A stretch of 64,000 nucleotides of DNA from Microbacterium testaceum (GTDB taxonomy: Bacteria > Actinomycetota > Actinomycetes > Actinomycetales > Microbacteriaceae), in contig NZ_CP121699.1 in the NCBI RefSeq assembly GCF_029761935.1, positions 3,038,001-3,102,000 on the forward strand, read 5' to 3'. Below, one piece after another: positions 1 through 64,000 of the stretch. Numbering within the stretch: position 1 is the stretch's first letter; each line of letters begins with the position of its first letter. Made by a program: the position numbers and the translations under genes. The notes beneath the pieces were generated by a model. It was not told the DNA's origin and searched no databases. It worked only from the letters and a program-made list of their open reading frames with translations.

Positions 1-52
1 CCTCCGCACGGGCGCCGATGTACGGGTGCCGCGTGCACCCGGAGAGTGCCCC

Positions 53-607
53 ATGTTCCGTTTCCGTGCCCTCGCGGGCGGGATCGCCGTCGCCGTCGCC
101 GTCGTTCTGGCGTCGATCGTCCCGGCATCCGCCCACGATCAACTCCTGTCCAGTACACCCGCCGAGGGTGAGCGTCTGGCATCCGCCCCCGATGAGATCT
201 CCCTGAGCTTCTCGGCCGACGTGCTCGACGTGGGCGCCGAGGTCGTCGTGGCCGACGCCGACGGCGTCGACTGGGCGGGCGCCGACCCCCTCCTCTCCGC
301 GGGGGTGGTCACCGTGCCGTTGCGCGGTGAGCTGCCCGCCGCGGGGTACGAGGTGCGGTGGCGCGTCGTCTCGAGCGACGGTCATCCCATCTCGGGCGTC
401 GTGCCCTTCACCGTCGGCGACGGCGCTCCCCTCGAGCGCGCCGCCGCGGTCCCCGCCGCCGAGGCGGCATCCGATCCGGTGCTCGACGATGCGGCCGGGA
501 TCCCCCGCGTCGTGGTCGTCGCCGCCGCGGGAGCGGCCGTCGCCCTCGCGATCTTCGTCGTGTTCTTCTTCCTCCGCCGTCGCGCCGCGCGCGACGCACA
601 GTCCTGA
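53..607 (+). CDS. CopC-domain copper-binding membrane-anchored protein
   Basis: Secreted copper-binding CopC-like protein of 184 residues. A signal peptide ends at about Ala27, so the mature chain starts His-Asp-Gln-Leu-Leu, as expected for CopC proteins that bind Cu(II) through an N-terminal histidine. The second hallmark, DGHPISG, is near residue 110. A single membrane helix (about residues 156-178) followed by RRRAAR anchors the C terminus. ATG 53 is chosen over the in-frame GTG 26 because GGAGAG lies 6-7 nt upstream and it gives a clean signal peptide. It is the first gene of an operon with a PCuAC lipoprotein, a DyP peroxidase and a PepSY protein. A role in extracytoplasmic copper handling is inferred from family and context. 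Confidence 0.9.
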   Translation: MFRFRALAGGIAVAVAVVLASIVPASAHDQLLSSTPAEGERLASAPDEISLSFSADVLDVGAEVVVADADGVDWAGADPLLSAGVVTVPLRGELPAAGYEVRWRVVSSDGHPISGVVPFTVGDGAPLERAAAVPAAEAASDPVLDDAAGIPRVVVVAAAGAAVALAIFVVFFFLRRRAARDAQS

Positions 608-617
608 AAGGCTTCTC

Positions 618-1142
618 ATGACCCTCCGTACCCTGCGCGTCAGCGCCCTCGCCGTCGCCGCCGTTCTCGCCCTCGCCGGCTGCTCCGCCCCGGCATCCAC
701 CACCCCTGCCTCGTCGCAGGCCGACGCGTTCACCTCGACCGACGTGTGGGTCAAGGCCGCCGACAGCGGCATGACCGCCGGCTTCGGCCAGTTGCGCAAT
801 GACGGCGACACCGATCTCACGGTCGTCTCGGCGACCGATGAGGCGACCTCCGCGATGGAACTGCACGAGACCGTGCCGAACGAGTCCGGTCAGATGGTGA
901 TGCGCGAGGTCGAGGGCGGCTTCGTCATCCCCGCGGGCGGATCGATCGAGCTCGCGCCCGGCGGCAACCACCTCATGTTCATGGACGTCACCTCGCCGCT
1001 GCGCGCCGGCGAGGAGACGACCATCACGCTCACCTTCGCCGACGACTCGACGGCCGAGATCACCGCTCCCGTGAAGGAGTTCTCGGGCGCGAACGAGAAC
1101 TACGAGGGCGGCGACATGGGCGACATGGACATGGGTCACTGA
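618..1142 (+). CDS. PCu(A)C copper chaperone lipoprotein
   Basis: Lipoprotein of 174 residues with lipobox LALAGC (Cys22), so it is expected on the outer face of the membrane. The core has the PCuAC Cu(I) ligand pattern: MELHETV, a downstream Met cluster (QMVM), then NHLMFMD. The C-terminal tail GGDMGDMDMGH is an extra Met/His-rich metal-binding extension. Family members (DUF461) carry copper to cytochrome oxidase or other cuproenzymes. It starts 10 nt after the CopC gene and its TGA overlaps the ATG of the next gene, so the operon is translationally coupled. Confidence 0.9.
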   Translation: MTLRTLRVSALAVAAVLALAGCSAPASTTPASSQADAFTSTDVWVKAADSGMTAGFGQLRNDGDTDLTVVSATDEATSAMELHETVPNESGQMVMREVEGGFVIPAGGSIELAPGGNHLMFMDVTSPLRAGEETTITLTFADDSTAEITAPVKEFSGANENYEGGDMGDMDMGH

Positions 1143-2365
1143 TGGCCCGCCGAGACAGAAGCCCCGCCGACAGCGGAGGTGCGACCAGACGCACCTTCCT
1201 GCTCGGCGGGGCGGTCGCGGGCGTCGGGGCGGCGGCGGCGATCGGGATCGATGCGGCCGTGTCCGCCCGCGCGCAGGATCCCGGGGCGTCCACGCCGCTG
1301 AACGGCGAGACGACCGTGCCGTTCTACGGGACGCATCAGGCAGGCGTCGACACCGACGCGCAGGCGCACGTCTCGCTCATCGCGTTGGACCTTCTCGCCG
1401 AGGTCGATCGCGACGGCATGCGACGGCTCATGCGCACCCTCACCGACGACGCCGCCCGGCTGACCCAGGGGCGCGGCGCCCTGGCCGACACCGAACCCGA
1501 GCTGGCCGTCGCCCCCGCGCGACTGACGGTGACGTTCGGGTTCGGACCGGCCTTCGTCGCGCGCGCGGGAGCGTCCGCCCCGGCCTGGCTGCAGCCGCTC
1601 CCGGCGTTCGGGATCGACCGCCTCCGGCCGGAGTACGGCGACGGCGACCTGCTGCTGCAGGTCGCGGCCGACGACCCCGTGACCGTCGCGCACGCGGCGC
1701 GCATGCTGCTCAAGGACGCGCGGGCGTTCGCCGCCGTGCGGTGGGTGCAGCAGGGCTTCCGTCGGGCGCACGGCACCGAGCGCCCCGGGACGACGATGCG
1801 CAATCTCTTCGGCCAGGTCGACGGCACCGCCAACCCGGTGCCCGGGACCACCGCCTTCGACGACATCGTCTGGGCGCGGGAGGGATGGCTCGCCGGGGGA
1901 ACCGGGATGGTGGTGCGGCGCATCGCGATGGACCTCGACAAGTGGGACCACCTCGACCGCCCCGGCCGCGACCAGGCCGTCGGGAGGTTCCAGTCCTCGG
2001 GCGCCCCTCTCACCGGCACCGACGAGTTCGACGAACCCGACTTCGACGCGACGGATGCCATCGGCTTCCCCGTCATCGCCGAGTTCTCGCACCTGCGGCG
2101 CTCGCGTCCGGATGACCCCACGCAGCGGATCTTCCGCCGCGGCTACAACTACGACCAGACGCCGCCCGCCGGCGCGGTCAGCGACGCGGGCCTGCTGTTC
2201 GTGTCGTTCCAAGCAGACATCGAAAGGCAGTTCGTGCCCATCCAACGCAGACTCGACGAGCTCGATCTCCTCAACGAGTGGACGACCCCCATCGGATCGG
2301 CGGTGTTCGCGGTGCCACCGGGATGCCGCGAAGGCGGCTTCATCGGAGAGGGGATCCTGTCGTGA
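1142..2365 (+). CDS. Tat-exported DyP-type heme peroxidase
   Basis: Dye-decolorizing peroxidase, 407 residues, close to the EfeB length. A twin-arginine signal (TRRTFLLGG then a hydrophobic stretch) predicts export of the folded, heme-loaded enzyme. The family motif GQVDGTANP supplies the distal Asp near residue 227. The proximal heme His is in EFSHLRR near 314, and the conserved Arg is in RRGYNYD near 333. The ATG overlaps the previous stop (TGATG) and the stop overlaps the next GTG. EfeB-type enzymes act on heme or dyes in iron uptake; here copper genes replace efeUO, so the physiological role is uncertain. Confidence 0.93.
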   Translation: MARRDRSPADSGGATRRTFLLGGAVAGVGAAAAIGIDAAVSARAQDPGASTPLNGETTVPFYGTHQAGVDTDAQAHVSLIALDLLAEVDRDGMRRLMRTLTDDAARLTQGRGALADTEPELAVAPARLTVTFGFGPAFVARAGASAPAWLQPLPAFGIDRLRPEYGDGDLLLQVAADDPVTVAHAARMLLKDARAFAAVRWVQQGFRRAHGTERPGTTMRNLFGQVDGTANPVPGTTAFDDIVWAREGWLAGGTGMVVRRIAMDLDKWDHLDRPGRDQAVGRFQSSGAPLTGTDEFDEPDFDATDAIGFPVIAEFSHLRRSRPDDPTQRIFRRGYNYDQTPPAGAVSDAGLLFVSFQADIERQFVPIQRRLDELDLLNEWTTPIGSAVFAVPPGCREGGFIGEGILS

Positions 2366-3831
2366 CCACGACCATCGAACCCGCCGAGCCCGCCGCGGAG
2401 GCACCGGCTCCCCGCCCGGGTGCGGCCATGCGTCCCGGCCGCGGCGGATGGTTCACCCCGCTGCTGCGGCGCCTGCACTTCTTCGCAGGTCTCCTCGTGG
2501 GACCGTTCATCCTCGTCGCGGCGGTGAGCGGAGCGCTCTACGCCGTCACCCCGACGCTCGAGAAGGTCGTCTACGCGCACGAGCTGACCGCGGCCTCGGA
2601 TGCCGCCGGGGTGCCGTTGGCCGCGCAGATCGAAGCGGCCGAGGCGTATCTCGGCGACGGATCGACGCCCGTCGCCGTGCGCCCCGCCCCCGAGGCCGGG
2701 GCGACCACGCGCGTCATGTTCGCCGACGAGACACTGCCCGAGAGCACCACGCGGGCGATCTTCGTCGACCCGGCCACGACCGAGATCCGCGGCGACCTCC
2801 CCGCCTACGGCACGAGCGGCGCCCTGCCCCTGCGGCACTGGATCAGCGACCTGCACCGTTCCCTCCACCTGGGCGATGCAGGGCGCTGGTACAGCGAGCT
2901 CGCGGCATCCTGGCTCGGGATCGTCGCTCTCGCGGGACTCGGACTGTGGCTCGGACGCTTCGTGCGCTCGCGCCGGGGACGCCGCGACCTGCTGCGCCCC
3001 AACCGCCGTCACACCGGGTACCGACGGCTGTCGGGATGGCACACCTCGGTCGGGATCTGGGTCGTGCTCGGCGCGGTGTTCCTCTCGGCGACGGGCATCA
3101 CCTGGTCGACGTTCGCGGGAGCCCACGTGTCCGACCTGCGCGCCGCCGTCGGAGAGGGCACTCCCGCGCTGACGACCTCGCTCGACGGCGCGGCGGCCGC
3201 GGGCGGTGAGCACGCCGGGCATGCCGGACACGGCGGCGCGGCCTCGTCGCCGACGGGTGCGGCCAACCCCGCGACCTTCGACGCGGTCCTCGCGATCGCG
3301 CAGCGCATCAACGTCAACAGCGGAGACGTCGAGATCAAACCCCCGGCCGCCGCGGGGAAGGCGTGGGTGGTGCAGGAGATCCACCGCAGCTTCCCGACCG
3401 AGGTGGATGCCGTCGCGATCGACGGATCGAGCATGCAGGTGACCGACCGGATCGACTTCGCCGACTTCCCGCTGCTGGCGAAGCTGTCGCGCTGGGGGAT
3501 CGACCTGCACATGGGGACGATGTTCGGCCTCGCGAACCAGCTCGTGCTGTTCGCGCTCGCTCTCGGCATCGCGGCCCTGGTGGTGCTGGGATACGCGATG
3601 TGGTGGAAGCGGCGGCCGACCCGTGGCCTCGCGACCGCCCCCGCGCGCGGGGTGCTCGGTCGCGCGCCGTGGTGGGGGATCGCGGCGGTCCTCGTCGTCG
3701 CGATCGCGATCGGGCTGTTCCTGCCGCTCGTGGGCTACACCCTCGCGGCGTTCGTGGTGATCGACCTCCTGCTCGGGTGGCGCGCGCGCCGCGCCGGGGC
3801 CGCGGGGTCGCGCGGCACCGCATCGCGCTGA
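2362..3831 (+). CDS. PepSY-domain membrane protein
   Basis: PepSY-associated multi-spanning membrane protein, 489 residues. The GTG at 2362 overlaps the DyP stop (GTGA), which is why it is preferred to the more upstream ATG 2278. Membrane segments are seen near residues 40-65, 185-205, 230-250, 395-415 and 430-475, with large extracytoplasmic loops between them. The loop near residue 285 carries the His-rich stretch GEHAGHAGHGG, a plausible metal site. HASLHLG-like and HMG histidines flank helices as in PepSY_TM iron/copper reductase-type proteins. Last gene of the copper/heme operon. Confidence 0.88.
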   Translation: MTTTIEPAEPAAEAPAPRPGAAMRPGRGGWFTPLLRRLHFFAGLLVGPFILVAAVSGALYAVTPTLEKVVYAHELTAASDAAGVPLAAQIEAAEAYLGDGSTPVAVRPAPEAGATTRVMFADETLPESTTRAIFVDPATTEIRGDLPAYGTSGALPLRHWISDLHRSLHLGDAGRWYSELAASWLGIVALAGLGLWLGRFVRSRRGRRDLLRPNRRHTGYRRLSGWHTSVGIWVVLGAVFLSATGITWSTFAGAHVSDLRAAVGEGTPALTTSLDGAAAAGGEHAGHAGHGGAASSPTGAANPATFDAVLAIAQRINVNSGDVEIKPPAAAGKAWVVQEIHRSFPTEVDAVAIDGSSMQVTDRIDFADFPLLAKLSRWGIDLHMGTMFGLANQLVLFALALGIAALVVLGYAMWWKRRPTRGLATAPARGVLGRAPWWGIAAVLVVAIAIGLFLPLVGYTLAAFVVIDLLLGWRARRAGAAGSRGTASR

Positions 3832-3900
3832 GCGCCCCGGGGCGGCATCCCGCGGACACGCCTCATCGGCGGCCGTCCGAGGGGTGCCGCCCCGCGCCCG

Positions 3901-4314
3901 TCAGCCCAGGAGCTGGTGCATGGTCACGGAGCCGCTCGTCGGTTCGGTGAAGCCGAGGCTCCGATACAGCGCGTGGCCCGGCGGATCGGCCAGCAGCGTC
4001 ACGTAGGCGCCCTCGGGGGCCTTCTCGCGGATCTCTGCGAGCAGGTCCTCGAGGATCCGGCGGCCGAGCCCTCGCCGCTGATGAGAGGGCAGGGTCGCCA
4101 TGTCGGCGACGAGGAAGTACCACCCGCCGTCGCCCACGACCCGGCCCATGGCGACCGCTCGGCCGTCGGCATCCACGACCCGTCGCCACGCCCAGCTGTT
4201 CGCGAGCGCCGGTGCGCCCTGATCGGGGCGCTTCGGGGTGAGTCCGGACGCGCGGCGAAGCTCGAGGTAATCGTCGAGCGACGGAGCGAGGGGCTCGAGG
4301 CGCAGATCGTTCAC
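3901..4314 (-). CDS. GNAT family N-acetyltransferase
   Basis: Small GNAT acetyltransferase, 137 residues, transcribed toward the PepSY gene. The acetyl-CoA binding motif is visible as HQRRGLGRRILEDLL (residues about 78-92). The C-terminal YRSLGF-type strand-helix follows. It starts with GTG at 4314. The substrate cannot be read from sequence. Confidence 0.87.
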   Translation of the reverse strand: MNDLRLEPLAPSLDDYLELRRASGLTPKRPDQGAPALANSWAWRRVVDADGRAVAMGRVVGDGGWYFLVADMATLPSHQRRGLGRRILEDLLAEIREKAPEGAYVTLLADPPGHALYRSLGFTEPTSGSVTMHQLLG

Positions 4315-4430
4315 GGTTCCAGCCTCCCAGAAACGGCCCCGGCGGTCCGGCCGGATCTTCTCCGCCGTGAGAGGGAGGCGGGAGACGCCGCGCGGTCCTA
4401 GCGTGGGAGGACCCCGCCGGAAGGACCCCC

Positions 4431-5759
4431 GTGACTCTCGCCCGTCGCCTCACCGCCCTCGTCTCCCTCGTCGCCGTCGCCGCCCTCACCGCGTGCGCGA
4501 GCGCGAAACCCGCTCCGAGCGGGAGTCCCGCGGCATCCGTCGACATCCCCGCCACCCCGGTGGGAGAGCGCATGACGTGGATCATCGACGTGTTCGAGGC
4601 CGAGGACGACACCACCCCCGGCGCGTGGGCCCGCGTGCTGGACGAGAACTTCCAGAAGCAGGTGCCGGCCGAGCAGGTCGCCGAGATGGTGAACCGGCAG
4701 ATCCGTCCGGCGGCGCCCTTCACCGTGACCGCCTACACCGGGACCGAGACGCAGGCCCGTGCCACGCTCGCCGGTGCCCTCGGCGACCCGTTCGACCTCA
4801 CGCTGGCGATCGATTCCGCCGGGCGCGTCACCACGATGCTGCTGGGTCCGGTCGCCCCCGCGTGGGAACCCTCGACCTCGCTCGACGAGGTGGAGCAGCG
4901 GCTGCGCGAGCTGCCCGGCCAGGTGAGCGCGCTCGTGCAGCGCGGTGACGAGACGGTCGTGTCGATCGACGCCGAACGCTCCGCGCCCCTGGCATCGGTG
5001 TTCAAGCTGTACGTGCTCCTGGCGGTGGCGGATGCCGTGGCATCCGGCGACCTGTCGTGGGACGACACGCTCGTGCTCGACGACGCCGACCGCAGCCTCC
5101 CCTCGGGCGAGCTGCAGGATGCTCCCACCGGCACCGAGGTGTCGGTGCGCGAGGCGGCCTCGGCGATGATCCGCATCAGCGACAACACCGCGACCGACCT
5201 GCTGATCGCCCGGCTCGGACGCGAGCGCGTCGAGGCGGCGGTGGCGCGAAGCGGTCATTCCGATCCCGCCGCGCTGCGGCCCTTCGTCTCGACCAAGGAG
5301 CTGTTCACCCTCGGCTGGGGTGACCCCGCCGTGCGCGCCGAGTGGGAGGCGGCCGACGAGGCGGGCAAGCGCGCGCTCCTCGACCGCATCGACGCGGCCC
5401 CGCTCGCCGTCGAGGGCGAGAAGGTCGTCACGCCCGAGTGGCAGGACGGTTTCGACTGGTTCGCCTCGGCCGCCGACGTCGCCGCCGTGCATCGCGCGCT
5501 GCAGCAGACCCAGGATGCCGAGGTGCTCGGCATCCTGAGCGAGAACCCGGGGCAGGGACTCGACGTCGGAACGTGGCCGTACGTGGCGTTCAAGGGCGGG
5601 TCGAGTCGCGGCGTGCTCACCGGCAGCTGGTTCGTGCGCGATGAGATGGGGGAGGCGACGGTGGTGCTGATGATGGCCGACACCGACGCCGCGGCGGTGT
5701 CGGAGGCGATGACCGACTTCTTCCACCTCGCCGAGGACGCGCTGCGTCTGGCGCACTGA
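4431..5759 (+). CDS. Class A beta-lactamase-like serine hydrolase lipoprotein (LpqF-like)
   Basis: 442-residue exported serine hydrolase. The N terminus is a lipoprotein signal (LTACAS, Cys about 22). Residues 35-140 resemble the Cpe/LpqF N-terminal domain. A class A beta-lactamase-like fold follows, with SVFK as SxxK (about residue 188), SDN in RISDNTATD (about 249) and KGG in AFKGGSS (about 388). The omega-loop Glu of true beta-lactamases is not clearly identifiable, so a cell-wall peptidase or esterase role is as likely as drug hydrolysis. GTG start follows GGAAGGACC; a TAGCGT -10-like box is at 4397-4402. Confidence 0.85.
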   Translation: MTLARRLTALVSLVAVAALTACASAKPAPSGSPAASVDIPATPVGERMTWIIDVFEAEDDTTPGAWARVLDENFQKQVPAEQVAEMVNRQIRPAAPFTVTAYTGTETQARATLAGALGDPFDLTLAIDSAGRVTTMLLGPVAPAWEPSTSLDEVEQRLRELPGQVSALVQRGDETVVSIDAERSAPLASVFKLYVLLAVADAVASGDLSWDDTLVLDDADRSLPSGELQDAPTGTEVSVREAASAMIRISDNTATDLLIARLGRERVEAAVARSGHSDPAALRPFVSTKELFTLGWGDPAVRAEWEAADEAGKRALLDRIDAAPLAVEGEKVVTPEWQDGFDWFASAADVAAVHRALQQTQDAEVLGILSENPGQGLDVGTWPYVAFKGGSSRGVLTGSWFVRDEMGEATVVLMMADTDAAAVSEAMTDFFHLAEDALRLAH

Positions 5760-5765
5760 CGGCAC

Positions 5766-5803
5766 GGGCTCGACCTCCGGCGAGGTGGGAGATCCGCGAG
5801 CCC
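5766..5803. terminator. Branched hairpin between convergent genes
   Basis: GGGCTCG (5766-5772) pairs with CGAGCCC (5797-5803), and an inner ACCTC/GAGGT hairpin (5773-5786) sits between them. It lies between the 3' ends of two convergent genes, so it may stop transcription from either side. There is no long T tract. Confidence 0.4.
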
Positions 5804-5858
5804 ATCGTGGGGACGGGGCGCGGGAGGCGCCGGCGGCCGAACCTCCCGCGCGGGCCGG

Positions 5859-6306
5859 TCAGGCGTCGTCGGAGTGGGGGAGGCGCTGGGCGATCTTGCT
5901 GGATGCCGCCGAGTCGCGGCCGACGCCCGGTTGGAACGCCGCGATCGGGTCGTCGGCGTCCACGTGCGCCTCGCCGCCGTCGGCGTCGCGGGGGAGAGAC
6001 GGGGGTCCTCTCCGTCGCGTGGTGATCGGCGCCCTGCGTGTCCTCGGTGTGGCGCGAGGTCGACCCGCCCTCGCTCGAGTCCCGCTCGGTGAGGCCGTCG
6101 GCGGCGCGGGTGCCGACGCCGGGCAGGTCGTTCTGGCTCGAGATGTTCTGCAGGCGCGCCTCGTCGTCGGGATCGATCCGCGCCGTTCCGACGGCGCCGG
6201 AGTCGGCCCCCGCGGCGCCGGCGGGGATGTCGGCGGCCAGACCGTCGGACTCGGGGACGAGGTTCTCTTCGTCGGCTCCGGGGAGCCGGTCGGCGGGGGT
6301 GTCCAT
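5859..6306 (-). pseudogene. Frameshifted small acidic protein gene
   Basis: Reading starts at ATG 6306 (MDTPADRLPGADEENLVPES) and stays plausible, acidic and Asp/Ala-rich to HATERTPVS near nt 6000. It then turns into an Arg/Pro-rich frame typical of a wrong frame. Removing one base in the G5 run at 5990-5994 (or the one at 6001-6005) restores a sensible continuation: PRDADGGEAHVDADDP, later SKIAQRLPHSDDA, and a stop at 5859-5861. The repaired product would be about 148 residues of unknown function. It is either a genuine single-base insertion or a homopolymer sequencing error. Confidence 0.6.
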
Positions 6307-6458
6307 GCTGATCCTTCCGTGGGTGTGACGCCACGCTAGGTCGCCGCCCGGCGAGCGGGGGCGGGGTTGCGCGACGCCGGTCCGCGGCATCCGGTCCCGG
6401 GCGGCCCCGGTGTCGGAGGGGCTGGATAGGCTCGACGGAGCTTCGAAAGGAAACCGCA

Positions 6459-7451
6459 ATGCAGCAGCGTCCCCTCTCCCGTACCGGCCGCGAGGTCTCG
6501 GCCATCGGCCTCGGCACCTGGCAGCTCGGCGCCGACTGGGGTGATGTCAGCGAAGACGACGCGCGCGCCGTCCTGGCGGGCTCCGCCGACGCCGGCGTCA
6601 CCCTCTTCGACACCGCCGACGTCTACGGCGACGGCCGGTCCGAGCAGACCATCGGGGCGTTTCTGAAGAGCCGGGATGCCGACGACGTCACCGTCGCGAC
6701 CAAGATGGGCCGTCGCGAAGACCAGGTGCCCGAGAACTACGTGATGGAGAACTTCCGCGTGTGGCTCGACCGGTCGCGGCGCCTTCTCGGCACCGAGACG
6801 CTCGACCTCGTGCAGCTGCACTGCCCGCCGTCGGCCGTCATCGACGACGACGCCACGTGGGACGCTCTCGATCAGCTGGTGTCCGAGGGGGTCATCGCGG
6901 CCTACGGCGCCTCGGTCGAGACGATGGATCAGGCTCTCTCGGCGCTGCGGCGACCGAACCTGACCAACCTGCAGATCATCTTCAACCCCTTCCGGCTCAA
7001 GCCTCTCGACGAGGTGCTGCCGCTCGCGGCCGAGAAGAACGTCGCCGTGTTCGCGCGCGTGCCGCTGGCGAGCGGACTGCTCTCGGGCACGTACGCCCGC
7101 TCGACGACGTTCGCCGAGAACGACCACCGCTCCTACAACCGCAACGGCGAGGCGTTCGACAAGGGCGAGACGTTCTCGGGCGTCCCGTTCGACGAGGGCG
7201 TCGCCGCCGCCGACGAGCTGAAGGCGTCCCTCCCCGAGGGCATCGGCCTGCCCGCGGCGACCGTGGCGTGGATCGCCTCGCGCGAGGGGATCACCTCCGT
7301 GATCCCGGGGGCCCGGTCGACGGCGCAGGCGCAGGCCAATGCGGCAGCGGCCGATCTTCTCGAGGGAGGGTTCGACCTCGACGCGTTCGACGCCCTCGTG
7401 CACGACGTGTACGACCGTCGCCTGCGCGCGGAGATCCACCCGCAGTGGTGA
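6459..7451 (+). CDS. Aldo/keto reductase
   Basis: NADPH-dependent aldo/keto reductase, 330 residues, full length for the IolS/YhdN-like class. The catalytic tetrad is seen as Asp in FDTADVYG, Tyr of the same motif, Lys in TKMGRR and His in VQLHCPP. The C-terminal cofactor site is ITSVIPGARSTAQAQ. The ATG is preceded by GAAAGGA, and TAGGCT at 6427-6432 is a good -10 box. Monocistronic, ending before a strong bidirectional terminator. Confidence 0.93.
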   Translation: MQQRPLSRTGREVSAIGLGTWQLGADWGDVSEDDARAVLAGSADAGVTLFDTADVYGDGRSEQTIGAFLKSRDADDVTVATKMGRREDQVPENYVMENFRVWLDRSRRLLGTETLDLVQLHCPPSAVIDDDATWDALDQLVSEGVIAAYGASVETMDQALSALRRPNLTNLQIIFNPFRLKPLDEVLPLAAEKNVAVFARVPLASGLLSGTYARSTTFAENDHRSYNRNGEAFDKGETFSGVPFDEGVAAADELKASLPEGIGLPAATVAWIASREGITSVIPGARSTAQAQANAAAADLLEGGFDLDAFDALVHDVYDRRLRAEIHPQW

Positions 7452-7493
7452 CAGCCGTTGCGGAGCGGATGCCGCGGCATCCCGCGTCCTGAC

Positions 7494-7533
7494 ACGACGA
7501 AGCCGGGCCCCTCGCGGGACCCGGCTTCGTCGT
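7494..7533. terminator. Bidirectional intrinsic terminator
   Basis: A long inverted repeat has arms ACGACGAAGCCGGG and CCCGGCTTCGTCGT around a short loop. It lies between the convergent aldo/keto reductase and SRPBCC genes. Confidence 0.8.
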
Positions 7534-7546
7534 GGGGGAGCGGTCG

Positions 7547-7999
7547 TCAGCTGACGTCGCCGCGCCAGGCGCCGGACTCGGCACCGCGCGACTCGATGTA
7601 CTTCTTGAAGTTCTCGAGGTCCTTCTTCACGGAGTGATCGTCGGCGCCGAAGACGGCACCGAGCTTCTCGAGAACGCCGGAGGGCGCCCAGTCGATCTGG
7701 ACCGTGACGCGCGTCTCGTCGTCGGACAGGCGGTGGAAGGTGACGACGCCCGCGTGGTTCTCGTCGCCGCCCACGCTGTTCCACGCGACGCGCTCGTCGG
7801 GGTGCTGCTCGGTGATCTCGGCGTCGAACTCGCGCTCGGCACCGGCGATCTTGACCTTCCAGTGCGTGAGGGTCTCGTTCTTCTGCGTGATCGACTCCAC
7901 GAAGCTCATGAAGTGCGGGAACTCCTCGAACTGCGTCCACTGGTTGTACGCGACGCGGACGGGAACGTTGACGTCGACGGTTTCGATGACCTGTGCCAT
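7547..7999 (-). CDS. SRPBCC family protein (polyketide cyclase/dehydrase-like)
   Basis: 150-residue START/Bet v1-type ligand-binding protein. It opens with MAQVIETVDVNVPVRVAYNQW, the usual first strand of these cyclase/lipid-transport-like domains. FHRLSDDETRVTVQIDW is typical of the C-terminal half. It starts at ATG 7999 after AAAAGAGGACACC. Related actinobacterial proteins are often stress-induced; the ligand is unknown. Confidence 0.87.
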   Translation of the reverse strand: MAQVIETVDVNVPVRVAYNQWTQFEEFPHFMSFVESITQKNETLTHWKVKIAGAEREFDAEITEQHPDERVAWNSVGGDENHAGVVTFHRLSDDETRVTVQIDWAPSGVLEKLGAVFGADDHSVKKDLENFKKYIESRGAESGAWRGDVS

Positions 8000-8129
8000 G
8001 GTGTCCTCTTTTCGTGTGGTTTCCGGGGCTACCCCCAGTCTTCGTTCGCCGCCGGTCTCGAGGCCCGGGGGTTGAGGGATCGGCCCTCGTGGCCTATACG
8101 CGTGCGTGCCGTCTGCTCCGGCCGCGGCG

Positions 8130-9323
8130 TCAGGCGCGGCCGCGCAGGATCAGGTGCCAGTACACCCACGGCAGGATGCGTCGATCCGCGAGCCACGACA
8201 GTCGCCGCTCGCGGTAGAGCGAGCGCCAGAACGGCACCGTCGGCTGCAGTCGGCCCCTCCGGTCGAATTCTGCGAACACGACGGTGCCGCGCGAGACGGT
8301 GAAGGGGACGACGCTGTAACCGTTGTATTTCGCGGAGGGCGCACGCCCCGCCATCGCGGCCTTCATGTTCTTCACGAGCGCCTTCGCCTGCTGTCTGATC
8401 GCTCCTCCCGAGCGTCGGGTCGCGACGGTCGCTGCGTCGCCCACGGCCCAGATCTGCGGGTGGCGCACGTGCTGCAAGGTCTCGGGATCCACATCGACGA
8501 AGCCATGCGGATCGTCGGATGCCGCCAGCCCGCTGCCCGCGATCCACTCCGGCGCCCGCTGTGGGGGGACCGCGTGCAGGACGTCGTACGCCATCGTTTC
8601 CTCGGTGTCGCCCCGGCCGATGACGAGCGTGCGGGAGTCGGCATCCACCCGTCGGAGATCCTGGCTATACCGCACCTCGATGCCGTACTCGTCGAGCTTG
8701 CGGCGAAGCTCGTCGTCGATCGCCGGGACCCCGAAGGGGACGGGGTCGGGGCAGACGAACACGACGCGGATGTCGTCGCGCACCCCGATCGCCCGCCACC
8801 AGTCGCACGCGAGGTACATGGGCTTCTGCGCGGCTGCTCCGCAGGAGGCGGGTTCGGGCGGCTGTGTGAAGACGACCGTCCCGGAGCGCAGGTCGCGCAG
8901 CACGGGGGAGGCCTTCGCGGCGAGCCGGTAGTCGTAGTTCGAGATTCCGGTGGGGGCGGCCATGGCCTCGGGGAGACCGGGGACCTGTTCCCAGGCCATG
9001 CGCATTCCCGCACAGACGACGAGCTGGTCGTAGTCGATCCGCCCGCCCGAGACGAGGTGCACGCGCCGGGCGTCGGCATCCACCGTGAAGGCCTCATCGC
9101 GCAGCCACCGCACTCCCGGAGGGATGACGTCGGCCTGCGGCCGCGAGGCTTCGGACGCGCGCGCGGTGCCTCCGGCGATGTGCGATTGGAGAGGGGCGAA
9201 GACGTGGGTCGTGCGCGGCTCGATCACGGTGATCTCGCCGAGGCGCGCGCGGTGCAGGCGCCCGGCGACGGACAGGCCGGCGTTTCCGCCGCCGATCACG
9301 ACGATGCGCGGGGAGTCGGTCAT
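8130..9323 (-). CDS. SQR-like FAD-dependent NAD(P)/quinone oxidoreductase
   Basis: 397-residue flavoprotein of the sulfide:quinone reductase/NDH-2 group. The FAD fold starts at once (RIVVIGGGNAGLSVAGRL). ATAV-type and QIWAVGDAATV near residue 300 complete the FAD site. ASCGAAAQKPMYLACDW matches the SQR segment with its first redox Cys. In the later segment, where SQRs have GY(S/T)SCPL, this protein has GYSVVPF, so a key Cys is absent. It may not oxidise sulfide. Start ATG 9323 follows GAGAGGATCCCCC; the longer N-terminal reading is not needed. Confidence 0.82.
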   Translation of the reverse strand: MTDSPRIVVIGGGNAGLSVAGRLHRARLGEITVIEPRTTHVFAPLQSHIAGGTARASEASRPQADVIPPGVRWLRDEAFTVDADARRVHLVSGGRIDYDQLVVCAGMRMAWEQVPGLPEAMAAPTGISNYDYRLAAKASPVLRDLRSGTVVFTQPPEPASCGAAAQKPMYLACDWWRAIGVRDDIRVVFVCPDPVPFGVPAIDDELRRKLDEYGIEVRYSQDLRRVDADSRTLVIGRGDTEETMAYDVLHAVPPQRAPEWIAGSGLAASDDPHGFVDVDPETLQHVRHPQIWAVGDAATVATRRSGGAIRQQAKALVKNMKAAMAGRAPSAKYNGYSVVPFTVSRGTVVFAEFDRRGRLQPTVPFWRSLYRERRLSWLADRRILPWVYWHLILRGRA

Positions 9324-9408
9324 GGGGGATCCTCTCGTCTCCCTCACCGTGGGGCCTCGAGCGGCGTGCGGCCAGCGCCTTGACACCCGACGCTCCGCGT
9401 CCGACGCG

Positions 9409-9735
9409 TCAGGCGAAGGACTCCGGCGGGGCGGCGTCTTCGGCGGGCTCGGGCACGACGTAGAGCCCGGTGGGCGAGTTCGCCGTCGACATGAGGGCCT
9501 CGAGCCACGCGCGGTTCAGGGTCGGGGGTCGTCCTCCGTTGAAGGTGAAGACCAGGTTCGAGCGCGGGTGGACCCACACCGAGGTGCGGCCGCCTCCCGT
9601 GCTGATGTCGTCCTTCCACACGAAGGAGAACGGTTCGCCCCGTCGCAGCTTGTTGCCGACGACGACCTGCAGGTGTGCGACAAGACGGTCTTCGAAGTCG
9701 TTGCGAACGCAGCTCTCGTAGATGAACGTGCCCAA
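9409..9735 (-). CDS. DUF7882-like small protein (often mislabelled ATP-dependent DNA ligase)
   Basis: 108-residue protein, (M)GTFIYESCVRNDFEDRLVAHLQVV, then KLRRGEPFSFVWKDD, TSVWVHPRSNLVF and LNRAWLEALMSTANSPTG. I recognise this layout as a small Microbacteriaceae family annotated as DUF7882 or wrongly as DNA ligase; its function is unknown. The start is an unusual TTG at 9735, chosen because GAGAGGACC sits just upstream and the family starts with GT(L/F)IY. It lies downstream of the AraC remnant on the same strand. Confidence 0.75.
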   Translation of the reverse strand: MGTFIYESCVRNDFEDRLVAHLQVVVGNKLRRGEPFSFVWKDDISTGGGRTSVWVHPRSNLVFTFNGGRPPTLNRAWLEALMSTANSPTGLYVVPEPAEDAAPPESFA

Positions 9736-9850
9736 CGTGGTCCTCTCGCGGGCACCGTGCCCGCTCCGCTTTTCACTGTGCATTCGCTGTGTGCGATCGG
9801 GCACGGCCCGGCACGCCGCGCGCAACGACGAGACCGAAGGCGTTACGGCG

Positions 9851-10323
9851 TCAGAACATGCGCGCGACCTGCGCGGGGTTCCGCCCGTAGTGATCGCGGT
9901 GGTAGCGCGCGAAGCGCGAGGCGCTTGAGAAGCCCCACCGCCGGGCCACCTCGGCGACCGATACCGGGACGCCCGCGCGCAACGCCTCGTGCGCGCCGAC
10001 GACGCGGACCAGGCGCAGATACTCCATCGGCGTCGTGTCGAGCGCGCGGCGGAACGCGTGCTGGAGCCCGCGGGAGGAGATCCCGGATGCCACGGCGATG
10101 TCCTCGAGCGTGAGAGGTTCCTTCGCGTGCGCCTCGATGTGGGCGATCGCGCGGCGCACGGTGCGCGGGGCGGCCCTGCGCTGGTGCGAGCGTTGCAGGG
10201 CGTCGACGTAGACGACACCCGCTGCGGGTCCACGCGCTCCAGTCGTGCGCTCGGCACGAAGCGCTGCCAGACGCGCTCTACGTCGTCGATTCCGCGCGAG
10301 CGGACCGTCAGCCTGTCAGCCAT
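9851..10323 (-). pseudogene. AraC-family regulator with large internal deletion
   Basis: ATG 10323 has a good GGAGGAA site and encodes about 35 residues (VRSRGIDDVERVWQRFVPSARL) that match the N terminus of the intact AraC regulator at 21170. The remaining coding signal is in another frame. From about nt 10225 it reads VVYVDALQRSHQRR and then the complete double HTH (LTLEDIAVASGISSRGLQHAFRRAL to RRWGFSSASRFARYHRDHYG), ending at 9851. Relative to the 311-residue homologue some 170-190 central residues are missing and the join is out of frame. A GTG at 10159 could still yield a free 102-residue HTH domain. Confidence 0.75.
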
Positions 10324-10480
10324 GGTGTTCCTCCCGCCGCGGCGAGGGGCGGCATCCCGTCTCTTCCCCGTACGAAGGCGGGGACGTGCGTGTCAAGGGG
10401 CGGGGTCGCGGGCGGTGCGCCCCGTTTGATGAGGGGACCGCTGATCCCGGCGGTGACGTGCGTCCCACGAAAGGACCCCC

Positions 10481-10840
10481 ATGAGCGACGCTTCGATCGA
10501 CCCGACCCCCGACGCGACGACCCCGGCCGCCGACGTGGGTATCGCGGGCGTGCAGCCCCTGCGCGACGGCGACACCTCCATCGAGCCCGACCCGACGCTC
10601 GACCCCGCGCAGGCGGAGTGGGACGCCACGACGGCCCTCGACGAGGGTGCCGACCCCGACGACATCAACCCGGCGACCGCGACGGGCGCCGACCCGGCGG
10701 AGATCCCCGCCGATGACAGCGACATCCCGCTCGAGGACATCCACCCCGAGTCCACCGGCACCGACTCCCAGGGCATGGACCCGGGCGTGGTCGAACTCGG
10801 CGAAGAAGGCCAGGGCGATCTCGCTCCCGAAGACCTCTGA
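10481..10840 (+). CDS. Small acidic protein of unknown function
   Basis: 119 residues, very rich in Asp, Pro, Ala and Glu (for example GADPDDINPATATGADPAEIP), with no Cys and no membrane segment. It is likely disordered or extended. The ATG follows GAAAGGACCCCC. The third-position GC pattern supports coding and it ends at a clear terminator. Similar short acidic proteins are common near stress genes in Microbacterium. Function not recognised. Confidence 0.65.
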   Translation: MSDASIDPTPDATTPAADVGIAGVQPLRDGDTSIEPDPTLDPAQAEWDATTALDEGADPDDINPATATGADPAEIPADDSDIPLEDIHPESTGTDSQGMDPGVVELGEEGQGDLAPEDL

Positions 10841-10851
10841 CCCACCCTCGA

Positions 10852-10884
10852 AAGCCCCGGGCCCGTTCGCGACGCCCGGGGCTT
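10852..10884 (+). terminator. Intrinsic terminator after acidic protein gene
   Basis: AAGCCCCGGGC (10852-10862) pairs with GCCCGGGGCTT (10874-10884). It starts 12 nt after the stop codon. Confidence 0.8.
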
Positions 10885-11004
10885 CGCTGCGTCCCTCGCG
10901 CACGCGGCGACGGACGGGCGGGGCACCGCGGCACTCTCCGATCGCGCGGGCGCAAAGGCCAGACCCTTGACAAGCGACGTCGTCATCGCGCCCAGGCGCG
11001 CGAA

Positions 11005-11030
11005 AGGGGCGGCCCCGCAGGACCGCCCCT
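11005..11030 (-). terminator. Terminator of the hsp20 gene
   Basis: AGGGGCGG and CCGCCCCT arms with a 10-nt loop, ending 14 nt beyond the hsp20 stop on the minus strand. The TTTCG run follows in the direction of transcription. Confidence 0.65.
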
Positions 11031-11043
11031 CGAGATCGCGCCG

Positions 11044-11499
11044 TTACTGCTCGATCAGCTGAGGCGTGCTCTCGTGCGCCTCGATGACGCCGTCGCGCTC
11101 GTCGGTCGAGACGGCGATGCGGCGGGGCTTCGCCTTCTCGCTGACGGGGATCGTCACGCTCAGCACGCCGTTGCGGTACGACGCGCTGATGCCGTCGGTG
11201 TCGATGCCCTGGCCGAGGTTGAGCTGGCGGACGAACGACGCCGTCTCGCGCTCACGCGTGATCCACTTGACGCCTTCGCCCGAGCCGAGGGTGCGCTCGG
11301 CGCGAATGGTGAGCAGCTGGCCGTCGACGTCGATGTCGACCGAGCCGGGGTCGACACCGGGCAGGTCTGCGGCCAGCACGTAGTGGTCGCCGTCGCGGTA
11401 GAGGTCCATCGGCATCCGTCGCGGACCACCGCCGCGGCGGGCGTCGAGGAGCGTCGACGCGAGGCGGTCGAGGTCGCGGAAGGGGTCGTAGGTGGCCAT
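11044..11499 (-). CDS. Hsp20/alpha-crystallin small heat-shock protein
   Basis: 151-residue small heat-shock protein that binds unfolding proteins without ATP. The alpha-crystallin domain spans about residues 38-135 (HYVLAADLPGVDPGSVDIDVDGQLL, LNLGQGIDTDGISASYRNGVLSVTIPV). It keeps the GVL motif and ends in a polar tail where an IXI-like anchor would sit. Start ATG 11499 is preceded by AAAAGGAGAACGACC. The upstream region holds both a HAIR-like and a CIRCE element, so heat-shock control by HspR and HrcA is likely. Confidence 0.93.
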   Translation of the reverse strand: MATYDPFRDLDRLASTLLDARRGGGPRRMPMDLYRDGDHYVLAADLPGVDPGSVDIDVDGQLLTIRAERTLGSGEGVKWITRERETASFVRQLNLGQGIDTDGISASYRNGVLSVTIPVSEKAKPRRIAVSTDERDGVIEAHESTPQLIEQ

Positions 11500-11552
11500 G
11501 GTCGTTCTCCTTTTCGATCGGTCGGGACTCGGCATCCCGGATGTTCTGTGAA

Positions 11553-11573
11553 GTTGAGTCGGTACGGCTCAAC
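11553..11573. promoter_or_regulatory. HAIR-like HspR operator
   Basis: GTTGAGT (11553-11559), 7-nt spacer, GCTCAAC (11567-11573). This matches the architecture of HAIR (CTTGAGT-N7-ACTCAAG), the HspR site of actinobacteria, with a few substitutions. It lies 54-74 nt upstream of the hsp20 ATG. Confidence 0.75.
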
Positions 11574-11583
11574 TGCACTCAGA

Positions 11584-11610
11584 TTAGCACTCACCCTTGG
11601 AGAGTGCCAA
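11584..11610. promoter_or_regulatory. CIRCE element (HrcA operator)
   Basis: TTAGCACTC (11584-11592), 9-nt spacer, GAGTGCCAA (11602-11610). This differs from consensus TTAGCACTC-N9-GAGTGCTAA at one position of the second arm. It is 11 bp from the HAIR-like site, in front of hsp20. Confidence 0.88.
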
Positions 11611-11743
11611 GACTCGGGCGCGCGATTGTGGCCCACGTCGCGGCGCCCCACAATCCCCGCGCGTGAAGGGCGGAAACAGACGTTTCGTAGCCCTCACGCG
11701 CCCCCGGTCACCCGGCCATCCCCCCGGCGCCGTGAGGAGAGAC

Positions 11744-12624
11744 ATGTACTTCCACCGGCAAGAACCGCCGACTCCGCCACCCCCGACAAGCCCGACGCGG
11801 TCTACGCCCGCAAACTCCAGGAGGTGCTCGGCGGGCAGTACGGCGAGATCTCCGTCGCGATGCAATACCAGTTCCAGGCCTGGAACATGCACATGCCCGG
11901 CAAGTACCGCGACCTGGTGTTCGGCATCGGCGCGGAGGAGATGGGCCACGTCGAGATGCTCGCGATCATGATCGCCCAGCTGCTCGAGAAGTCGCCGCTC
12001 GGGATCACCGAGGAGGCCGTGCAGGACGACCCGACCGTGGCGGCCGTGATCGGCGGCACCGACATCCAGCACGGGATCGTCGCGGGCGCCGGCGCGCGCC
12101 CCGTCGATTCCAACGGCAACCCGTGGCAGGGGAGCTTCATCACCGCGAGCGGCAATCTGCTCGCCGACTTCACCGCGAACGCGAACGCCGAGATGCAGGG
12201 CCGTGTGCAGGTCGCGCGGCTCTATCACCAGACCGACGACCACGGCGTGAAAGATCTGCTCGCCTTCCTGCTGGCGCGCGACACGATGCACCAGAACCAG
12301 TGGGCAGCGGCCGCCGCCGAGTTGCAGGCCGAGGGCTACGAGAAGCTCCCCGTGCTCAGCAACTTCCCCCTCGACAAGGAGGACCGCGACGTGGCGTACC
12401 AGTACATCAACTTCAGCGACGGCGCCCAGGCCGGCGACGGCACGTGGGCCTCGGGCCCGACCCCCGACGGCAGGGGCGAGTTCACCTACCTGCCCGAGCC
12501 CCCCGCGGGCGTGCCCATGCCCCCGCCCACCAAGCCCGACGTGCGGTTCTACGGGACGACCGAGCTGCCGAACACGCTCGAGAAGCTCGCCGGGCGCGCG
12601 CAGGACGCGCTGAACAAGGAATGA
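11744..12624 (+). CDS. Manganese (non-heme) catalase, 5' end frameshifted
   Basis: Dimanganese catalase that dismutates H2O2. Metal ligands are visible: Glu in GEISVAMQYQFQAWN, Glu-Glu-x-x-His in GAEEMGHVEML, a Glu in NANAEMQGRV, and His in ARDTMHQNQW. The ATG 11744 with perfect GAGGAGA encodes MYFHRQE, the expected N terminus, but is one frame off from the body, which begins PDKPDAVYARKLQEVLGGQYG. Adding one base near 11767-11775 would join them. The body frame has no ATG, GTG or TTG just upstream, so this is a real frameshift or a sequencing error. The stop overlaps the next ATG. Confidence 0.82.
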
Positions 12625-13006
12625 GCGGGACGGATGCCGCGACGCCGGGGCCCTCGACGGTCTCGGCGCCGCGGAGCGGGGCGAGCTTCCCCGCGATGCG
12701 AGCGGCCAAGGTGCCTCGGGCGATCGTGGCGGGGCCGTACGGGCACCCGTTCCACCCGGTGGCGGTGACCATCCCCATCGGGGCCTGGTCGTCGAGCCTG
12801 GTGTTCGATCTGCTCAGCCTGGCCGCCGACGATCCGCGTGGATTCGCGCAAGGCTCGCGCTGGCTCATCGCCATCGGGCTCGGGGGAGCCGTGGGCGCCT
12901 CGGTGCTCGGGCTGCTCGACATGTCGCGCATCCCGAAGGGCACCCCCGCTCACCGCACGGCGCTCGCGAGAACACGCAGCGAGAGGGCTTCGAGACCGCA
13001 GCCTGA
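12621..13006 (+). pseudogene. DUF2231-like membrane protein, apparently internally deleted
   Basis: ATG 12621 overlaps the catalase stop (ATGA). The first 115 residues are good DUF2231: GPYGHPFHPVAVTIPIGAW, then two membrane helices, then LLDMSRIPKGTPAHRTAL. Normally further helices follow. Here the frame continues instead into an Arg-rich tail that runs through the downstream terminator to 13130. In another frame the next bases read ARENTQREGFETAA and stop at 13004-13006, a credible family C terminus just before the terminator. The simplest reading is an out-of-frame deletion near nt 12965 that removed the last helices. Confidence 0.55.
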
Positions 13007-13017
13007 AGCTGTCCACG

Positions 13018-13047
13018 GGACCCCGGATGCCATGGCATCCGGGGTCC
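13018..13047. terminator. Perfect 30-bp palindromic terminator
   Basis: A perfect palindrome whose half-site is GGACCCCGGATGCCA, followed by TTCCC. It lies between the DUF2231 gene and the convergent SDR gene. Each half contains the genome-frequent heptamer GGATGCC/GGCATCC. Confidence 0.8.
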
Positions 13048-13059
13048 TTCCCGGTCTGG

Positions 13060-13950
13060 TCAGCGCGGGCGGCGCAGCGGGATGCGCGACCAGCCCCCGC
13101 TCACCGCGCCGGGGTCGTGCTGCGGGGTGAGCACCGCTCCGGTGGTCGCTGCGGCGGGGCGACGGCGCAGCCCCAGGGCATGCTGCAGCGCACGGATGAA
13201 GCGGTCGTACACGCGCGGAGCGAAGAACTGCAGGGGGCGGGTCACGAACTGCGCGGCTCCCACCCCGACCTCGTGTCGGGGTCCTCGCGCCACCCGCACG
13301 ATGGCCCGGGCGACGCGGTCGGCCGACACCACCGGCGGGAGCGGGAAGGGCGTGCGCCCCGTCGAATTGGCGGCGCGCTGGTAGATGGGCGTGTCGATGC
13401 TCGCCGGGAGCACGATCTTCACCCGGATGCCGCGATGAGCGAGCATCTCCTGCCGCAGCGACCGCGTGAACCCGAGCAGTCCGTGCTTGGCGGCGACGTA
13501 GGACGAGACGTACGGGCCCGCCACCTGCGAGTACAGGGAGCCGACGAAGACGATCGTGCCCCGGCCCGCCGCGCGGAAATGGGGGATGACGGCGCGGGCC
13601 GCGCGCATGTGCCCGGTGAGGTTCGTCTCGATGACGCGGTCGCGCACCTCGTCGGGGGTGTCCTCGACAGAGCCGTACGAGAAGACGGAGGCGGAGGCGA
13701 CCCACACGTCGATCCGCCCGAACCGCATCAGAGCGAGGTCCGCAGCGCGCCGGGGGCCATCGGCGCGGGCGAGGTCGATCGACGCCGTCTGCACCTCGGC
13801 GCCGCGGGCTCGGCACTCCGCCGCGGCCGACGCGAGCGCCTCATCGTCTCGGGCCACCAGCACGAGACGCGCCCCCGCTCGGGCGAAACGCAGTGCGGTG
13901 GCACGGCCGATCCCGCGGGATCCTCCAGTGATGACGACGACCTGGGGCAT
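13060..13950 (-). CDS. Short-chain dehydrogenase/reductase
   Basis: 296-residue SDR. The NAD(P) motif is TGGSRGIGRATAL (residues 8-20). The catalytic Ser is in FVGSLYS and the Tyr/Lys pair in SSYVAAKHG near residue 150. An RFARAGARLVLVARDDEAL segment suggests NADP(H). The extended C-terminal part (residues 200-296) is rich in Arg. It is divergent from the UbiA gene, so it may or may not belong to the adjacent polyketide cluster. The substrate is not evident. Confidence 0.88.
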   Translation of the reverse strand: MPQVVVITGGSRGIGRATALRFARAGARLVLVARDDEALASAAAECRARGAEVQTASIDLARADGPRRAADLALMRFGRIDVWVASASVFSYGSVEDTPDEVRDRVIETNLTGHMRAARAVIPHFRAAGRGTIVFVGSLYSQVAGPYVSSYVAAKHGLLGFTRSLRQEMLAHRGIRVKIVLPASIDTPIYQRAANSTGRTPFPLPPVVSADRVARAIVRVARGPRHEVGVGAAQFVTRPLQFFAPRVYDRFIRALQHALGLRRRPAAATTGAVLTPQHDPGAVSGGWSRIPLRRPR

Positions 13951-14187
13951 CGGGGCTCCTCGAGGCTTGTGCGGAACGCTGCTGCCCCGGCTGTCGCGAC
14001 GGTAGGCGGCGACGGGTCGGATGCCGCGGGGGTTGACGGACGGCGGCAGCCACCGGCGCGTGCACGACGGCGGGCCGCGCGGTCGACACGCCGTCCCCGG
14101 ATGCCGGTCCGCGGCGCGTCGTGGGAGATTCCGCCGCTATGCACGACGGAGGCCGGCGAACCGCCGCCGCGCGGTAGCGTCGGACGC

Positions 14188-15015
14188 GTGACGGATAGCG
14201 TGACCCCGAGGTCGCCCCTGCGGGCCCTGTGGGGCGCGACCCACCCCGGGCCCACGCTCGTCGTGACCGTCCTGTCGCTCGCCCTGGGCGTCGCCGCGGG
14301 ACTCGAGACCTGGCGCCTCGCGGTGCTGGTCGCCGCGGTCTTCGCCGGTCAGGTCTCGGTCGGTCTCTCGAACGACGCGATCGACGGTGCCCGCGACGCC
14401 GCGGTCGGACGCACCGACAAGCCCATCGCCGGGGGAGCGGTCACCCCGGAGCGCGCGCTCGCGGTGGCCGTGGCATCCGCGATCCTCGCCGTCGTGCTGT
14501 CGCTGCCGCTCGGACCAGGCCTCGTCGCTGCTCACGCCGTCGCTCTCGCCTCGGCCTGGGCCTATAATGCGGGGCTCAAGTCGACGCCCGTCTCGATTGC
14601 GCCTTTCGTGCTGAGCTTCGGACTCTTCCCCTCGTTCGCGACCCTGTCCCTTTCGCCGCCGATGCTCGCCGCGTGGTGGGCGTCGCTGGCGGGGGCGGCC
14701 CTCGGTGCCGCCGTCCACCTGACCAACGTCGTCCGCGATCTCGACGACGACCGCCGCACGGGGGTGCGGGGCCTGCCGCACCGACTGGGCGCGCGCCGTT
14801 CCGTGGTGCTCGCGGCGGTGGGGATCGCCGCCGGGGCGCTCGCCGTCTTCTTCGGGACGGATGCCACGGCCCTCGGCGTCGCCTTCTTCGTCGCCGTCCT
14901 CGCGCTCGCCGTCGGCGCCGCGGTGCTGGTGTTCGTGCGCCCTCCCGGGCGCGCGGTGTTCCAACTCACGATGCTCGCCGCCCTGGTGCTGGCCGCCCAG
15001 CTCGTGGCCGCCTGA
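14188..15015 (+). CDS. UbiA-family prenyltransferase
   Basis: 275-residue integral membrane prenyltransferase. Both Asp-rich motifs that bind Mg-prenyl diphosphate are present: NDAIDGARD (about residue 61) and VRDLDDDRRTG (about residue 182). Eight or nine hydrophobic helices fill the rest. The GTG start has TAGCGT seven nt upstream (14175-14180) and no ribosome-binding site, suggesting a leaderless transcript. It converges on the type III PKS operon. Prenylation of the polyketide or an aromatic intermediate is inferred from location; a menaquinone-type role is the alternative. Confidence 0.87.
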   Translation: MTDSVTPRSPLRALWGATHPGPTLVVTVLSLALGVAAGLETWRLAVLVAAVFAGQVSVGLSNDAIDGARDAAVGRTDKPIAGGAVTPERALAVAVASAILAVVLSLPLGPGLVAAHAVALASAWAYNAGLKSTPVSIAPFVLSFGLFPSFATLSLSPPMLAAWWASLAGAALGAAVHLTNVVRDLDDDRRTGVRGLPHRLGARRSVVLAAVGIAAGALAVFFGTDATALGVAFFVAVLALAVGAAVLVFVRPPGRAVFQLTMLAALVLAAQLVAA

Positions 15016-15168
15016 GACTCGGCCGGTCGACGTCGCGGATGAGGCCGGTCGATCGTCGGCCGCGCCCAACGGCGGGCGCCGACCCCGGCACGCCGCGGCA
15101 ACGGCGTCTTCGGCGGCGTGCCGCGCACGGCATCCGCCGCTGTGCACGTCTCCCGCCGGCGCGGCGGC

Positions 15169-16281
15169 TCAGGTCCCGGGTGCCGCCCGGTCGAACCGCA
15201 TCGCGTACGCCCGGGTGAACAGCGCCCCGCCCGTTCCACGCAGGCCCGCGCGCAGCCCCGCGGTACGCACCGCGTGCGCGACGGGGGCGGCGGCCCGACC
15301 GAGCAGGGTGTTGAGGAACGCCAGGCGCGCGGCGTGGCGGGCGGACGCGAGCCGGTCGCGCTCCCAACGGTCCAGGCCCGCCTCGTCGCCCGCGCGGACC
15401 CACGGGGCGAGCAGCGGCGCGAGGGTCAGCGCGTCGAGCAGTCCGAGGTTCATGCCCTGTCCGCCGATCGGGCTCACCTCGTGCGCGGCGTCGCCGACGA
15501 CGATCACCCGGCCCCGACGCAGTGCGGGAGCCACCGCCCGCCGGACGCCGAAGGTCGAGGCGCCCGCGGTGTCGACCTCGAGCCCCGTGCGTCGAGCCAC
15601 GGCGTCGTGGAGGAAGCCCGCGGCATCCGGAACCTCTTCCCGACCCGCCCAGGCGACGAGCCGTCGGCGCCCGCCGGGGAGGGGGAACGATTCGACCACG
15701 CCGTCGCGCTCGAGGTGCACGCGCGCGATCGGTCCGCCCGGCGCGGTGACGTCGGCCATGACGTAGCGGTCGGGGTAGTGGTGGGTGCGCACGGCCCCGT
15801 CGCGGTACACCAGCGAGCGTCCCGCCCATCCGGAGGCCACGACCACGACCTTCGCGCGCAGCTCGCCGCCGCCCGCGACCCCGACCCGCACGCCGCCGCC
15901 GTCCTGTCGCAGCCACTCCACGGTCACGCCGCGCCGCACCGGCGGGGCCAGGGCCGTCAGCACCTCGATCGTGTCGGACTGCGGCAGCGCCGCCACGTAC
16001 GGATGCCGCGCCCGCAGCCGGTCGAAGTGGATCGCGGCGAGCAAGCGCCCGTCGGCCTGCGCCTCTCCGCGGGCGATCCGCACCGCGCGGTCGAGGATCC
16101 CGTCCGTGGCGCCCGAGGCCTCGAGCAGGGCGAGGGCGGGGGAGTGGATGCCGATCGCCCGCGTTCCCGCGCCGACCTCGGTGCGGCGCTCGACGAGGGC
16201 GACGTCGACGCCGCGCGCACGCAGGTCGGCGGCCAACGCCAGTCCCACGGGGCCGGCGCCGACGACGAGGACCTCAGTCAT
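15169..16281 (-). CDS. FAD-dependent monooxygenase/oxidoreductase of the T3PKS operon
   Basis: 370-residue flavoprotein of the PHBH/UbiH-like class. VLVVGAGPVGLALAADLRARG is the N-terminal FAD fold. GRVIVVGDAAHEVSPIGGQGMNLGLLDAL near residue 270 is the second FAD motif of aromatic hydroxylases. ATG 16281 overlaps the methyltransferase end by 8 nt, so the two are co-translated. In the Streptomyces srs operon the flavoprotein hydroxylates the alkylresorcinol ring to a quinone; a similar step is likely here. Confidence 0.88.
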   Translation of the reverse strand: MTEVLVVGAGPVGLALAADLRARGVDVALVERRTEVGAGTRAIGIHSPALALLEASGATDGILDRAVRIARGEAQADGRLLAAIHFDRLRARHPYVAALPQSDTIEVLTALAPPVRRGVTVEWLRQDGGGVRVGVAGGGELRAKVVVVASGWAGRSLVYRDGAVRTHHYPDRYVMADVTAPGGPIARVHLERDGVVESFPLPGGRRRLVAWAGREEVPDAAGFLHDAVARRTGLEVDTAGASTFGVRRAVAPALRRGRVIVVGDAAHEVSPIGGQGMNLGLLDALTLAPLLAPWVRAGDEAGLDRWERDRLASARHAARLAFLNTLLGRAAAPVAHAVRTAGLRAGLRGTGGALFTRAYAMRFDRAAPGT

Positions 16282-16978
16282 TCCCGGCCTCCCCGCGGGC
16301 GACCGCGAGCACCCGGAACGGCGCCGGGGTATCCACGCGCCAGGGCGAGCCGAGAGCCGCGGCGAGCTCGGGCGCGCGATAGCTTCGGCGGATCGAACGG
16401 AGGCCGTCGACGCGCAGGAACGTGCCCGCCGACAGCGGCGCGATGCCGACGGCGTACAGGGCGTACGCCAGACGCCCGCGGGCGATGTCGGCGTGCAGCA
16501 CGGTGCCGGTCGACAGGGCGAGCGAGTCGCCGGTGAAGCTCGCCAGCGCCGCCGCGTCGAGGTGGTGCAGCACGTGGTTCGAGATGACGAGATCGAAACG
16601 CTCCCCGGCGGCGAGCAGGGCCGTCGAGTCCTGCGCGACGAAGCGCACCCCGGGGCGGCCGCGGTCGCGAGCGGCTGAGATCGCGCGCGGGTCGGGGTCG
16701 GCTCCGACGCACTCGACCGTGAAGCGGTCGCGCGCGGCCAAACCCGCCAGCCGCACGAGCACGTCCCCTCCACCGCAGCCCAGGTCGAGAACGCGCGCGG
16801 GGCGCCCCAGGGCGCGCAGTTCCGGCCGCACCCGCGTGCGGTAGACGTGCCCCCAGGCCGAGACGAGGCGGTTCACGAGGTCGAAGCGGCGGTAGGTGGC
16901 CGCGAGCGCCCGGGGATCGCAGTCGGGGTCGTCCATCATCTCGGTCAGCGCGACGTCGCGCTGAGACAACCCCGTCAC
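16274..16978 (-). CDS. Class I SAM-dependent methyltransferase of the T3PKS operon
   Basis: 234-residue methyltransferase. The SAM motif is VLDLGCGGGDVLVRLAGL near residue 65, followed by GADPDPRAI (acidic motif II) and FDLVISNHVLHHLD (motif IV region). The GTG at 16978 overlaps the PKS stop as GTGA. An O- or C-methylation of the polyketide product is inferred. It is not the ICMT-like type of SrsB, so the chemistry may differ from that of Streptomyces phenolic lipids. Confidence 0.88.
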   Translation of the reverse strand: MTGLSQRDVALTEMMDDPDCDPRALAATYRRFDLVNRLVSAWGHVYRTRVRPELRALGRPARVLDLGCGGGDVLVRLAGLAARDRFTVECVGADPDPRAISAARDRGRPGVRFVAQDSTALLAAGERFDLVISNHVLHHLDAAALASFTGDSLALSTGTVLHADIARGRLAYALYAVGIAPLSAGTFLRVDGLRSIRRSYRAPELAAALGSPWRVDTPAPFRVLAVARGEAGND

Positions 16979-18069
16979 GCCGCCGGGCGGCGCAGTGTCA
17001 GACGCGCCGCCTCCACCGTGAGCCCCGGGCCGAACGCGAGAGCCGCGACGCGGTCTCCGTCGCCGCGCGCGGAGTCCGCGAGCAGGTCGCGCAGGATGAA
17101 CAGCAGCGTCGCGCTCGACATGTTGCCGTGCTGACGCAGCACCTCCCGCGAGGGGGCCAGGGCCGTGGCATCCAGCGACAGGGCGCTCTCCACCCGGTCG
17201 AGGATGCTGCGTCCGCCGGGATGCACCGCCCACGCGTCGACCTCGTCGAGGTCGCCGATCACGTCGGCGGCGATCGCCGAGATCTCGCGGCCGATGATGC
17301 GCGGAACCTCGGGGGTCAGCGTCATCTCGAACCCCGAGTCGCCGACGGTCCACGCCATGTCCTTCTCGCCCTCGTCGGTCACGTGCGTCGCGAAACCGTC
17401 GAGGTCGAAGCCCGCCCGGGAGGGGTCTCCGGATGCCACGACCGCGGCCCCCGCCCCGTCGGCGAACACCGAGGCGGCGACGATCTGGTCGGGGTGGGAC
17501 GAGGTCTGCCAGTGCAGCGAGCACAGTTCGGTGCACGAGACGAGGACGACCGCGTCGGGGTCGTCGCCGACGATGCGCGCCGCGAGACGCAGGGCCGGGA
17601 TCGCCGCCGCGCAGCCGATGAACCCGAGGTGGTAGCGCTCGACGGTGGGGGAGAGGCCGAGGTCGCGGACCAGGTGATAGTCGGGTCCGGGCGCGAACAT
17701 CCCGGTGCACGAGACGGTCACGACGTGGGTGATGGCATCCGGAGTCCGTCCCGACCCGGCGATCGCGGCGCGCGAGGCCTCCGCGGAAAGGGGCGGAGCG
17801 GTGCGGCGGTACTCGTCGTTGCGCGCTCCGGTCGGGGGCATGAGCAGGGTGTCGCCGTCGAGGACCCCGAGCGCTCCGCCCTCACCGCCCGCGAGCTGCG
17901 GGAGCACCACGTGGCGGGTGTCGATGGCCGCCGCATCGAACGCGGCGCCCACCAGACGTTGGGCCTTGCGGTCGAATCCGGGCTGTGCGGCGAACAGGTC
18001 ACGCAGGGTCGACTGGTCGACACGAGTGTCGGGCAGGGCCGTGCCGATCGAGAGGATGCGGGCGGTCAT
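16975..18069 (-). CDS. Type III polyketide synthase (chalcone/stilbene synthase-like)
   Basis: 364-residue homodimer-type type III PKS that condenses malonyl-CoA onto an acyl-CoA starter. The Cys-His-Asn triad is visible: Cys121 in VTVSCTGMFAPG, His in AWAVHPGGRS (about 283) and Asn in QHGNMSSAT (about 315). GFIGCAAAIPAL is the usual second conserved block. First gene of an overlapping PKS-methyltransferase-flavoprotein operon, the same order as srsABC. A long-chain acyl starter and alkylresorcinol- or alkylpyrone-type product are inferred from context, not from residues. Confidence 0.93.
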   Translation of the reverse strand: MTARILSIGTALPDTRVDQSTLRDLFAAQPGFDRKAQRLVGAAFDAAAIDTRHVVLPQLAGGEGGALGVLDGDTLLMPPTGARNDEYRRTAPPLSAEASRAAIAGSGRTPDAITHVVTVSCTGMFAPGPDYHLVRDLGLSPTVERYHLGFIGCAAAIPALRLAARIVGDDPDAVVLVSCTELCSLHWQTSSHPDQIVAASVFADGAGAAVVASGDPSRAGFDLDGFATHVTDEGEKDMAWTVGDSGFEMTLTPEVPRIIGREISAIAADVIGDLDEVDAWAVHPGGRSILDRVESALSLDATALAPSREVLRQHGNMSSATLLFILRDLLADSARGDGDRVAALAFGPGLTVEAARLTLRRPAA

Positions 18070-18146
18070 GACTCACTGTAGACACGGTTCTCGCGCCCCT
18101 CGGCGGGGATGGCGTCGTGTCGACCCGCCGTCTACAGTGGCGGGTC

Positions 18147-19343
18147 TCAGGCCGCGAGCATGCGCGAGACGAGCAGGCCCTCGACGGTCGTCCGGTAGTC
18201 GGCGATCATGCGTCCCCGGTCCATGCGCCCCCGGGCCGCGAGAGCGGCTGCCCGCAGCGCCGGGCCGAGGGCGAGGGCGTCTCCCCACGCCTCGACGATC
18301 GCGTCGACCTCGCGCCCGGTCACGAGCCCGAACCCCTCCACCAGGCGCGCCGCGTCTCCGACGTCCGTGGTCACCGGGACGGCTCCGGATGCCGCTCCCT
18401 CGACGAGACACAGCGGAGACGCCTCACCGAAAGCGCTGGTCAGCGCGACGATGTCGGCGATCCGGTACAGCTCCGGCATGTCCTCGCGAAGCCCGAGGGC
18501 GTGCAGCGCCACCCCGTCGTCGACACCGCTGTCGGCCAGCAACGAGACGAAAGCGGGGTTGGTGCGGGTCATACCCGACCCGCACACCACGTAGTGCGTG
18601 CCGGGCGCGGTCCGCGCGTGAGCCGCGACGGCGCGGAGGAACAGCCCCGGGTCCTTCATGGCGTCGAAGCGCGCCGCCAGAAGGACGACGGGGGCGGAGT
18701 CCGGGATGCCGAGACCCCCGCGGATCCGTCGGCGCTCGGCGCGCGTGCCGGGGCGGAAGCGGCGGGTGTCGATGCCGTTGTCGATGACCCACGCCTCACC
18801 GGCGGAGACGCCGGCGCGCGCGTAGGCGCGGGAGGTGGATTCGGCGCACGCGATCGTCGCGCTCACCGCGCCGGAATCGGCGGCCTCGACCAACCAGCCC
18901 AGTGCGGGGCCGGAATGGGTGGGGTCGGATCGGTGGAGGCAGGCCGCGACCGGCCGGTCGGGCAGCAGTCCGGCGCGCTCGAGCGCGACCACGAGGCTCA
19001 GCGGCTGCTCCTTGAGCGAGAGGATGACATCGGCCTCGTCGAACAGTCGCGCGGCGTGCTCCAGCTCGATCCGCGAGAACCCCTCGGGAGCCAGCGGTCG
19101 ATCGCCCGCGACACGGTCGAAGGTGTCGATGCGAACCCCGCGGTCCTGCAGGCGGCGGAAGCGGGTGTCGTCGCGCGCGAACTGGAGGGAAGCGTCGCGG
19201 CGCGCGGCCGAGGTGAGCGACAGCACGCGATGCTTTTGCGATCCGTCGGAGGCGAGACCCGCCACGACGTCGGAATGCAGGATCCTCGCCCCTCCGGCGA
19301 AGAAGCCTTCGTAGAGCGAGAGCACGCGCACGGGTCGGGTCAT
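18147..19343 (-). CDS. GT4-family glycosyltransferase
   Basis: 398-residue GT-B fold transferase. RVLSLYEGFFAGGARILHSDVV at the N terminus holds the Gly-Gly acceptor loop. The donor-site motif is LTSAFGEASPLCLVEGAASGAVPVTTDVGDAARLV near residue 315, with the E-x7-E pattern of GT4 enzymes. The start is ATG 19343. It probably uses a nucleotide sugar to build a glycolipid or surface glycan; neither donor nor acceptor can be read. It is upstream of the PKS operon on the same strand with a 77-nt gap. Confidence 0.87.
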   Translation of the reverse strand: MTRPVRVLSLYEGFFAGGARILHSDVVAGLASDGSQKHRVLSLTSAARRDASLQFARDDTRFRRLQDRGVRIDTFDRVAGDRPLAPEGFSRIELEHAARLFDEADVILSLKEQPLSLVVALERAGLLPDRPVAACLHRSDPTHSGPALGWLVEAADSGAVSATIACAESTSRAYARAGVSAGEAWVIDNGIDTRRFRPGTRAERRRIRGGLGIPDSAPVVLLAARFDAMKDPGLFLRAVAAHARTAPGTHYVVCGSGMTRTNPAFVSLLADSGVDDGVALHALGLREDMPELYRIADIVALTSAFGEASPLCLVEGAASGAVPVTTDVGDAARLVEGFGLVTGREVDAIVEAWGDALALGPALRAAALAARGRMDRGRMIADYRTTVEGLLVSRMLAA

Positions 19344-19516
19344 CGGGGTCGCTTTCCAGCCGGGATCTACCACCGCGGATGCGGTCGTCCCATGCTGAGG
19401 CCTCGACCCCGTGCGGTGGGTTACACGGCAGAGACCATCGTGTGAACGCCCGGACACGAGCCGACGCGCCGACTTCCGGGGGAAGAAGCCGACGCGCCGG
19501 GTGAAGGGGTGGGTGA

Positions 19517-19705
19517 TTAGGCGCGGTGCGCGACGACCATCGTTTCGCCGGACGGGGCCGTGCGCGACCAGGGCCACCGCTTCTCCGCGCGCGGCGCGGG
19601 CGACTCCTCGATCGAGCGCGGGCCGATGCCGTTGCCCATGGCGGCCGTCATGGCGATGCTCCACACCGAGCCCGTCTGTCGTTCGCTCTGCTGTCCGTAG
19701 ATCAT
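19517..19705 (-). CDS. Small protein of unknown function
   Basis: 62 residues beginning MIYGQQSERQTGSVWSIAM and ending VVAHRA, with a strong GAGGAGAA ribosome-binding site before ATG 19705. Basic and Ser/Pro-rich with no membrane helix. Coding use is acceptable but the short length leaves doubt. No family recognised. Confidence 0.5.
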   Translation of the reverse strand: MIYGQQSERQTGSVWSIAMTAAMGNGIGPRSIEESPAPRAEKRWPWSRTAPSGETMVVAHRA

Positions 19706-19921
19706 GGTGTTCTCCTCATTCCCGTCTCCCGACGGGGTCCGGCCGTCTCCCGACGGCTCTCCCTCCGTCATAGACCGCGGTGGCGGGGGCCGAGACCGGC
19801 TTGACAGGCGTCACCGGGTGCGCTTGGCCCCCGGTTCGCCCGCCGGGGGCCCGTGGAACACGCGGGGGCGCTCCGTGCAAGCTGCGCGCGCGCTGGGCAG
19901 GAATGAGTACGATCATGGGTC

Positions 19922-20374
19922 GTGCACTCGTCCCCCGATTCTTCGCCTCCCCCCTCGCCGGGGTCGGAGCTCGGTCGCGCCCTTCTCTCCTATGGAGAAG
20001 CGCGTCGCGTCGCCGCCGCGGAGGCCCGTCGAGAGCTGTCTCTGAACGAGCTCGACGCGCGCGCCCTGCTTTTCGTCGCGGAGAACCCCGGAGCCCGGCC
20101 CACGCACGTCCGCGACCATCTCGGCATCACATCGGCCGGCGTGACCACTCTCATCGACCGGCTCGTGCAGCGCGGAGCCGTGCGCCGCGATCTCGACGCC
20201 GAGGACCGTCGCGTCAACCACATCACCGCGATCGTCGATCTCGGCGCCCCGCCGTGGTCGCAGCTGCGCGCGTTCGACGCGGCGGTGGAAGAGGCGGTCG
20301 CCGAACTCGATCCCGAAGAAGCACGACGCGTCGCGCTGTTGCTCACGCACATCACGGCGCACGCCGGCGGCTGA
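19922..20374 (+). CDS. MarR-family transcriptional regulator
   Basis: 150-residue winged-helix regulator. LSLNELDARALLFVAENPGARPTHVRDHLGITSAGVTTLIDRLVQRGAVRR is the HTH plus wing, with AEDRRVNHI as the wing strand. The GTG start lies eight nt after a TACGAT -10-like box (19908-19913) with no ribosome-binding site, so the mRNA may be leaderless. Its targets are unknown. Confidence 0.85.
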   Translation: MHSSPDSSPPPSPGSELGRALLSYGEARRVAAAEARRELSLNELDARALLFVAENPGARPTHVRDHLGITSAGVTTLIDRLVQRGAVRRDLDAEDRRVNHITAIVDLGAPPWSQLRAFDAAVEEAVAELDPEEARRVALLLTHITAHAGG

Positions 20375-20410
20375 GGTCCTCGGCGGGGTCGGTCGCGGCG
20401 TGAGTCGTCC

Positions 20411-20752
20411 TCAGATGTCCGCGAGGAACGCTTCCGAACGAGCCTGCAGGAACGAGCAGAGGGCCGAGAGCGTCGCTAGTTCGCCGGACAGGGCCATGAC
20501 GCGGCCCGCGGGCAGCGGCGCGGCATCTTCGCGCGGTTCGAAGGTGACCGCCCACTCGGTCGAGTTCTGCTCCGGCCCCGGCGCGACAAAGAACGTCGTC
20601 GACACGCTCTTCAGCTGGGCGGCGATGAGTCCGGCGTCGGCGCCGTCCTCGCTGTCCTGGGGAATCACGCGCAGGATCGACGCGTCGTCGTAGCCGAGGG
20701 CCCGGAAATCATCGACCCAGGCCTGCAGCGTGGTCATCGTCCGAAACGGCAT
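20411..20752 (-). CDS. Hypothetical protein
   Basis: 113 residues: MPFRTMTTLQAWVDDFRALGYDD, then an alpha/beta-looking body ending RSEAFLADI. ATG 20752 is preferred to the ATG 15 nt inside because AAAGGACC lies just upstream. No Cys-rich, signal or membrane features. I do not recognise the family. Codon usage is like its neighbours. Confidence 0.7.
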   Translation of the reverse strand: MPFRTMTTLQAWVDDFRALGYDDASILRVIPQDSEDGADAGLIAAQLKSVSTTFFVAPGPEQNSTEWAVTFEPREDAAPLPAGRVMALSGELATLSALCSFLQARSEAFLADI

Positions 20753-21169
20753 GAGGGTCCTTTCGACGGCCGGACGCCCCGCGGCGACCCCTCCCATTAT
20801 GCGCGAGGAATCGCGCCTCGGAGCGGGTCACGAGTTCCGCTCCGAGGCGTCAGACGACCACACGCCGGGGAACGAGGAGCGATCGTCGTGCGGCAGGGAT
20901 GCCGCGGTGGAATGCTCGCCGGTGTTCCGCTTTCCGGTCAATGTGGACGCGGTCCACTTTTCGCATCGAGGACGTCGTTTCGCGCCTTGGGGCCGAAAGT
21001 GCCGAATTGCGCATTGTTTTTCCTATGAGCGATAGCGTGAATGCGGATGGGGGGCATCCACGACACCGCGGTCCTGAGAGCTGCACGGCGTGAGAGCGTT
21101 CCCATAGTGGCCTCCGCGATGGAGCGCAATGGCCTTGCCGCACATTCTCGGACTGTTTAGGAAAAAGGC
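20753..21169. other. 417-bp divergent intergenic region with lower GC
   Basis: No convincing gene. The region holds two overlapping hairpins near 20801-20849, and an inverted repeat GTGGAC-GCG-GTCCAC at 20943-20957. The stretch about 20985-21050 is clearly poorer in GC than its surroundings. It should contain the promoter of the AraC gene at 21170. Confidence 0.6.
20801..20849. repeat. Overlapping inverted repeats (alternative hairpins)
   Basis: Stem A: GCGCGA/TCGCGC with a GGAA loop (20801-20816). Stem B: perfect 12-bp arms CGCCTCGGAGCG (20814-20825) and CGCTCCGAGGCG (20838-20849). The two share nt 20814-20816, so they exclude each other. The repeat sits 49-97 nt before the ATG at 20752. 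Confidence 0.7.
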
Positions 21170-22105
21170 GTGGAGCACACCAACATCGAAACCCGTGACG
21201 CCGAGACGGTGGAGCACCTGTGGCAGACCGTGGTTCCCGGAGCGCGCATCTCGCGCGCCGAGGTGATCCAGCCGGCACTCGCCTGGCACGCGGCATCCGA
21301 GCCCGGTTTCGCTTTCTGCGACTACACGATCGGTTCGACGATGCTGGTCGAGTCCGACCCCCTCGATCAGGTCGTGGTCGGTCGTATCGCCGGACCGCGG
21401 GTGTCGGGCACCTACCGCCGCGAACGCATCGACACGGCGGTGCCGTTCATGGTGGTGGATCGCCCTCTCGAGATCGCGTTCACGGGGCGTATCGCGGGCA
21501 CCGCCGTCTCGTTCGCGCGGACCGAGTTCGACGAGGCCGCGCGCCGCCTGTCCGGCGATGACACCCTGAGGGTCCGGCCCACCGGTTACGCGCCGGTGAG
21601 CGAGCAGCGTCTGCGGTACTGGTCGCGCACCTGGGAGTACGCGCGCGACATCCTGCTGCGCTCGCCCGAGCGCACCCCGATCATCGAGCAGCAGGCGCGC
21701 ACCCTGCTCTTGGAGGCGTCTCTGCTGGCGTTCCCCACGACCTTCACCGAGGCGCTGGCCGCCGGCCGCCCGTCGCGTCCCCTGCCCGCGCCGGTGCGTC
21801 GGGCCAAGGCCTACGTCGAGGCCCACGCGGCCGAGCCGGTCGTGCTGTCGGACATCGCCCAGGCAGCTCGCCTGTCTCCGCGCGGCCTGCAGTACGCCTT
21901 TCGCGCGGCCACCGGCCGTACGCCGATGCAGTACCTGCGCCGCGTCCGGCTCGATGCGGCGCGCGCGGAGCTGCGCAGCGCGGATCCCTCCGTCGAGACG
22001 GTGGCGGCGATCGCCGCGCGCTGGGGCTTCTCGAACCTGGGACGCTTCGCCGCGATGTACCGCGGAGAATTCGGCGAGACGCCGTCGACCACGCTGAGGT
22101 CGTAG
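21170..22105 (+). CDS. AraC-family transcriptional regulator
   Basis: 311-residue regulator with an N-terminal ligand/dimer domain (residues 1-200, FLY-type) and a C-terminal double HTH (VVLSDIAQAARLSPRGLQYAFRAATG; VAAIAARWGFSNLGRFAAMYRGEFG). The GTG start is preceded by GGAAAAAGG. It is the intact relative of the deleted copy at 9851-10323. Similar regulators in Microbacterium often sit alone; no target operon is obvious. Confidence 0.88.
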   Translation: MEHTNIETRDAETVEHLWQTVVPGARISRAEVIQPALAWHAASEPGFAFCDYTIGSTMLVESDPLDQVVVGRIAGPRVSGTYRRERIDTAVPFMVVDRPLEIAFTGRIAGTAVSFARTEFDEAARRLSGDDTLRVRPTGYAPVSEQRLRYWSRTWEYARDILLRSPERTPIIEQQARTLLLEASLLAFPTTFTEALAAGRPSRPLPAPVRRAKAYVEAHAAEPVVLSDIAQAARLSPRGLQYAFRAATGRTPMQYLRRVRLDAARAELRSADPSVETVAAIAARWGFSNLGRFAAMYRGEFGETPSTTLRS

Positions 22106-22132
22106 AGCCGAGAGTTTGGGCGGCTCCCGCGG

Positions 22133-23626
22133 TCAGTGCCCGGCGCCGAGCCCTCCGCTCAGGCGCGCGTGCAACCGGGCGGCAGTGGCGTTCATCCCCG
22201 CGATCTCGACCGTCGTGCCGAGGTGGGCGTACTTCGTCTGCACCGCGTCGAGAGCGGCGACCGTCGAGGCATCCCACACGTGCGAGCGCGAGAGGTCGAT
22301 GACCACGTGTCGCGGGTCGTCGTGGTACGCGAACTTCGTCGTCAGGTCGTTGCTCGAGGCGAAGAACAGCTCGCCCTCCACGGTATAGCGGGCGGTGTCG
22401 CCCTCCACCTCGCGCGTCACGGAGGTGACGCTGGCGACTCGGCGGGCGAACAGGACGGCGGCGGCGACCACGCCCACGCCCACGCCGATCGCGAGGTTGT
22501 GCGTCCACACCGTGATCGCGACCGTGAGGATCATCACGACCGTCTCGCTCAGCGGCATCCGACGAAGAGTCGAGGGGCGGATGCTGTGCCAGTCGAAGGT
22601 CGCGATCGACACCACGATCATCACGGCCACCAGCACCGCCATCGGGATGACGGCGACGACGTCGCCGAAGGCGAGCACGAGCACGAGCAGGAAGACGCCG
22701 GCCAGGAAGGTCGAGATACGGGTGCGCGCCCCCGACGCCTTCACGTTGATCATCGTCTGGCCGATCATCGCGCAGCCGCCCATTCCGCCGAACAGACCCG
22801 ACAGCACGTTCGCGGCGCCCTGTCCGAGCGACTCGCGCGTCTTCGACGAGGGGGTGTCGGTGATGTCGTCCACGAGGGCGGCGGTCATGAGCGATTCGAG
22901 CAGGCCGACGATCGCCATGGCGACGGCGAAGGGCAGGATGATGGCGAGCGTCTCGCCGGTCAGCGGGACGTTCGGCAACAGAAGGGCGGGCAGGCTCTCG
23001 GGCAGCGCGCCCTGGTCGCCGACCGTGGGGACCGAGATGCCGAAGACGACCGCGGCGCCGGTCAGCAGCACGATCGCCACGAGCGGGGCGGGCACGACCT
23101 TGGTGATGCGCGGCAGGAGGTACATGATCGCGAGGCCCGCCGCGGCGATCGGGTAGACGGCCCACGGCACGCCGATCAGCTGCGGCACCTGCGCCGTGAA
23201 GATGAGGATCGCGAGCGCGTTGACGAAGCCCACCATGACGCTGCGCGGAATGAAGCGCATGAGCTTGGCCACCCCGAGCAGGCCGAGGATCACCTGCAGG
23301 ATGCCGCCGAGGATCACCGTCGCGAGCAGGTAGTCGACCCCGTGCTCGCGGGCGACGGGGGCGATGACGAGAGCGATCGCGCCGGTCGCGGCCGAGATCA
23401 TCGCGGGGCGTCCGCCGAGGAACGCGATGGCGACCGCCATGACGAAGGACGAGAACAGGCCGAGGCGCGGGTCGACGCCGGCGATGATCGAGAACGCGAT
23501 CGCCTCGGGGATGAGGGCGATGGCGACGACGAGGCCGGCGAGCACTTCGCGGGTCAGCAGGCGGGGGGAGCGCAGGGCCTGCAGGACGGTGGGCTCGGTG
23601 CGCGGGCGCGCGATGGCAGAGGTCAT
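22133..23626 (-). CDS. SulP-family anion transporter with STAS domain
   Basis: 497-residue SulP (SLC26-type) transporter. About twelve membrane segments occupy residues 25-390. IALIPEAIAFSIIAGVDPRLGLF is the SulP signature region and GMGGCAMIGQTMINVK is a conserved half-helix. The C-terminal STAS domain covers about residues 400-490 (HVVIDLSRSHVWDASTVAAL). The substrate may be sulfate or bicarbonate; it cannot be decided here. Confidence 0.92.
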   Translation of the reverse strand: MTSAIARPRTEPTVLQALRSPRLLTREVLAGLVVAIALIPEAIAFSIIAGVDPRLGLFSSFVMAVAIAFLGGRPAMISAATGAIALVIAPVAREHGVDYLLATVILGGILQVILGLLGVAKLMRFIPRSVMVGFVNALAILIFTAQVPQLIGVPWAVYPIAAAGLAIMYLLPRITKVVPAPLVAIVLLTGAAVVFGISVPTVGDQGALPESLPALLLPNVPLTGETLAIILPFAVAMAIVGLLESLMTAALVDDITDTPSSKTRESLGQGAANVLSGLFGGMGGCAMIGQTMINVKASGARTRISTFLAGVFLLVLVLAFGDVVAVIPMAVLVAVMIVVSIATFDWHSIRPSTLRRMPLSETVVMILTVAITVWTHNLAIGVGVGVVAAAVLFARRVASVTSVTREVEGDTARYTVEGELFFASSNDLTTKFAYHDDPRHVVIDLSRSHVWDASTVAALDAVQTKYAHLGTTVEIAGMNATAARLHARLSGGLGAGH

Positions 23627-23705
23627 GGAGAGTCTCCAGGAGGTAGGGGAGGGGACCCGCGTCGGCGCGGGGAAGAATAGGGGGGTCGCGATCGCGACGA
23701 AGGAG

Positions 23706-23726
23706 ACTCTACCGTAACGAGAGGGT
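23706..23726. promoter_or_regulatory. Candidate MerR operator
   Basis: An imperfect dyad, CTCT-ACCGTAACG-AGAG flanked by further partial symmetry, lies 19 nt before the MerR start. The CGTAACG core resembles actinobacterial MerR boxes. Autoregulation is inferred. Confidence 0.45.
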
Positions 23727-23744
23727 TGCGGGATCGGGGATGCG

Positions 23745-24116
23745 ATGACCGAGGTGCGACCGATGCAGATCGGCGAGCTCGCCGAGCGGACGGCGCTGTC
23801 GATTCGGACGCTCCGTCACTACGACGAGATCGGTCTGCTGCGTCCCTCGGCCCGCAGCGAGGGCGGCTTCCGTCTCTACACGGCCGACGACGAGTCGCGA
23901 CTGCTCCTCATTCGCCGCATGAAACCGCTCGGCTACTCCCTCGAGCAGATGGGTGAGCTGCTGGCCGTGGTCGACGGTCTCGAGGTCGACCCCTCCGACG
24001 ACGCACTCCGCGCGCAGCTCGCCGACATCCGCGACGAAGCGCACCAGCGGCGAGAAGACCTCCGCCGCAAGGTCGCCGCGGCCGACGAATTCATCGCCCA
24101 GTTGGAGGCACGGTGA
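23745..24116 (+). CDS. MerR-family transcriptional regulator
   Basis: 123-residue MerR protein: MQIGELAERTALSIRTLRHYDEIGLLRPSARSEGGFRLYTADD is the winged HTH and HQRREDLRRKVAAADEFIAQLEA the dimerising coiled coil. There is no effector domain, so it resembles the short stress/drug-type MerRs. The stop overlaps the GTG of the acetyltransferase, so the pair is one operon and the acetyltransferase is a probable target output. Confidence 0.9.
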   Translation: MTEVRPMQIGELAERTALSIRTLRHYDEIGLLRPSARSEGGFRLYTADDESRLLLIRRMKPLGYSLEQMGELLAVVDGLEVDPSDDALRAQLADIRDEAHQRREDLRRKVAAADEFIAQLEAR

Positions 24117-24688
24117 CCGCGCACGAGATCACGCTCGAGGGTCACGGCATCCGGCTGTCTTCCGCTCGAGCCGCCGACGCGGCCGAGGCCTGGCCGCTGA
24201 CCGACGCCGAGCTGTGGAGTCGCATGACCACGCCCTGGGCGGACTCGGTCGAGGCCTACGCCGCTCGCGTCGAGCAGCAGAACGCGACCCCGGGTCTGTA
24301 CGCCTTCACGGTGCGGGATGCCGAGACCGGCCAGGTCCGCGGCGCGACGACGTTCTACGAGTACATGCCCGCGCAGGGGCGGGTCGAGATCGGGACGACC
24401 TGGTACGGCCGCGCCTTCCAGGGCGGTCGCACCAACCCCGCCGCGAAGCTGCTGCTGCTCGCGCACGCGTTCGAGGGGTGGGGGGTCAATCGCGTGGCGC
24501 TGCGCTGCGACGCGCGCAACGAGCGCAGTGCTCGCGCCATCGAGCGCCTCGGCGCCACGCGCGAGGGGCGCCTGCGGCAGCACCGCATCGCCCCCGACGG
24601 GAGCGTCTCGGACACGCTGTACTTCTCGATCCTGCGTGACGAATGGCCCGCCGTGCGCGCGGGTCTCGAGGAGCGCCTGCGCGGCTGA
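24113..24688 (+). CDS. RimJ/RimL-type GNAT acetyltransferase
   Basis: 191-residue GNAT enzyme of the RimJ-like class. GVNRVALRCDARNERSARAIERLGATREGRLRQHR carries the acetyl-CoA beta-bulge and the N-x2-S helix. ILRDEWPAVRAGL is the usual C-terminal segment. It may acetylate protein N termini or small molecules. It is cotranscribed with MerR. The stop codon lies inside a palindrome shared with the convergent regulator gene. Confidence 0.9.
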   Translation: MTAHEITLEGHGIRLSSARAADAAEAWPLTDAELWSRMTTPWADSVEAYAARVEQQNATPGLYAFTVRDAETGQVRGATTFYEYMPAQGRVEIGTTWYGRAFQGGRTNPAAKLLLLAHAFEGWGVNRVALRCDARNERSARAIERLGATREGRLRQHRIAPDGSVSDTLYFSILRDEWPAVRAGLEERLRG

Positions 24689-24691
24689 GGC

Positions 24692-25435
24692 TCAGCCGGT
24701 CGAGGCCTCGGCCGCACGGCGGCGGGCGAACTCCCGCGCCTCGGTGAACAGTTCGAGGTCGATCTGCACGTGTCGGCGGGCGAGTTCGGCGGCCTCGTCG
24801 GGGGTGGCCTGCACGATCGCGTCGACGATCGCGTCGTGCTCGCGCGCGGCGCGGGTCTCCATGCGGCGGTGGCTCCCGCGATCGCCCCACGGGTGGGCCG
24901 GGGCCGAGAGCGAGAGGTGCCGCTCGTGCTCGAGGAGGATGTCGCGAAGCGCGGTGTTGTGCGCGGCGTCGATGATGGCGAGGTGCAGCAGGCTGTCGGC
25001 GCGCTGCTTCGGGTCGCCCGACTCCGCGGCGTGGAAGTCGTCGAGGCGGCCCCGCATCGCGGTGATGTCGGCGTCGGTGCGCCGCTCGGCGGCCAGGCGC
25101 GCGAGCGAGGAGTGCAGCATCGAGCTCGCCGTGCACGCGTCGACGAGGTCGCTCCAGCGCTCCTCGAACCACCGGTCGACGCCGACCACGATCGATGCCG
25201 GCCAGTCCTCGGCGACGAAGGTGCCGCCGCCCCGGCCGCGACGGCGCTCGATCAGGCCCCGGGTCGACAGGTCGTCGAGGGCCGCGCGCACCGTCGTCCG
25301 CCCGACACCCAGGAGGGGCGAGAGGTCGCGCTCGGCGGGAAGACGGGTGCCCGGAAGGAACTCTCCCACCGCCACGGCGGTGATCAGTCGCTCGGTCACG
25401 CGCTCCACCAGGGAGGCGTCGTCGGTGTCGGCCAT
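24692..25435 (-). CDS. FadR/GntR-family transcriptional regulator
   Basis: 247-residue FadR-type regulator. The N-terminal winged HTH is LPAERDLSPLLGVGRTTVRAALDDLSTRGLIERRRGRGGGTFV. The FCD effector domain covers residues 95-235 with candidate metal-binding acidic and His residues (HLAIIDAAHN, EHDAIVDAI). It is divergent from the amidase-permease-formamidase operon, so it is the likely regulator of that operon, responding to an amide or acid. Confidence 0.9.
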   Translation of the reverse strand: MADTDDASLVERVTERLITAVAVGEFLPGTRLPAERDLSPLLGVGRTTVRAALDDLSTRGLIERRRGRGGGTFVAEDWPASIVVGVDRWFEERWSDLVDACTASSMLHSSLARLAAERRTDADITAMRGRLDDFHAAESGDPKQRADSLLHLAIIDAAHNTALRDILLEHERHLSLSAPAHPWGDRGSHRRMETRAAREHDAIVDAIVQATPDEAAELARRHVQIDLELFTEAREFARRRAAEASTG

Positions 25436-25477
25436 GGGCTCCCGTCGTTTCTCCCATGTTAATTCCGCAGAAAAGGT

Positions 25478-25507
25478 TTGCCAACGCACCTTTAAGGGGT
25501 CCACGAT
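25478..25507 (+). promoter_or_regulatory. Candidate promoter of the amide-use operon
   Basis: TTGCCA (25478-25483), an 18-nt spacer and CACGAT (25502-25507), then six nt to ATG 25514. This spacing puts the transcript start at or next to the start codon, and no well-placed ribosome-binding site is seen. A leaderless mRNA is likely. The AT-richer flank is where the divergent FadR-type regulator could bind. Confidence 0.5.
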
Positions 25508-25513
25508 GACTCC

Positions 25514-26404
25514 ATGCAACGCGAGATCACCGTCCCCTTCCGCGACGGCTACACCTGGGCCCGTCTGACCGAACCGGCCGAGCCCACCGGCGCAGCGCCC
25601 CTGTTCGTGCTGCACGGCGGCCCGGGGATGGCGCACAACTACGTCTCGAACCTCGACGCCCTCGCCGATCTGACCGGGCGCACCGTGGTGCACTACGACC
25701 AGATCGGGTGCGGCAAGAGCTCGCACCACCCCGACGCCCCGGCCTCGCAGTGGGTGCCCCAGCTCTTCGTCGACGAGTTCCACAACCTGCGCGAGGCCCT
25801 CGGCTTCGACGAATACCACGTGCTCGGTCAGTCGTGGGGTGGCATGCTCGGCGCCGAGATCGCCGTGCGTCAGCCCGCGGGGCTGCGGAGCCTCGAGATC
25901 TGCAACTCCCCGGCATCCATGGCCCTCTGGCTCGCGGGAGCGGCGCGACTGCGCGCCGAACTCCCCGACGATGCCCGCGAGGCCCTTGACCGGCACGAGG
26001 CCGCCGGCACCCTCGACGACCCCGAGTACGCCGAGGCCACGCGCGTGTTCTACGAGCGTCACGTGTGCCGCGTCACGCCGATGCCGCAGGACTTTGTCGA
26101 CAGCGAGCAGCAGATGCTCGCTGACCCCACGGTCTACTTCACGATGAACGGCCCGAACGAGTTCCACGTCGTCGGGACGGGCCGTGACTGGACGATCATC
26201 GACCGCCTGCCCCAGGTCGCCGTTCCGACGCTCGTCGTCGCCGGCGAGTTCGACGAGGCCACCCCCGAGACGTGGGAGCCCTTCGTCGCGCACATCCCCG
26301 GCGCCCGCTCGCACGTGTTCGCCGGAGCGAGCCACTGCACCCACCTCGAGATGCCCGACGCCTTCCGCGCGGTCATCGCCGACTTCCTCGCGCCCCTTCC
26401 CTGA
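25514..26404 (+). CDS. Proline iminopeptidase-family hydrolase (S33, amino-acid amidase type)
   Basis: 296-residue alpha/beta hydrolase. FVLHGGPGMAHNYV is the oxyanion-hole motif. GQSWGGMLG holds the nucleophile Ser near residue 108. Asp in VAGEFDEATP and His in GASHCTHLE complete the triad. The pattern matches tricorn-factor/proline iminopeptidase-type enzymes, several of which are L-amino-acid amidases. With the following permease and acetamidase/formamidase it probably hydrolyses an imported amide or short peptide. Confidence 0.9.
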   Translation: MQREITVPFRDGYTWARLTEPAEPTGAAPLFVLHGGPGMAHNYVSNLDALADLTGRTVVHYDQIGCGKSSHHPDAPASQWVPQLFVDEFHNLREALGFDEYHVLGQSWGGMLGAEIAVRQPAGLRSLEICNSPASMALWLAGAARLRAELPDDAREALDRHEAAGTLDDPEYAEATRVFYERHVCRVTPMPQDFVDSEQQMLADPTVYFTMNGPNEFHVVGTGRDWTIIDRLPQVAVPTLVVAGEFDEATPETWEPFVAHIPGARSHVFAGASHCTHLEMPDAFRAVIADFLAPLP

Positions 26405-26439
26405 CACCCGCCCCTACCCCACCCGAACCAGGAGACCCG

Positions 26440-27864
26440 ATGTCGCACCCCGCCCCCGAGGCCCAGCAGTCGCTGGAGTCGTTCGGCTACAAGCAGGAGC
26501 TCAAGCGCTCCATGTCCACCTTCGACCTCGTGGTCTACGGTCTCGTCTTCATGGTGCCCATCGCCCCGTGGGCGATCTTCGGCGTCGTGTTCAACGCCGC
26601 GAGCGGCATGGTTCCGCTGGTGTACCTCACCGGCGTGATCGCGATGATCTTCACCGCCCTCGCCTACGCGCAGATGTCGAAGGCGTTCCCGATCGCCGGC
26701 TCCGTGTTCTCGTACGTCGGTCGCGGCCTGCACCCCACGGTCGGCTTCTTCGCCGGCTGGGCGATCCTGCTCGACTACCTGCTCGTCCCCACGTTGCTCT
26801 ACGTCTTCGCCGCCTCGTCGATGGCGGGCATCTTCCCCGACGTGCCGCAGTGGATCTGGGCCGTGGCCTTCGTCGTCATCAACACCGTCATCAACGTGCT
26901 CGGCATCGGCTCGATCAAGATCGCCAACCGCGTCATGCTCGCCATCCAGCTCGCCTTCGTGGTGATCTTCGTCGTGATCGCCATGGCCGCCCTGTCGTCC
27001 GGCACGATCCCGGGCGCCGAGTTTACGATGGCTCCGCTGTGGGATGCCGAGAAGGTCAACCCCGCGCTCATCGCCACCGCCCTCTCGATCGCGGTGCTGA
27101 GCTTCCTCGGCTTCGACGGCATCTCCACGATGGCCGAGGAGTCCACCGGTGACCGGAGATCGGGCGGCCGCGCCATGATCATCGCCCTGCTCGTAGTCGC
27201 GGTGCTCTTCATCGCGCAGACCTGGTTCGCCAGCGCCCTGGCCGCCGGCACGGTCGCCTTCGGTGACGACGAGGTCAACAACGCGTTCTTCCTGCTCGTC
27301 GCCAAGGCCGCCGGCAGCGGGTGGGCGACCGCCTTCCTCGCGGTCAACGTCATCGCGGTGGGTATCGCCAACGCGGTCGCGGCCCAGGCGGCGACCTCGC
27401 GCCTGCTCTACTCGATGAGCCGCGACCGGCGCCTTCCCGCCTTCCTCTCGAAGGTCACCTCGCGCCAGGTGCCGATGGCGGCGATTCTGCTCGTGAGCGC
27501 GATCTCGCTCGTGCTGGTGCTGTTCTTCGTCGGGCAGATCGCGGTGATCTCGTCGTTGGTCAACTTCGGTGCCCTGCTCGGCTTCATGCTGCTGCACGTG
27601 TCGGTTGCGGCGTACTACCTCGGCAAGAAGAAGTCGAAGAACTACCTCCTGCACCTCGTCGTGCCGCTCGTCGGCTTCCTGATCATCGGCTACGTGCTGC
27701 TCAACGCCGACATGACCGCCAAGATCGGCGGCATCCTGTGGCTGGTCGTCGGCGGGATCGTCTACCTGATCTTCGCCCGCAAGAACGGCGGGGCCACCGG
27801 CCCCCTGCCCGAGCACGCCACGGCCACCGCCGGCGAAGGCGGCGGAGAGGTGGCCTCCCGGTGA
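26440..27864 (+). CDS. APC-family amino acid permease
   Basis: 474-residue permease with twelve membrane helices. FDLVVYGLVFMVPIAPWAIFGVV is helix 1 with the broken GxG-like substrate site. FLGFDGISTMAEE is the conserved helix-6 motif of APC amino acid carriers. ATG 26440 follows AGGAGACCCG. It overlaps the formamidase GTG by 4 nt. It probably imports the amide or amine handled by the flanking hydrolases. Confidence 0.92.
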   Translation: MSHPAPEAQQSLESFGYKQELKRSMSTFDLVVYGLVFMVPIAPWAIFGVVFNAASGMVPLVYLTGVIAMIFTALAYAQMSKAFPIAGSVFSYVGRGLHPTVGFFAGWAILLDYLLVPTLLYVFAASSMAGIFPDVPQWIWAVAFVVINTVINVLGIGSIKIANRVMLAIQLAFVVIFVVIAMAALSSGTIPGAEFTMAPLWDAEKVNPALIATALSIAVLSFLGFDGISTMAEESTGDRRSGGRAMIIALLVVAVLFIAQTWFASALAAGTVAFGDDEVNNAFFLLVAKAAGSGWATAFLAVNVIAVGIANAVAAQAATSRLLYSMSRDRRLPAFLSKVTSRQVPMAAILLVSAISLVLVLFFVGQIAVISSLVNFGALLGFMLLHVSVAAYYLGKKKSKNYLLHLVVPLVGFLIIGYVLLNADMTAKIGGILWLVVGGIVYLIFARKNGGATGPLPEHATATAGEGGGEVASR

Positions 27865-28787
27865 CCGAGGAGCACTGGCTCGGCAAGGAGCACGGTCGCC
27901 CGGGGTACGACGCGTCGGTGCCCCCGGTGCTGCGCATCCGCCCTGGAACAGGGGAGAGGATCGCGTTCGAGACCGACGACGCGGTCTACGCCGAACTGCA
28001 CGACCACGGCGATCTCGCTGCCCTCCAGGCGCCGATCAACCCCGTGACGGGCCCCGTGTACGTCGAGGGGGCGAAGCCCGGCGACGCCCTCGTGGTGAAC
28101 GTGCACGAGATCCGTCTCGGCGCGTACGGATGGTCGCAGAGCCTTCCCGGCGCAGGCGCCCTGCAGCACCGCATGCCCGACCACGTCGTCAGCCGGCGCA
28201 TCCCGATCGACGCGGCGGGCGTTCACCTGACCGAGCGTCACGTGGTGCCCGCGCGCCCGATGATCGGCTGCATCGGCACGGCGCCCGCCGCCGGAACGAA
28301 CTCGACGGTCATGCCGACCACCGCCCTCGGCGGCAACATGGACCTCACCGAGGTCGCCCCGGGGGCCACCGTCTACCTGCCTGTCGAGGTCGAGGGAGCC
28401 CTCCTGTCGATCGGCGACATCCACGCCGTCATGGCCCGGGGCGAGTCGTCGTTCGTCGCGATCGAGGCGGCGGGGGTCGCCGTGGTCTCGATCGAGGTGA
28501 TCCCGGATGCCGATCTGCGCGCGCCCCGCGTCGAGACCGACGAGGAGTGGATCTTCGTCGGCCTCGGCGACCCGGTGCAGGAGAGCGTCCGACGCGGCTA
28601 CGAAGACGTCTTCGACGATCTCGTGGACGTGCGCGGGTGGGACCGGATGGACGCGTACGCGGTCATGAGCGCCCTCGTGCACAGCGAACTGGGCGGCCCG
28701 ACGGGCTCGGAGGCGCCTGACCCGCTGCATCCGTTCCGCGCCGTGGGGGCGGTGACCCTTCACCGGTTGCCCAAAAGCGTGCTCTGA
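27861..28787 (+). CDS. Acetamidase/formamidase family protein
   Basis: 308-residue FmdA/AmdA-type hydrolase. PVTGPVYVEGAKPGDALVVNVHEI and GGNMDLTEVAPGATVYLPVEVEGALLSIGDIHAVMARGES are the two diagnostic blocks. These contain the His/Asp residues thought to hold the metal (GDIHA). It releases ammonia from formamide or short amides. The GTG overlaps the permease stop. Third gene of the amide operon. Confidence 0.92.
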   Translation: MTEEHWLGKEHGRPGYDASVPPVLRIRPGTGERIAFETDDAVYAELHDHGDLAALQAPINPVTGPVYVEGAKPGDALVVNVHEIRLGAYGWSQSLPGAGALQHRMPDHVVSRRIPIDAAGVHLTERHVVPARPMIGCIGTAPAAGTNSTVMPTTALGGNMDLTEVAPGATVYLPVEVEGALLSIGDIHAVMARGESSFVAIEAAGVAVVSIEVIPDADLRAPRVETDEEWIFVGLGDPVQESVRRGYEDVFDDLVDVRGWDRMDAYAVMSALVHSELGGPTGSEAPDPLHPFRAVGAVTLHRLPKSVL

Positions 28788-28839
28788 CATACTGCGCCGG
28801 TGATCTCCACTCTCAAGCCCGTCGAGGGGAGTGCCTTGC

Positions 28840-29580
28840 ATGGCTGATCTCGACTTCGTGCTCCGACTTCTTCTCGCGGCCGGCTGCGGCATGCTGATCG
28901 GCCTGGAACGGCAGTACCGGTCCCGCACGGCGGGTCTTCGCACGCAGGCCCTCGTGGCGATGGGAGCCGCCGCGTTCGTGCTGTTCGGCAGCGAGCTGGG
29001 GGTCGGTCAGGGATCGCTGCAGATCGCGGCCTACGTCGTGTCGGGGGTGGGCTTCCTCGGCGGCGGGGTGATTCTTCGTCAAGGGCTCTCCGTGCAGGGT
29101 CTGAACACGGCCGCGACGCTCTGGTGTTCGGCGGCCGTCGGGTGCCTGGCTGCCGGAGGTCTGGTCGTTCCCGCGCTCGCGATGACAACGCTCGTGCTCC
29201 TGGTGCACCTTCTGCTGCGCCCGCTCGGCCGTCTGGTCGACCGTGCCCCCGACGCCAACGCCGAAACGATCGGCGCGTTCGTGTTGACCGTGCGCGCGAT
29301 GGATGAACGCGAGGAAGAGGTGCGCGAGCTGCTGTCCGACGTTCTGGAGTCGCCCGACGTCCTGGTCCTCGCGATGTCGAGCCACGAAGACGAGGGCTCC
29401 GGTGACGAGTCGGACGGCGTCGTTCTCGAGGCCGAGTTGCTCATCGAGGGCGACGCGCCCGAGTTCCTGGATGCCGTGACGACCCGGCTCTCGCGAGACA
29501 CCGGCGTCCGCGCGATGTCGTGGAGAGCCGAGGACAGTCCGATGACCGTCCGAACCCGGCGGCGATTCGGGCGAGGGTGA
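28840..29580 (+). CDS. MgtC/SapB-family membrane protein
   Basis: 246-residue membrane protein. LLAAGCGMLIGLERQYRSRTAGLRTQALVAMGAA is the MgtC signature, with membrane helices through residue 135. A cytoplasmic ACT-like domain follows (AFVLTVRAMDEREEEVRELL). ATG 28840 is favoured over GTG 28831 because GAGGGGA is correctly spaced only from it. MgtC proteins help growth at low Mg2+ and inhibit F-type ATPase in pathogens; its role here is unknown. Confidence 0.9.
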   Translation: MADLDFVLRLLLAAGCGMLIGLERQYRSRTAGLRTQALVAMGAAAFVLFGSELGVGQGSLQIAAYVVSGVGFLGGGVILRQGLSVQGLNTAATLWCSAAVGCLAAGGLVVPALAMTTLVLLVHLLLRPLGRLVDRAPDANAETIGAFVLTVRAMDEREEEVRELLSDVLESPDVLVLAMSSHEDEGSGDESDGVVLEAELLIEGDAPEFLDAVTTRLSRDTGVRAMSWRAEDSPMTVRTRRRFGRG

Positions 29581-29602
29581 GCGCCGTGTAAGATCGTCCC
29601 TT

Positions 29603-29694
29603 GGAAGTGTGTCCGAGCGGCCTAAGGAGCATGGCTGGAATCCATGTAGGCGGGGTAACTCGCCTCGCAGGTTCAAATCCTGTCACTTCCGCCA
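29603..29694 (+). tRNA. tRNA-Ser(GGA)
   Basis: Class II tRNA, 92 nt with encoded CCA. Acceptor arms GGAAGTG and CACTTCC. The anticodon loop CTGGAAT between CATGG and CCATG gives anticodon GGA (codons UCC/UCU). There is a long variable arm (GGCGGGGTAACTCGCC region) and a T loop TTCAAAT. A TAAGAT -10 box is at 29588-29593. Confidence 0.97.
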
Positions 29695-29697
29695 CAT

Positions 29698-29729
29698 GAA
29701 GAGCGTCACCCGAGAGGGTGGCGCTCTTC
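29698..29729 (+). terminator. Terminator after tRNA-Ser
   Basis: Arms GAAGAGCGTCACCC and GGGTGGCGCTCTTC around GAGA, three nt after the CCA end. It also lies 17 nt before the 3' end of the convergent transglutaminase gene, so it may serve both. Confidence 0.85.
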
Positions 29730-29745
29730 GCATGTCACGCGGCGA

Positions 29746-32067
29746 CTACCGCGACACGCTCTCGCGCCCGGCCGCGCCGACGGCCCCGGGCCGCACGACG
29801 AGCGAGCGAGGGTACGCCCGCGCGAGCACCCGCCGCAGCGGCGTCGCTCTCGCGTCGAGAGCCGCGCGCACGCCCGCGACGGCGGAGACGAGGGCGGGGC
29901 CCTGAGCGGGGTCGAGACTGTCGCCCGCGTAGCTCACCCGTTCGACCGCGTCACGCAGCAGATCGACGTCGTCGGTCGGCGCGCCCTGCTCCTCGACGAG
30001 CAGTGCCGCGAAGGCGCGCGGAGACAGAGCGGACGAGACCGGGATGCCGAGATCCACCGCGTCCTCCCTCATCGCCGTCCACGCCGCCACCGGGTCGCCC
30101 GCGCGCGTGGCGGCGAGGCGTCGACGACGCAGCACCATCCGGGCCGCGGCCGGGACCCCGGCGAGCAGCAGCAGCGCGAGGACTCCGAGGACCGGGGCGA
30201 CCCACGCCGTGCTCTGACGCGCGGTCACGGAGCCGCCGCCGGTGGTCTGCGCCCCGGGGTCGTTCTCGGCCGCCGTCGAGGGGGCCGTCGACGGCTGGTC
30301 GGCCGGGGTCTCGGCATCCTGGCTCGGGGTGTTCGGGGCCGTGTTGTTGCCGCCCGCAGAGCCCGAGGCGAAGTTCGTCGGAACGCCGAGGCTGTTCGTC
30401 GGCTCGAACGGCACCCACCCGATGCCCTCGAAGTACACCTCGGGCCATGAGTGCAGCTGGCTCGAGGTGACCGTGTATTCCGTGCCGCCCTGCTGGGGGA
30501 TGCTCGAGGCGGTGCCGGGGAGATATCCGATGACGATGCGCGCCGGGATGCCGAGGGTTCGCGCCATGACCGCGAAGGCCGAGGCGTAGTGCACGCAGTA
30601 TCCGGCGCGCACCTGCAGGAACTGCGCCACCGCGTCGAGGCCCGCCCCGTCGAAGCCGGCGTCGACCGGGGCGTCGAGGGAGTAGCGGAACTGACTGCTG
30701 CGGAACCAGTTCTGCAGTGTCACGAGCTTGTCGTATGGCGTCTGAGCGTTGGCGGTGACCTCGCGGGCGGTGTCGCCGATGACGGCCGGCACGTCGGCGG
30801 GAAGAGCGGTCAGGGCGGGATCGAGATCCGTGCCGCCCGCCGTCTTAGAACGGATCTGCTCGAGGGTGGGGCGCGGAACGTTCGCCTGCACCTCGTAGAC
30901 CTGCTCTCGCGTCGACCCCGCGCGCGTGACGACCGTGCGGTTCTGCGGCATGCCCAGCCAGTCGCCGTTGAGGCCCGTGACCGTCGAGGCCGGATAGGGC
31001 ACCGGCAGCCACGGGCTGTCGAGCTGATCGACGGTGACCGTCGTCGTCCAGTCGGCGAGGGTGATATCGCCGTCGACGCCGACCCGGTCGAACACGGCGC
31101 CGCTCGGGGGGACCGCGACGGTGTCGAAGCTGTCGGGCTGCCACACGGCGCCGTCGAAGCGCGAGAGCGTCACCGCGCGCAGGTACGGGGCCGTCGGACC
31201 CGTGGTGCGGACCGTGAGCACCTCGACGTCGCGGGGCTGGCGCAGGTCGTTTCCGAGTTCGAGGTTGGGGTTGATGGTGGTCCCCAGCCCGCCCGTGCCG
31301 CCGCTGGCGAACCGCAGGCCCGGTTGGGGCAGCAGGGGAGTGGCCACCACGGCGACGATCACGGCCACCGCCGCGACGCCGAGGGCCGTCGCCGACACCC
31401 CGAACAGGCGGCGGGGCGACGGATCGGGCGAGCGTCCGTCGCGTCGGGGCGGGGCCGCGGTTCGCGCGCGCGTATCGATCCGCAGTAGGAACAACAGTGC
31501 CGCCGCCAGCAGCACGAAGCTCGCGATGTCGACGTCGGAGGGGATCGCGATCGTCGGGATGAGCGAGACGGCGACCAATCCGACCCCGGCGAGCAACGGC
31601 ATCCGGGCCGTCAGGACGACGTGGTCGAGCACGATCGCGAGCGCGCCGATCGCCGCGACCAGCAGGAACGCCAGGCCCTCGTCCGGGGGCACGGGGGCGA
31701 CGCCGTCGCGGATCTCGGCCGAGGCCTGAGCGATCAGACCCGGGACCGCCGCGAAGGTCGACGGAGTGGGGATCACCAGCAGAATCGCCGTCGTGCGCCC
31801 GAAGATCGCCGTGAGCAGGACGATCCAGACGACGAGCTCGGCCACGCTGGCGAGCACCGCGGGCAGGCGCGAGAGGCGCACGATCAGCCCCGCGCCGAGA
31901 GTGCCCCCGGCCACGAGGACCGCCCCCGCGACCCACGCGCCCGGGGCGATGACCGAGAAGACCGGCAGCATCGCCGCGGCGATCGCGGCGAACAGGCCGA
32001 CGGTCAGCAGGGTGGCGTCGCGGCGCCGACGGGGGGAGCGCAGCACGGTCAGATCAGCGGCCGACAC
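29746..32067 (-). CDS. Transglutaminase-like (TgpA-type) membrane protein
   Basis: 773-residue protein. Residues 1-205 are membrane helices, followed by an extracytoplasmic domain with a transglutaminase core: Cys in RAGYCVHYASAF (about 490) and His in QLHSWPEVYFEG (about 534). A Thr/Ser/Pro-rich linker, one more helix near 640 and a DUF4129-like cytoplasmic tail follow. GTG 32067 overlaps DUF58 by 14 nt. MoxR-DUF58-TgpA operons are widespread; peptidase or transamidase activity in the envelope is inferred. Confidence 0.9.
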   Translation of the reverse strand: MSAADLTVLRSPRRRRDATLLTVGLFAAIAAAMLPVFSVIAPGAWVAGAVLVAGGTLGAGLIVRLSRLPAVLASVAELVVWIVLLTAIFGRTTAILLVIPTPSTFAAVPGLIAQASAEIRDGVAPVPPDEGLAFLLVAAIGALAIVLDHVVLTARMPLLAGVGLVAVSLIPTIAIPSDVDIASFVLLAAALLFLLRIDTRARTAAPPRRDGRSPDPSPRRLFGVSATALGVAAVAVIVAVVATPLLPQPGLRFASGGTGGLGTTINPNLELGNDLRQPRDVEVLTVRTTGPTAPYLRAVTLSRFDGAVWQPDSFDTVAVPPSGAVFDRVGVDGDITLADWTTTVTVDQLDSPWLPVPYPASTVTGLNGDWLGMPQNRTVVTRAGSTREQVYEVQANVPRPTLEQIRSKTAGGTDLDPALTALPADVPAVIGDTAREVTANAQTPYDKLVTLQNWFRSSQFRYSLDAPVDAGFDGAGLDAVAQFLQVRAGYCVHYASAFAVMARTLGIPARIVIGYLPGTASSIPQQGGTEYTVTSSQLHSWPEVYFEGIGWVPFEPTNSLGVPTNFASGSAGGNNTAPNTPSQDAETPADQPSTAPSTAAENDPGAQTTGGGSVTARQSTAWVAPVLGVLALLLLAGVPAAARMVLRRRRLAATRAGDPVAAWTAMREDAVDLGIPVSSALSPRAFAALLVEEQGAPTDDVDLLRDAVERVSYAGDSLDPAQGPALVSAVAGVRAALDARATPLRRVLARAYPRSLVVRPGAVGAAGRESVSR

Positions 32068-33310
32068 GGGCGTACCCCTGTTCCATCGCGTCGTCCCACG
32101 CCAGGGCCACGTCCCCGGCGGGGGGCAGGTGCGTCGCGCGCCAGCCGGCGAGCTGGAGGGCGTCGAGGTCCGCGTGCTCGGCGACGACGACCAGGACGGG
32201 AAGAGCCGAGTGCAGGCCCGCCGCGCCCAGCGTCGCGCGGTCCTCGGGCGACAGGCTTCCGGTGATCACCACGACCGGACCGAGCAGGGCGGACACGGTC
32301 GCCGGCACGACGCGGGGGGAGGGGTCGTCGGCGCGGGCGCGCAGGCTCGCGAACCCGGCGGCGGCTGCTCGCGCCTCGACGTCGTCCCCGCCCTCGACGG
32401 GGTCGGTGAGGAGCGTGCCGTCGCTGTCGAGGACGTCGACCGTGTAGCCCTCGTGCACGAGATGGGCGATGGCCGACACGCACGCGGTCACTGCCGTCTC
32501 GAACGCGGGGGCGCTCCCGGGGGCGTGCGCGGCCTGCGGCGACCACCGCGAGAGCGCACGGTCGATGACGACGGTGGCGGCGGGAGAGGATTCCTGCTCC
32601 TCCTGACGCACCATGAGGGTGTCCCGATGCGCGGTCGCCCGCCAGTGGATGCGCCGCATCGAATCGCCCGGAGCGTAGGGGCGCGCGACGAGGTTGTCGG
32701 CGCCCTGGCCGAGCTGCAGCGCCGCGGTCTGTCGCGTGCCGCCGGCCTCACCCGAGGCGGAGGGCAGGGGCGTGAGATCCACGATCGCCGGGGCCACCGT
32801 CACCGCGGTCATGCGGCCGACGGCGAGTCGCCGACGCACCAGACCGAACGGGTCGGTCATGGTCACCTCGAGCGGACCGATCGAATGGATGCCGCGCGAC
32901 GCACCGACCACGTCGTAGCGCACCTCGACCGTGCCGGCACCGCCCGCCAACGTGGAGCCGAGGGGAGCCGAGGCCCCCTCGGCGCGTCCGGTCAGGCCCG
33001 CGGGAAGAGTGTCGCTCCACCGGCCCGGACCGGTGGGGAGGGCGCTCGAGAGGCCCGCGCGGACCACGACCGTCGCCGAGCCCCCGACCTCGGGGGTCTC
33101 GGGAGTCACGACGCGCGACACCGACCCCGTCCCGCGCGCCAGCAGCAGAGCGATGGCGGATACCGCCAGGAGCGCGACGAGCAGGGTCGCGAAGTACATC
33201 AGTTCCGGGATTCCGGCGCGTTGCGCGATGACGAACCCCGCGACGGCGAGGAGGACCGCCCCCGTGCCCCGGAGGGTGAAGGGCCACAGGCGCTTCACGC
33301 CGGCGCTCAC
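32054..33310 (-). CDS. DUF58 domain-containing membrane protein
   Basis: 418 residues with two N-terminal membrane helices. The DUF58 motif VARPYAPGDSMRRIHWRATAHRDTLMVRQEE is near residue 220. A vWA-like domain follows (ATVVIDRALS). The GTG overlaps the MoxR stop by 4 nt. With MoxR and the transglutaminase it forms the familiar three-gene unit in which MoxR is a chaperone-like AAA+ ATPase. Confidence 0.9.
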   Translation of the reverse strand: MSAGVKRLWPFTLRGTGAVLLAVAGFVIAQRAGIPELMYFATLLVALLAVSAIALLLARGTGSVSRVVTPETPEVGGSATVVVRAGLSSALPTGPGRWSDTLPAGLTGRAEGASAPLGSTLAGGAGTVEVRYDVVGASRGIHSIGPLEVTMTDPFGLVRRRLAVGRMTAVTVAPAIVDLTPLPSASGEAGGTRQTAALQLGQGADNLVARPYAPGDSMRRIHWRATAHRDTLMVRQEEQESSPAATVVIDRALSRWSPQAAHAPGSAPAFETAVTACVSAIAHLVHEGYTVDVLDSDGTLLTDPVEGGDDVEARAAAAGFASLRARADDPSPRVVPATVSALLGPVVVITGSLSPEDRATLGAAGLHSALPVLVVVAEHADLDALQLAGWRATHLPPAGDVALAWDDAMEQGYARVGR

Positions 33311-34359
33311 GGCCGCGGGGCGAGAGGGACGCGCACGCTCGTCGCGATCCGGTCCAGGGCGTCGGCGACGACCGCGGCTCCGGCGCGGCCGCCCGCGGCG
33401 GACCGGTTGGCGATCAGGCGATGGGCGAACACCGGCGACAGCAGAGCGGTGATGTCGTCGGGGATCACGTAGGCGCGGCCGTCGAGAGCGGCGCGGACCT
33501 TCGCGGCGCGAACGAGCTGCAGGGTCGCTCGGGGGCTCGCGCCCAGGCGGATGTCGGGATGGCTGCGGGTCGCCTGCGCGAGGGCGACGACGTACTCCTC
33601 GAGCGCGGGGGCCACGTGGACGCCCCGGGCCCAGGAGATCATCGCGGTCACTTGGCGCGCGGTCACGACCGGTGTCAACCCGTCGAGGGGGTTCACCGCG
33701 TCGCGCTGACGGAGCATGAGCGCCTCGGCCGCGGCATCCGGATATCCCATCGAGATCCGCAGCAGGAAGCGATCGCGCTGCGCCTCGGGGAGGACGTATG
33801 TGCCCTCCATCTCGAACGGGTTCTGCGTGGCCACCACGAGGAACGGCGAGGGCAGGACATGCGTGCGACCGTCGACGGTGACCTGGCGTTCCTCCATGGC
33901 CTCGAGCAGCGACGACTGCGTCTTGGGGGAGGAGCGGTTGATCTCGTCGGCGATGACGATGTGGGCGAACACCGCGCCGGGGGTGAACTCGAACTGCCGC
34001 TGCACCGGATTGAACACCGACACGCCGGTGATGTCGCCGGGCAGAAGATCGGGGGTGAACTGGATGCGACGGACGTCGGCGTCAACCGTGGCGGCGAGCG
34101 CCCGGGCGAGCATCGTCTTGCCGACGCCCGGGACGTCTTCGATGAGCAGGTGCCCCTCGGCCAGCAACGCGATCAGGGCGCTGCGGACGGCCTCGGGCTT
34201 ACCGTCGATCACCTTCGAGACGGACGCCAGGATCTCCCCGGTCAGGCGGGCGAAAGACTCCGCGTCGAGAGCGGTGTCGACCCCGGGGCGGGCGGGGCCG
34301 CCGGCGGTGTCGGCGCGGCGCAGCCGCGTGGTCGCCTCGGGCGTGACCGTCTCGTCCAT
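33307..34359 (-). CDS. MoxR-family AAA+ ATPase
   Basis: 350 residues. Walker A EDVPGVGKTML is near residue 77, Walker B is AHIVIADEINR, and sensor 1 is VVATQNPFEMEGTYVLPEAQ with the MoxR insert. A C-terminal lid domain follows (LLSPVFAHR). Start ATG 34359 is adopted because upstream in-frame sequence is not conserved in type. First gene of the MoxR-DUF58-TgpA operon. Confidence 0.92.
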   Translation of the reverse strand: MDETVTPEATTRLRRADTAGGPARPGVDTALDAESFARLTGEILASVSKVIDGKPEAVRSALIALLAEGHLLIEDVPGVGKTMLARALAATVDADVRRIQFTPDLLPGDITGVSVFNPVQRQFEFTPGAVFAHIVIADEINRSSPKTQSSLLEAMEERQVTVDGRTHVLPSPFLVVATQNPFEMEGTYVLPEAQRDRFLLRISMGYPDAAAEALMLRQRDAVNPLDGLTPVVTARQVTAMISWARGVHVAPALEEYVVALAQATRSHPDIRLGASPRATLQLVRAAKVRAALDGRAYVIPDDITALLSPVFAHRLIANRSAAGGRAGAAVVADALDRIATSVRVPLAPRP

Positions 34360-34527
34360 GGCATCCCTTGTGTCGCGGAGGCGGAGGCGCGTCGTCGCCG
34401 CCGTGACCCGATCGTAACCCGCGTCGCGGCGGCGGGGGTCGGAATACCGCGGGTGCACAGGCGGCACTCGGCGAGAGCGGAGCGCCCCTAGGATCGGGGA
34501 GCGTTGGTCCACCCGAGGAGCCCGCGC

Positions 34528-35460
34528 ATGTCGCACACCACCCCGTCCCTTCCCGCCGACCCCCACGTGCTCGCCGTCGACATCGGCGGAACGAAGGTCG
34601 ACGCGGCCCTGGTCTCGGCCTCGGGCGAGGTGGTCCGCGCGAGCGTCACCCGACGCCCCACCGGTCGCGAGAACGACCGCGACACGATCGCCCGCCACGT
34701 GCGCGAGGCCGCCGCCGCGGCGCTGGCCGCCGTGCCCGGGGTCACGGTGACCGCGATCGGCGTCGGTAGCGCGGGCCCGGTCGACCTGCCCTCGCGGTCG
34801 GTGTCGCCCCTCAATCTGCCCCTCGCGGCGGGTCTGCCGATCGACGAGGTGCTCGCGGGACTCGTCGACGGCCCGATCCACCTCGCCCTCGACGGCACGT
34901 GCATCGCCCTCGCCGAGCACTGGCGCGGTGCCCTGGTCGGCTGCGACGATGCGATGGCGATCGTCGTGTCGACGGGAGTGGGCGGCGGCCTCGTGCTGGG
35001 CGGTCGCCCCGTCAGCGGCGCCAGCGGCAACGCGGGTCATCTGGGACAGACCTTCGTCCGCACCATCGAGGGCGACGAGGTCGTTGCGGCCACCCTCGAA
35101 GCCGTGGCCGCGGGGCCGGGCACCGTCGCCTGGGCGAAGACGCAGGGCTGGCAGGGCGAGACCGGTCTCGATCTCGCCGCCTCCCACGCGGAGGGGGATG
35201 CCGCCGCGATCGCCGCCGTGACCCGGTCGGCGACCGCGGTGGGACAGGCCATCGCCGCGGCGGCCACCCTGTGCGATCTCGAGGCCGTGGCCATCGCCGG
35301 GGGCTTCTCGCAGGTCGCGCCCGACTACGTCGACCAGGTGCGTGCGGCCGCTCAGGCCGCCTCGCTGCACGCGTACGCGCGGCGCTGCCGCATCGTCGGC
35401 TCGGGCCTCGACGGGGACGGTCCGCTGCTCGGGGCGGCGGCGTTGGCGCTGCAGTCCTGA
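34528..35460 (+). CDS. ROK-family sugar kinase
   Basis: 310 residues. VLAVDIGGTKVDAALVSASGEVV is the ATP phosphate-1 motif, STGVGGGLVLGGRPVSGASGNAGHLG the ROK signature with substrate-contacting residues, and AIAGGFSQV the adenosine motif. The usual ROK zinc motif (CxCGxxGC) is missing, unlike in the next gene. It starts at ATG 34528 with CGAGGAG; a TAGGAT -10 box is at 34489-34494. A hexose or mannose kinase is likely given the mannosidase locus. Confidence 0.88.
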   Translation: MSHTTPSLPADPHVLAVDIGGTKVDAALVSASGEVVRASVTRRPTGRENDRDTIARHVREAAAAALAAVPGVTVTAIGVGSAGPVDLPSRSVSPLNLPLAAGLPIDEVLAGLVDGPIHLALDGTCIALAEHWRGALVGCDDAMAIVVSTGVGGGLVLGGRPVSGASGNAGHLGQTFVRTIEGDEVVAATLEAVAAGPGTVAWAKTQGWQGETGLDLAASHAEGDAAAIAAVTRSATAVGQAIAAAATLCDLEAVAIAGGFSQVAPDYVDQVRAAAQAASLHAYARRCRIVGSGLDGDGPLLGAAALALQS

Positions 35461-35549
35461 CGGATTCCGCAGGGGGTGGCCCGCTGGTGGGCGGGCGTAA
35501 TCTGGAGGCCAGGGCCCGCGCCGCGGACCGGCGAACGAGGGCAGGGGTC

Positions 35550-36755
35550 ATGCGTACGGGATCCAACCTGCCCGCCGTCGGGGAGTACAACCAGGCTCTC
35601 GTGCTGGATCACATCCGCCGCTCGCCCGAGGGGCTCAGCCGGGTCGAATTATCGGCGCGCACGGGTCTCAGTGCCCAGACGCTCAGCAACGTGACCCGTC
35701 GCCTGGCCGACGAAGGGCTGATCGTCGAGGCCGGCAAGGTCATCTCGGGTCCGGGCAAACCCCGCACGCTGCTCAAGCTCGAGCCGCGCTCGCGGTTCGC
35801 GGTCGGGGTGCACCTCGACCCGGTGGTCGACACGGTCGTGGTGGTCGACATGGCGGGTGAGGTCATCGCGCACGACGAGATCGCCCGCCCGGCGGTGTCG
35901 ACTCCCGCCGGACTGGTGGATGCCGTGGGTGCCGCTGTCGACGCGATCGTCGAGCGCGCCGGCATCCCCCGCGAGCTCGTCCTCGGGGTCGGTGTGGCAG
36001 CCCCGGGGCCTTTCGACGCGCGCGGCGGTCGCCTTCTCGATCCGCCCCTGCTGCCGGAGTGGCACAACGTGAACGTGCGCGAAGATCTCGGCGCCGTCAC
36101 GGGCTTGCCGGTGATCGTCGAGAAGGACGTGACGGCCGCGATGGTGGGTGAGATGTGGTTCGACCGCTCCGACGCCCTCGGGGACGCGATGTTCCTGTAC
36201 TACGGCGCGGGTGTCGGTGTGGGACTCGCGATCGCGGGTGCTCCGGTGCGCGGACGCACCGGCAACGCCGGTGGCATCGCCCACGTGATCGTCGATCCCG
36301 ATGGTCCGCCCTGCGCGTGCGGCGCTCGCGGGTGCCTCGGGGTGTCGATCGAGCCGCGCGTGCTGCTGGCCGAGGCCGGGTACGCTCCCGCGGCGGCCGG
36401 CGACACGCGCCCCGACCTGGACCGGCTCGTGCGCGACGCCCGTGAGGGCGAGGAGGGGCCGGCCGCGGTGCTGCGGCGGGCGGGGGAGCGGATCGCGCGC
36501 GCCCTGGTCGTGACCAACAACCTGATCGACGTCGACGAGGTCGTCCTCGGTGGCCCCGTGTGGGAGCGCCTGGCGGGGGTGCTGGGCGATGTCGTCGCCG
36601 AGCGCGTCGCCGTCGACGCGGCCTCGACCGCGACGCGCGAGATCGTCGTGCGTCGCTCGCGGGTCGGAACCGACGTCGCGGCCGTGGGGGCCGCCTGCCT
36701 CATGCTCGACGGCGCCTTCGCGGCGCGGCCGGCTCGCATGATGATCGCCCTCTGA
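35550..36755 (+). CDS. ROK-family transcriptional regulator (NagC/XylR type)
   Basis: 401 residues. The N-terminal winged HTH is YNQALVLDHIRRSPEGLSRVELSARTGLSAQTLSNVTRRL. The C-terminal ROK domain has GNAGGIAHV and the zinc motif CACGARGCLG (residues about 255). It lies directly upstream of the sugar ABC operon and probably represses it until a sugar inducer binds. ATG 35550 starts the HTH domain cleanly. Confidence 0.92.
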   Translation: MRTGSNLPAVGEYNQALVLDHIRRSPEGLSRVELSARTGLSAQTLSNVTRRLADEGLIVEAGKVISGPGKPRTLLKLEPRSRFAVGVHLDPVVDTVVVVDMAGEVIAHDEIARPAVSTPAGLVDAVGAAVDAIVERAGIPRELVLGVGVAAPGPFDARGGRLLDPPLLPEWHNVNVREDLGAVTGLPVIVEKDVTAAMVGEMWFDRSDALGDAMFLYYGAGVGVGLAIAGAPVRGRTGNAGGIAHVIVDPDGPPCACGARGCLGVSIEPRVLLAEAGYAPAAAGDTRPDLDRLVRDAREGEEGPAAVLRRAGERIARALVVTNNLIDVDEVVLGGPVWERLAGVLGDVVAERVAVDAASTATREIVVRRSRVGTDVAAVGAACLMLDGAFAARPARMMIAL

Positions 36756-36800
36756 GCCCGACCCCTGGCGCGCGGAGCTGCGCGTTTCCCGATCGTTACG

Positions 36801-36848
36801 TGGACTGCGCCGTTCGGACTTGCCGAGTTAGTCCATTTGATTTATAAA
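36801..36848 (+). promoter_or_regulatory. Promoter with embedded inverted repeat, ABC/mannosidase operon
   Basis: TTGCCG (36820-36825), 17-nt spacer and TATAAA (36843-36848) form a strong promoter, unusual in this GC-rich window. TGGACT (36801-36806) and AGTCCA (36830-36835) are inverted arms, the second between -35 and -10. This fits an operator for the ROK regulator encoded just upstream. Confidence 0.6.
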
Positions 36849-36892
36849 AGGTTCTGGCGACGTGGTGTCTCCACCCGAGCAAGGGAGCTTTC

Positions 36893-38251
36893 ATGAAGAA
36901 ACTGACGATGGTGACCGGTCTTCTGACCGCCACCGCCCTGACCGCGGCCCTGGCCGGTTGTTCCGCGGGCAGCGGAGACGCCGGGGACGCGAAGACCATC
37001 CGCGTCGCGTACCAGACCACCGCGACCTTCAACCAGATGCAGACGCTGATGGAGACCGCGAAGTCGCAGTACGAGGCCGCGCACCCCGGCATGACCGTCG
37101 AGCTCGTGCCGATCCAGGCCGAGGGCGCCGACTACTACACGAAGCTCGCGCTGATGAACAAGTCGGCCAGCACCGCCCCCGACGTCCAGTACGAAGACAC
37201 CTTCAAGATCCAGTCCGACGCAGCGGCGGGGTACCTGCTGCCCCTCGACGACTACCTCGCGAAGTGGAGCGACTGGTCGCAGTTCGCCGACGGCGCCAAG
37301 CAGGCCGGCCTCGGCCCGGACGGCAAGACCTACGGCGTCTCGCTCGGAACCGACACCCGCGGCCTCTGGTACAACAAGGAGATCTTCGCCAAGGCGGGCA
37401 TCTCCGTCCCGTGGCAGCCCAAGACCTGGGCCGACGTGCTGTCGGCGGCCGAGAAGGTCAAGGCGGCCGATCCCGACGTCATCCCGATGAACGTGTACTC
37501 GGGCAAGACGGCCGGTGAAGCGGCATCCATGCAGGGGCTGGAAATGCTCCTCTACGGCACCGAGGACACCCTCTACGACACCTCCTCGAAGAAGTGGGTC
37601 GTCGGCAGTCAAGGCTTCAAGGACTCGCTGACGTTCGTCTCCGACGTCTACCAGGGCGGCCTCGGACCCTCGCTCCAGCAGGCGCTCGACCCCAACATCT
37701 TCACCAGCGTGACCGCCGACTGGCTGCCGAAGGGCAAGCTCGCGATCGCCCTCGACGGCTCGTGGCAGTCGGCAGCGTGGGTCGATGGCGGCACCGCCCC
37801 GTGGCCCGCGTGGAGCGACACGCTCGGCATCGCCGCGATGCCCACCCAGAACGGCCAGGCGCCCGGCACCACGAGCATGTCGGGCGGGTGGACGCTCGCC
37901 ATCGGCAAGAACACCAAGAACGCCGACGCCGCCTGGGACTTCCTCTCCACCGCGGTGAACAAGGACAACGCCACGTCCTACGACATCAACAACAGCCAGA
38001 TCGCCGTCCGCGCCGACGTGGCGCAGTCCACCGAGTACCTCGACGCGAACCCGAGCTTCAAGACCTTCTCGAGCTTCGTCGACACGACGCACTTCCGCCC
38101 GGCGACGGAGGACTACGACAAGATCTCGAACCAGATCCAGGTCGCGATGGAAGCGGTCATGACCGGGCAGTCCAGCGTCGACGACGCCGCCGCAGCCTAC
38201 GACCAGGCCGTCATCGGCATCGTCGGCGAAGACAACACCCAGCAGGGCTGA
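36893..38251 (+). CDS. Sugar ABC transporter substrate-binding lipoprotein
   Basis: 452-residue cluster B (MalE-like) binding protein. The lipobox is TAALAGCSAG (Cys23). YGVSLGTDTRGLWYNKEIFAKAGI and PKTWADVLSAAEKVKA are typical hinge-proximal blocks. It delivers an oligosaccharide or mannoside to the two permeases that follow. The start is ATG 36893 after AAGGGAGC. Confidence 0.93.
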   Translation: MKKLTMVTGLLTATALTAALAGCSAGSGDAGDAKTIRVAYQTTATFNQMQTLMETAKSQYEAAHPGMTVELVPIQAEGADYYTKLALMNKSASTAPDVQYEDTFKIQSDAAAGYLLPLDDYLAKWSDWSQFADGAKQAGLGPDGKTYGVSLGTDTRGLWYNKEIFAKAGISVPWQPKTWADVLSAAEKVKAADPDVIPMNVYSGKTAGEAASMQGLEMLLYGTEDTLYDTSSKKWVVGSQGFKDSLTFVSDVYQGGLGPSLQQALDPNIFTSVTADWLPKGKLAIALDGSWQSAAWVDGGTAPWPAWSDTLGIAAMPTQNGQAPGTTSMSGGWTLAIGKNTKNADAAWDFLSTAVNKDNATSYDINNSQIAVRADVAQSTEYLDANPSFKTFSSFVDTTHFRPATEDYDKISNQIQVAMEAVMTGQSSVDDAAAAYDQAVIGIVGEDNTQQG

Positions 38252-38253
38252 TC

Positions 38254-39186
38254 GTGACCGCCCTGGCTCAGACCGGGGCGACCGGAACCGACCGGAGGTC
38301 GCGCGCCACCACGCGCGGCCTCCGGTCCTCGGCCCGGGCGCTCCCGCTCCTTCCCGCAGCGCTGTTGCTCGCGGTGTTCCTGCTCGGACCGATCCTTGTG
38401 TCGCTGTGGGGCTCGCTCACCAATGCGACCCTGTCGGGCTCGACCGCCGTCGCGAGCCAGTTCATCGGCCTCGACAACTACACCCAGCTCTTCAAGGCCC
38501 CCGACTTCCCCGTGGCGGTCGTCAACACGATCGTGTTCGTGTTCTTCTCGGCCGTGATCGGTCAGAACATCCTGGGGCTGGCCCTGGCTCTCATGATGCG
38601 CTCGGGCAACCGCGTCGTCACCGCGGTCGTCGGCACGATCGTCGTCACCGCGTGGGTTCTGCCCGAGATCGTCGCGGCCTTCGCCGCGTACGCGTTCTTC
38701 CGCGACAACGGAACCCTGAACGTGATCCTCGGCTTCTTCGGTCTCGACCCCGTCAGCTGGCTCTTCACGATGCCGGTGCTCATGGTCATCTTCGCCAACA
38801 TCTGGCGCGGGACGGCGTTCTCGATGATGGTCTACTCGGCGGCCCTCGCCGACGTGCCGCCCGAGATCACCGAGGCGGCCGAGGTAGACGGGGCGAGCGG
38901 CATCAAGCGCCTCTTCCTCATCACCATCCCCATGATTCGCTCGACCATCGGCACGAACTCGATGATCGTGACGCTGCAGACCCTGTCGGTCTTCACGCTG
39001 ATCTTCGTCATGACCGGCGGTGGCCCCGGCACCAAGAGCACGACGCTGCCGATCCTCGCCTACCAGCAGGGTCTCAAGTTCGGCGAGCTCGGCTACGGCA
39101 CCGCGATCGCCACGATCATGCTGCTCATCGGCGCGATCTTCTCGTTCTTCTACGTCCGCGCTCTGCGCGAGGAGGTCTCGTCATGA
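38254..39186 (+). CDS. Sugar ABC transporter permease (MalF-type)
   Basis: 310 residues with six membrane helices. The EAA loop is EITEAAEVDGASGIKRLFLITIPM near residue 210. The GTG starts 2 nt after the binding-protein stop. It overlaps the next permease by 4 nt (ATGA). No ATPase gene is in this operon, so a shared MsiK-type ATPase is expected, as in other actinobacterial sugar importers. Confidence 0.92.
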   Translation: MTALAQTGATGTDRRSRATTRGLRSSARALPLLPAALLLAVFLLGPILVSLWGSLTNATLSGSTAVASQFIGLDNYTQLFKAPDFPVAVVNTIVFVFFSAVIGQNILGLALALMMRSGNRVVTAVVGTIVVTAWVLPEIVAAFAAYAFFRDNGTLNVILGFFGLDPVSWLFTMPVLMVIFANIWRGTAFSMMVYSAALADVPPEITEAAEVDGASGIKRLFLITIPMIRSTIGTNSMIVTLQTLSVFTLIFVMTGGGPGTKSTTLPILAYQQGLKFGELGYGTAIATIMLLIGAIFSFFYVRALREEVSS

Positions 39187-40094
39187 CCACCGCCACCCTC
39201 CCCGAGGTGACCGGAGCGCGCGTCCGATCGGCCCGCCGCGCTCCCGCGCGCAAGAAGGCGTCGCTGTCGTCGCCGCACACGCGCACCCTCCGCGTCGTCG
39301 CCAACACGCTGCTGATCGTGGTCGGCATCTTGTTCGTGGTCCCGCTCGTGTGGCTCGTGACGGCCTCGCTCGACGCGCAGCCCACGCTGGCGATCAAGAT
39401 GCCCGAGGTCGTCACCCTCGACAACTTCGCGGCCGTGATGAAGCCCGACCTGCTTTTCCAGCCCCTGTGGAACAGCGTGCTGCTGGCCGGGGGCACCTCG
39501 ATCGCCACGGTCGTGCTCGCCTCGCTGGCGGCCTACCCGCTCTCGCGGTACAAGATGCGCGTCGGCAAGCCCTTCCTGTACGCGGTGCTGTTCGGCACGT
39601 GCCTTCCGATCACGGCGATCATGGTGCCCGTCTACAGCCTGTTCGTCCAGCTCAACCTGATCGACTCGATCGGCGGCACGATCCTCTTCCTCACCGCGAG
39701 CGCCCTGCCGATCGCGATCTGGATGATGAAGAACTTCATGGACGGCGTGCCCGTCGAGCTCGAGCACGCGGCCTGGATGGACGGGGCGGGGTCGATGCGC
39801 ACGCTCGTGCAGATCGTGCTGCCCCTCATGCGCCCGGGCATCGCGGTGGTGTTCATCTTCACCTTCATCCAGGCGTGGGGGAACTTCTTCGTCCCCTTCG
39901 TGCTGCTGCTCAGCCCCGACTACCAGCCGGCCGCCGTCAGCATCTTCAACTTCTTCGGGTCGTTCGGAGCCGTGGCCTACGGCCAGCTCGCGGCCTACTC
40001 GATCGTCTACTCCCTCCCGGTGCTCGGCCTGTACGTCCTCGTGCAGCGCGGACTCGGCGGCCCGTCGGCTCTCGCCGGCGCGGTCAAGGGCTGA
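39183..40094 (+). CDS. Sugar ABC transporter permease (MalG-type)
   Basis: 303 residues with six helices and the EAA loop VELEHAAWMDGAGSMRTLVQIVLPLMRP near residue 200. Partner of the preceding permease; the two are translationally coupled. It is 29 nt upstream of the alpha-mannosidase. Confidence 0.92.
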   Translation: MTTATLPEVTGARVRSARRAPARKKASLSSPHTRTLRVVANTLLIVVGILFVVPLVWLVTASLDAQPTLAIKMPEVVTLDNFAAVMKPDLLFQPLWNSVLLAGGTSIATVVLASLAAYPLSRYKMRVGKPFLYAVLFGTCLPITAIMVPVYSLFVQLNLIDSIGGTILFLTASALPIAIWMMKNFMDGVPVELEHAAWMDGAGSMRTLVQIVLPLMRPGIAVVFIFTFIQAWGNFFVPFVLLLSPDYQPAAVSIFNFFGSFGAVAYGQLAAYSIVYSLPVLGLYVLVQRGLGGPSALAGAVKG

Positions 40095-40123
40095 CCCGTC
40101 CCCCCAGACAAGGAACCCACCTC

Positions 40124-43100
40124 ATGCACGACCGCACCGCGCTCATCGAGATGCGTATCGAACGCTTCGTCCGCGAGCGTCTCGCCCCCGCCGTCTACCG
40201 CGACCGTCAGCCCCTCGAGATCTCGGCGTGGGAGGCCCCCGGCGAGCCGGTCACCTTCGACGAGGCTCGGGATGCCGAATACCGCCCCTTCGCGATCGGA
40301 ACGCCGTGGGGCCGGGCGTGGGGGACGACCTGGTTCGCCGTGTCGGGGGAGATCCCCGCCGCGTGGCGCGACGACTCGGGAGTCCTTCCCGCGGGCACCG
40401 TCGCCGAGTTCGTCGTCGACCTCGGGTTCACGGCCGGGCAGAGCGGTTTCCAGTGCGAAGCGCTGATCTGGAACCGCGACGGGGCCCCGATCAAGGGCAT
40501 CTCGCCGTTCAACAACGCCACCGCCGCCGCGATCGACGCCGACGGTCGGATCGACGTCCTCGTCGAGGCCGCGTCGAACCCCGACGTGGGGAGCCTCTTC
40601 ACGTTCGAGCCGACCCCGGTCGGCGACCCCGCGACGGCGGGCGACGCCCCCCTCTACGTCTTGCGCGAGATGTCGATCGGACTCCGCGATATCGCGGTGT
40701 GGGAACTCCTGCAGGACTTTCGCCTGCTCCACGGTCTGCTGGCCGAGCTCGACGCGACCTCGGCGCGCCGCGCGACCCTCCTCGAGGGGATGGATGCCGC
40801 GATCGACGCGGTCGATCCCCACGACGTCGCCGGGACCGCACAGGCCGGTCGTGACGTGCTCGCTCCGCTGCTCGCCGCGCCCGCGGCATCCAGCGCCCAT
40901 GTCCTTCACGCGGTGGGCCACGCCCACATCGACTCGGCGTGGCTCTGGCCGGTGCGCGAGACCGCCCGCAAGGTGTCGCGCACCTTCAGCAACGTGCTCT
41001 CGCTGATGGACGAAGACCCCGAGTTCGTCTTCGCCAGTTCGTCGGCGCAGCAGTTCGCGTGGATGAAGGAGCATTACCCGGCGCTGTGGGAGCGACTCAA
41101 GGCGCGCGTCGCCGAGGGACGCTTCGTGCCGGTGGGCGGCATGTGGGTCGAGTCCGACACCAACATGGTCGGCGGCGAGGCGATGGCCCGCCAGTTCTTG
41201 GAGGGCAAGACCTTCTTCCTCGAGGAGTTCGGCATCGACACCGAAGAGGTGTGGCTGCCCGACTCCTTCGGATACAGCGGCGCCCTGCCGCAGATCATGA
41301 AGGCCGCGGGAGCCCGCTGGTTCCTCACGCAGAAGATCTCGTGGAACGAGACGAACCGCATCCCGCACCACACCTTCCGGTGGGAGGGAATCGACGGGTC
41401 GCGCATCTTCACCCACTTCCCGCCGGTGGACAAGTACAACTCCGAGGTCACGGCGGCCGACCTCGCGCACGCCGAGCGCAATTTCGCCGACAAGGGCCGG
41501 GCGCGCACCTCGCTCCTTCCCTACGGCTTCGGCGACGGCGGCGGCGGCCCCACCCGCGAGATGACCGCGACGATCGCGCGCACGGGCTCGCTGGAGGGCG
41601 CCCCGATCGTGAAGCACTCGACCCCGCGGGAGTTCTTCGAGACGGCCGAGGCCGAGTACGCCGACCCGGCCGTGTGGGCGGGGGAGCTGTACCTCGAGTT
41701 CCACCGCGGCACCTACACCAGCCAGCTGCGCACCAAGCAGGGCAACCGCCGCAGCGAGCACCTGCTGCGCGAGGCGGAGCTGTGGGCGGCCACCGCGACC
41801 GTCCGCACCGGGGCGGAATACCCCGCCGAGGCGTTCCAGCGCCTGTGGCGCCTGGTGCTGCTGCAGCAGTTCCACGACATCCTGCCCGGCACCTCGATCG
41901 CCTGGGTGCACCGCGACGCCGAGCGCAACTACGCGGCCATCTCGACCGAGCTCGAGCAGATCATCGCCGACAGCCTGCGGGCGCTCGTCGGCGAGGGCGA
42001 CCGTACCCTGCTCGCCAACGCCACGCCTCATTCCCGAGCGGGCTCCCCGGCCCTGGGCATCGCAGCGGCGCCGAGCCTTCGCGACGTGACCCCGCGCGCC
42101 GAGGGTGACGGATTCGTGCTCGACAACGGCATCATCCACGCCGTGATCGATGCCCGGGGGCTGCTCATCTCGCTCGTCGACGTGGTGACCGGCCGCGAGG
42201 TCGTTCCCGCGGGCCAGGTCGCGGGGCTGTTCGAGATCTTCCGCGACACCCCCACGCAGTGGGACGCGTGGGACATCGACGAGACCTACCGCCGGCACGC
42301 CACCGCCCTCGACGGCGCCGACGCGGTGCGCGCCGACGGTGACGCGGTCGTCGTGGAGCGTACGGTCGGCGACTCGACGATCGTGGAGCGCATCGCGCTC
42401 GCCGCGGGCTCCCGCACGGTGCGTCTCTCGCTCGACATCGACTGGCACGAACAGCAGAAGCTGCTCAAGCTCGGCATCCCCGTGGACGTCCACACCGACC
42501 GCGCAGCATCCGAGATCCAGTTCGGTCACATCACGCGCCCGACGCACACGAACACCTCGTGGGACGCCGCCCGCTTCGAGACCGCCGCGCACCGCTGGGT
42601 GCGCGTCGCCGAACCGGACTTCGGTGTCGCCGTGACCAACGATTCGACCTACGGACACGACATCACCCGTCACGAGCGGGACGGCGGGGGCACTTTCTCG
42701 CTCGTGCGCCTCTCTCTCATCCGCTCGGCGATCTTCCCCGACCCCGGGCAGGACCAGGGCGCGCATCACCTCGAGGTGGGCATCGTCGTGGGGGCCGACG
42801 TGCTCGACGCTGTCGCGGAGGGTTACCGCACGAACCTTCCCCTGCGGGTCGTGACGGATGCCGCGCGCGAGAGCGTGGCGCCCCTGGTGTCAATCGATGC
42901 CCCCGGTGTCGTCGTCGAGGCCGTCAAGCTCGCGCAGGACGGGTCGGGAGACGTCGTCGTACGTCTCTACGAAGCGCTGGGGGAACGCACGCAGGCCCGG
43001 CTCGAGGCCGGCTTCGACGTCGCCCGCGTGAGCGAGACCGATCTCCTGGAGCGCGACCTGGAGGCCGCGGCGGTGACCGCCGTGCAGGGCGGGGTCGTGG

Positions 43101-43150
43101 ATCTGGAGCTGCGCCCGTTCCACCTGGTGACGCTGCGTCTGTCGCGCTGA
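40124..43150 (+). CDS. GH38 alpha-mannosidase
   Basis: 1008-residue retaining alpha-mannosidase without signal peptide, so it acts on imported mannosides in the cytoplasm. The zinc site starts GHAHIDSAWLWPVRET (about residue 265). The nucleophile Asp lies in GGMWVESDTNMVGGE (about 344). LPDSFGYSGALPQIMKAAG and the His of QFHDILPGTS are further GH38 blocks. Last gene of the ABC operon, which supports mannose-containing glycan uptake. Confidence 0.93.
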   Translation: MHDRTALIEMRIERFVRERLAPAVYRDRQPLEISAWEAPGEPVTFDEARDAEYRPFAIGTPWGRAWGTTWFAVSGEIPAAWRDDSGVLPAGTVAEFVVDLGFTAGQSGFQCEALIWNRDGAPIKGISPFNNATAAAIDADGRIDVLVEAASNPDVGSLFTFEPTPVGDPATAGDAPLYVLREMSIGLRDIAVWELLQDFRLLHGLLAELDATSARRATLLEGMDAAIDAVDPHDVAGTAQAGRDVLAPLLAAPAASSAHVLHAVGHAHIDSAWLWPVRETARKVSRTFSNVLSLMDEDPEFVFASSSAQQFAWMKEHYPALWERLKARVAEGRFVPVGGMWVESDTNMVGGEAMARQFLEGKTFFLEEFGIDTEEVWLPDSFGYSGALPQIMKAAGARWFLTQKISWNETNRIPHHTFRWEGIDGSRIFTHFPPVDKYNSEVTAADLAHAERNFADKGRARTSLLPYGFGDGGGGPTREMTATIARTGSLEGAPIVKHSTPREFFETAEAEYADPAVWAGELYLEFHRGTYTSQLRTKQGNRRSEHLLREAELWAATATVRTGAEYPAEAFQRLWRLVLLQQFHDILPGTSIAWVHRDAERNYAAISTELEQIIADSLRALVGEGDRTLLANATPHSRAGSPALGIAAAPSLRDVTPRAEGDGFVLDNGIIHAVIDARGLLISLVDVVTGREVVPAGQVAGLFEIFRDTPTQWDAWDIDETYRRHATALDGADAVRADGDAVVVERTVGDSTIVERIALAAGSRTVRLSLDIDWHEQQKLLKLGIPVDVHTDRAASEIQFGHITRPTHTNTSWDAARFETAAHRWVRVAEPDFGVAVTNDSTYGHDITRHERDGGGTFSLVRLSLIRSAIFPDPGQDQGAHHLEVGIVVGADVLDAVAEGYRTNLPLRVVTDAARESVAPLVSIDAPGVVVEAVKLAQDGSGDVVVRLYEALGERTQARLEAGFDVARVSETDLLERDLEAAAVTAVQGGVVDLELRPFHLVTLRLSR

Positions 43151-43253
43151 CCTTCGGCGAACAGGCGGCCGGGGTGCGATGCATCTCGGCCGCTTCGTCG
43201 TGCGTGCGATGAGCGCGGGTGGGGGGTGCTCCTCCGGTCGGGTAGGCTGTACA

Positions 43254-43350
43254 CGGCTCTCCGCGTGGCGGTATCCCGGCCAACTCCCCCAGGACGGAAA
43301 CGTAGCAAGGGTAACCAGGCTCTACCGGGTGCGCGGAGGGTCTTTTCTTT
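43254..43350 (+). ncRNA. ffs: Signal recognition particle RNA (small bacterial type)
   Basis: The core CCAGGACGGAAACGTAGC followed by AAGGGTAACCAGG is the conserved SRP domain IV hairpin with GGAA loop and internal loops. The flanks pair (CTCTCCGCG with CGCGGAGGG). A TAGGCT -10 box is at 43242-43247 and TCTTTTCTTT ends the transcript. Exact 5' and 3' ends are estimates. Confidence 0.93.
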
Positions 43351-43386
43351 GCCCGGAAACCGGAGCCCGATCTCGGATGCCGTGCC

Positions 43387-44055
43387 TCAGTTCCGTGCGA
43401 AGGGCCCGTCGAGCACCGCCCACTGCAGCAGCATGATGGTCTTGGCATCCTGGATCGATCCGTCGCGGATCTTCGCCAGCGCGACGTCGATGTCGTACTC
43501 GACGATCTCGATCTCTTCGTCCTCCTCGGCAAGGCCCCCGCGATCGCCCTCGCGCTGGGCGCCGTCGTAGGCCGCGGCGAAGAAGTGCAGGCGTTCGGTG
43601 ACCGATCCCGGGCTCATGTAGACGTCGAACACGTGCTGCACCTCGTCGACCCGCACCCGCGTCTCCTCCTCGGCCTCGCGGCGGATCGCGGTGATCGGAT
43701 CGTCGTCGTCGAGCAGGCCTGCGGCGGTCTCGATGAGCATGCCGTCGCGGTGGTCGTTGACGTAGGCGGGGTAGCGGAACTGCCGGGTGAGCAGAACGGT
43801 GCGCCGGTCGGGGTCGTAGAGCAGGATCGTCGCCCCGTTGCCGCGGTCGTAGGTCTCGCGCGTGAGGGTCGTCCATTCGCCGTCGTCTCCGCGGTAGCGG
43901 AACGTCGTCGCCCGCAGCACGTGCCAGCCGGCCGCGAGGAGGTCGACGTCGGTGACCTCCACCCGCGGGTTGCGGTCGAGGGCGAGACCCGTGAGGTGCA
44001 GCCCGCTGCGACCGCGGTGATCGGGGACGGTGGTGCCGGGGCGAGCGTCGTTCAT
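43387..44055 (-). CDS. NUDIX hydrolase (NudK-like)
   Basis: 222 residues. The Nudix box region AAGLLDDDDPITAIRREAEEETRVRV keeps G-x5 and REAEEE but has Arg where the final box Gly is expected. YMSPGSVTERLHFFAA is typical of GDP-mannose or ADP-ribose pyrophosphatases. ATG 44055 is chosen as the first codon after the divergent promoter region. A GDP-mannose substrate would suit the mannoside locus but is not proven. Confidence 0.87.
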   Translation of the reverse strand: MNDARPGTTVPDHRGRSGLHLTGLALDRNPRVEVTDVDLLAAGWHVLRATTFRYRGDDGEWTTLTRETYDRGNGATILLYDPDRRTVLLTRQFRYPAYVNDHRDGMLIETAAGLLDDDDPITAIRREAEEETRVRVDEVQHVFDVYMSPGSVTERLHFFAAAYDGAQREGDRGGLAEEDEEIEIVEYDIDVALAKIRDGSIQDAKTIMLLQWAVLDGPFARN

Positions 44056-44069
44056 GATTCGGAACGATA

Positions 44070-44099
44070 GTGCAGAAACGTGCAACAATGTGAACCATG
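44070..44099 (+). promoter_or_regulatory. Three 10-bp phased repeats at the DeoR start
   Basis: GTGCAGAAAC, GTGCAACAAT and GTGAACCATG follow each other in register at 44070, 44080 and 44090. The last includes the DeoR start codon. Their complements read T-rich then TGCAC, as in DeoR-type operators. They sit between divergent NUDIX and DeoR genes and may control both. Confidence 0.5.
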
Positions 44100-44858
44100 C
44101 TCGCCGCCGCCCGCAGACACGCTCTGCTCGACCGGCTCCGGCGCGACGGGCGTCTCGTCGTGAAGGACATCGCCGTCGAGTGGGGACTCTCCGAAGACAG
44201 CATTCGCCGAGATCTTCGAGAATTGGATGCCGCGGGCCTCGCGGTCCGCGTCTACGGCGGGGCGCTCCCGGCGTCGCCGGCCGTCGCCGACTACTCCGCC
44301 CGTCGCGAGGTCGCTCGGGGGAGCAAAGAGCGCGTGGCCGCCGCCGCGGTCGCCCTCATCGAGCCCGGCTGCACCGTCCTGCTCGACGGGGGCACGACGA
44401 CCCTGGCGATGGTCGACCTGATGCCACGCTCCTTCGGCGGCACGATCATCACGCACTCGCCGACGATCGCCGCCGCGCTCCTCGATCACGACGCCGAGGT
44501 CATCGTCCTCGGTGGGCGCCTCTTCAAGCATTCGGCGGTCGCCTGCGGAGCCGCGGCGATGGAAGCAGCGCAGAGCGTCAGCGCCGACCTCTTCTTCCTG
44601 GGTGTGACGGGGGTTCACCCCGAAACGGGACTGTCGACGGGGGATGCCGAGGAGGCGGCCATGAAGCGCGCGCTCGCGGTCCGCGCGGCCGAGACGTTCG
44701 TCCTCGCGAGCGAAGAGAAGCTCGGGACGGCGTCGCGCTTCGGAATCCTCCCGCTCGACGGGGTTTCCGGGATCATCGCCGACCTCGACCCCGACGCGGC
44801 GCTCGCCGGGGACCTCCGCTCGGCCGGTGCGCGCATCCTGTCCGCGCACCGCTCCTGA
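44097..44858 (+). CDS. DeoR/GlpR-family transcriptional regulator
   Basis: 253 residues. HTH: RHALLDRLRRDGRLVVKDIAVEWGLSEDSIRRDLRELDAAGLAVRVYGGA. The sugar-phosphate isomerase-like domain has LLDGGTTTLAMVDL and VTGVHPETGLSTGD. No ribosome-binding site precedes ATG 44097, so the message may be leaderless. Family members sense phosphorylated sugars; the target could be the NUDIX gene, itself or pta-ackA. Confidence 0.9.
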   Translation: MLAAARRHALLDRLRRDGRLVVKDIAVEWGLSEDSIRRDLRELDAAGLAVRVYGGALPASPAVADYSARREVARGSKERVAAAAVALIEPGCTVLLDGGTTTLAMVDLMPRSFGGTIITHSPTIAAALLDHDAEVIVLGGRLFKHSAVACGAAAMEAAQSVSADLFFLGVTGVHPETGLSTGDAEEAAMKRALAVRAAETFVLASEEKLGTASRFGILPLDGVSGIIADLDPDAALAGDLRSAGARILSAHRS

Positions 44859-44904
44859 TCACTCGACGCCGAAGCAACCCCGCGGCGGTGTCGGAGGCCC
44901 GCAA

Positions 44905-44910
44905 TAGGCT
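44905..44910 (+). promoter_or_regulatory. -10 box of leaderless pta transcript
   Basis: TAGGCT six nt before the GTG at 44917, which places the transcript start at the start codon. No ribosome-binding site is present. Confidence 0.6.
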
Positions 44911-44916
44911 GGCTCC

Positions 44917-47061
44917 GTGACGCAGAGCATCTACATCACGTCGGCCGAAGGTCATTCGGGCAAGTCCTCCGTGGCTCTGGGCGTGCTCGACGCCCTCAGC
45001 CGTGTCACCCCGCGCGCGGGGGTGTTCCGGCCCATCGCGCGCTCCACCGCCGAACGCGACTACGTGCTCGAGATGCTGCTCGACCACGACAGCGTCGACC
45101 TCGCCTACGACGACTGCGTGGGGGTGACCTACGACGACGTGCGCGACGACGCCGATGCCGCGCTGGCCCGCATCGTCGAGCGCTACAAGGCCGTCGAGGC
45201 TCAGTGCGACGCGGTCGTCATCATCGGTAGCGATTACACCGACGTCGGCAGCCCCGCAGAGCTCGCCTACAACGCCCGCATCGCGGCGAACCTCGGCGCC
45301 CCCGTGCTGCTCGTGCTCGGCGGTCGCGCGCAGCAGGGTCATAGCGAGACGCTGGGCATGTCGGTCGCGCGCACCCCGAACGAGGTCGGGCAGATCGCCT
45401 CGCTCGCCGTCTCCGAGCTGCAGCACGAGCGGGCCGCGCTCTTCGCCGTGATCGCCAACCGCGCCGATCCCGACCACCTCGACGAGATCACGGCATCCGT
45501 GCGTCAGGTCGTCGACGCGCTTCCGGTCGGGGCTCCGGCCGACCGTCGCAGCGTGCCCGTGTGGGCCCTCCCCGAAGACCGCTTCCTCATCGCCCCTTCG
45601 GTGCGCGGCGTGCTGCGCTCGGTCGAGGGCGAGCTCATCAAGGGCGACCCGGCTCTGTTGACCCGCGAGGTCCTCGATGTCGTCGTCGCCGGCATGTCGA
45701 TGGTCAACGTGCTGCCGCGACTCAAGGAGTCGGCGGTCGTGGTCATCCCGGCCGACCGCAGCGAGGTGCTCATCGCCGCCCTGCTGGCCAACGCCTCGGG
45801 CACGTTCCCCTCGCTCGCGGGCATCGTGCTCAACGGCGGGTTCGAGCTACCCGACGCGATCGTGCGCCTGATCGACGGCCTCGGCTCGCCCCTGCCGATC
45901 ATCGCGACCGACCTCGGCACCTACGACACCGCGGTGCGCATCATGAACACGCGCGGTCGCCTCGCCGCCGACTCGCAGCACCGGTACGACACCGCGCTCG
46001 CGCTCTTCGAGCGCCACGTCGACACCGAGCTGCTCACGCGCGAGCTGGGCGTCGCCCGCCCGAGCGTCGTCACCCCGCTCATGTTCGAGTACGGCCTCGT
46101 CGACCGCGCCCGCAGCGACAAGCGCCGCATCGTGCTGCCCGAGGGAGGCGACGACCGCGTCCTGCGCGCCGCCGCCACCGTGCTCTCGCGCGGCATCGCC
46201 GACCTCACGATCCTCGGCGAACCGATCGAGGTGCGCGGGCGCGCGATCGAGCTCGGCATCGACATCCGCGACGCCGAGGTGCTCAGCCCCTTCGACGCCG
46301 TGCACGTCGACAAGTTCGCCACCGAGTACGCGCGGCTCCGCGCCCATAAGGGCGTCACCTACGCCCAGGCCGCCGACACCGTGACCGACGTGTCGTACTT
46401 CGGCACGCTCATGGTGCACCTGGGCCTCGCCGACGGCATGGTCTCGGGGGCCGCGCACACCACGGCGCACACGATCCGCCCCGCCTTCGAGATCATCAAG
46501 ACCGCCCCGGGCGTCTCGGTCGTCTCGAGCGTGTTCCTCATGGCCCTCGCCGATCGCGTGCTCGTCTACGGCGACTGCGCCGTCATCCCCGACCCCACGA
46601 GTGAACAGCTTGCCGACATCGCGGTGTCGTCGGCGGCCACGGCCGAGCAGTTCGGCATCGCGCCGCGCGTGGCCATGCTGTCGTACTCTACGGGCGAGTC
46701 GGGCACCGGAGCAGACGTCGAGAAGGTCCGCACCGCGACCGCCCTGGTGCGCGAGCGTGCGCCCGAACTGCTCGTCGAGGGGCCCATCCAGTACGACGCC
46801 GCGGCAGACGCCGCCGTCGCGCGGGCCAAGATGCCCGACTCCGAGGTCGCCGGTCGGGCGACGGTGTTCGTCTTCCCCGACCTCAACACGGGCAACAACA
46901 CCTACAAGGCCGTGCAGCGCTCGGCCGGCGCGGTGGCCATCGGCCCCGTGCTGCAGGGCCTGAACAAACCCATCAACGACCTCTCGCGCGGCGCCCTCGT
47001 CGACGACATCGTCAACACCATCGCCATCACGGCGATCCAGGCCCAGGGGGGCACCCAGTGA
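44917..47061 (+). CDS. pta: Phosphate acetyltransferase
   Basis: 714-residue long-form Pta converting acetyl-CoA and phosphate to acetyl phosphate. It has an N-terminal P-loop DTBS-like domain (SAEGHSGKSSVALGVLDAL), a DRTGG domain near residues 210-330 and a C-terminal PTA_PTB domain (RRIVLPEGGDDRVLRAA, SGAAHTTAHTIRPAFEIIKT, FPDLNTGNNTYKAVQ). Its stop overlaps the ackA start, giving the standard pta-ackA unit for acetate overflow or ATP formation. Confidence 0.96.
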   Translation: MTQSIYITSAEGHSGKSSVALGVLDALSRVTPRAGVFRPIARSTAERDYVLEMLLDHDSVDLAYDDCVGVTYDDVRDDADAALARIVERYKAVEAQCDAVVIIGSDYTDVGSPAELAYNARIAANLGAPVLLVLGGRAQQGHSETLGMSVARTPNEVGQIASLAVSELQHERAALFAVIANRADPDHLDEITASVRQVVDALPVGAPADRRSVPVWALPEDRFLIAPSVRGVLRSVEGELIKGDPALLTREVLDVVVAGMSMVNVLPRLKESAVVVIPADRSEVLIAALLANASGTFPSLAGIVLNGGFELPDAIVRLIDGLGSPLPIIATDLGTYDTAVRIMNTRGRLAADSQHRYDTALALFERHVDTELLTRELGVARPSVVTPLMFEYGLVDRARSDKRRIVLPEGGDDRVLRAAATVLSRGIADLTILGEPIEVRGRAIELGIDIRDAEVLSPFDAVHVDKFATEYARLRAHKGVTYAQAADTVTDVSYFGTLMVHLGLADGMVSGAAHTTAHTIRPAFEIIKTAPGVSVVSSVFLMALADRVLVYGDCAVIPDPTSEQLADIAVSSAATAEQFGIAPRVAMLSYSTGESGTGADVEKVRTATALVRERAPELLVEGPIQYDAAADAAVARAKMPDSEVAGRATVFVFPDLNTGNNTYKAVQRSAGAVAIGPVLQGLNKPINDLSRGALVDDIVNTIAITAIQAQGGTQ

Positions 47062-48290
47062 GCGTCGTCCTCGTCGTCAACAGCGGTTCGTCGTCGTTCA
47101 AGTACCAGTTGCTCGACATGGCGCACGAGCGCGTGCTGGCATCCGGTCTCGTCGAGCGCATCGGCGAGGGCACGGGCGTTGCGACCCACACGCTCACGGC
47201 GGCCGCCCTCGCCGCCCCCGACGTTCCGGCACCCACGGTGACGGATGCCACGTACACGATCGAGCGCGAGATCCCCGATCACACCGCGGGCTTCGCCGTC
47301 ATGCTCGACGCCTTCGCCGCGCACGGGCCTTCGCTGGACGAGCACGCCCCGGTCGCGGTCGGGCACCGCGTCGTGCACGGAGGTGCGCGCTTCTTCGCGC
47401 CCACCGTGGTGACCCCCCTCGTCGAGATCAACATCGACGAGCTCTCCGTGCTGGCACCCCTCCACAACCCCGCGAACCTCGCCGGGATCGTCGCGGCGAA
47501 GAAGGCGTTCCCCGACGTGCCGCACGTGGCCGTGTTCGACACGGCCTTCCACCAGTCGCTCGCACCCGAGGCGTACACCTACGCCATCGACCGCGAGGTC
47601 GCCGAGGCCCACCGCATCCGTCGGTACGGCTTCCATGGCACCAGCCACAAGTTCGTCAGCGAGGCCGCGGCCGCCTTCGTGGGTCGCCCGCTCGCCGAGC
47701 TGAAGCAGATCGTGTTCCACCTCGGCAACGGGGCCTCGGTCGCCGCGATCGAGGGCGGCCGATCGGTCGACACGTCGATGGGTCTCACCCCGCTCGAGGG
47801 CCTCGTCATGGGCACGCGCTCGGGCGACCTCGACCCCGCGGTGCTGCTGCAGTTGGCGCGTCGCGCCGACATGTCGACCGCCGACCTCGACACGCTCCTC
47901 AACAAGCGCTCGGGCCTGCTCGGCATCGCGGGGGTGTCCGACATGCGCGACATCCAGCAGCGACGCGAGGCGGGGGACCCCGCGGCGCGCCTCGCCTTCG
48001 ACGTCTACATCCACCGCCTGCGCGCGTACGCGGGCGCCTACCTCGCGCAGTTGAACGGGGTCGACGTGATCTCGTTCACCGCGGGCGTGGGCGAGAACGC
48101 CGCCGCCGTGCGGGCCGAGGCCATGGCGACCCTCGGATTCGCCGGGGTCGAGATCGACGCCGAGCGCAACGCGACGCGCGGTCGCGGCATCCGGCGCATC
48201 TCCACCGACGCCTCGCGCGTCGAGGTGCTCGTCGTGCCCACCGATGAGGAGCTCGAGATCGCACGTCAGACGCTGTCCGTCGCGAGCTGA
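47058..48290 (+). CDS. ackA: Acetate kinase
   Basis: 410 residues. VLVVNSGSSSFKYQ (acetate kinase signature 1), VGHRVVHGG with the active-site Arg, and RRYGFHGTSHKFVSEAA (signature 2) are all present. HLGNGASVAAI and FTAGVGENAAAVR form the ATP site. It makes ATP and acetate from acetyl phosphate. GTG 47058 overlaps the pta stop. Confidence 0.97.
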   Translation: MSVVLVVNSGSSSFKYQLLDMAHERVLASGLVERIGEGTGVATHTLTAAALAAPDVPAPTVTDATYTIEREIPDHTAGFAVMLDAFAAHGPSLDEHAPVAVGHRVVHGGARFFAPTVVTPLVEINIDELSVLAPLHNPANLAGIVAAKKAFPDVPHVAVFDTAFHQSLAPEAYTYAIDREVAEAHRIRRYGFHGTSHKFVSEAAAAFVGRPLAELKQIVFHLGNGASVAAIEGGRSVDTSMGLTPLEGLVMGTRSGDLDPAVLLQLARRADMSTADLDTLLNKRSGLLGIAGVSDMRDIQQRREAGDPAARLAFDVYIHRLRAYAGAYLAQLNGVDVISFTAGVGENAAAVRAEAMATLGFAGVEIDAERNATRGRGIRRISTDASRVEVLVVPTDEELEIARQTLSVAS

Positions 48291-48416
48291 CCCCCACCGA
48301 CCCTCTACCGGGTTGAATGAACCGACGCCACGACCCGCGCCGGTGGGGCCCCGCCCGCTACCCTGAGAGCGCCGCGCCCCGCCGCCCACGCACCGCATCC
48401 CGACCTGGAGCCCGCC

Positions 48417-49151
48417 GTGACCGACAGCCCCGACCTGCCTGACCTCATCGCGTTCGAGGGTGTGCTCTTCGATCTCGACGGCGTGCTCACGCCCACGGCC
48501 GAGGTGCACATGAGGGCCTGGAAGACCATGTTCGACGAGCTCTTCGCGGCGTGGAAGATCGAGCCGGCCTACACCGATCGCGACTACTTCGAGTACGTCG
48601 ACGGCAAGAAGCGGTACGACGGGGTCGCGAGTCTGCTGCGCAGCCGCGACGTCGAGGTGCCGTGGGGCGACCCCTCCGACGATCCGTCCGAAGACACCGT
48701 GTGCGGGGTCGGCAACCGAAAGAATGTCGTCTTCTCCGAGATCCTCCGTCGCGAGGGGATCGCCCCCTACCCCGGGTCGGTCGCGCTCCTCGACGTGCTC
48801 CAGGCGGCGGGGACCCCCATCGCAGTGGTCTCGAGCTCGAAGAACGCCGTCGAGGTCCTCGAAGCCGCGGGCATCCGCGATCGCTTCCCCGTCGTGATGG
48901 ACGGTGTCATCGCCGAGCGCGATCACCTCTCGTCGAAGCCCGCCCCCGATGTCTTCGCCGAAGCGGCTCGGCTGCTCGGGGTCGACCCCGCGCGGTCCGT
49001 GGCCGTCGAAGACGCGCTGAGCGGCGTGCAATCCGCCGTCGCCGCCGGCTACGGCGTCGTCGTGGGGGTCGACCGGGGCGTCGGAGCCGATGACCTCCGC
49101 TCCGCCGGGGCCACCGTGGTCGTCGACGACCTCGCCGCGTTCGTAGACTGA
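48417..49151 (+). CDS. HAD-family hydrolase, beta-phosphoglucomutase-like
   Basis: 244 residues. FDLDGVLTPTAEVH holds the two catalytic Asp residues of beta-PGM-type HADs. SSSKNAVEVLEAAGI (motif II), KPAPDVF (motif III Lys) and VEDALSGVQSAVAAG (motif IV) follow. It should convert beta-glucose-1-phosphate to glucose-6-phosphate. The GH65 phosphorylase that follows makes exactly that substrate, so the assignment is strong. Confidence 0.9.
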   Translation: MTDSPDLPDLIAFEGVLFDLDGVLTPTAEVHMRAWKTMFDELFAAWKIEPAYTDRDYFEYVDGKKRYDGVASLLRSRDVEVPWGDPSDDPSEDTVCGVGNRKNVVFSEILRREGIAPYPGSVALLDVLQAAGTPIAVVSSSKNAVEVLEAAGIRDRFPVVMDGVIAERDHLSSKPAPDVFAEAARLLGVDPARSVAVEDALSGVQSAVAAGYGVVVGVDRGVGADDLRSAGATVVVDDLAAFVD

Positions 49152-49273
49152 GCCGTCGCCACCCGCGACACCCCCGCGCCGTCCCGCACGGCGACACCGC
49201 GCACCACCCGCGCGAGCGGCCCCCCGCCGTCTCGCGTCGACGTTCGACCCTGCCACCGGAAGGCACGCCCCCG

Positions 49274-51811
49274 ATGATCGATCGCGATCGCTTCCCCGTC
49301 GACGAATGGCGCCTCGTCGAGACCGAGTACTCGATCGACGACGTGGGGGTCACCGAGACCCTCTTCGCCGTCGGCAACGGCTACCTCGGCCTGCGCGGCA
49401 ACCCGATCGAGGGGCGGTTCGCCCTCGAGCAGGGCACGTTCATCAACGGCTTCCACGAGACGTTCCCCATCCGTCACGCCGAGCAGGCCTACGGCTTCGC
49501 CGAGGTCGGGCAGACGATCATCAACGCTCCGGATGCCAAGGTCATGCGCGTCTACGTCGACGACGAGCCGCTCTCGCTCGATGTCGCCGACGTCCGCGAG
49601 TACGAGCGCGTGCTCGATATGCGCCAGGGGATCCTGCGCCGCAACATCCTGTGGGTCACCCCCTCGGGCAAGCGCGTCCGCATCGAGGACGAACGCTTCG
49701 TGTCCTTCGACGAGAAGCACCTCGCGGTGCTCCGCTTGACCGTCACGGTGCTCGACGCCGACGCTCCCGTCACCGTCAGCAGCCAGCTGTTGAACCGGCA
49801 GGACGGCGAGGGCATCTACGGCGGCTCGCCGATGGCATCCAAGCAGTCCGGTTTCGACCCGCGGAAGACCGAGAAGCTCAGCGACCGCGTGCTGCAGCCG
49901 CGCGAGTATTGGCAGGACGGCAACCGATCGGCGCTCAGCTACGAGGTCAGCGAGTCGAACATGACCCTCGCGGTCATCGCCGACCACCTCGTCGAGACCG
50001 AGAACGAGTACACCTCGCGTCAGCTCATCGAGCCCGACATCGCCAAGAACGTCTATCGCGTGCACGCCCGGGCCGGCGTTCCGACCACGATCACGAAGCT
50101 CGTGAGCTACCACACCTCGCGGGGTGTCCCCACGGGTGAGCTCCTCGACCGCTGCCGTCGCACGCTCGACCGCGCGGTCGAGACGGGCGTCGACAAGCTC
50201 GTCGAGAAGCAGATCGCCTGGTACGCCGATTTCTGGGACCGCTCCGACGTGCGCATCGGCGGTCACGGCGACCTGCAGCAGGCCACCCGCTGGTGCCTGT
50301 TCCAGCTCGCGCAGGCCGCGGCGCGCGCCGACGGACAGGGCGTTCCCGCCAAGGGCGTCACCGGATCCGGCTACAGCGGCCACTACTTCTGGGACACCGA
50401 GGTCTACGTCCTGCCGTTCCTGGCGTACACGTCGCCGCTCTGGGCCCGCAACGCGCTGCGGATGCGCTACCTCATGCTCCCCGCCGCGCGCAAGCGCGCG
50501 CACCAGCTCAACGAGGCCGGGGCGCTGTTCCCCTGGCGCACCATCAACGGCGAAGAGGCCTCCGCGTACTACGCCGCCGGCACCGCGCAGTACCACATCA
50601 ACGCCGACGTCGCCTTCGCGCTGGCCAAGTACGTCCGCGCGACGGGAGACGAGGAGTTCCTCGCCCGCGAGGGCGTGGACATCGCCGTCGACACCGCGCG
50701 CCTGTGGTCGACGCTCGGGTTCTGGCGTTCGAGCGACGCGGCCGACGAGGGCGAGCACGACTCGTTCCACATCCACGGCGTCACCGGGCCCGACGAGTAC
50801 ACAACGGTCGTGAACGACAACCTCTTCACGAACGTCATGGCGCGTTTCAACCTGCGCTTCGCGGCGCGCACCGTGCGCGATCTCGCCGAGAACAGCCCCG
50901 AGTCGTACGCCCAGATGGCCGACCGCATGAACCTCGACCCCTCCGAGCCCGAGCGCTGGGACAAAGCCGCCGAGGCCATGCACATCCCGTTCAGCGAGGC
51001 CCTCGGCATCCATCCTCAGGACGCCGTCTTCCTCGAGCGCGAGATCTGGGATCTCGAGAACACCCCGCCCGATCAGCGCCCGCTGCTGCTGCACTTCCAC
51101 CCGCTGGTGATCTACCGGTACCAGGTGCTCAAGCAGGCCGATGTGGTGCTCGCGTTGTTCCTGCAGGGAAACCACTTCACGGATGCCGAGAAGCTCGCCG
51201 ACTTCGAGTACTACGACCCGCTGACCACGGGCGATTCGACGCTGTCGGCGGTCGTGCAGTCGATCCTCGCGGCCGAGGTGGGCTACCAGGACCTCGCGCT
51301 GGAGTACTTCCGTCAGGCGGCGTTCGTCGACCTCGGCGACCTGCACCACAACGCCTCGGACGGGGTGCACGTCGCCTCGGCCGGTGGCGTCTGGACGGCC
51401 CTCGTGAGCGGTTTCGGCGGCATGCGCGACCACTTCGGTCTGCTCACCTTCGACCCGCGTCTGCCCGCCGACTGGCCCGAGCTGTCGTACGTGCTGCACT
51501 GGCACGGCACGCGCCTCGACATCACCCTCACCGCGTCGGCGCTGACTCTGCGCGCCGGGGGAGAGGGCGAAGCGGTCACCTTCGCGGTGCGCGGAGTGGA
51601 CTACACCGTCAGCCCGGGCGAGACGGTGCGCGTTGCGCTGCACGGTCAGGGTCCGGTGCGTCCGGGACGCCCGTCGATCCGGCAGCTCGAGGGATCGGTG
51701 CGCGAGGACGGCACGCTGCTGTCGGCGTCGGTCCCGATCGTCACCACGGCGATCCCGATCGTCGGCGACGACACCGGCCCGATCGCGGTCGGACTCGACG
51801 GCGGCTTCTGA
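49274..51811 (+). CDS. GH65 glycoside phosphorylase (maltose/trehalose phosphorylase type)
   Basis: 845-residue GH65 enzyme, full length. FAVGNGYLGLRGNP is the N-terminal beta-sandwich motif. GVTGPDEYTTVVNDN contains the general acid Glu (about residue 508). GSGYSGHYFWDTEVYVLPFL lines the active site. It phosphorolyses an alpha-glucosyl disaccharide to beta-glucose-1-phosphate and glucose; maltose, trehalose, kojibiose or nigerose cannot be told apart here. Paired with the beta-PGM gene 122 nt upstream. Confidence 0.94.
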   Translation: MIDRDRFPVDEWRLVETEYSIDDVGVTETLFAVGNGYLGLRGNPIEGRFALEQGTFINGFHETFPIRHAEQAYGFAEVGQTIINAPDAKVMRVYVDDEPLSLDVADVREYERVLDMRQGILRRNILWVTPSGKRVRIEDERFVSFDEKHLAVLRLTVTVLDADAPVTVSSQLLNRQDGEGIYGGSPMASKQSGFDPRKTEKLSDRVLQPREYWQDGNRSALSYEVSESNMTLAVIADHLVETENEYTSRQLIEPDIAKNVYRVHARAGVPTTITKLVSYHTSRGVPTGELLDRCRRTLDRAVETGVDKLVEKQIAWYADFWDRSDVRIGGHGDLQQATRWCLFQLAQAAARADGQGVPAKGVTGSGYSGHYFWDTEVYVLPFLAYTSPLWARNALRMRYLMLPAARKRAHQLNEAGALFPWRTINGEEASAYYAAGTAQYHINADVAFALAKYVRATGDEEFLAREGVDIAVDTARLWSTLGFWRSSDAADEGEHDSFHIHGVTGPDEYTTVVNDNLFTNVMARFNLRFAARTVRDLAENSPESYAQMADRMNLDPSEPERWDKAAEAMHIPFSEALGIHPQDAVFLEREIWDLENTPPDQRPLLLHFHPLVIYRYQVLKQADVVLALFLQGNHFTDAEKLADFEYYDPLTTGDSTLSAVVQSILAAEVGYQDLALEYFRQAAFVDLGDLHHNASDGVHVASAGGVWTALVSGFGGMRDHFGLLTFDPRLPADWPELSYVLHWHGTRLDITLTASALTLRAGGEGEAVTFAVRGVDYTVSPGETVRVALHGQGPVRPGRPSIRQLEGSVREDGTLLSASVPIVTTAIPIVGDDTGPIAVGLDGGF

Positions 51812-51820
51812 GTCTCCGTG

Positions 51821-51852
51821 ACGCGGCGGCATCCTCCGGGGTGTCGCCGCGT
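51821..51852 (+). terminator. Terminator candidate after GH65
   Basis: ACGCGGCG (51821-51828) and CGCCGCGT (51845-51852), nine nt after the GH65 stop, followed by TCGGCGTTTC. Confidence 0.55.
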
Positions 51853-52109
51853 TCGGCGTTTCGGGGGAGCGGTGCGGCGCCGGCTTCGGGGGCGCGGCGG
51901 ATGGCATGAGAACAGGCGGATGCGACGAGAACAGGGCAGCGAGAGAAGAACCGGCCTGTTCCGAGGTCGTTTCCTGCTCCGGTGACGGCGGGCGGGTCGG
52001 TCGAGCGCCGAGCGGCGTGGGGATCCGGCATCCGGTGCTCGATACACCCCCCACGCGGAGGGTGAGCCGCGGGGGGAGCGGCCGCGGAGGCGATGTCGGA
52101 GGTACGCCG
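51853..52109. other. Gene-free stretch between GH65 and dnaX
   Basis: No supported gene in this 257-bp part of the GH65-dnaX gap. Short open frames here are Arg/Gly/Pro-rich shadows. It ends at the dnaX promoter. Confidence 0.6.
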
Positions 52110-52115
52110 TAGGCT
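52110..52115 (+). promoter_or_regulatory. -10 box of leaderless dnaX transcript
   Basis: TAGGCT exactly six nt before GTG 52122, the same spacing as at pta, with no ribosome-binding site in a usable position. Confidence 0.6.
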
Positions 52116-52121
52116 GGGGGA

Positions 52122-55099
52122 GTGACCACAGCCCTGTACCGCCGCTACCGCCCCGAGGCGTTCGGCGAGATGATCGGGCAGTCGCAGGTGACCGAGCCGC
52201 TCATGACCGCCCTGCGCAGCGACCGCGTGGGTCACGCGTACTTGTTCTCCGGTCCGCGCGGCTGCGGAAAGACCACGTCGGCACGCATCCTCGCCCGCTG
52301 CCTCAACTGCGCAGCCGGCCCCACCGACACCCCGTGCGGAACGTGCGACAGCTGCGTCGAGCTGGGGCGCGGCGGCGGCGGCTCGCTCGACGTGGTCGAG
52401 ATCGACGCGGCGAGCCACAACGGCGTCGACGACGCCCGCGACCTGCGCGAGCGCGCGATCTTCGCCCCGGCGCGCGATCGCTTCAAGATCTTCATCCTCG
52501 ACGAGGCGCACATGGTCACGCAGCAGGGCTTCAACGCCCTGCTCAAGCTGGTCGAAGAGCCGCCCGCGCACGTGAAGTTCATCTTCGCCACGACCGAGCC
52601 CGAGAAGGTGCTCGGCACCATTCGCTCGCGTACGCACCACTACCCGTTCCGACTCGTGCCGCCGGCCGCGATGCTCGAGTACGTCCAAGAGCTCTGCGAG
52701 ACCGAGGGCGTGGGCGTCGAAGCCGGCGTGCTGCCCCTCGTCGTCCGCGCTGGCGGAGGGTCGCCGCGCGACACTCTCTCGTTGCTCGACCAGCTCATCG
52801 CCGGCAGCGACGCCGACGCCGAGGGGCACGTGCTGGTGCGCTACGAGCGCGCGGTCGCTCTGCTCGGCTACACGCACTCCGAGCTGCTCGACGAGGTCGT
52901 CGACGCCTTCGCCGCGAATGACGGCGGAGGAGCTTTCGCCGCCGTCGACCGGGTCGTTCAGACCGGTCAAGATCCGCGTCGTTTCGTCGATGACCTGCTC
53001 GAGCGGCTTCGCGACCTGATCGTCGTGGCCGCCACCGGTGCCGGCGCCTCGGCGGTGCTGCGCGGGGTGCCCGATGACGAGCTCGAGCGCATGTCGCGCC
53101 AGGCGACAGCCTTCGGCGCCGCGCGCCTCTCGCGCACGGCCGACCTGGTCGTCGCGGCTCTCGACGAGATGACCGGGGCCACGTCCCCGCGATTGCAGCT
53201 CGAGCTTCTCGTTGCGCGCGTGCTCACCCACGCCGGGGTCGCCCAGGGCACATCGCCCGCCATGGCGCACGACCTCGAGGCGGCACGCGGCGGAGCGTCC
53301 GCCCCCGCCCCGGCCACGGGGCGTCCGGCATCGCCCTCCGCTGACATCGCCACCCCGGGTGCGGCTCCGGCGGCCCCCGCGGTCGCGAGCCCGGGTGGTT
53401 CTCGGTTCGCTTCGCCGGGGATCGCGGCGCCGGGCGCGGCGTCCGCGCCGGTGGCATCCCCCGGTGTCGCTTCGCCGGGTGTGTCGTCCCCGGGTGTTGC
53501 CTCGCCGAGTGTCGCCTCGCCGGGTGTGGCGTCCCCGGGTATCGCGTCGCCGACGGTCGCCTCCCCCGCCGTTTCGCCTCGCTCGGGTTCCGCCGCCGTC
53601 GCATCGCCGACCGTGGCGTCTCCGGGGCGGACCGCGGCGCCCGAGGTGGCATCCCCCTCCGTCGCCCCCGCCGCGGCGGCGTCGCCGGACTCGGCCTCGT
53701 CCGAAGCGGTGTCGGCCGCCGTCGCGCCCTCGAGAGACGCTGCTCCCGGCCGACCCGACACGTCCGCCGAGCCCCTGCCGAGCGATGACGACGCCCCGCC
53801 GCCGTTCACCGACGACGACGCTCCTCCGCCGTTCGACGACGACGAGCCGATGTCCGCGCCCGCCGCTGCCGTAGATCGCCGGGGGCAGGAGCAGCCCGAC
53901 CGCGGGTCGATGCCGGGGGCGGCTGTTCCCGCGCGAACCGGTTCCTCCGCGGCTGGTCGTGCCCGCGCGGTCTCCTCCGACGAGGCCCATCCTTTCGACA
54001 CGGCTCCCACTCCCGAGACCGCCGCCGCAGAGCGCGACGCCGACTCCACGTCGGCGTCGACCGCAGCGGAGTCCGGGGTGGGCGCGTCGTCTCCCGACGA
54101 TGCACCGTCTTCCGCGTCCTCGCCGCCCGTCGCGTCGGCCGTAGGCAGCCCGACGGCTGATGCTTCGCCGGTCGAGGCCCCGAGCGCCGACGGCCCGCCC
54201 GCCGAGGCTCCGGCCGCCGACGCCGCCAGCGCTGACGCCCCTCCCGCCGACGACGCGTCTCCTCTCGAACCGACCGCGCCCACGCCGCCGGCCACCCCGG
54301 TCGGTCCGATCGAGCTCGGCCACGTGCGCGACGCGTGGCCCGAAGTGCTCGGTCAGCTCGGGGTCGCCAGCCGGTCGTCGTGGCTCGTCGTCTCCACCGC
54401 CGCGGTCGCCGCGTTCGAGGGCGACGTGCTCACGCTGGCGTTCCGCACGGCCAGCGACCTCACGGCCTTCAAGACGCGCACTCCCGAGGGTGGTCCGAGC
54501 GAAGACCTCCGCCAGGCCATCCAGGCCGTCCTCGGCATCCGGGTCAAATACCTCGCGCGCCTCGAGCAGGACGGTTCGGGCGGGCCCGGTGGCCCCGGTC
54601 CCGGCGGGCCGTCTCGTGGTCCGGCGGGCTCGGCGCCCACGCACAGTCCCACCTCTGGAGCCCCGGCGTCCGGTCCCCGTGGCTCGCAGACCTCCGCGCC
54701 GTACTCGTCGTCGGTCACGGAATGGGCCGTCGCCCCGATTCCCGCATCCGACGGTTCCGCGCCGACCGCCCTCCGGGCTCCCGTGGCACCGTCTACGGCG
54801 CTCGCGGTGGACGACGAGCCCGATGAAGCCACGGCCGTCGCACCTGCGGCGGTGCACGAGGGCGCCGTCCTGCCGCCGCGCGAGGTCACCCCCTCGGTGC
54901 CCGCCCCCGACGAGGTCGACGACGACGACGTCATCCCCCCGGTCGACGAGGTCGAGGCGCCCATCCCGCCCGTGGTCGTCCCGCGGATGGCGCCGCTCAG
55001 CGGGGGAGTCCAGCGGTACGGTGAGGCCGTGGTCCGCCAGATGCTCGGCGCCACCTACGTGCGCGACGAACCCTACGAGCCCCCGACGAGGTTCACCTG

Positions 55100-55100
<1 letters not shown>
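52122..55100 (+). CDS. dnaX: DNA polymerase III subunits gamma/tau
   Basis: 992-residue clamp-loader subunit. Walker A is [15 protein letters not shown] (about residue 45). The zinc Cys cluster is CLNCAAG, then CGTCDSC. Walker B with sensor is [41 protein letters not shown]. Domain III ends near residue 370. An exceptionally long Ala/Ser/Pro low-complexity linker with VASPG-type repeats follows, then a conserved tau-like domain (residues about 730-810, [12 protein letters not shown]) and an acidic tail. It is coupled to recR. Confidence 0.96.
53380..53640 (+). repeat. Degenerate pentapeptide-coding repeats in dnaX
   Basis: Tandem units encoding V/I-A-S/A-P-G (for example [10 protein letters not shown] and SSPGVASPS) recur about a dozen times with 15-nt spacing, based on GTCGCCTCGCCGGGT-like units. 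They form part of a disordered linker in the tau portion. Confidence 0.75.
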
Positions 55101-55693
<593 letters not shown>

Positions 55694-55791
55694 GCCGACC
55701 GCCGTGGCACGCACGTCCTCGGCGCGCGTGCATCGTGACGCCCCTCGGGCGCCCGTCTGCGCGCGACCTCCCTCGGCACGACACCACGGCG

Positions 55792-55864
55792 GGTGAACCG
55801 GCTGGTGAACTGTGCTTATGAGTTCGCGACGAATCGTTGCGGGGTGGTGAACCGCTCGTTCACC
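55792..55864. promoter_or_regulatory. Cluster of four PHO-box-like GTTCACC motifs
   Basis: GGTGAAC (the complement of GTTCACC) occurs at 55792-55798, 55804-55810 and 55846-55852, and GTTCACC at 55858-55864. The last two form a palindrome. Streptomyces PhoP binds direct repeats of about 11 bp starting GTTCACC. The cluster lies 105-180 nt before the next gene. Confidence 0.65.
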
Positions 55865-55968
55865 CTCTGCTCGCGCCACGGCCATGCGGGCGGAGGACGT
55901 TCTTCTCTGCGGAACAGCGTGGGGGACCCGAAGCCCCGACGCAGAGGTCCGTCAGACAGGGGCCTTCC

Positions 55969-56508
55969 GTGAGCGAATCGCTCTCCGAATCACGCGCGCG
56001 CCGCGGACGCGTGATCTTCGATACTTTCCGTTCGGTGCGCGACCCGCGCCTGAGCGCGTGGTTGCTCTTCCGTTCGTACCTCCTCCCCGAGCTGGCGGCA
56101 TCTCAACTCGCCCTCATGGAGAGCCCCACGGCCGCGGGTGCTCTCGCCCCGATTGGGGTCTTCGGGGTCTGGCGGCTCCTCGCGACGAACAACCGCGAGC
56201 TCGCCCGCTGCGCGACGGTGTTCGCCTCCCCGGCCGTCGCGGTCGACGCGGCCCGGGTCGAACAGTCTCGCGCGGACCAGATGCAGGTGTCGACGGTCCG
56301 CGGCCCCGTGGCGACCAAGCACGCGTGGGTGCTGCGCCGCGGCGATCGGCCGATCGCGACCGCCGCGCGCTGGTACGAGTCCGCCGGCGAGGCGTCGGCG
56401 GCCGGCCGCGCGGCCGTCGCGGTGTTCCGCTGCGCCGATGTGAGCGAAGGCGTCAGCATCGGAAGCGCGTCCGGTCGACGCTCGCGCGTGTCGGCGCAGC
56501 CCGCGTGA
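55969..56508 (+). CDS. Unknown protein preceding the PASTA kinase
   Basis: 179 residues from GTG 55969 (VSESLSESRARRGRVIFDTFRSVRD). Two weakly hydrophobic stretches are WLLFRSYLLPELAASQLALM and AAGALAPIGVFGVW. VSTVRGPVATKHAWVLRRGDRPIATAARWYESAGEA looks like a small alpha/beta unit. The longer reading from 55837 is rejected because it lacks a good start context and has skewed composition. Family not recognised. It is 58 nt from the kinase and behind PHO-box-like repeats, so it may be co-regulated with phosphate genes. Confidence 0.6.
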   Translation: MSESLSESRARRGRVIFDTFRSVRDPRLSAWLLFRSYLLPELAASQLALMESPTAAGALAPIGVFGVWRLLATNNRELARCATVFASPAVAVDAARVEQSRADQMQVSTVRGPVATKHAWVLRRGDRPIATAARWYESAGEASAAGRAAVAVFRCADVSEGVSIGSASGRRSRVSAQPA

Positions 56509-56566
56509 TCGCTCGTCGGACGGTGGCCTCCTCGGACCCGCTCGAGCCGTGCGAGCGGGGCGACTG

Positions 56567-58231
56567 ATGGTCGACGACGACACCGGTCTCATCGCCGGGC
56601 GCTTCCGCGTCGAGGGTCTCCTCGGCACCGGGGGAACGGCATCCGTCTTCCGCGCTCGGGATGAGGTGACCGGTCAGACCGTCGCCGTCAAACTGCTGCA
56701 TCCCCACCTTTCTCAGACCGACACCGTCCGCGAGGCCTTCCTCCGCGAGGGCAGGCGGACGGCGCACGTCTCCCACCCGTCGATCGTCGCCATCGTCGAC
56801 ATGGGGACCTTCCTCGAGCACGGCATCCCCATCGCCTGGATCGCCCAGCAGATCGTCGAAGGCGTGACCCTCGCGGAGCACGTCCGTGCCACCGGTCCGC
56901 TCTCCGCGGTCCACGCCGGGGCGGTCGCCGGGGACATCCTCGATGCGCTGGGTGCCGCTCACGCGGTCGGTCTCGTGCACCGCGATGTGTCGCCCGCGAA
57001 CGTGCTCGTGCGCGTCGACGACGAGGGCCGCCCCCGATCGACGCTCCTCGATTTCGGCCTCGCCGATGCGGCGGGAGAGACGGCCCACGGCGACGACGTT
57101 CTGCGCAGCTCCGTGTCGCCGGTCACTGCGGGGGTGGTCGGAAACGCCGAGTTCGCCTCGCCCGAGCAGCTGAGCGGGCAGCCCGTCGGCCCGCGTGGCG
57201 ACCTGTACCAGGTCGGCGGGATGCTGTACTTCGCGCTCACCGGTCGCGCCCCGTTCTCGGGGAGTGATCGGACCGCCGTCATCCGGGCCCACCTGCACGC
57301 CCCGCCTCCCGTCCCGTCCGTGGCCGTTCGGTCCGTCCCCGGTGCGCTCGATCGCGTGGTCGTGCGATCGATGCTCAAGGAGCCGGCGGACCGCTTCGCC
57401 GACGCCGCCGAGATGCGCGCGGCGGTCCTCGATGCGGTCACCCCCGTGCGAGCGCCCGCCCCCGGCGATGACGAGGTGTCGTCGACACGGGTCCTGACGG
57501 CCGCCCCTCTCGGTGCCGGTTCGGCACCGGCCCCCGCTCCGGTGGACGAGTCGACGCGACACGGACCCCGGTGGGGAGCGATCGCGGCCATCGTGCTGCT
57601 GCTGGCGGGCACGGCGGCCGCCGTCCCCCTCATGGCGAACGCTGGTCGTGCGGCGCCCGCGGCCGAGCCGTCCGCGGCGGCCTCGGCTCCGGTGCCCACC
57701 GCGACGACGACCTCGACGCCGCAACCGACCGCGTCGGACCCCGGCACGCCCGCACCGATCGCCACCGCGCTCGTGCCCGCCTTCGGCTCCCTCGACGACA
57801 CGCGACTCGCGCTCGCGGAGGCGGGGTTCGTCGTCGGTGACATCACCGAGCGCGACGCGCCCCAGTCCGGCGGGACGGTGCTCTCCTCCGACCCGGCCCC
57901 CGGGACGGCGGTCGCGCGCGGTTCCGCGGTGCGCCTGGTCGTGGCATCCGGATCCAATCTCGTCCCGGACGTCGTCGGAATGGATGCCGCGGGAGCGGCC
58001 TCGTCGATGCGCGCAGCGGGGTTCGTCCCGGCGCAGACGACCGTCGCCTCCGACCGACCGACCGGGACCGTCGTCGGCGTCGAACCCGCGGCGGGAAGCG
58101 CCGTCCGCCTCGGAAGCGCCGTGACGATCCTCGTCGCCGCAGCCCGGGCCACTCCGACGCCGACCCCGCCGTCTCCGTCGTCCACGCCGACGCCGGTCCC
58201 GACCGCCTCGCCGACGGGCGGACCGCGATGA
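56567..58231 (+). CDS. PASTA-domain serine/threonine protein kinase
   Basis: 554-residue PknB-type receptor kinase. Gly loop LLGTGGTASVFRARD (about 20-35), Lys in VAVKLL (about 41), HRDVSPANVLV (about 139) and LDFGLA (about 162) define the kinase. The canonical Lys of HRDxKPxN is Ser here. One membrane helix is near 337-357. Two PASTA repeats cover about 402-461 and 462-525, and the tail is Thr/Pro-rich. PASTA domains bind peptidoglycan fragments. ATG 56567 is favoured over GTG 56549. It probably signals wall state. Confidence 0.9.
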   Translation: MVDDDTGLIAGRFRVEGLLGTGGTASVFRARDEVTGQTVAVKLLHPHLSQTDTVREAFLREGRRTAHVSHPSIVAIVDMGTFLEHGIPIAWIAQQIVEGVTLAEHVRATGPLSAVHAGAVAGDILDALGAAHAVGLVHRDVSPANVLVRVDDEGRPRSTLLDFGLADAAGETAHGDDVLRSSVSPVTAGVVGNAEFASPEQLSGQPVGPRGDLYQVGGMLYFALTGRAPFSGSDRTAVIRAHLHAPPPVPSVAVRSVPGALDRVVVRSMLKEPADRFADAAEMRAAVLDAVTPVRAPAPGDDEVSSTRVLTAAPLGAGSAPAPAPVDESTRHGPRWGAIAAIVLLLAGTAAAVPLMANAGRAAPAAEPSAAASAPVPTATTTSTPQPTASDPGTPAPIATALVPAFGSLDDTRLALAEAGFVVGDITERDAPQSGGTVLSSDPAPGTAVARGSAVRLVVASGSNLVPDVVGMDAAGAASSMRAAGFVPAQTTVASDRPTGTVVGVEPAAGSAVRLGSAVTILVAAARATPTPTPPSPSSTPTPVPTASPTGGPR

Positions 58232-58254
58232 CGCCTCGACCGGCGTCGTCCCTC

Positions 58255-58341
58255 GTTCACCTTCGAGCGTCTCTCGTTCACCACCCCGCCAGCCGACGTG
58301 GACAGTCGAACCGGGTGCCGTTCACGGCTGGCTCCTAGCCT
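58255..58341 (+). promoter_or_regulatory. PHO-box-like repeats and -10 box before pstC
   Basis: GTTCACC at 58255-58261 and 58276-58282 and GTTCACG at 58320-58326 (44 nt, four 11-nt steps, after the second). TAGCCT at 58336-58341 is a good -10, so the last repeat overlaps the -35 position, as at PhoP-activated promoters. Confidence 0.65.
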
Positions 58342-58490
58342 CGCAATGCCGGCGACCCGAGCCGGTTCCAGGGGAAGCGAGCGAGTCGCGACACCGGCCG
58401 GTCGACCGGCGCCCCGCGATCCTCCCCTCGTCGTTCGAGGATGAGCGACGTGAGGCGCGGCCGACTCCCGGCGCGATCGATGGAGGGCGC

Positions 58491-59510
58491 ATGACGGACA
58501 CCACGACGGCGGTGCTGCCGCCGACGACGGACGCGGCGAAGCCGACACCACGCTCGTTGAGGAGCGCTCCCGTCATCGCCGATCGGGTGTTCCGCACCAC
58601 CGCGTATGCCGCGGGAACCATCACCGTCGCGGTGATGCTCGCCGTCGGGATCTTCCTCACGGCGCGCGCCGGCGATGCCCTCGCGGTGGCGGGGCCGTCG
58701 TTTCTCACGACGCAGGAATGGTCGCCCGAGACCGGCACGTTCGGTGTCGCCGCCGTGCTGTTCGGGACGGTGACCATCGCCCTGGTGGCCATGGCCATCT
58801 CTGTGCCGCTGGCGATGGGGACGGCGTTGCTCATCAGCGAGATCGTGCCGCCACGGGCGCGGGGCCTTCTCATCACGATGGTCGACCTGATGGCGGCCGT
58901 GCCCAGTGTCGTGTTCGGGCTGTGGGGCGTGTTCTTCCTCCAGGCGGGCGTCATCCCGGTCGCCCAGTGGATCTCGACCTACTTCGGGTGGATCCCGATC
59001 TTCCGCGTCGCCGACGAGACCGGCGCACGGCTGACGGACGCCGGTGCGTACACCTCCTCGGCGTTCATCGCGGGGATCGTCGTGGCGCTCATGGTCGTGC
59101 CGACCCAGACCTCGGTGATGCGCGAGGCGTTCTCGCAGGCGCCGCTCGGCGAGCGGGAGGGGGCCCTCGCGCTCGGTTCGACCCGATGGGGGATGATCCG
59201 CGCCGTCGTGCTCCCCTTCGGTCGGGGCGGCATCATCGGCGGCACCATGCTCGGCCTCGGACGCGCCCTCGGCGAGACCATCGCCGTGGTCATGATCATC
59301 TCGCCGATCTTCACGATCAACACCGAGCTCCTGAAGACCGGCACCAACTCGGTGTCCGCGCTCATCGCCCTCCGTTACGGGGAGGCGAGCCAGTTCGGCC
59401 TGTCCGCCCTCATGGCGGCGGGGCTCGTGCTGTTCATCATCACGTTGATCGTCAACTTCACCGCGTCGACGATCGTCGCGCGCAGCCGGTCCGGGGCGGA
59501 GAGCAACTGA
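58491..59510 (+). CDS. pstC: Phosphate ABC transporter permease PstC
   Basis: 339 residues with six membrane helices and a long periplasmic loop after helix 1. LLITMVDLMAAVPSVVFGLWGVFF is the PstC signature. EREGALALGSTRWGMIRAVVLP is the EAA loop that contacts the ATPase. The stop overlaps the pstA ATG by 1 nt. No pstB lies in the window. Confidence 0.95.
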   Translation: MTDTTTAVLPPTTDAAKPTPRSLRSAPVIADRVFRTTAYAAGTITVAVMLAVGIFLTARAGDALAVAGPSFLTTQEWSPETGTFGVAAVLFGTVTIALVAMAISVPLAMGTALLISEIVPPRARGLLITMVDLMAAVPSVVFGLWGVFFLQAGVIPVAQWISTYFGWIPIFRVADETGARLTDAGAYTSSAFIAGIVVALMVVPTQTSVMREAFSQAPLGEREGALALGSTRWGMIRAVVLPFGRGGIIGGTMLGLGRALGETIAVVMIISPIFTINTELLKTGTNSVSALIALRYGEASQFGLSALMAAGLVLFIITLIVNFTASTIVARSRSGAESN

Positions 59511-60847
59511 TGGCGATCCTCACCCCCGAGGCCCCGACGGCCACGGCGCGAGACGAGTCTCCGCGTCACGCCTCGCGCACGTCGATTCCGCGTCGCACGG
59601 GCGCCGTCGGGGAGCGACGCGATCTGCGGACGGTTCCCTTCGGCGACCGATTCGACCTCATCGGCAGTGGGGCGGCGGCCATCGCCGTCTCGACACTGAT
59701 GTTCGGATGGCTCACCCCCATGACGGGTGTTGTCGGGTGGGTGGTGCTGTCGTTCATCGGCTTCCTCGGCATCTACGCGGTGCTGACCGCGATGCGCGCC
59801 GACCGTCTCGCCATCAGCGAGCGGGTCATGACCGCGTTGTTTTACTCCGCGGGCGTGCTCCTGCTCGGGGCGCTGGCCTTCGTGGTGTTCTTCACCCTCG
59901 TGCGCGGCTCGTCGGCCCTGTTCCACCCGAACTTCTTCACCGAGACGATGAAGCTCGCCGGTCCCCTCGACCCGCTGACGATGGGTGGCATCGCGCACGC
60001 CATCGTCGGAACGCTCATCCAGATCAGCATCGCCCTGACGATCACGATCCCGCTCGGGGTGACCACGGCCGTCTTCCTGAACGAGATCGGCGGGCGCTTC
60101 GCCCGCTTCGTGCGGACCATCTCGGATGCCATGACCGCTCTGCCCTCGATCGTCGCGGGACTGTTCGTCTACGCCGCCGTCGTGACCCTCATCACGAATC
60201 AGCGCTCGGGGTTCGCGGCATCCCTCGCCATCAGCGTGATGATGCTCCCGATCATCATCCGGGCCTCCGACGTGGTGCTGCGCCTGGTGCCTCACAACCT
60301 GCGCGAGGCGTCGTACGCGCTCGGCACGAGCCGGTGGCGCACGGTGTGGAGCGTCGTCCTGCCCACCTCGCGCTCCGGTCTCGTCACGGCCGTGATCCTC
60401 GGCACCGCCCGCGGAATCGGCGAGACCTCTCCGGTGCTGCTCACCTCGGGCGTCACCGCGGAGATGAACCTGAACCCCTTCTCGGGTCCGATGATCTCGC
60501 TCCCGCTGCAGGTGTTCGACTTCGTGAAGTCCCCGGAGCCGAGCATGATCGCCCGCGGGTTCGGCGCCGCCGCCACCCTCGTGCTGCTCGTGCTGACCCT
60601 GTTCATCGTCGCCCGCCTCATCGGTGGTCGAGGGCCCGGCCAGCTCTCGGACCGTCAGCGTCGTGCCGCGTCCGCCGCGTCGGCTCGGGATCTCGTCCGC
60701 ATCGAGGGGGAGTCCGCTGCCGCCGCTTCGCGTGCCGGACGACGCTCCATGCCGCCGGGCCGTCCGCCCGAGGACCTCGAGCGTCGCCTCTCGCTGCGCG
60801 CGCTCACCGCACGCTTCCACCGATCCACCGAGGAGAACCCGTCGTGA
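59510..60847 (+). CDS. pstA: Phosphate ABC transporter permease PstA
   Basis: 445 residues, longer than the usual 280-300. The N terminus (1-110) is a polar Arg-rich stretch plus two extra membrane helices, and the C terminus (about 375-445) is a cytoplasmic Arg/Ser/Glu-rich tail. The core has ISDAMTALPSIVAGLFVYAAV and the EAA loop REASYALGTSRWRTVWSVVLP. It overlaps pstC by 1 nt and pstS by 4 nt. Confidence 0.93.
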   Translation: MAILTPEAPTATARDESPRHASRTSIPRRTGAVGERRDLRTVPFGDRFDLIGSGAAAIAVSTLMFGWLTPMTGVVGWVVLSFIGFLGIYAVLTAMRADRLAISERVMTALFYSAGVLLLGALAFVVFFTLVRGSSALFHPNFFTETMKLAGPLDPLTMGGIAHAIVGTLIQISIALTITIPLGVTTAVFLNEIGGRFARFVRTISDAMTALPSIVAGLFVYAAVVTLITNQRSGFAASLAISVMMLPIIIRASDVVLRLVPHNLREASYALGTSRWRTVWSVVLPTSRSGLVTAVILGTARGIGETSPVLLTSGVTAEMNLNPFSGPMISLPLQVFDFVKSPEPSMIARGFGAAATLVLLVLTLFIVARLIGGRGPGQLSDRQRRAASAASARDLVRIEGESAAAASRAGRRSMPPGRPPEDLERRLSLRALTARFHRSTEENPS

Positions 60848-62418
60848 ATGTCCGTCCCCGCCTGGCCCGCTTCGCCGCGGTGCTCGCGGTCGTCTCTCTC
60901 GTCGCGCTAGCCCCGTCGCCCGCACAGGCCGACGGGTACGTGCCGATCTCCGGATCCGGCTCGACCTGGTCGCAGAACGCGCTCGATCAGTGGCGTAAGA
61001 ACGTGGCCAGCAACTACGGCATGACGGTGAACTACTCGGGGACGGGGTCGAGCGCCGGGCGCAGTGATTTCATCAAAGAGACCGTGGACTTCGCCATCAG
61101 CGAGATTCCGTTTCAAGCGAATCCCGAGGACGGCTCACCCCCCGAGAAGCCGACGACCGGGTACGCCTACATGCCCATCGTCGCGGGTGGAACCTCCCTC
61201 ATGTACAACCTGAAGATCGGGGGTAAACGGGTCACCAATCTGCGACTCTCCGGCGAGGTCATCGCGAAGATCTTCTCGGGGCAGATCTCCAAATGGAACG
61301 ACGCGGCGATCCAAGCCGACAACCCGGCCCTCGCGATGCCCGATCGACCGATCACCCCCGTCTACCGCTCGGACGGCTCGGGTACGAGCGCGCAGTTCAC
61401 GCTGTGGATGTCGAAGCAGTACGGAAACATCTGGACGCAGGGGATGCGATCGCAGTTCCCGCAAGTCAATGCGTCGTTCAAGGGTCAGAACGGATCGCTC
61501 GGTGTCGCTGGCTACGTCAGCCAGGACTACGGCGAGGGGGCCATCACCTACGTGGAGTACTCGTACGCCATGAAGTCCGGGTTCCCGGTGGTGAAGGTGC
61601 TCAACAAGGCCGGCTACTACGTCGAGCCGACATTCCAGTCGGTCGCGGTCGCGCTGATGTCCGCCGCCATCAATCCCGACCTGACCCAGAACCTCGACGG
61701 TGTGTACAACAGCAACGACCCACGTACTTACCCCATGTCGAGCTATTCGTACATGATCGTCCCCACCGCCACGAACAAGATCTTCACGGCGGAGAAAGGC
61801 AAGACCCTGAGTCGCTTCGCCGACTACATGCTGTGCGAAGGGCAGCAGCAGGCGGCCGCGCTGGGATATTCCCCCCTGCCCATGAATCTCGTACAGGCCG
61901 GTTCCGAAGTGCTGAAGTCGATCCCGGGCAGCGAGGGAGGCGTCGACTTCAACGCGTGCAACAACCCCACGTTCAAGCCGGGTGACTCTCCCGCCAACAA
62001 CCAGCTCGCGGCGACGGCGCCGCAGCCACCTGACTGCGACAAGCAGGGCGCAACTCAGTGCGTCGAAGGAACGGGAGGCGCACAGGAAGCGACTCCGTCA
62101 ACGGGTTCGGGTGGCGTCAGCGGCGGTGCAAACAGCGCAGCAGCCGCCGCGGGTTCCGGGGGTGCTGCCACCGCCGGTTCCTCGGCGACGGCAGCAGGCT
62201 CTCCGTCCGGCAGCGCCGGAGATGCGCCGGTGTACGACGCGAACGGCAACCTGGTATCGGGTGCAGGCGGAGCAGCCGTGAATGCCGCTGTCTCTTCACC
62301 CTTCACGCTCGACGACAACGGCTGGGGCGTGCCACAGACCGCGATGCTCGCGGCGGGACTGCTGATGGTCGCAGCTGTGCTCATTCCACCAGTCATCGGC
62401 CGTCGTTCGCGGCGCTGA
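60844..62418 (+). CDS. pstS: PstS-like phosphate-binding protein with C-terminal membrane anchor
   Basis: 524 residues against about 350-380 for ordinary PstS. Signal peptide 1-30. ISGSGSTW (about 38), GTGSSAGRSDF (about 63) and RSDGSGTSAQF (about 176) are phosphate-binding loops. The usual SD pair that contacts phosphate is SE (VDFAISEIPF, about 86). After residue 395 comes a Gly/Ser/Ala-rich linker and a membrane helix (about 498-518) ending GRRSRR, so it is tethered through the C terminus rather than by a lipid. The GTG overlaps the pstA stop. Confidence 0.9.
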   Translation: MNVRPRLARFAAVLAVVSLVALAPSPAQADGYVPISGSGSTWSQNALDQWRKNVASNYGMTVNYSGTGSSAGRSDFIKETVDFAISEIPFQANPEDGSPPEKPTTGYAYMPIVAGGTSLMYNLKIGGKRVTNLRLSGEVIAKIFSGQISKWNDAAIQADNPALAMPDRPITPVYRSDGSGTSAQFTLWMSKQYGNIWTQGMRSQFPQVNASFKGQNGSLGVAGYVSQDYGEGAITYVEYSYAMKSGFPVVKVLNKAGYYVEPTFQSVAVALMSAAINPDLTQNLDGVYNSNDPRTYPMSSYSYMIVPTATNKIFTAEKGKTLSRFADYMLCEGQQQAAALGYSPLPMNLVQAGSEVLKSIPGSEGGVDFNACNNPTFKPGDSPANNQLAATAPQPPDCDKQGATQCVEGTGGAQEATPSTGSGGVSGGANSAAAAAGSGGAATAGSSATAAGSPSGSAGDAPVYDANGNLVSGAGGAAVNAAVSSPFTLDDNGWGVPQTAMLAAGLLMVAAVLIPPVIGRRSRR

Positions 62419-62445
62419 AGTCAGCCTGATCAGGCATTTTCCGAC

Positions 62446-62500
62446 GTTCTCACCTCCACTAGTTCGCGGCGACACCTCGTTACCACCGCGTTCACGCGGT
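62446..62500 (+). promoter_or_regulatory. PHO-box-like repeats before the large secreted protein
   Basis: GTTACCACCGC (62479-62489) and GTTCACGCGGT (62490-62500) are exactly adjacent 11-mers. GTTCTCACC at 62446 is 33 nt (three steps) before the first. This is weaker than the sites further upstream. Confidence 0.5.
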
Positions 62501-62564
62501 CGTCATCCCTCGCCCTTTGAGTAATCCCGACGGCGCTGCAGGCGCACAACAAAAAGGATCTTTC

Positions 62565-64000
62565 GTGTACAACCACCTCGACGGCCAGGCCCACCACGGG
62601 CCCGGTCGCGCCGCGTCGGAACCTGCGCGCCGCGGACGCCGTCTGCGGTCCTGGGCGCTGTCCGCGCTCTCGGGGACACTGTGCGCCGTCGCCGTCTTCG
62701 CAACGGTGTCGGTAGCGGGCATTGCGCCGTCGTCGGCGCGGGCCGACGACGTCCTCTCGTCGACGGTGACCGTGACGTCGAAACAGCAGCATCCTGCGCT
62801 CGCCGACGCCCCGATGCCTGATCTGTCGGTGACGGTGTCCCAGACGCGGGACCTCGGCGCCCAGGGCGTCCAGCTCAGTTGGACGGGCGCGAAGAAGTCA
62901 ACGCCACCGAGCGGACAGATCGGCGGCGAGAACTTCCTCCAGATCTTCCAGTGCTGGGGCGATCTCCTCGGCTCCGACGGCAAGCCCGTGCTCGATGATG
63001 CCGGAAACCGACAGCCCGACCGCACCACGTGCCAGTACGGCGGATTCAACACCCCCGGTGCCGCCCGCGACGGTGTGCGCGAACCCGGCACAGTGGCGGA
63101 AGAGGACCGCCCCTGGTCGACGAACGCCGACGGCGACGACCCATTCGCCGCGCCGGTGACCGCCGTACCGTTCCGTTCGGCGACAGGCAAGACCATCGCC
63201 CCCATCGTCGACGGAAAAGCAGTTCCGGATGCCGGCAACCTGGCCAGCAACGAGTTCTACACCGCGAAGACCACGAACGAGATTTCGTGGGCGGGGAGCG
63301 GCGCCGACGGCTCGGGGGTGGCGAAGTTCGAGCTCCAAACCGCCATGCAGTCGACCGGCCTCGGCTGCGGGACAGCCACCACCGATTCGACGGGAAAGAC
63401 GGTGGGCGCCGGGTGCTGGCTCGTGATCGTCCCTCGCCCGAAGAATGATGTCGGTCAGGCGCACATCACCAGCTCGGGTCTGTTCTGGGATGCGTGGAAG
63501 CATCGTCTGGCGGTCCATCTCGACTTCAAGCCGATCGGGGTGCGGTGCGCGTTCGGTGCGGCCGAACGTCAGCTCTCCGGCAGCGAGCTCGCTGCGATCG
63601 CGGTTCGCTCGTGGCAGCCCTCCCTCTGCAACACCAAGGGCGGCTCGATCTACTCCCTCCTGACCGGCAGCGAATCCGATGCGCTGACGGCCGCGAACAC
63701 TTCGAGCGCAGCGCCTTTGGCTCTGGCATCCGAGCCCCTTCCTGCCGAGCAGGGCGCAGGCCTGGTTTACGCGCCAATCGCATTGACCGGCGTGACCGTG
63801 GGATTTGCGATCGATCAGAATCCGCTGCCGCTGGATACCGTCCCCGCAGACGTGAAGAACAGGGCCGCCCTCCCGTTCGAGTCTCTCAAGCTCACGCCGC
63901 GTCTGGTCGCCAAGCTTCTCACCGCCTCGTACCGTGACGCACTCCCATACGGAGCCGATCTCTCGCACATCGGCTATAAGATCGCCGCGAACGCTGGACA
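62565..64000 (+). CDS. Large secreted PstS-like protein (partial, runs off the window)
   Basis: Open from GTG 62565 (AAAAAGGATC upstream) to the window edge, at least 478 residues. A signal peptide with a twin-Arg-like basic start (ARRGRRLR) and hydrophobic core ends near SSARA. The region to about residue 395 has several Cys (FQCWGDLL, TTCQYGGF, GLGCGTA, GAGCWLVIV, VRCAFG, SLCNTKG) and no family I recognise. Residues about 400-460 (VYAPIALTGVTVGFAI then LKLTPRLVAKLLTASY) align well with the PstS gene just upstream (YMPIVAGGTSLMYNL, LRLSGEVIAKIFSGQI). It is therefore a diverged substrate-binding protein with a big N-terminal extension. Confidence 0.85.
   Translation, partial: MYNHLDGQAHHGPGRAASEPARRGRRLRSWALSALSGTLCAVAVFATVSVAGIAPSSARADDVLSSTVTVTSKQQHPALADAPMPDLSVTVSQTRDLGAQGVQLSWTGAKKSTPPSGQIGGENFLQIFQCWGDLLGSDGKPVLDDAGNRQPDRTTCQYGGFNTPGAARDGVREPGTVAEEDRPWSTNADGDDPFAAPVTAVPFRSATGKTIAPIVDGKAVPDAGNLASNEFYTAKTTNEISWAGSGADGSGVAKFELQTAMQSTGLGCGTATTDSTGKTVGAGCWLVIVPRPKNDVGQAHITSSGLFWDAWKHRLAVHLDFKPIGVRCAFGAAERQLSGSELAAIAVRSWQPSLCNTKGGSIYSLLTGSESDALTAANTSSAAPLALASEPLPAEQGAGLVYAPIALTGVTVGFAIDQNPLPLDTVPADVKNRAALPFESLKLTPRLVAKLLTASYRDALPYGADLSHIGYKIAANAG

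What the first reader, a model, noticed from the sequence alone, without database searches (positions are those of the whole stretch)
62565..64000. Large secreted protein with a diverged PstS-like segment after a roughly 400-residue extension
The stretch at residues 400-460 matches the neighbouring PstS in order and spacing, including the VAKLL/IAKIF helix, but the preceding Cys-rich region matches nothing I know. A second, giant phosphate-binding-like protein behind pstS is not the textbook Pst layout. It could be a wall-spanning receptor that hands phosphate to the transporter, or one that captures an organophosphate.
Basis: partly seen in the sequence, partly recalled or inferred. Interest (0 to 1): 0.75.

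Follow-up and report, generated by a model that had tools for sequence, protein, structure and literature searches.

The report
Second phosphate-importer operon with surface scaffold
The odd gene encodes a probably membrane-tethered relative of the phosphate-binding protein PstS whose phosphate pocket looks altered, and it recurs in a second phosphate-importer operon of actinobacteria beside a sortase-like protein that lacks its catalytic residues, which suggests an undescribed surface machine for capturing phosphorus.

Summary

It is part of an operon: pstC-pstA-pstS-[gene]-small PBP-(Ig/WxL-like)-(WxLIP-like)-(membrane protein)-sortase-like-pstB. The order recurs in 81 examined loci as far as contigs reach; distant Actinomycetota keep pstC-pstA-pstS-[gene] plus the sortase-like gene. 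The sortase-like protein lacks catalytic His and Cys in all rows examined. PstS here is membrane-tethered, not a lipoprotein. In 21 of 21 gene-bearing genomes tested there is another, canonical-scoring PstA. GTTCACC (PHO-box word) is enriched before pstC.

Best reading: a probably Pho-regulated second Pst importer with a wall-associated scaffold, in which this protein is an adaptor or a receptor for a non-phosphate ligand. Assembly and function are inferred. I saw no description in the papers searched.

The parts
56549..58231 (+). Ser/Thr protein kinase with PASTA domains, upstream of the pst operon; a frequent neighbour, not proven part of it
   Evidence: Pfam Pkinase 105 bits, PASTA 78.6 bits; upstream on the same strand near pstC in 58 of 75 loci with pstC, also in L080 where the mechanically delimited ORFs overlap, and past the other end of the cluster in L038, L078, L079; no hit in 13
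58255..58325 (+). three GTTCAC(C/G) words at 58255, 58276, 58320: PHO-box-like
   Evidence: spacing 21 and 44, so the 11-bp phase is imperfect
58491..59510 (+). pstC
59510..60847 (+). pstA
   Evidence: TIGR00974 222.9 bits, cut-off 193.45
60844..62418 (+). pstS, 524 aa; no lipobox, C-terminal hydrophobic helix after a long linker
   Evidence: TIGR00975 228 bits, cut-off 205; C-terminal helix in 81 of 81 loci; lipobox-like word in 0 of 77 rows
62565..64000 (+). the gene of the finding, cut by the window end; complete gene L004:6565-9201 (window-equivalent 62565-65201), 878 aa. Downstream on the same strand in L004 (position = window - 56000): small PBP 9304-10446, Ig/WxL-like 10479-12047, WxLIP-like 12212-13312, membrane protein 13309-14121, sortase-like 14118-15080, pstB 15094-16413, LmeA-like 16424-17245
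62751..63557 (+). N-terminal beta-rich domain (residues 63-331) with C130, C156, C268, C284 and, at its end, C328
   Evidence: model pLDDT 94.1, pTM 0.92; no Pfam family
63555..64000 (+). start of the PstS-fold domain (residues ~331-783; the rest lies beyond the window)

Best explanation
The gene encodes a membrane-tethered, PstS-fold surface protein that is a regular component of a second, probably Pho-regulated Pst importer in Actinomycetota. Shown by sequence or model: PstS fold, N-terminal domain with conserved cysteines, C-terminal hydrophobic helix, changed phosphate-site residues, recurrent operon partners, an extra PstA per genome, enriched PHO-box words. Inferred: under phosphate limitation the operon makes a wall-associated assembly. 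Tethered PstS (phosphate site mostly intact) and, where present, a small secreted PBP catch the substrate and feed PstCAB. This protein, the sortase-like membrane protein without catalytic residues and, in many species, the WxL/WxLIP-like proteins form the scaffold that holds the binding proteins in or through the wall. Its own pocket, with conserved acidic residues, binds either a partner protein or a non-phosphate, perhaps cation-containing ligand.
For: Neighbourhood of 81 loci (home plus the 80 kept of 121 found), best match per gene, same strand: pstS 81, small PBP 77, Ig/WxL-like 76, pstC 75, pstA 75, WxLIP-like 72, membrane protein 71, sortase-like 70, pstB 69, LmeA-like 55. The 6 loci without pstC/pstA have under 1.8 kb before the gene; the 11 without the sortase-like gene and 12 without pstB have at most 5.2 kb after it. 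Order as at home in 76; in 5 only pstB and the weak LmeA-like match swap. Of 18 loci of a second set 17 keep pstC, pstA, pstS, sortase-like and pstB; of 12 of a third set 11 keep pstC, pstA, pstS, 9 the sortase-like gene and 8 pstB, the rest ending inside the cluster. In 21 of 21 gene-bearing genomes the number of PstA matches is one plus the number of such loci; 20 of 21 genomes without it have one. GTTCAC lies before pstC on the coding strand in 57 of 72 loci, on the other in 6; GTTCACC 2.61 per kb there, 0.44 per kb in the whole loci. C-terminal helix in PstS 81 of 81, in this protein 75 of 77. Pocket.
Against: No complex was modelled or measured. WxL and WxLIP matches lie below Pfam's cut-offs (18.8 against 25; 22.9 against 27.3 bits); these genes are missing from several distant operons, L051 lacks the WxLIP-like and membrane genes and L102 the small PBP although the contig continues, and in L117-L120 and L127 the order after the gene differs, with pstB in front in L119. 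The words before pstC are not in 11-bp tandem at home, unlike at the genome's canonical pstS. One of 21 genomes without the gene has extra PstA-like matches. D372 is Glu in only 10 of 24 distant relatives and often hydrophobic. Pocket residues were placed by sequence alignment and secondary structure, not by superposed coordinates.
Confidence: 0.5

Rival explanations
1. The protein is itself a second phosphate receptor that captures phosphate in the wall and passes it to PstS or PstCA.
For: Complete PstS fold in the model, PstS neighbour, tether. A loose profile alignment can place R517 on the PstS Arg.
Against: The loops are changed: Glu at 341 in 80 of 80 rows where PstS has Thr, Glu/Asp at 370 in 80 of 80, Asp at 519 in 77 of 80, no GSGT turn. 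Acid stays in distant relatives (341: 20 of 24; 370: 23 of 24; 519: 21 of 24), while Arg is not among the five commonest residues at 517.
Confidence: 0.12
2. The protein is a receptor for another ligand: an organophosphate, a metal-phosphate complex, a cationic compound or a wall polymer, which the second Pst imports or which anchors the complex.
For: A conserved but changed pocket, and D487, N494, D543, N550 in 24 of 24 distant relatives, in a stretch where PstS is shorter; the operon's PstS has Glu at the Asp56 position in 77 of 77 rows, so substrate preference may differ.
Against: No phosphatase among the home operon's genes by Pfam (other loci were not screened for one); PstS keeps the Arg, Ser, Gly and Thr/Ser of the site.
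Confidence: 0.25
3. The operon is a surface sensor: binding proteins and the N-terminal domain report phosphate or wall state to the neighbouring PASTA kinase or to PhoR-PhoP.
For: PASTA kinase gene upstream in 58 of 75 close loci.
Against: In the third, distant set the kinase is upstream in 1 of 11 loci with pstC, and importer genes are present wherever the contig reaches.
Confidence: 0.08
4. The surface genes form an adhesin or fibre that merely shares the operon with an importer.
For: Ig-like, WxL-like and sortase-like genes resemble adhesin clusters; the small PBP is fused to Ig-like repeats in some relatives.
Against: Besides PstS two of the surface proteins are PBP folds; the gene stays behind pstS in all sets; the sortase-like protein lacks the catalytic residues.
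Confidence: 0.05

Closest known systems
PstSCAB phosphate importer (PstS: TIGR00975; PstA: TIGR00974)
   Same: pstC, pstA, pstS, pstB present; PstS and PstA over the curated cut-offs; PstS fold in this protein
   Different: two further PBP-fold proteins, PstS with a C-terminal helix instead of a lipobox, surface genes between pstS and pstB, PstA scoring as a separate group (200-229 against 264-290 bits)
WxL gene clusters of Firmicutes (PMC10599100: abstract and passages seen; PMC9772566 and PMC5817068: passages seen)
   Same: a secreted protein with W-x-L words next to a membrane-anchored protein with a weak WxLIP_PGBD match
   Different: embedded in a pst operon, in Actinomycetota, matches below Pfam cut-offs; PMC9772566 puts over 91% of 938 WxL sequences in Firmicutes
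Class E sortases (NF033747)
   Same: sortase-domain match (Pfam 44.3 bits, cut-off 26.6; class E 58.1 bits, cut-off 160)
   Different: catalytic His column Arg in 69 of 69 rows with a residue there, Cys column Ala/Ser/Thr in 69 of 69; 2 of 71 rows gapped; hydrophobic C-terminus
Neocarzinostatin-type beta sandwich (for the N-terminal domain)

Membership tests
PstS phosphate-binding proteins | PstS fold | tested here: met
PstS phosphate-binding proteins | curated family score (TIGR00975 cut-off 205 bits) | tested here: not met
   39.9 bits, C-terminal part only
PstS phosphate-binding proteins | phosphate-site residues (Thr, Ser, Asp, Arg, Ser-Gly-Thr; site recalled, not from a call) | tested here: not met
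   columns in 80 rows and 24 distant relatives, placed by alignment
PstS phosphate-binding proteins | phosphate binding | not testable with these tools
   needs purified protein
Pst importer (the operon) | PstS and PstA over curated cut-offs, with pstC and pstB in the cluster | tested here: met
   PstS 228/205, PstA 222.9/193.45; PstB 333.8, just under its 343.2, E 5.3e-100; order
Pho regulon | PHO box: 11-nt direct repeats with GTTCACC (PMC6283541, PMC4415409, passages seen) | tested here: inconclusive
   word enriched and oriented but tandem 11-bp phase not kept in the home operon
Active sortase | catalytic His and Cys | tested here: not met
   absent in 69 of 69 rows with residues there; His position fixed by alignment to 5uus, both by the genome's own class E-like sortase L113; absent in distant loci too
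WxL protein | Pfam WxL score | tested here: not met
   18.8 against 25 bits
WxL protein | two W-x-L words near the C-terminus | tested here: inconclusive
   two in the home protein; two in 16, one in 51, none in 10 of 77
Neocarzinostatin family | fold of the N-terminal domain | tested here: inconclusive

The most novel reading that the evidence does not exclude
Actinobacteria possess a second kind of Pst system in which the importer is integrated with a dedicated wall-borne machine: a pocket-altered PstS-fold scaffold, a dead sortase turned structural or chaperone part, and tethered and free binding proteins that relay a phosphorus compound through the wall to PstCAB. That would be a new class of accessory complex for ABC importers and a new use of the sortase fold.
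Probability: 0.35. Interest if true: 0.82.

Novelty: new variant of a known kind. Interest (0 to 1): 0.62.

Why it matters
How nutrients cross the thick wall of Gram-positive bacteria to reach membrane importers is usually taken to be free diffusion (my own knowledge, not from a call). A recurrent operon that ties an importer to tethered binding proteins and wall-surface parts makes that assumption testable. A sortase fold that lacks both catalytic residues in every relative examined points to an enzyme reused for something else. Of the 120 best of 770 relatives, those that carry a name are 'hypothetical', 'uncharacterized' or 'PBP domain-containing' proteins; they would gain a context, and naming such genes phosphate-binding protein or sortase by similarity would be checked.

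Tried and rejected
Rejected: that the first 400 residues are all extension (the PstS fold starts at ~331). Rejected: an artefact of frame or assembly (770 relatives; 80 named loci). Rejected: that the sortase-like protein is a working sortase.

Limits of counts: searches used 80 of the 121 relatives found. L112, fetched with the second set, matched only by its PstS and was left out of the 18. One search was given 21 gene-bearing genomes: 18 of the 22 matches (left out: G038 and G094; G092, a weak match; the own genome, done) and 3 of the 12 non-own matches; and 21 of the 78 genomes without a match; only matches at E<=1e-40 counted. Columns come from MAFFT alignments of mechanically found ORFs; partial ORFs were dropped by length (below 700 aa for this gene, 330 for PstS, 300 for the small PBP). 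Gene counts include overlapping wrong-frame ORFs; one search is the stricter recount. Of the two other sortase genes of the genome only L113 showed the searched motif; L114 was not read further.

Full report
What was checked. The finding covers the last 1436 bases of the window. The genome that holds the window is available (one contig, 3,380,022 bases), and the window is its stretch 3038001-3102000. A 19-kb stretch, L004, was taken (L004 position = window position - 56000). The gene starts with GTG at 62565 behind an AAAAAGGA stretch and ends at L004:9201, giving 878 residues.

The pocket. In PstS of the same operon the phosphate-site residues (recalled for E. coli) are mostly kept in 77 rows: Thr 77, Ser 69 (Thr 8), Arg 77, Ser 77, Gly 77, Thr 32/Ser 45; the Asp56 position is Glu in 77 of 77. 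In the protein of the finding the loops at the same places read GSEL, ESD and PQGRSD: E341 80 of 80, E370 76 plus 4 Asp, D372 78, R517 79, D519 77 of 80. In 24 distant relatives (26-37% identical to the home protein) acid is kept at 341 (20), 370 (23) and 519 (21); position 372 is Glu in 10 and often hydrophobic; at 517 Arg is not among the five commonest residues; all six cysteines and R446, K450, Y456, D487, N494, D543, N550 are invariant. A loose profile alignment can place R517 on the PstS Arg; its loss in distant relatives speaks against a phosphate site either way. The small PBP keeps Thr, Ser and Ser-Gly-Thr in 75 of 75 rows but has Pro (66) or Leu (9) at the Arg position.

The operon. 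On L004 the order is pstC, pstA, pstS, the gene, a small PBP_like_2 protein (49.6 bits), an Ig protein with W-x-L words, a WxLIP-like membrane protein, a membrane protein without family, a sortase-like protein, pstB and an LmeA-like gene. Gaps are -4 to 164 bases. In 81 loci (stricter recount) pstS precedes the gene in 81; pstC and pstA are found in 75, and the 6 others have under 1.8 kb before the gene; the sortase-like gene is found in 70 and pstB in 69, and the 11 and 12 others have at most 5.2 kb after the gene. The order is the home order in 76; in 5 only pstB and the weak LmeA-like match swap. L051 lacks the WxLIP-like and membrane genes. Relatives include Propionibacteriaceae and a Cellulomonas bin. 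In a second set (18 loci) 17 keep pstC, pstA, pstS, sortase-like and pstB; L098 is a short contig. In a third set drawn from order and phylum (12 loci) 11 keep pstC-pstA-pstS before the gene, 9 the sortase-like gene and 8 pstB, the rest ending inside the cluster; but in L117, L118, L120 and L127 the small PBP and other genes stand elsewhere, and in L119 pstB comes first. A variant lacks the WxL/WxLIP genes and carries a small PBP frame with Ig-like Big_3_5 repeats (three such frames scanned).

The dead sortase. Of 71 rows, 69 have residues at the sites: the catalytic His column is Arg in 69, the catalytic Cys column Ala 65, Ser 3, Thr 1. The His column is fixed by alignment to 5uus and both by comparison with the genome's own sortase L113, which has GHR and TTCSP. 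Seventeen further rows show Arg and no Cys, and nine distant ones Arg or, in L119, Lys, and no Cys. The catalytic Arg was not judged.

Tethers. Complete C-termini carry a hydrophobic helix in 81 of 81 PstS and 75 of 77 of this protein, but in 1 of 76 small PBPs. None of 77 PstS rows has a lipobox-like word, whereas the other, canonical PstS of this genome has LAGC. PstS has 112-229 residues after residue 365, enough for a long flexible tether (inference).

A second Pst. The home genome has another pst set at about 3166-3170 kb. In 21 gene-bearing genomes the number of PstA matches equals one plus the number of these loci; the operon's PstA scores 200-229 bits and the other 264-290. Of 21 genomes without the gene, 20 have one PstA; G018 has further matches. 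The gene is patchy: 22 of 100 genomes in the family sample including one weak match, 13 of 149 in the order sample including two weak ones, and 22 of 246 in the phylum sample, of which 6 score above 170 bits, the rest covering mostly the PstS-like part.

Regulation. GTTCACC is given as the most conserved PHO-box word of Streptomyces coelicolor (passages in PMC6283541 and PMC4415409). It occurs at 2.61 per kb in the 300 bases before pstC (50 of 72 loci) against 0.44 per kb in the whole loci, and GTTCAC is on the coding strand in 57 of 72 and on the other in 6 of 72. The word is common in this genome generally (24 in the window, 5.6 expected), relatives are not independent, and the 11-base phase is imperfect at home (58255, 58276, 58320), so Pho control is likely but not shown. 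The canonical pstS has GTTCACC twice at 11-base distance.

Linked kinase. A PASTA Ser/Thr kinase gene lies upstream in 58 of 75 loci with pstC, also in L080, and past the other end in three; in the third, distant set it is upstream in 1 of 11, so it is a frequent neighbour rather than a core part.

Reading. What stays wherever the contigs reach is pstC-pstA-pstS-this gene, with a sortase-like gene and pstB in the cluster. I take it as a surface-integrated second Pst importer. The protein of the finding is most likely a scaffold or partner-binding member with a changed pocket; whether it binds a ligand, and which, is open. In the papers searched I saw no description of it.

Noticed in passing
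L004:14118-15080 (beyond the window end): Sortase-fold membrane protein in the pst operon without catalytic His and Cys in all rows examined; a conserved pseudoenzyme.
   Followed up: yes
L004:9304-10446: Small secreted PBP_like_2 protein with most of the phosphate loops but Pro/Leu at the Arg position; fused to Ig-like repeats in some relatives.
   Followed up: partly
L004:10479-13312: WxL-like and WxLIP-like proteins in an actinobacterium, below Pfam cut-offs; a paper seen in passages puts over 91% of WxL sequences in Firmicutes.
   Followed up: partly
56549-58231: PASTA Ser/Thr kinase gene upstream of the operon in 58 of 75 close loci.
   Followed up: partly
60844-62418: The operon's PstS has Glu at the Asp56 position in 77 of 77 rows, which may shift anion preference.
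   Followed up: partly
L004:15094-16413: PstB, read from its first ATG, carries about 185 residues before the ATPase domain; the true start was not tested.
   Followed up: no
G018 contig C8:163186-164927: A genome without this gene has extra PstA-like genes side by side: perhaps another second Pst-like system.
   Followed up: no
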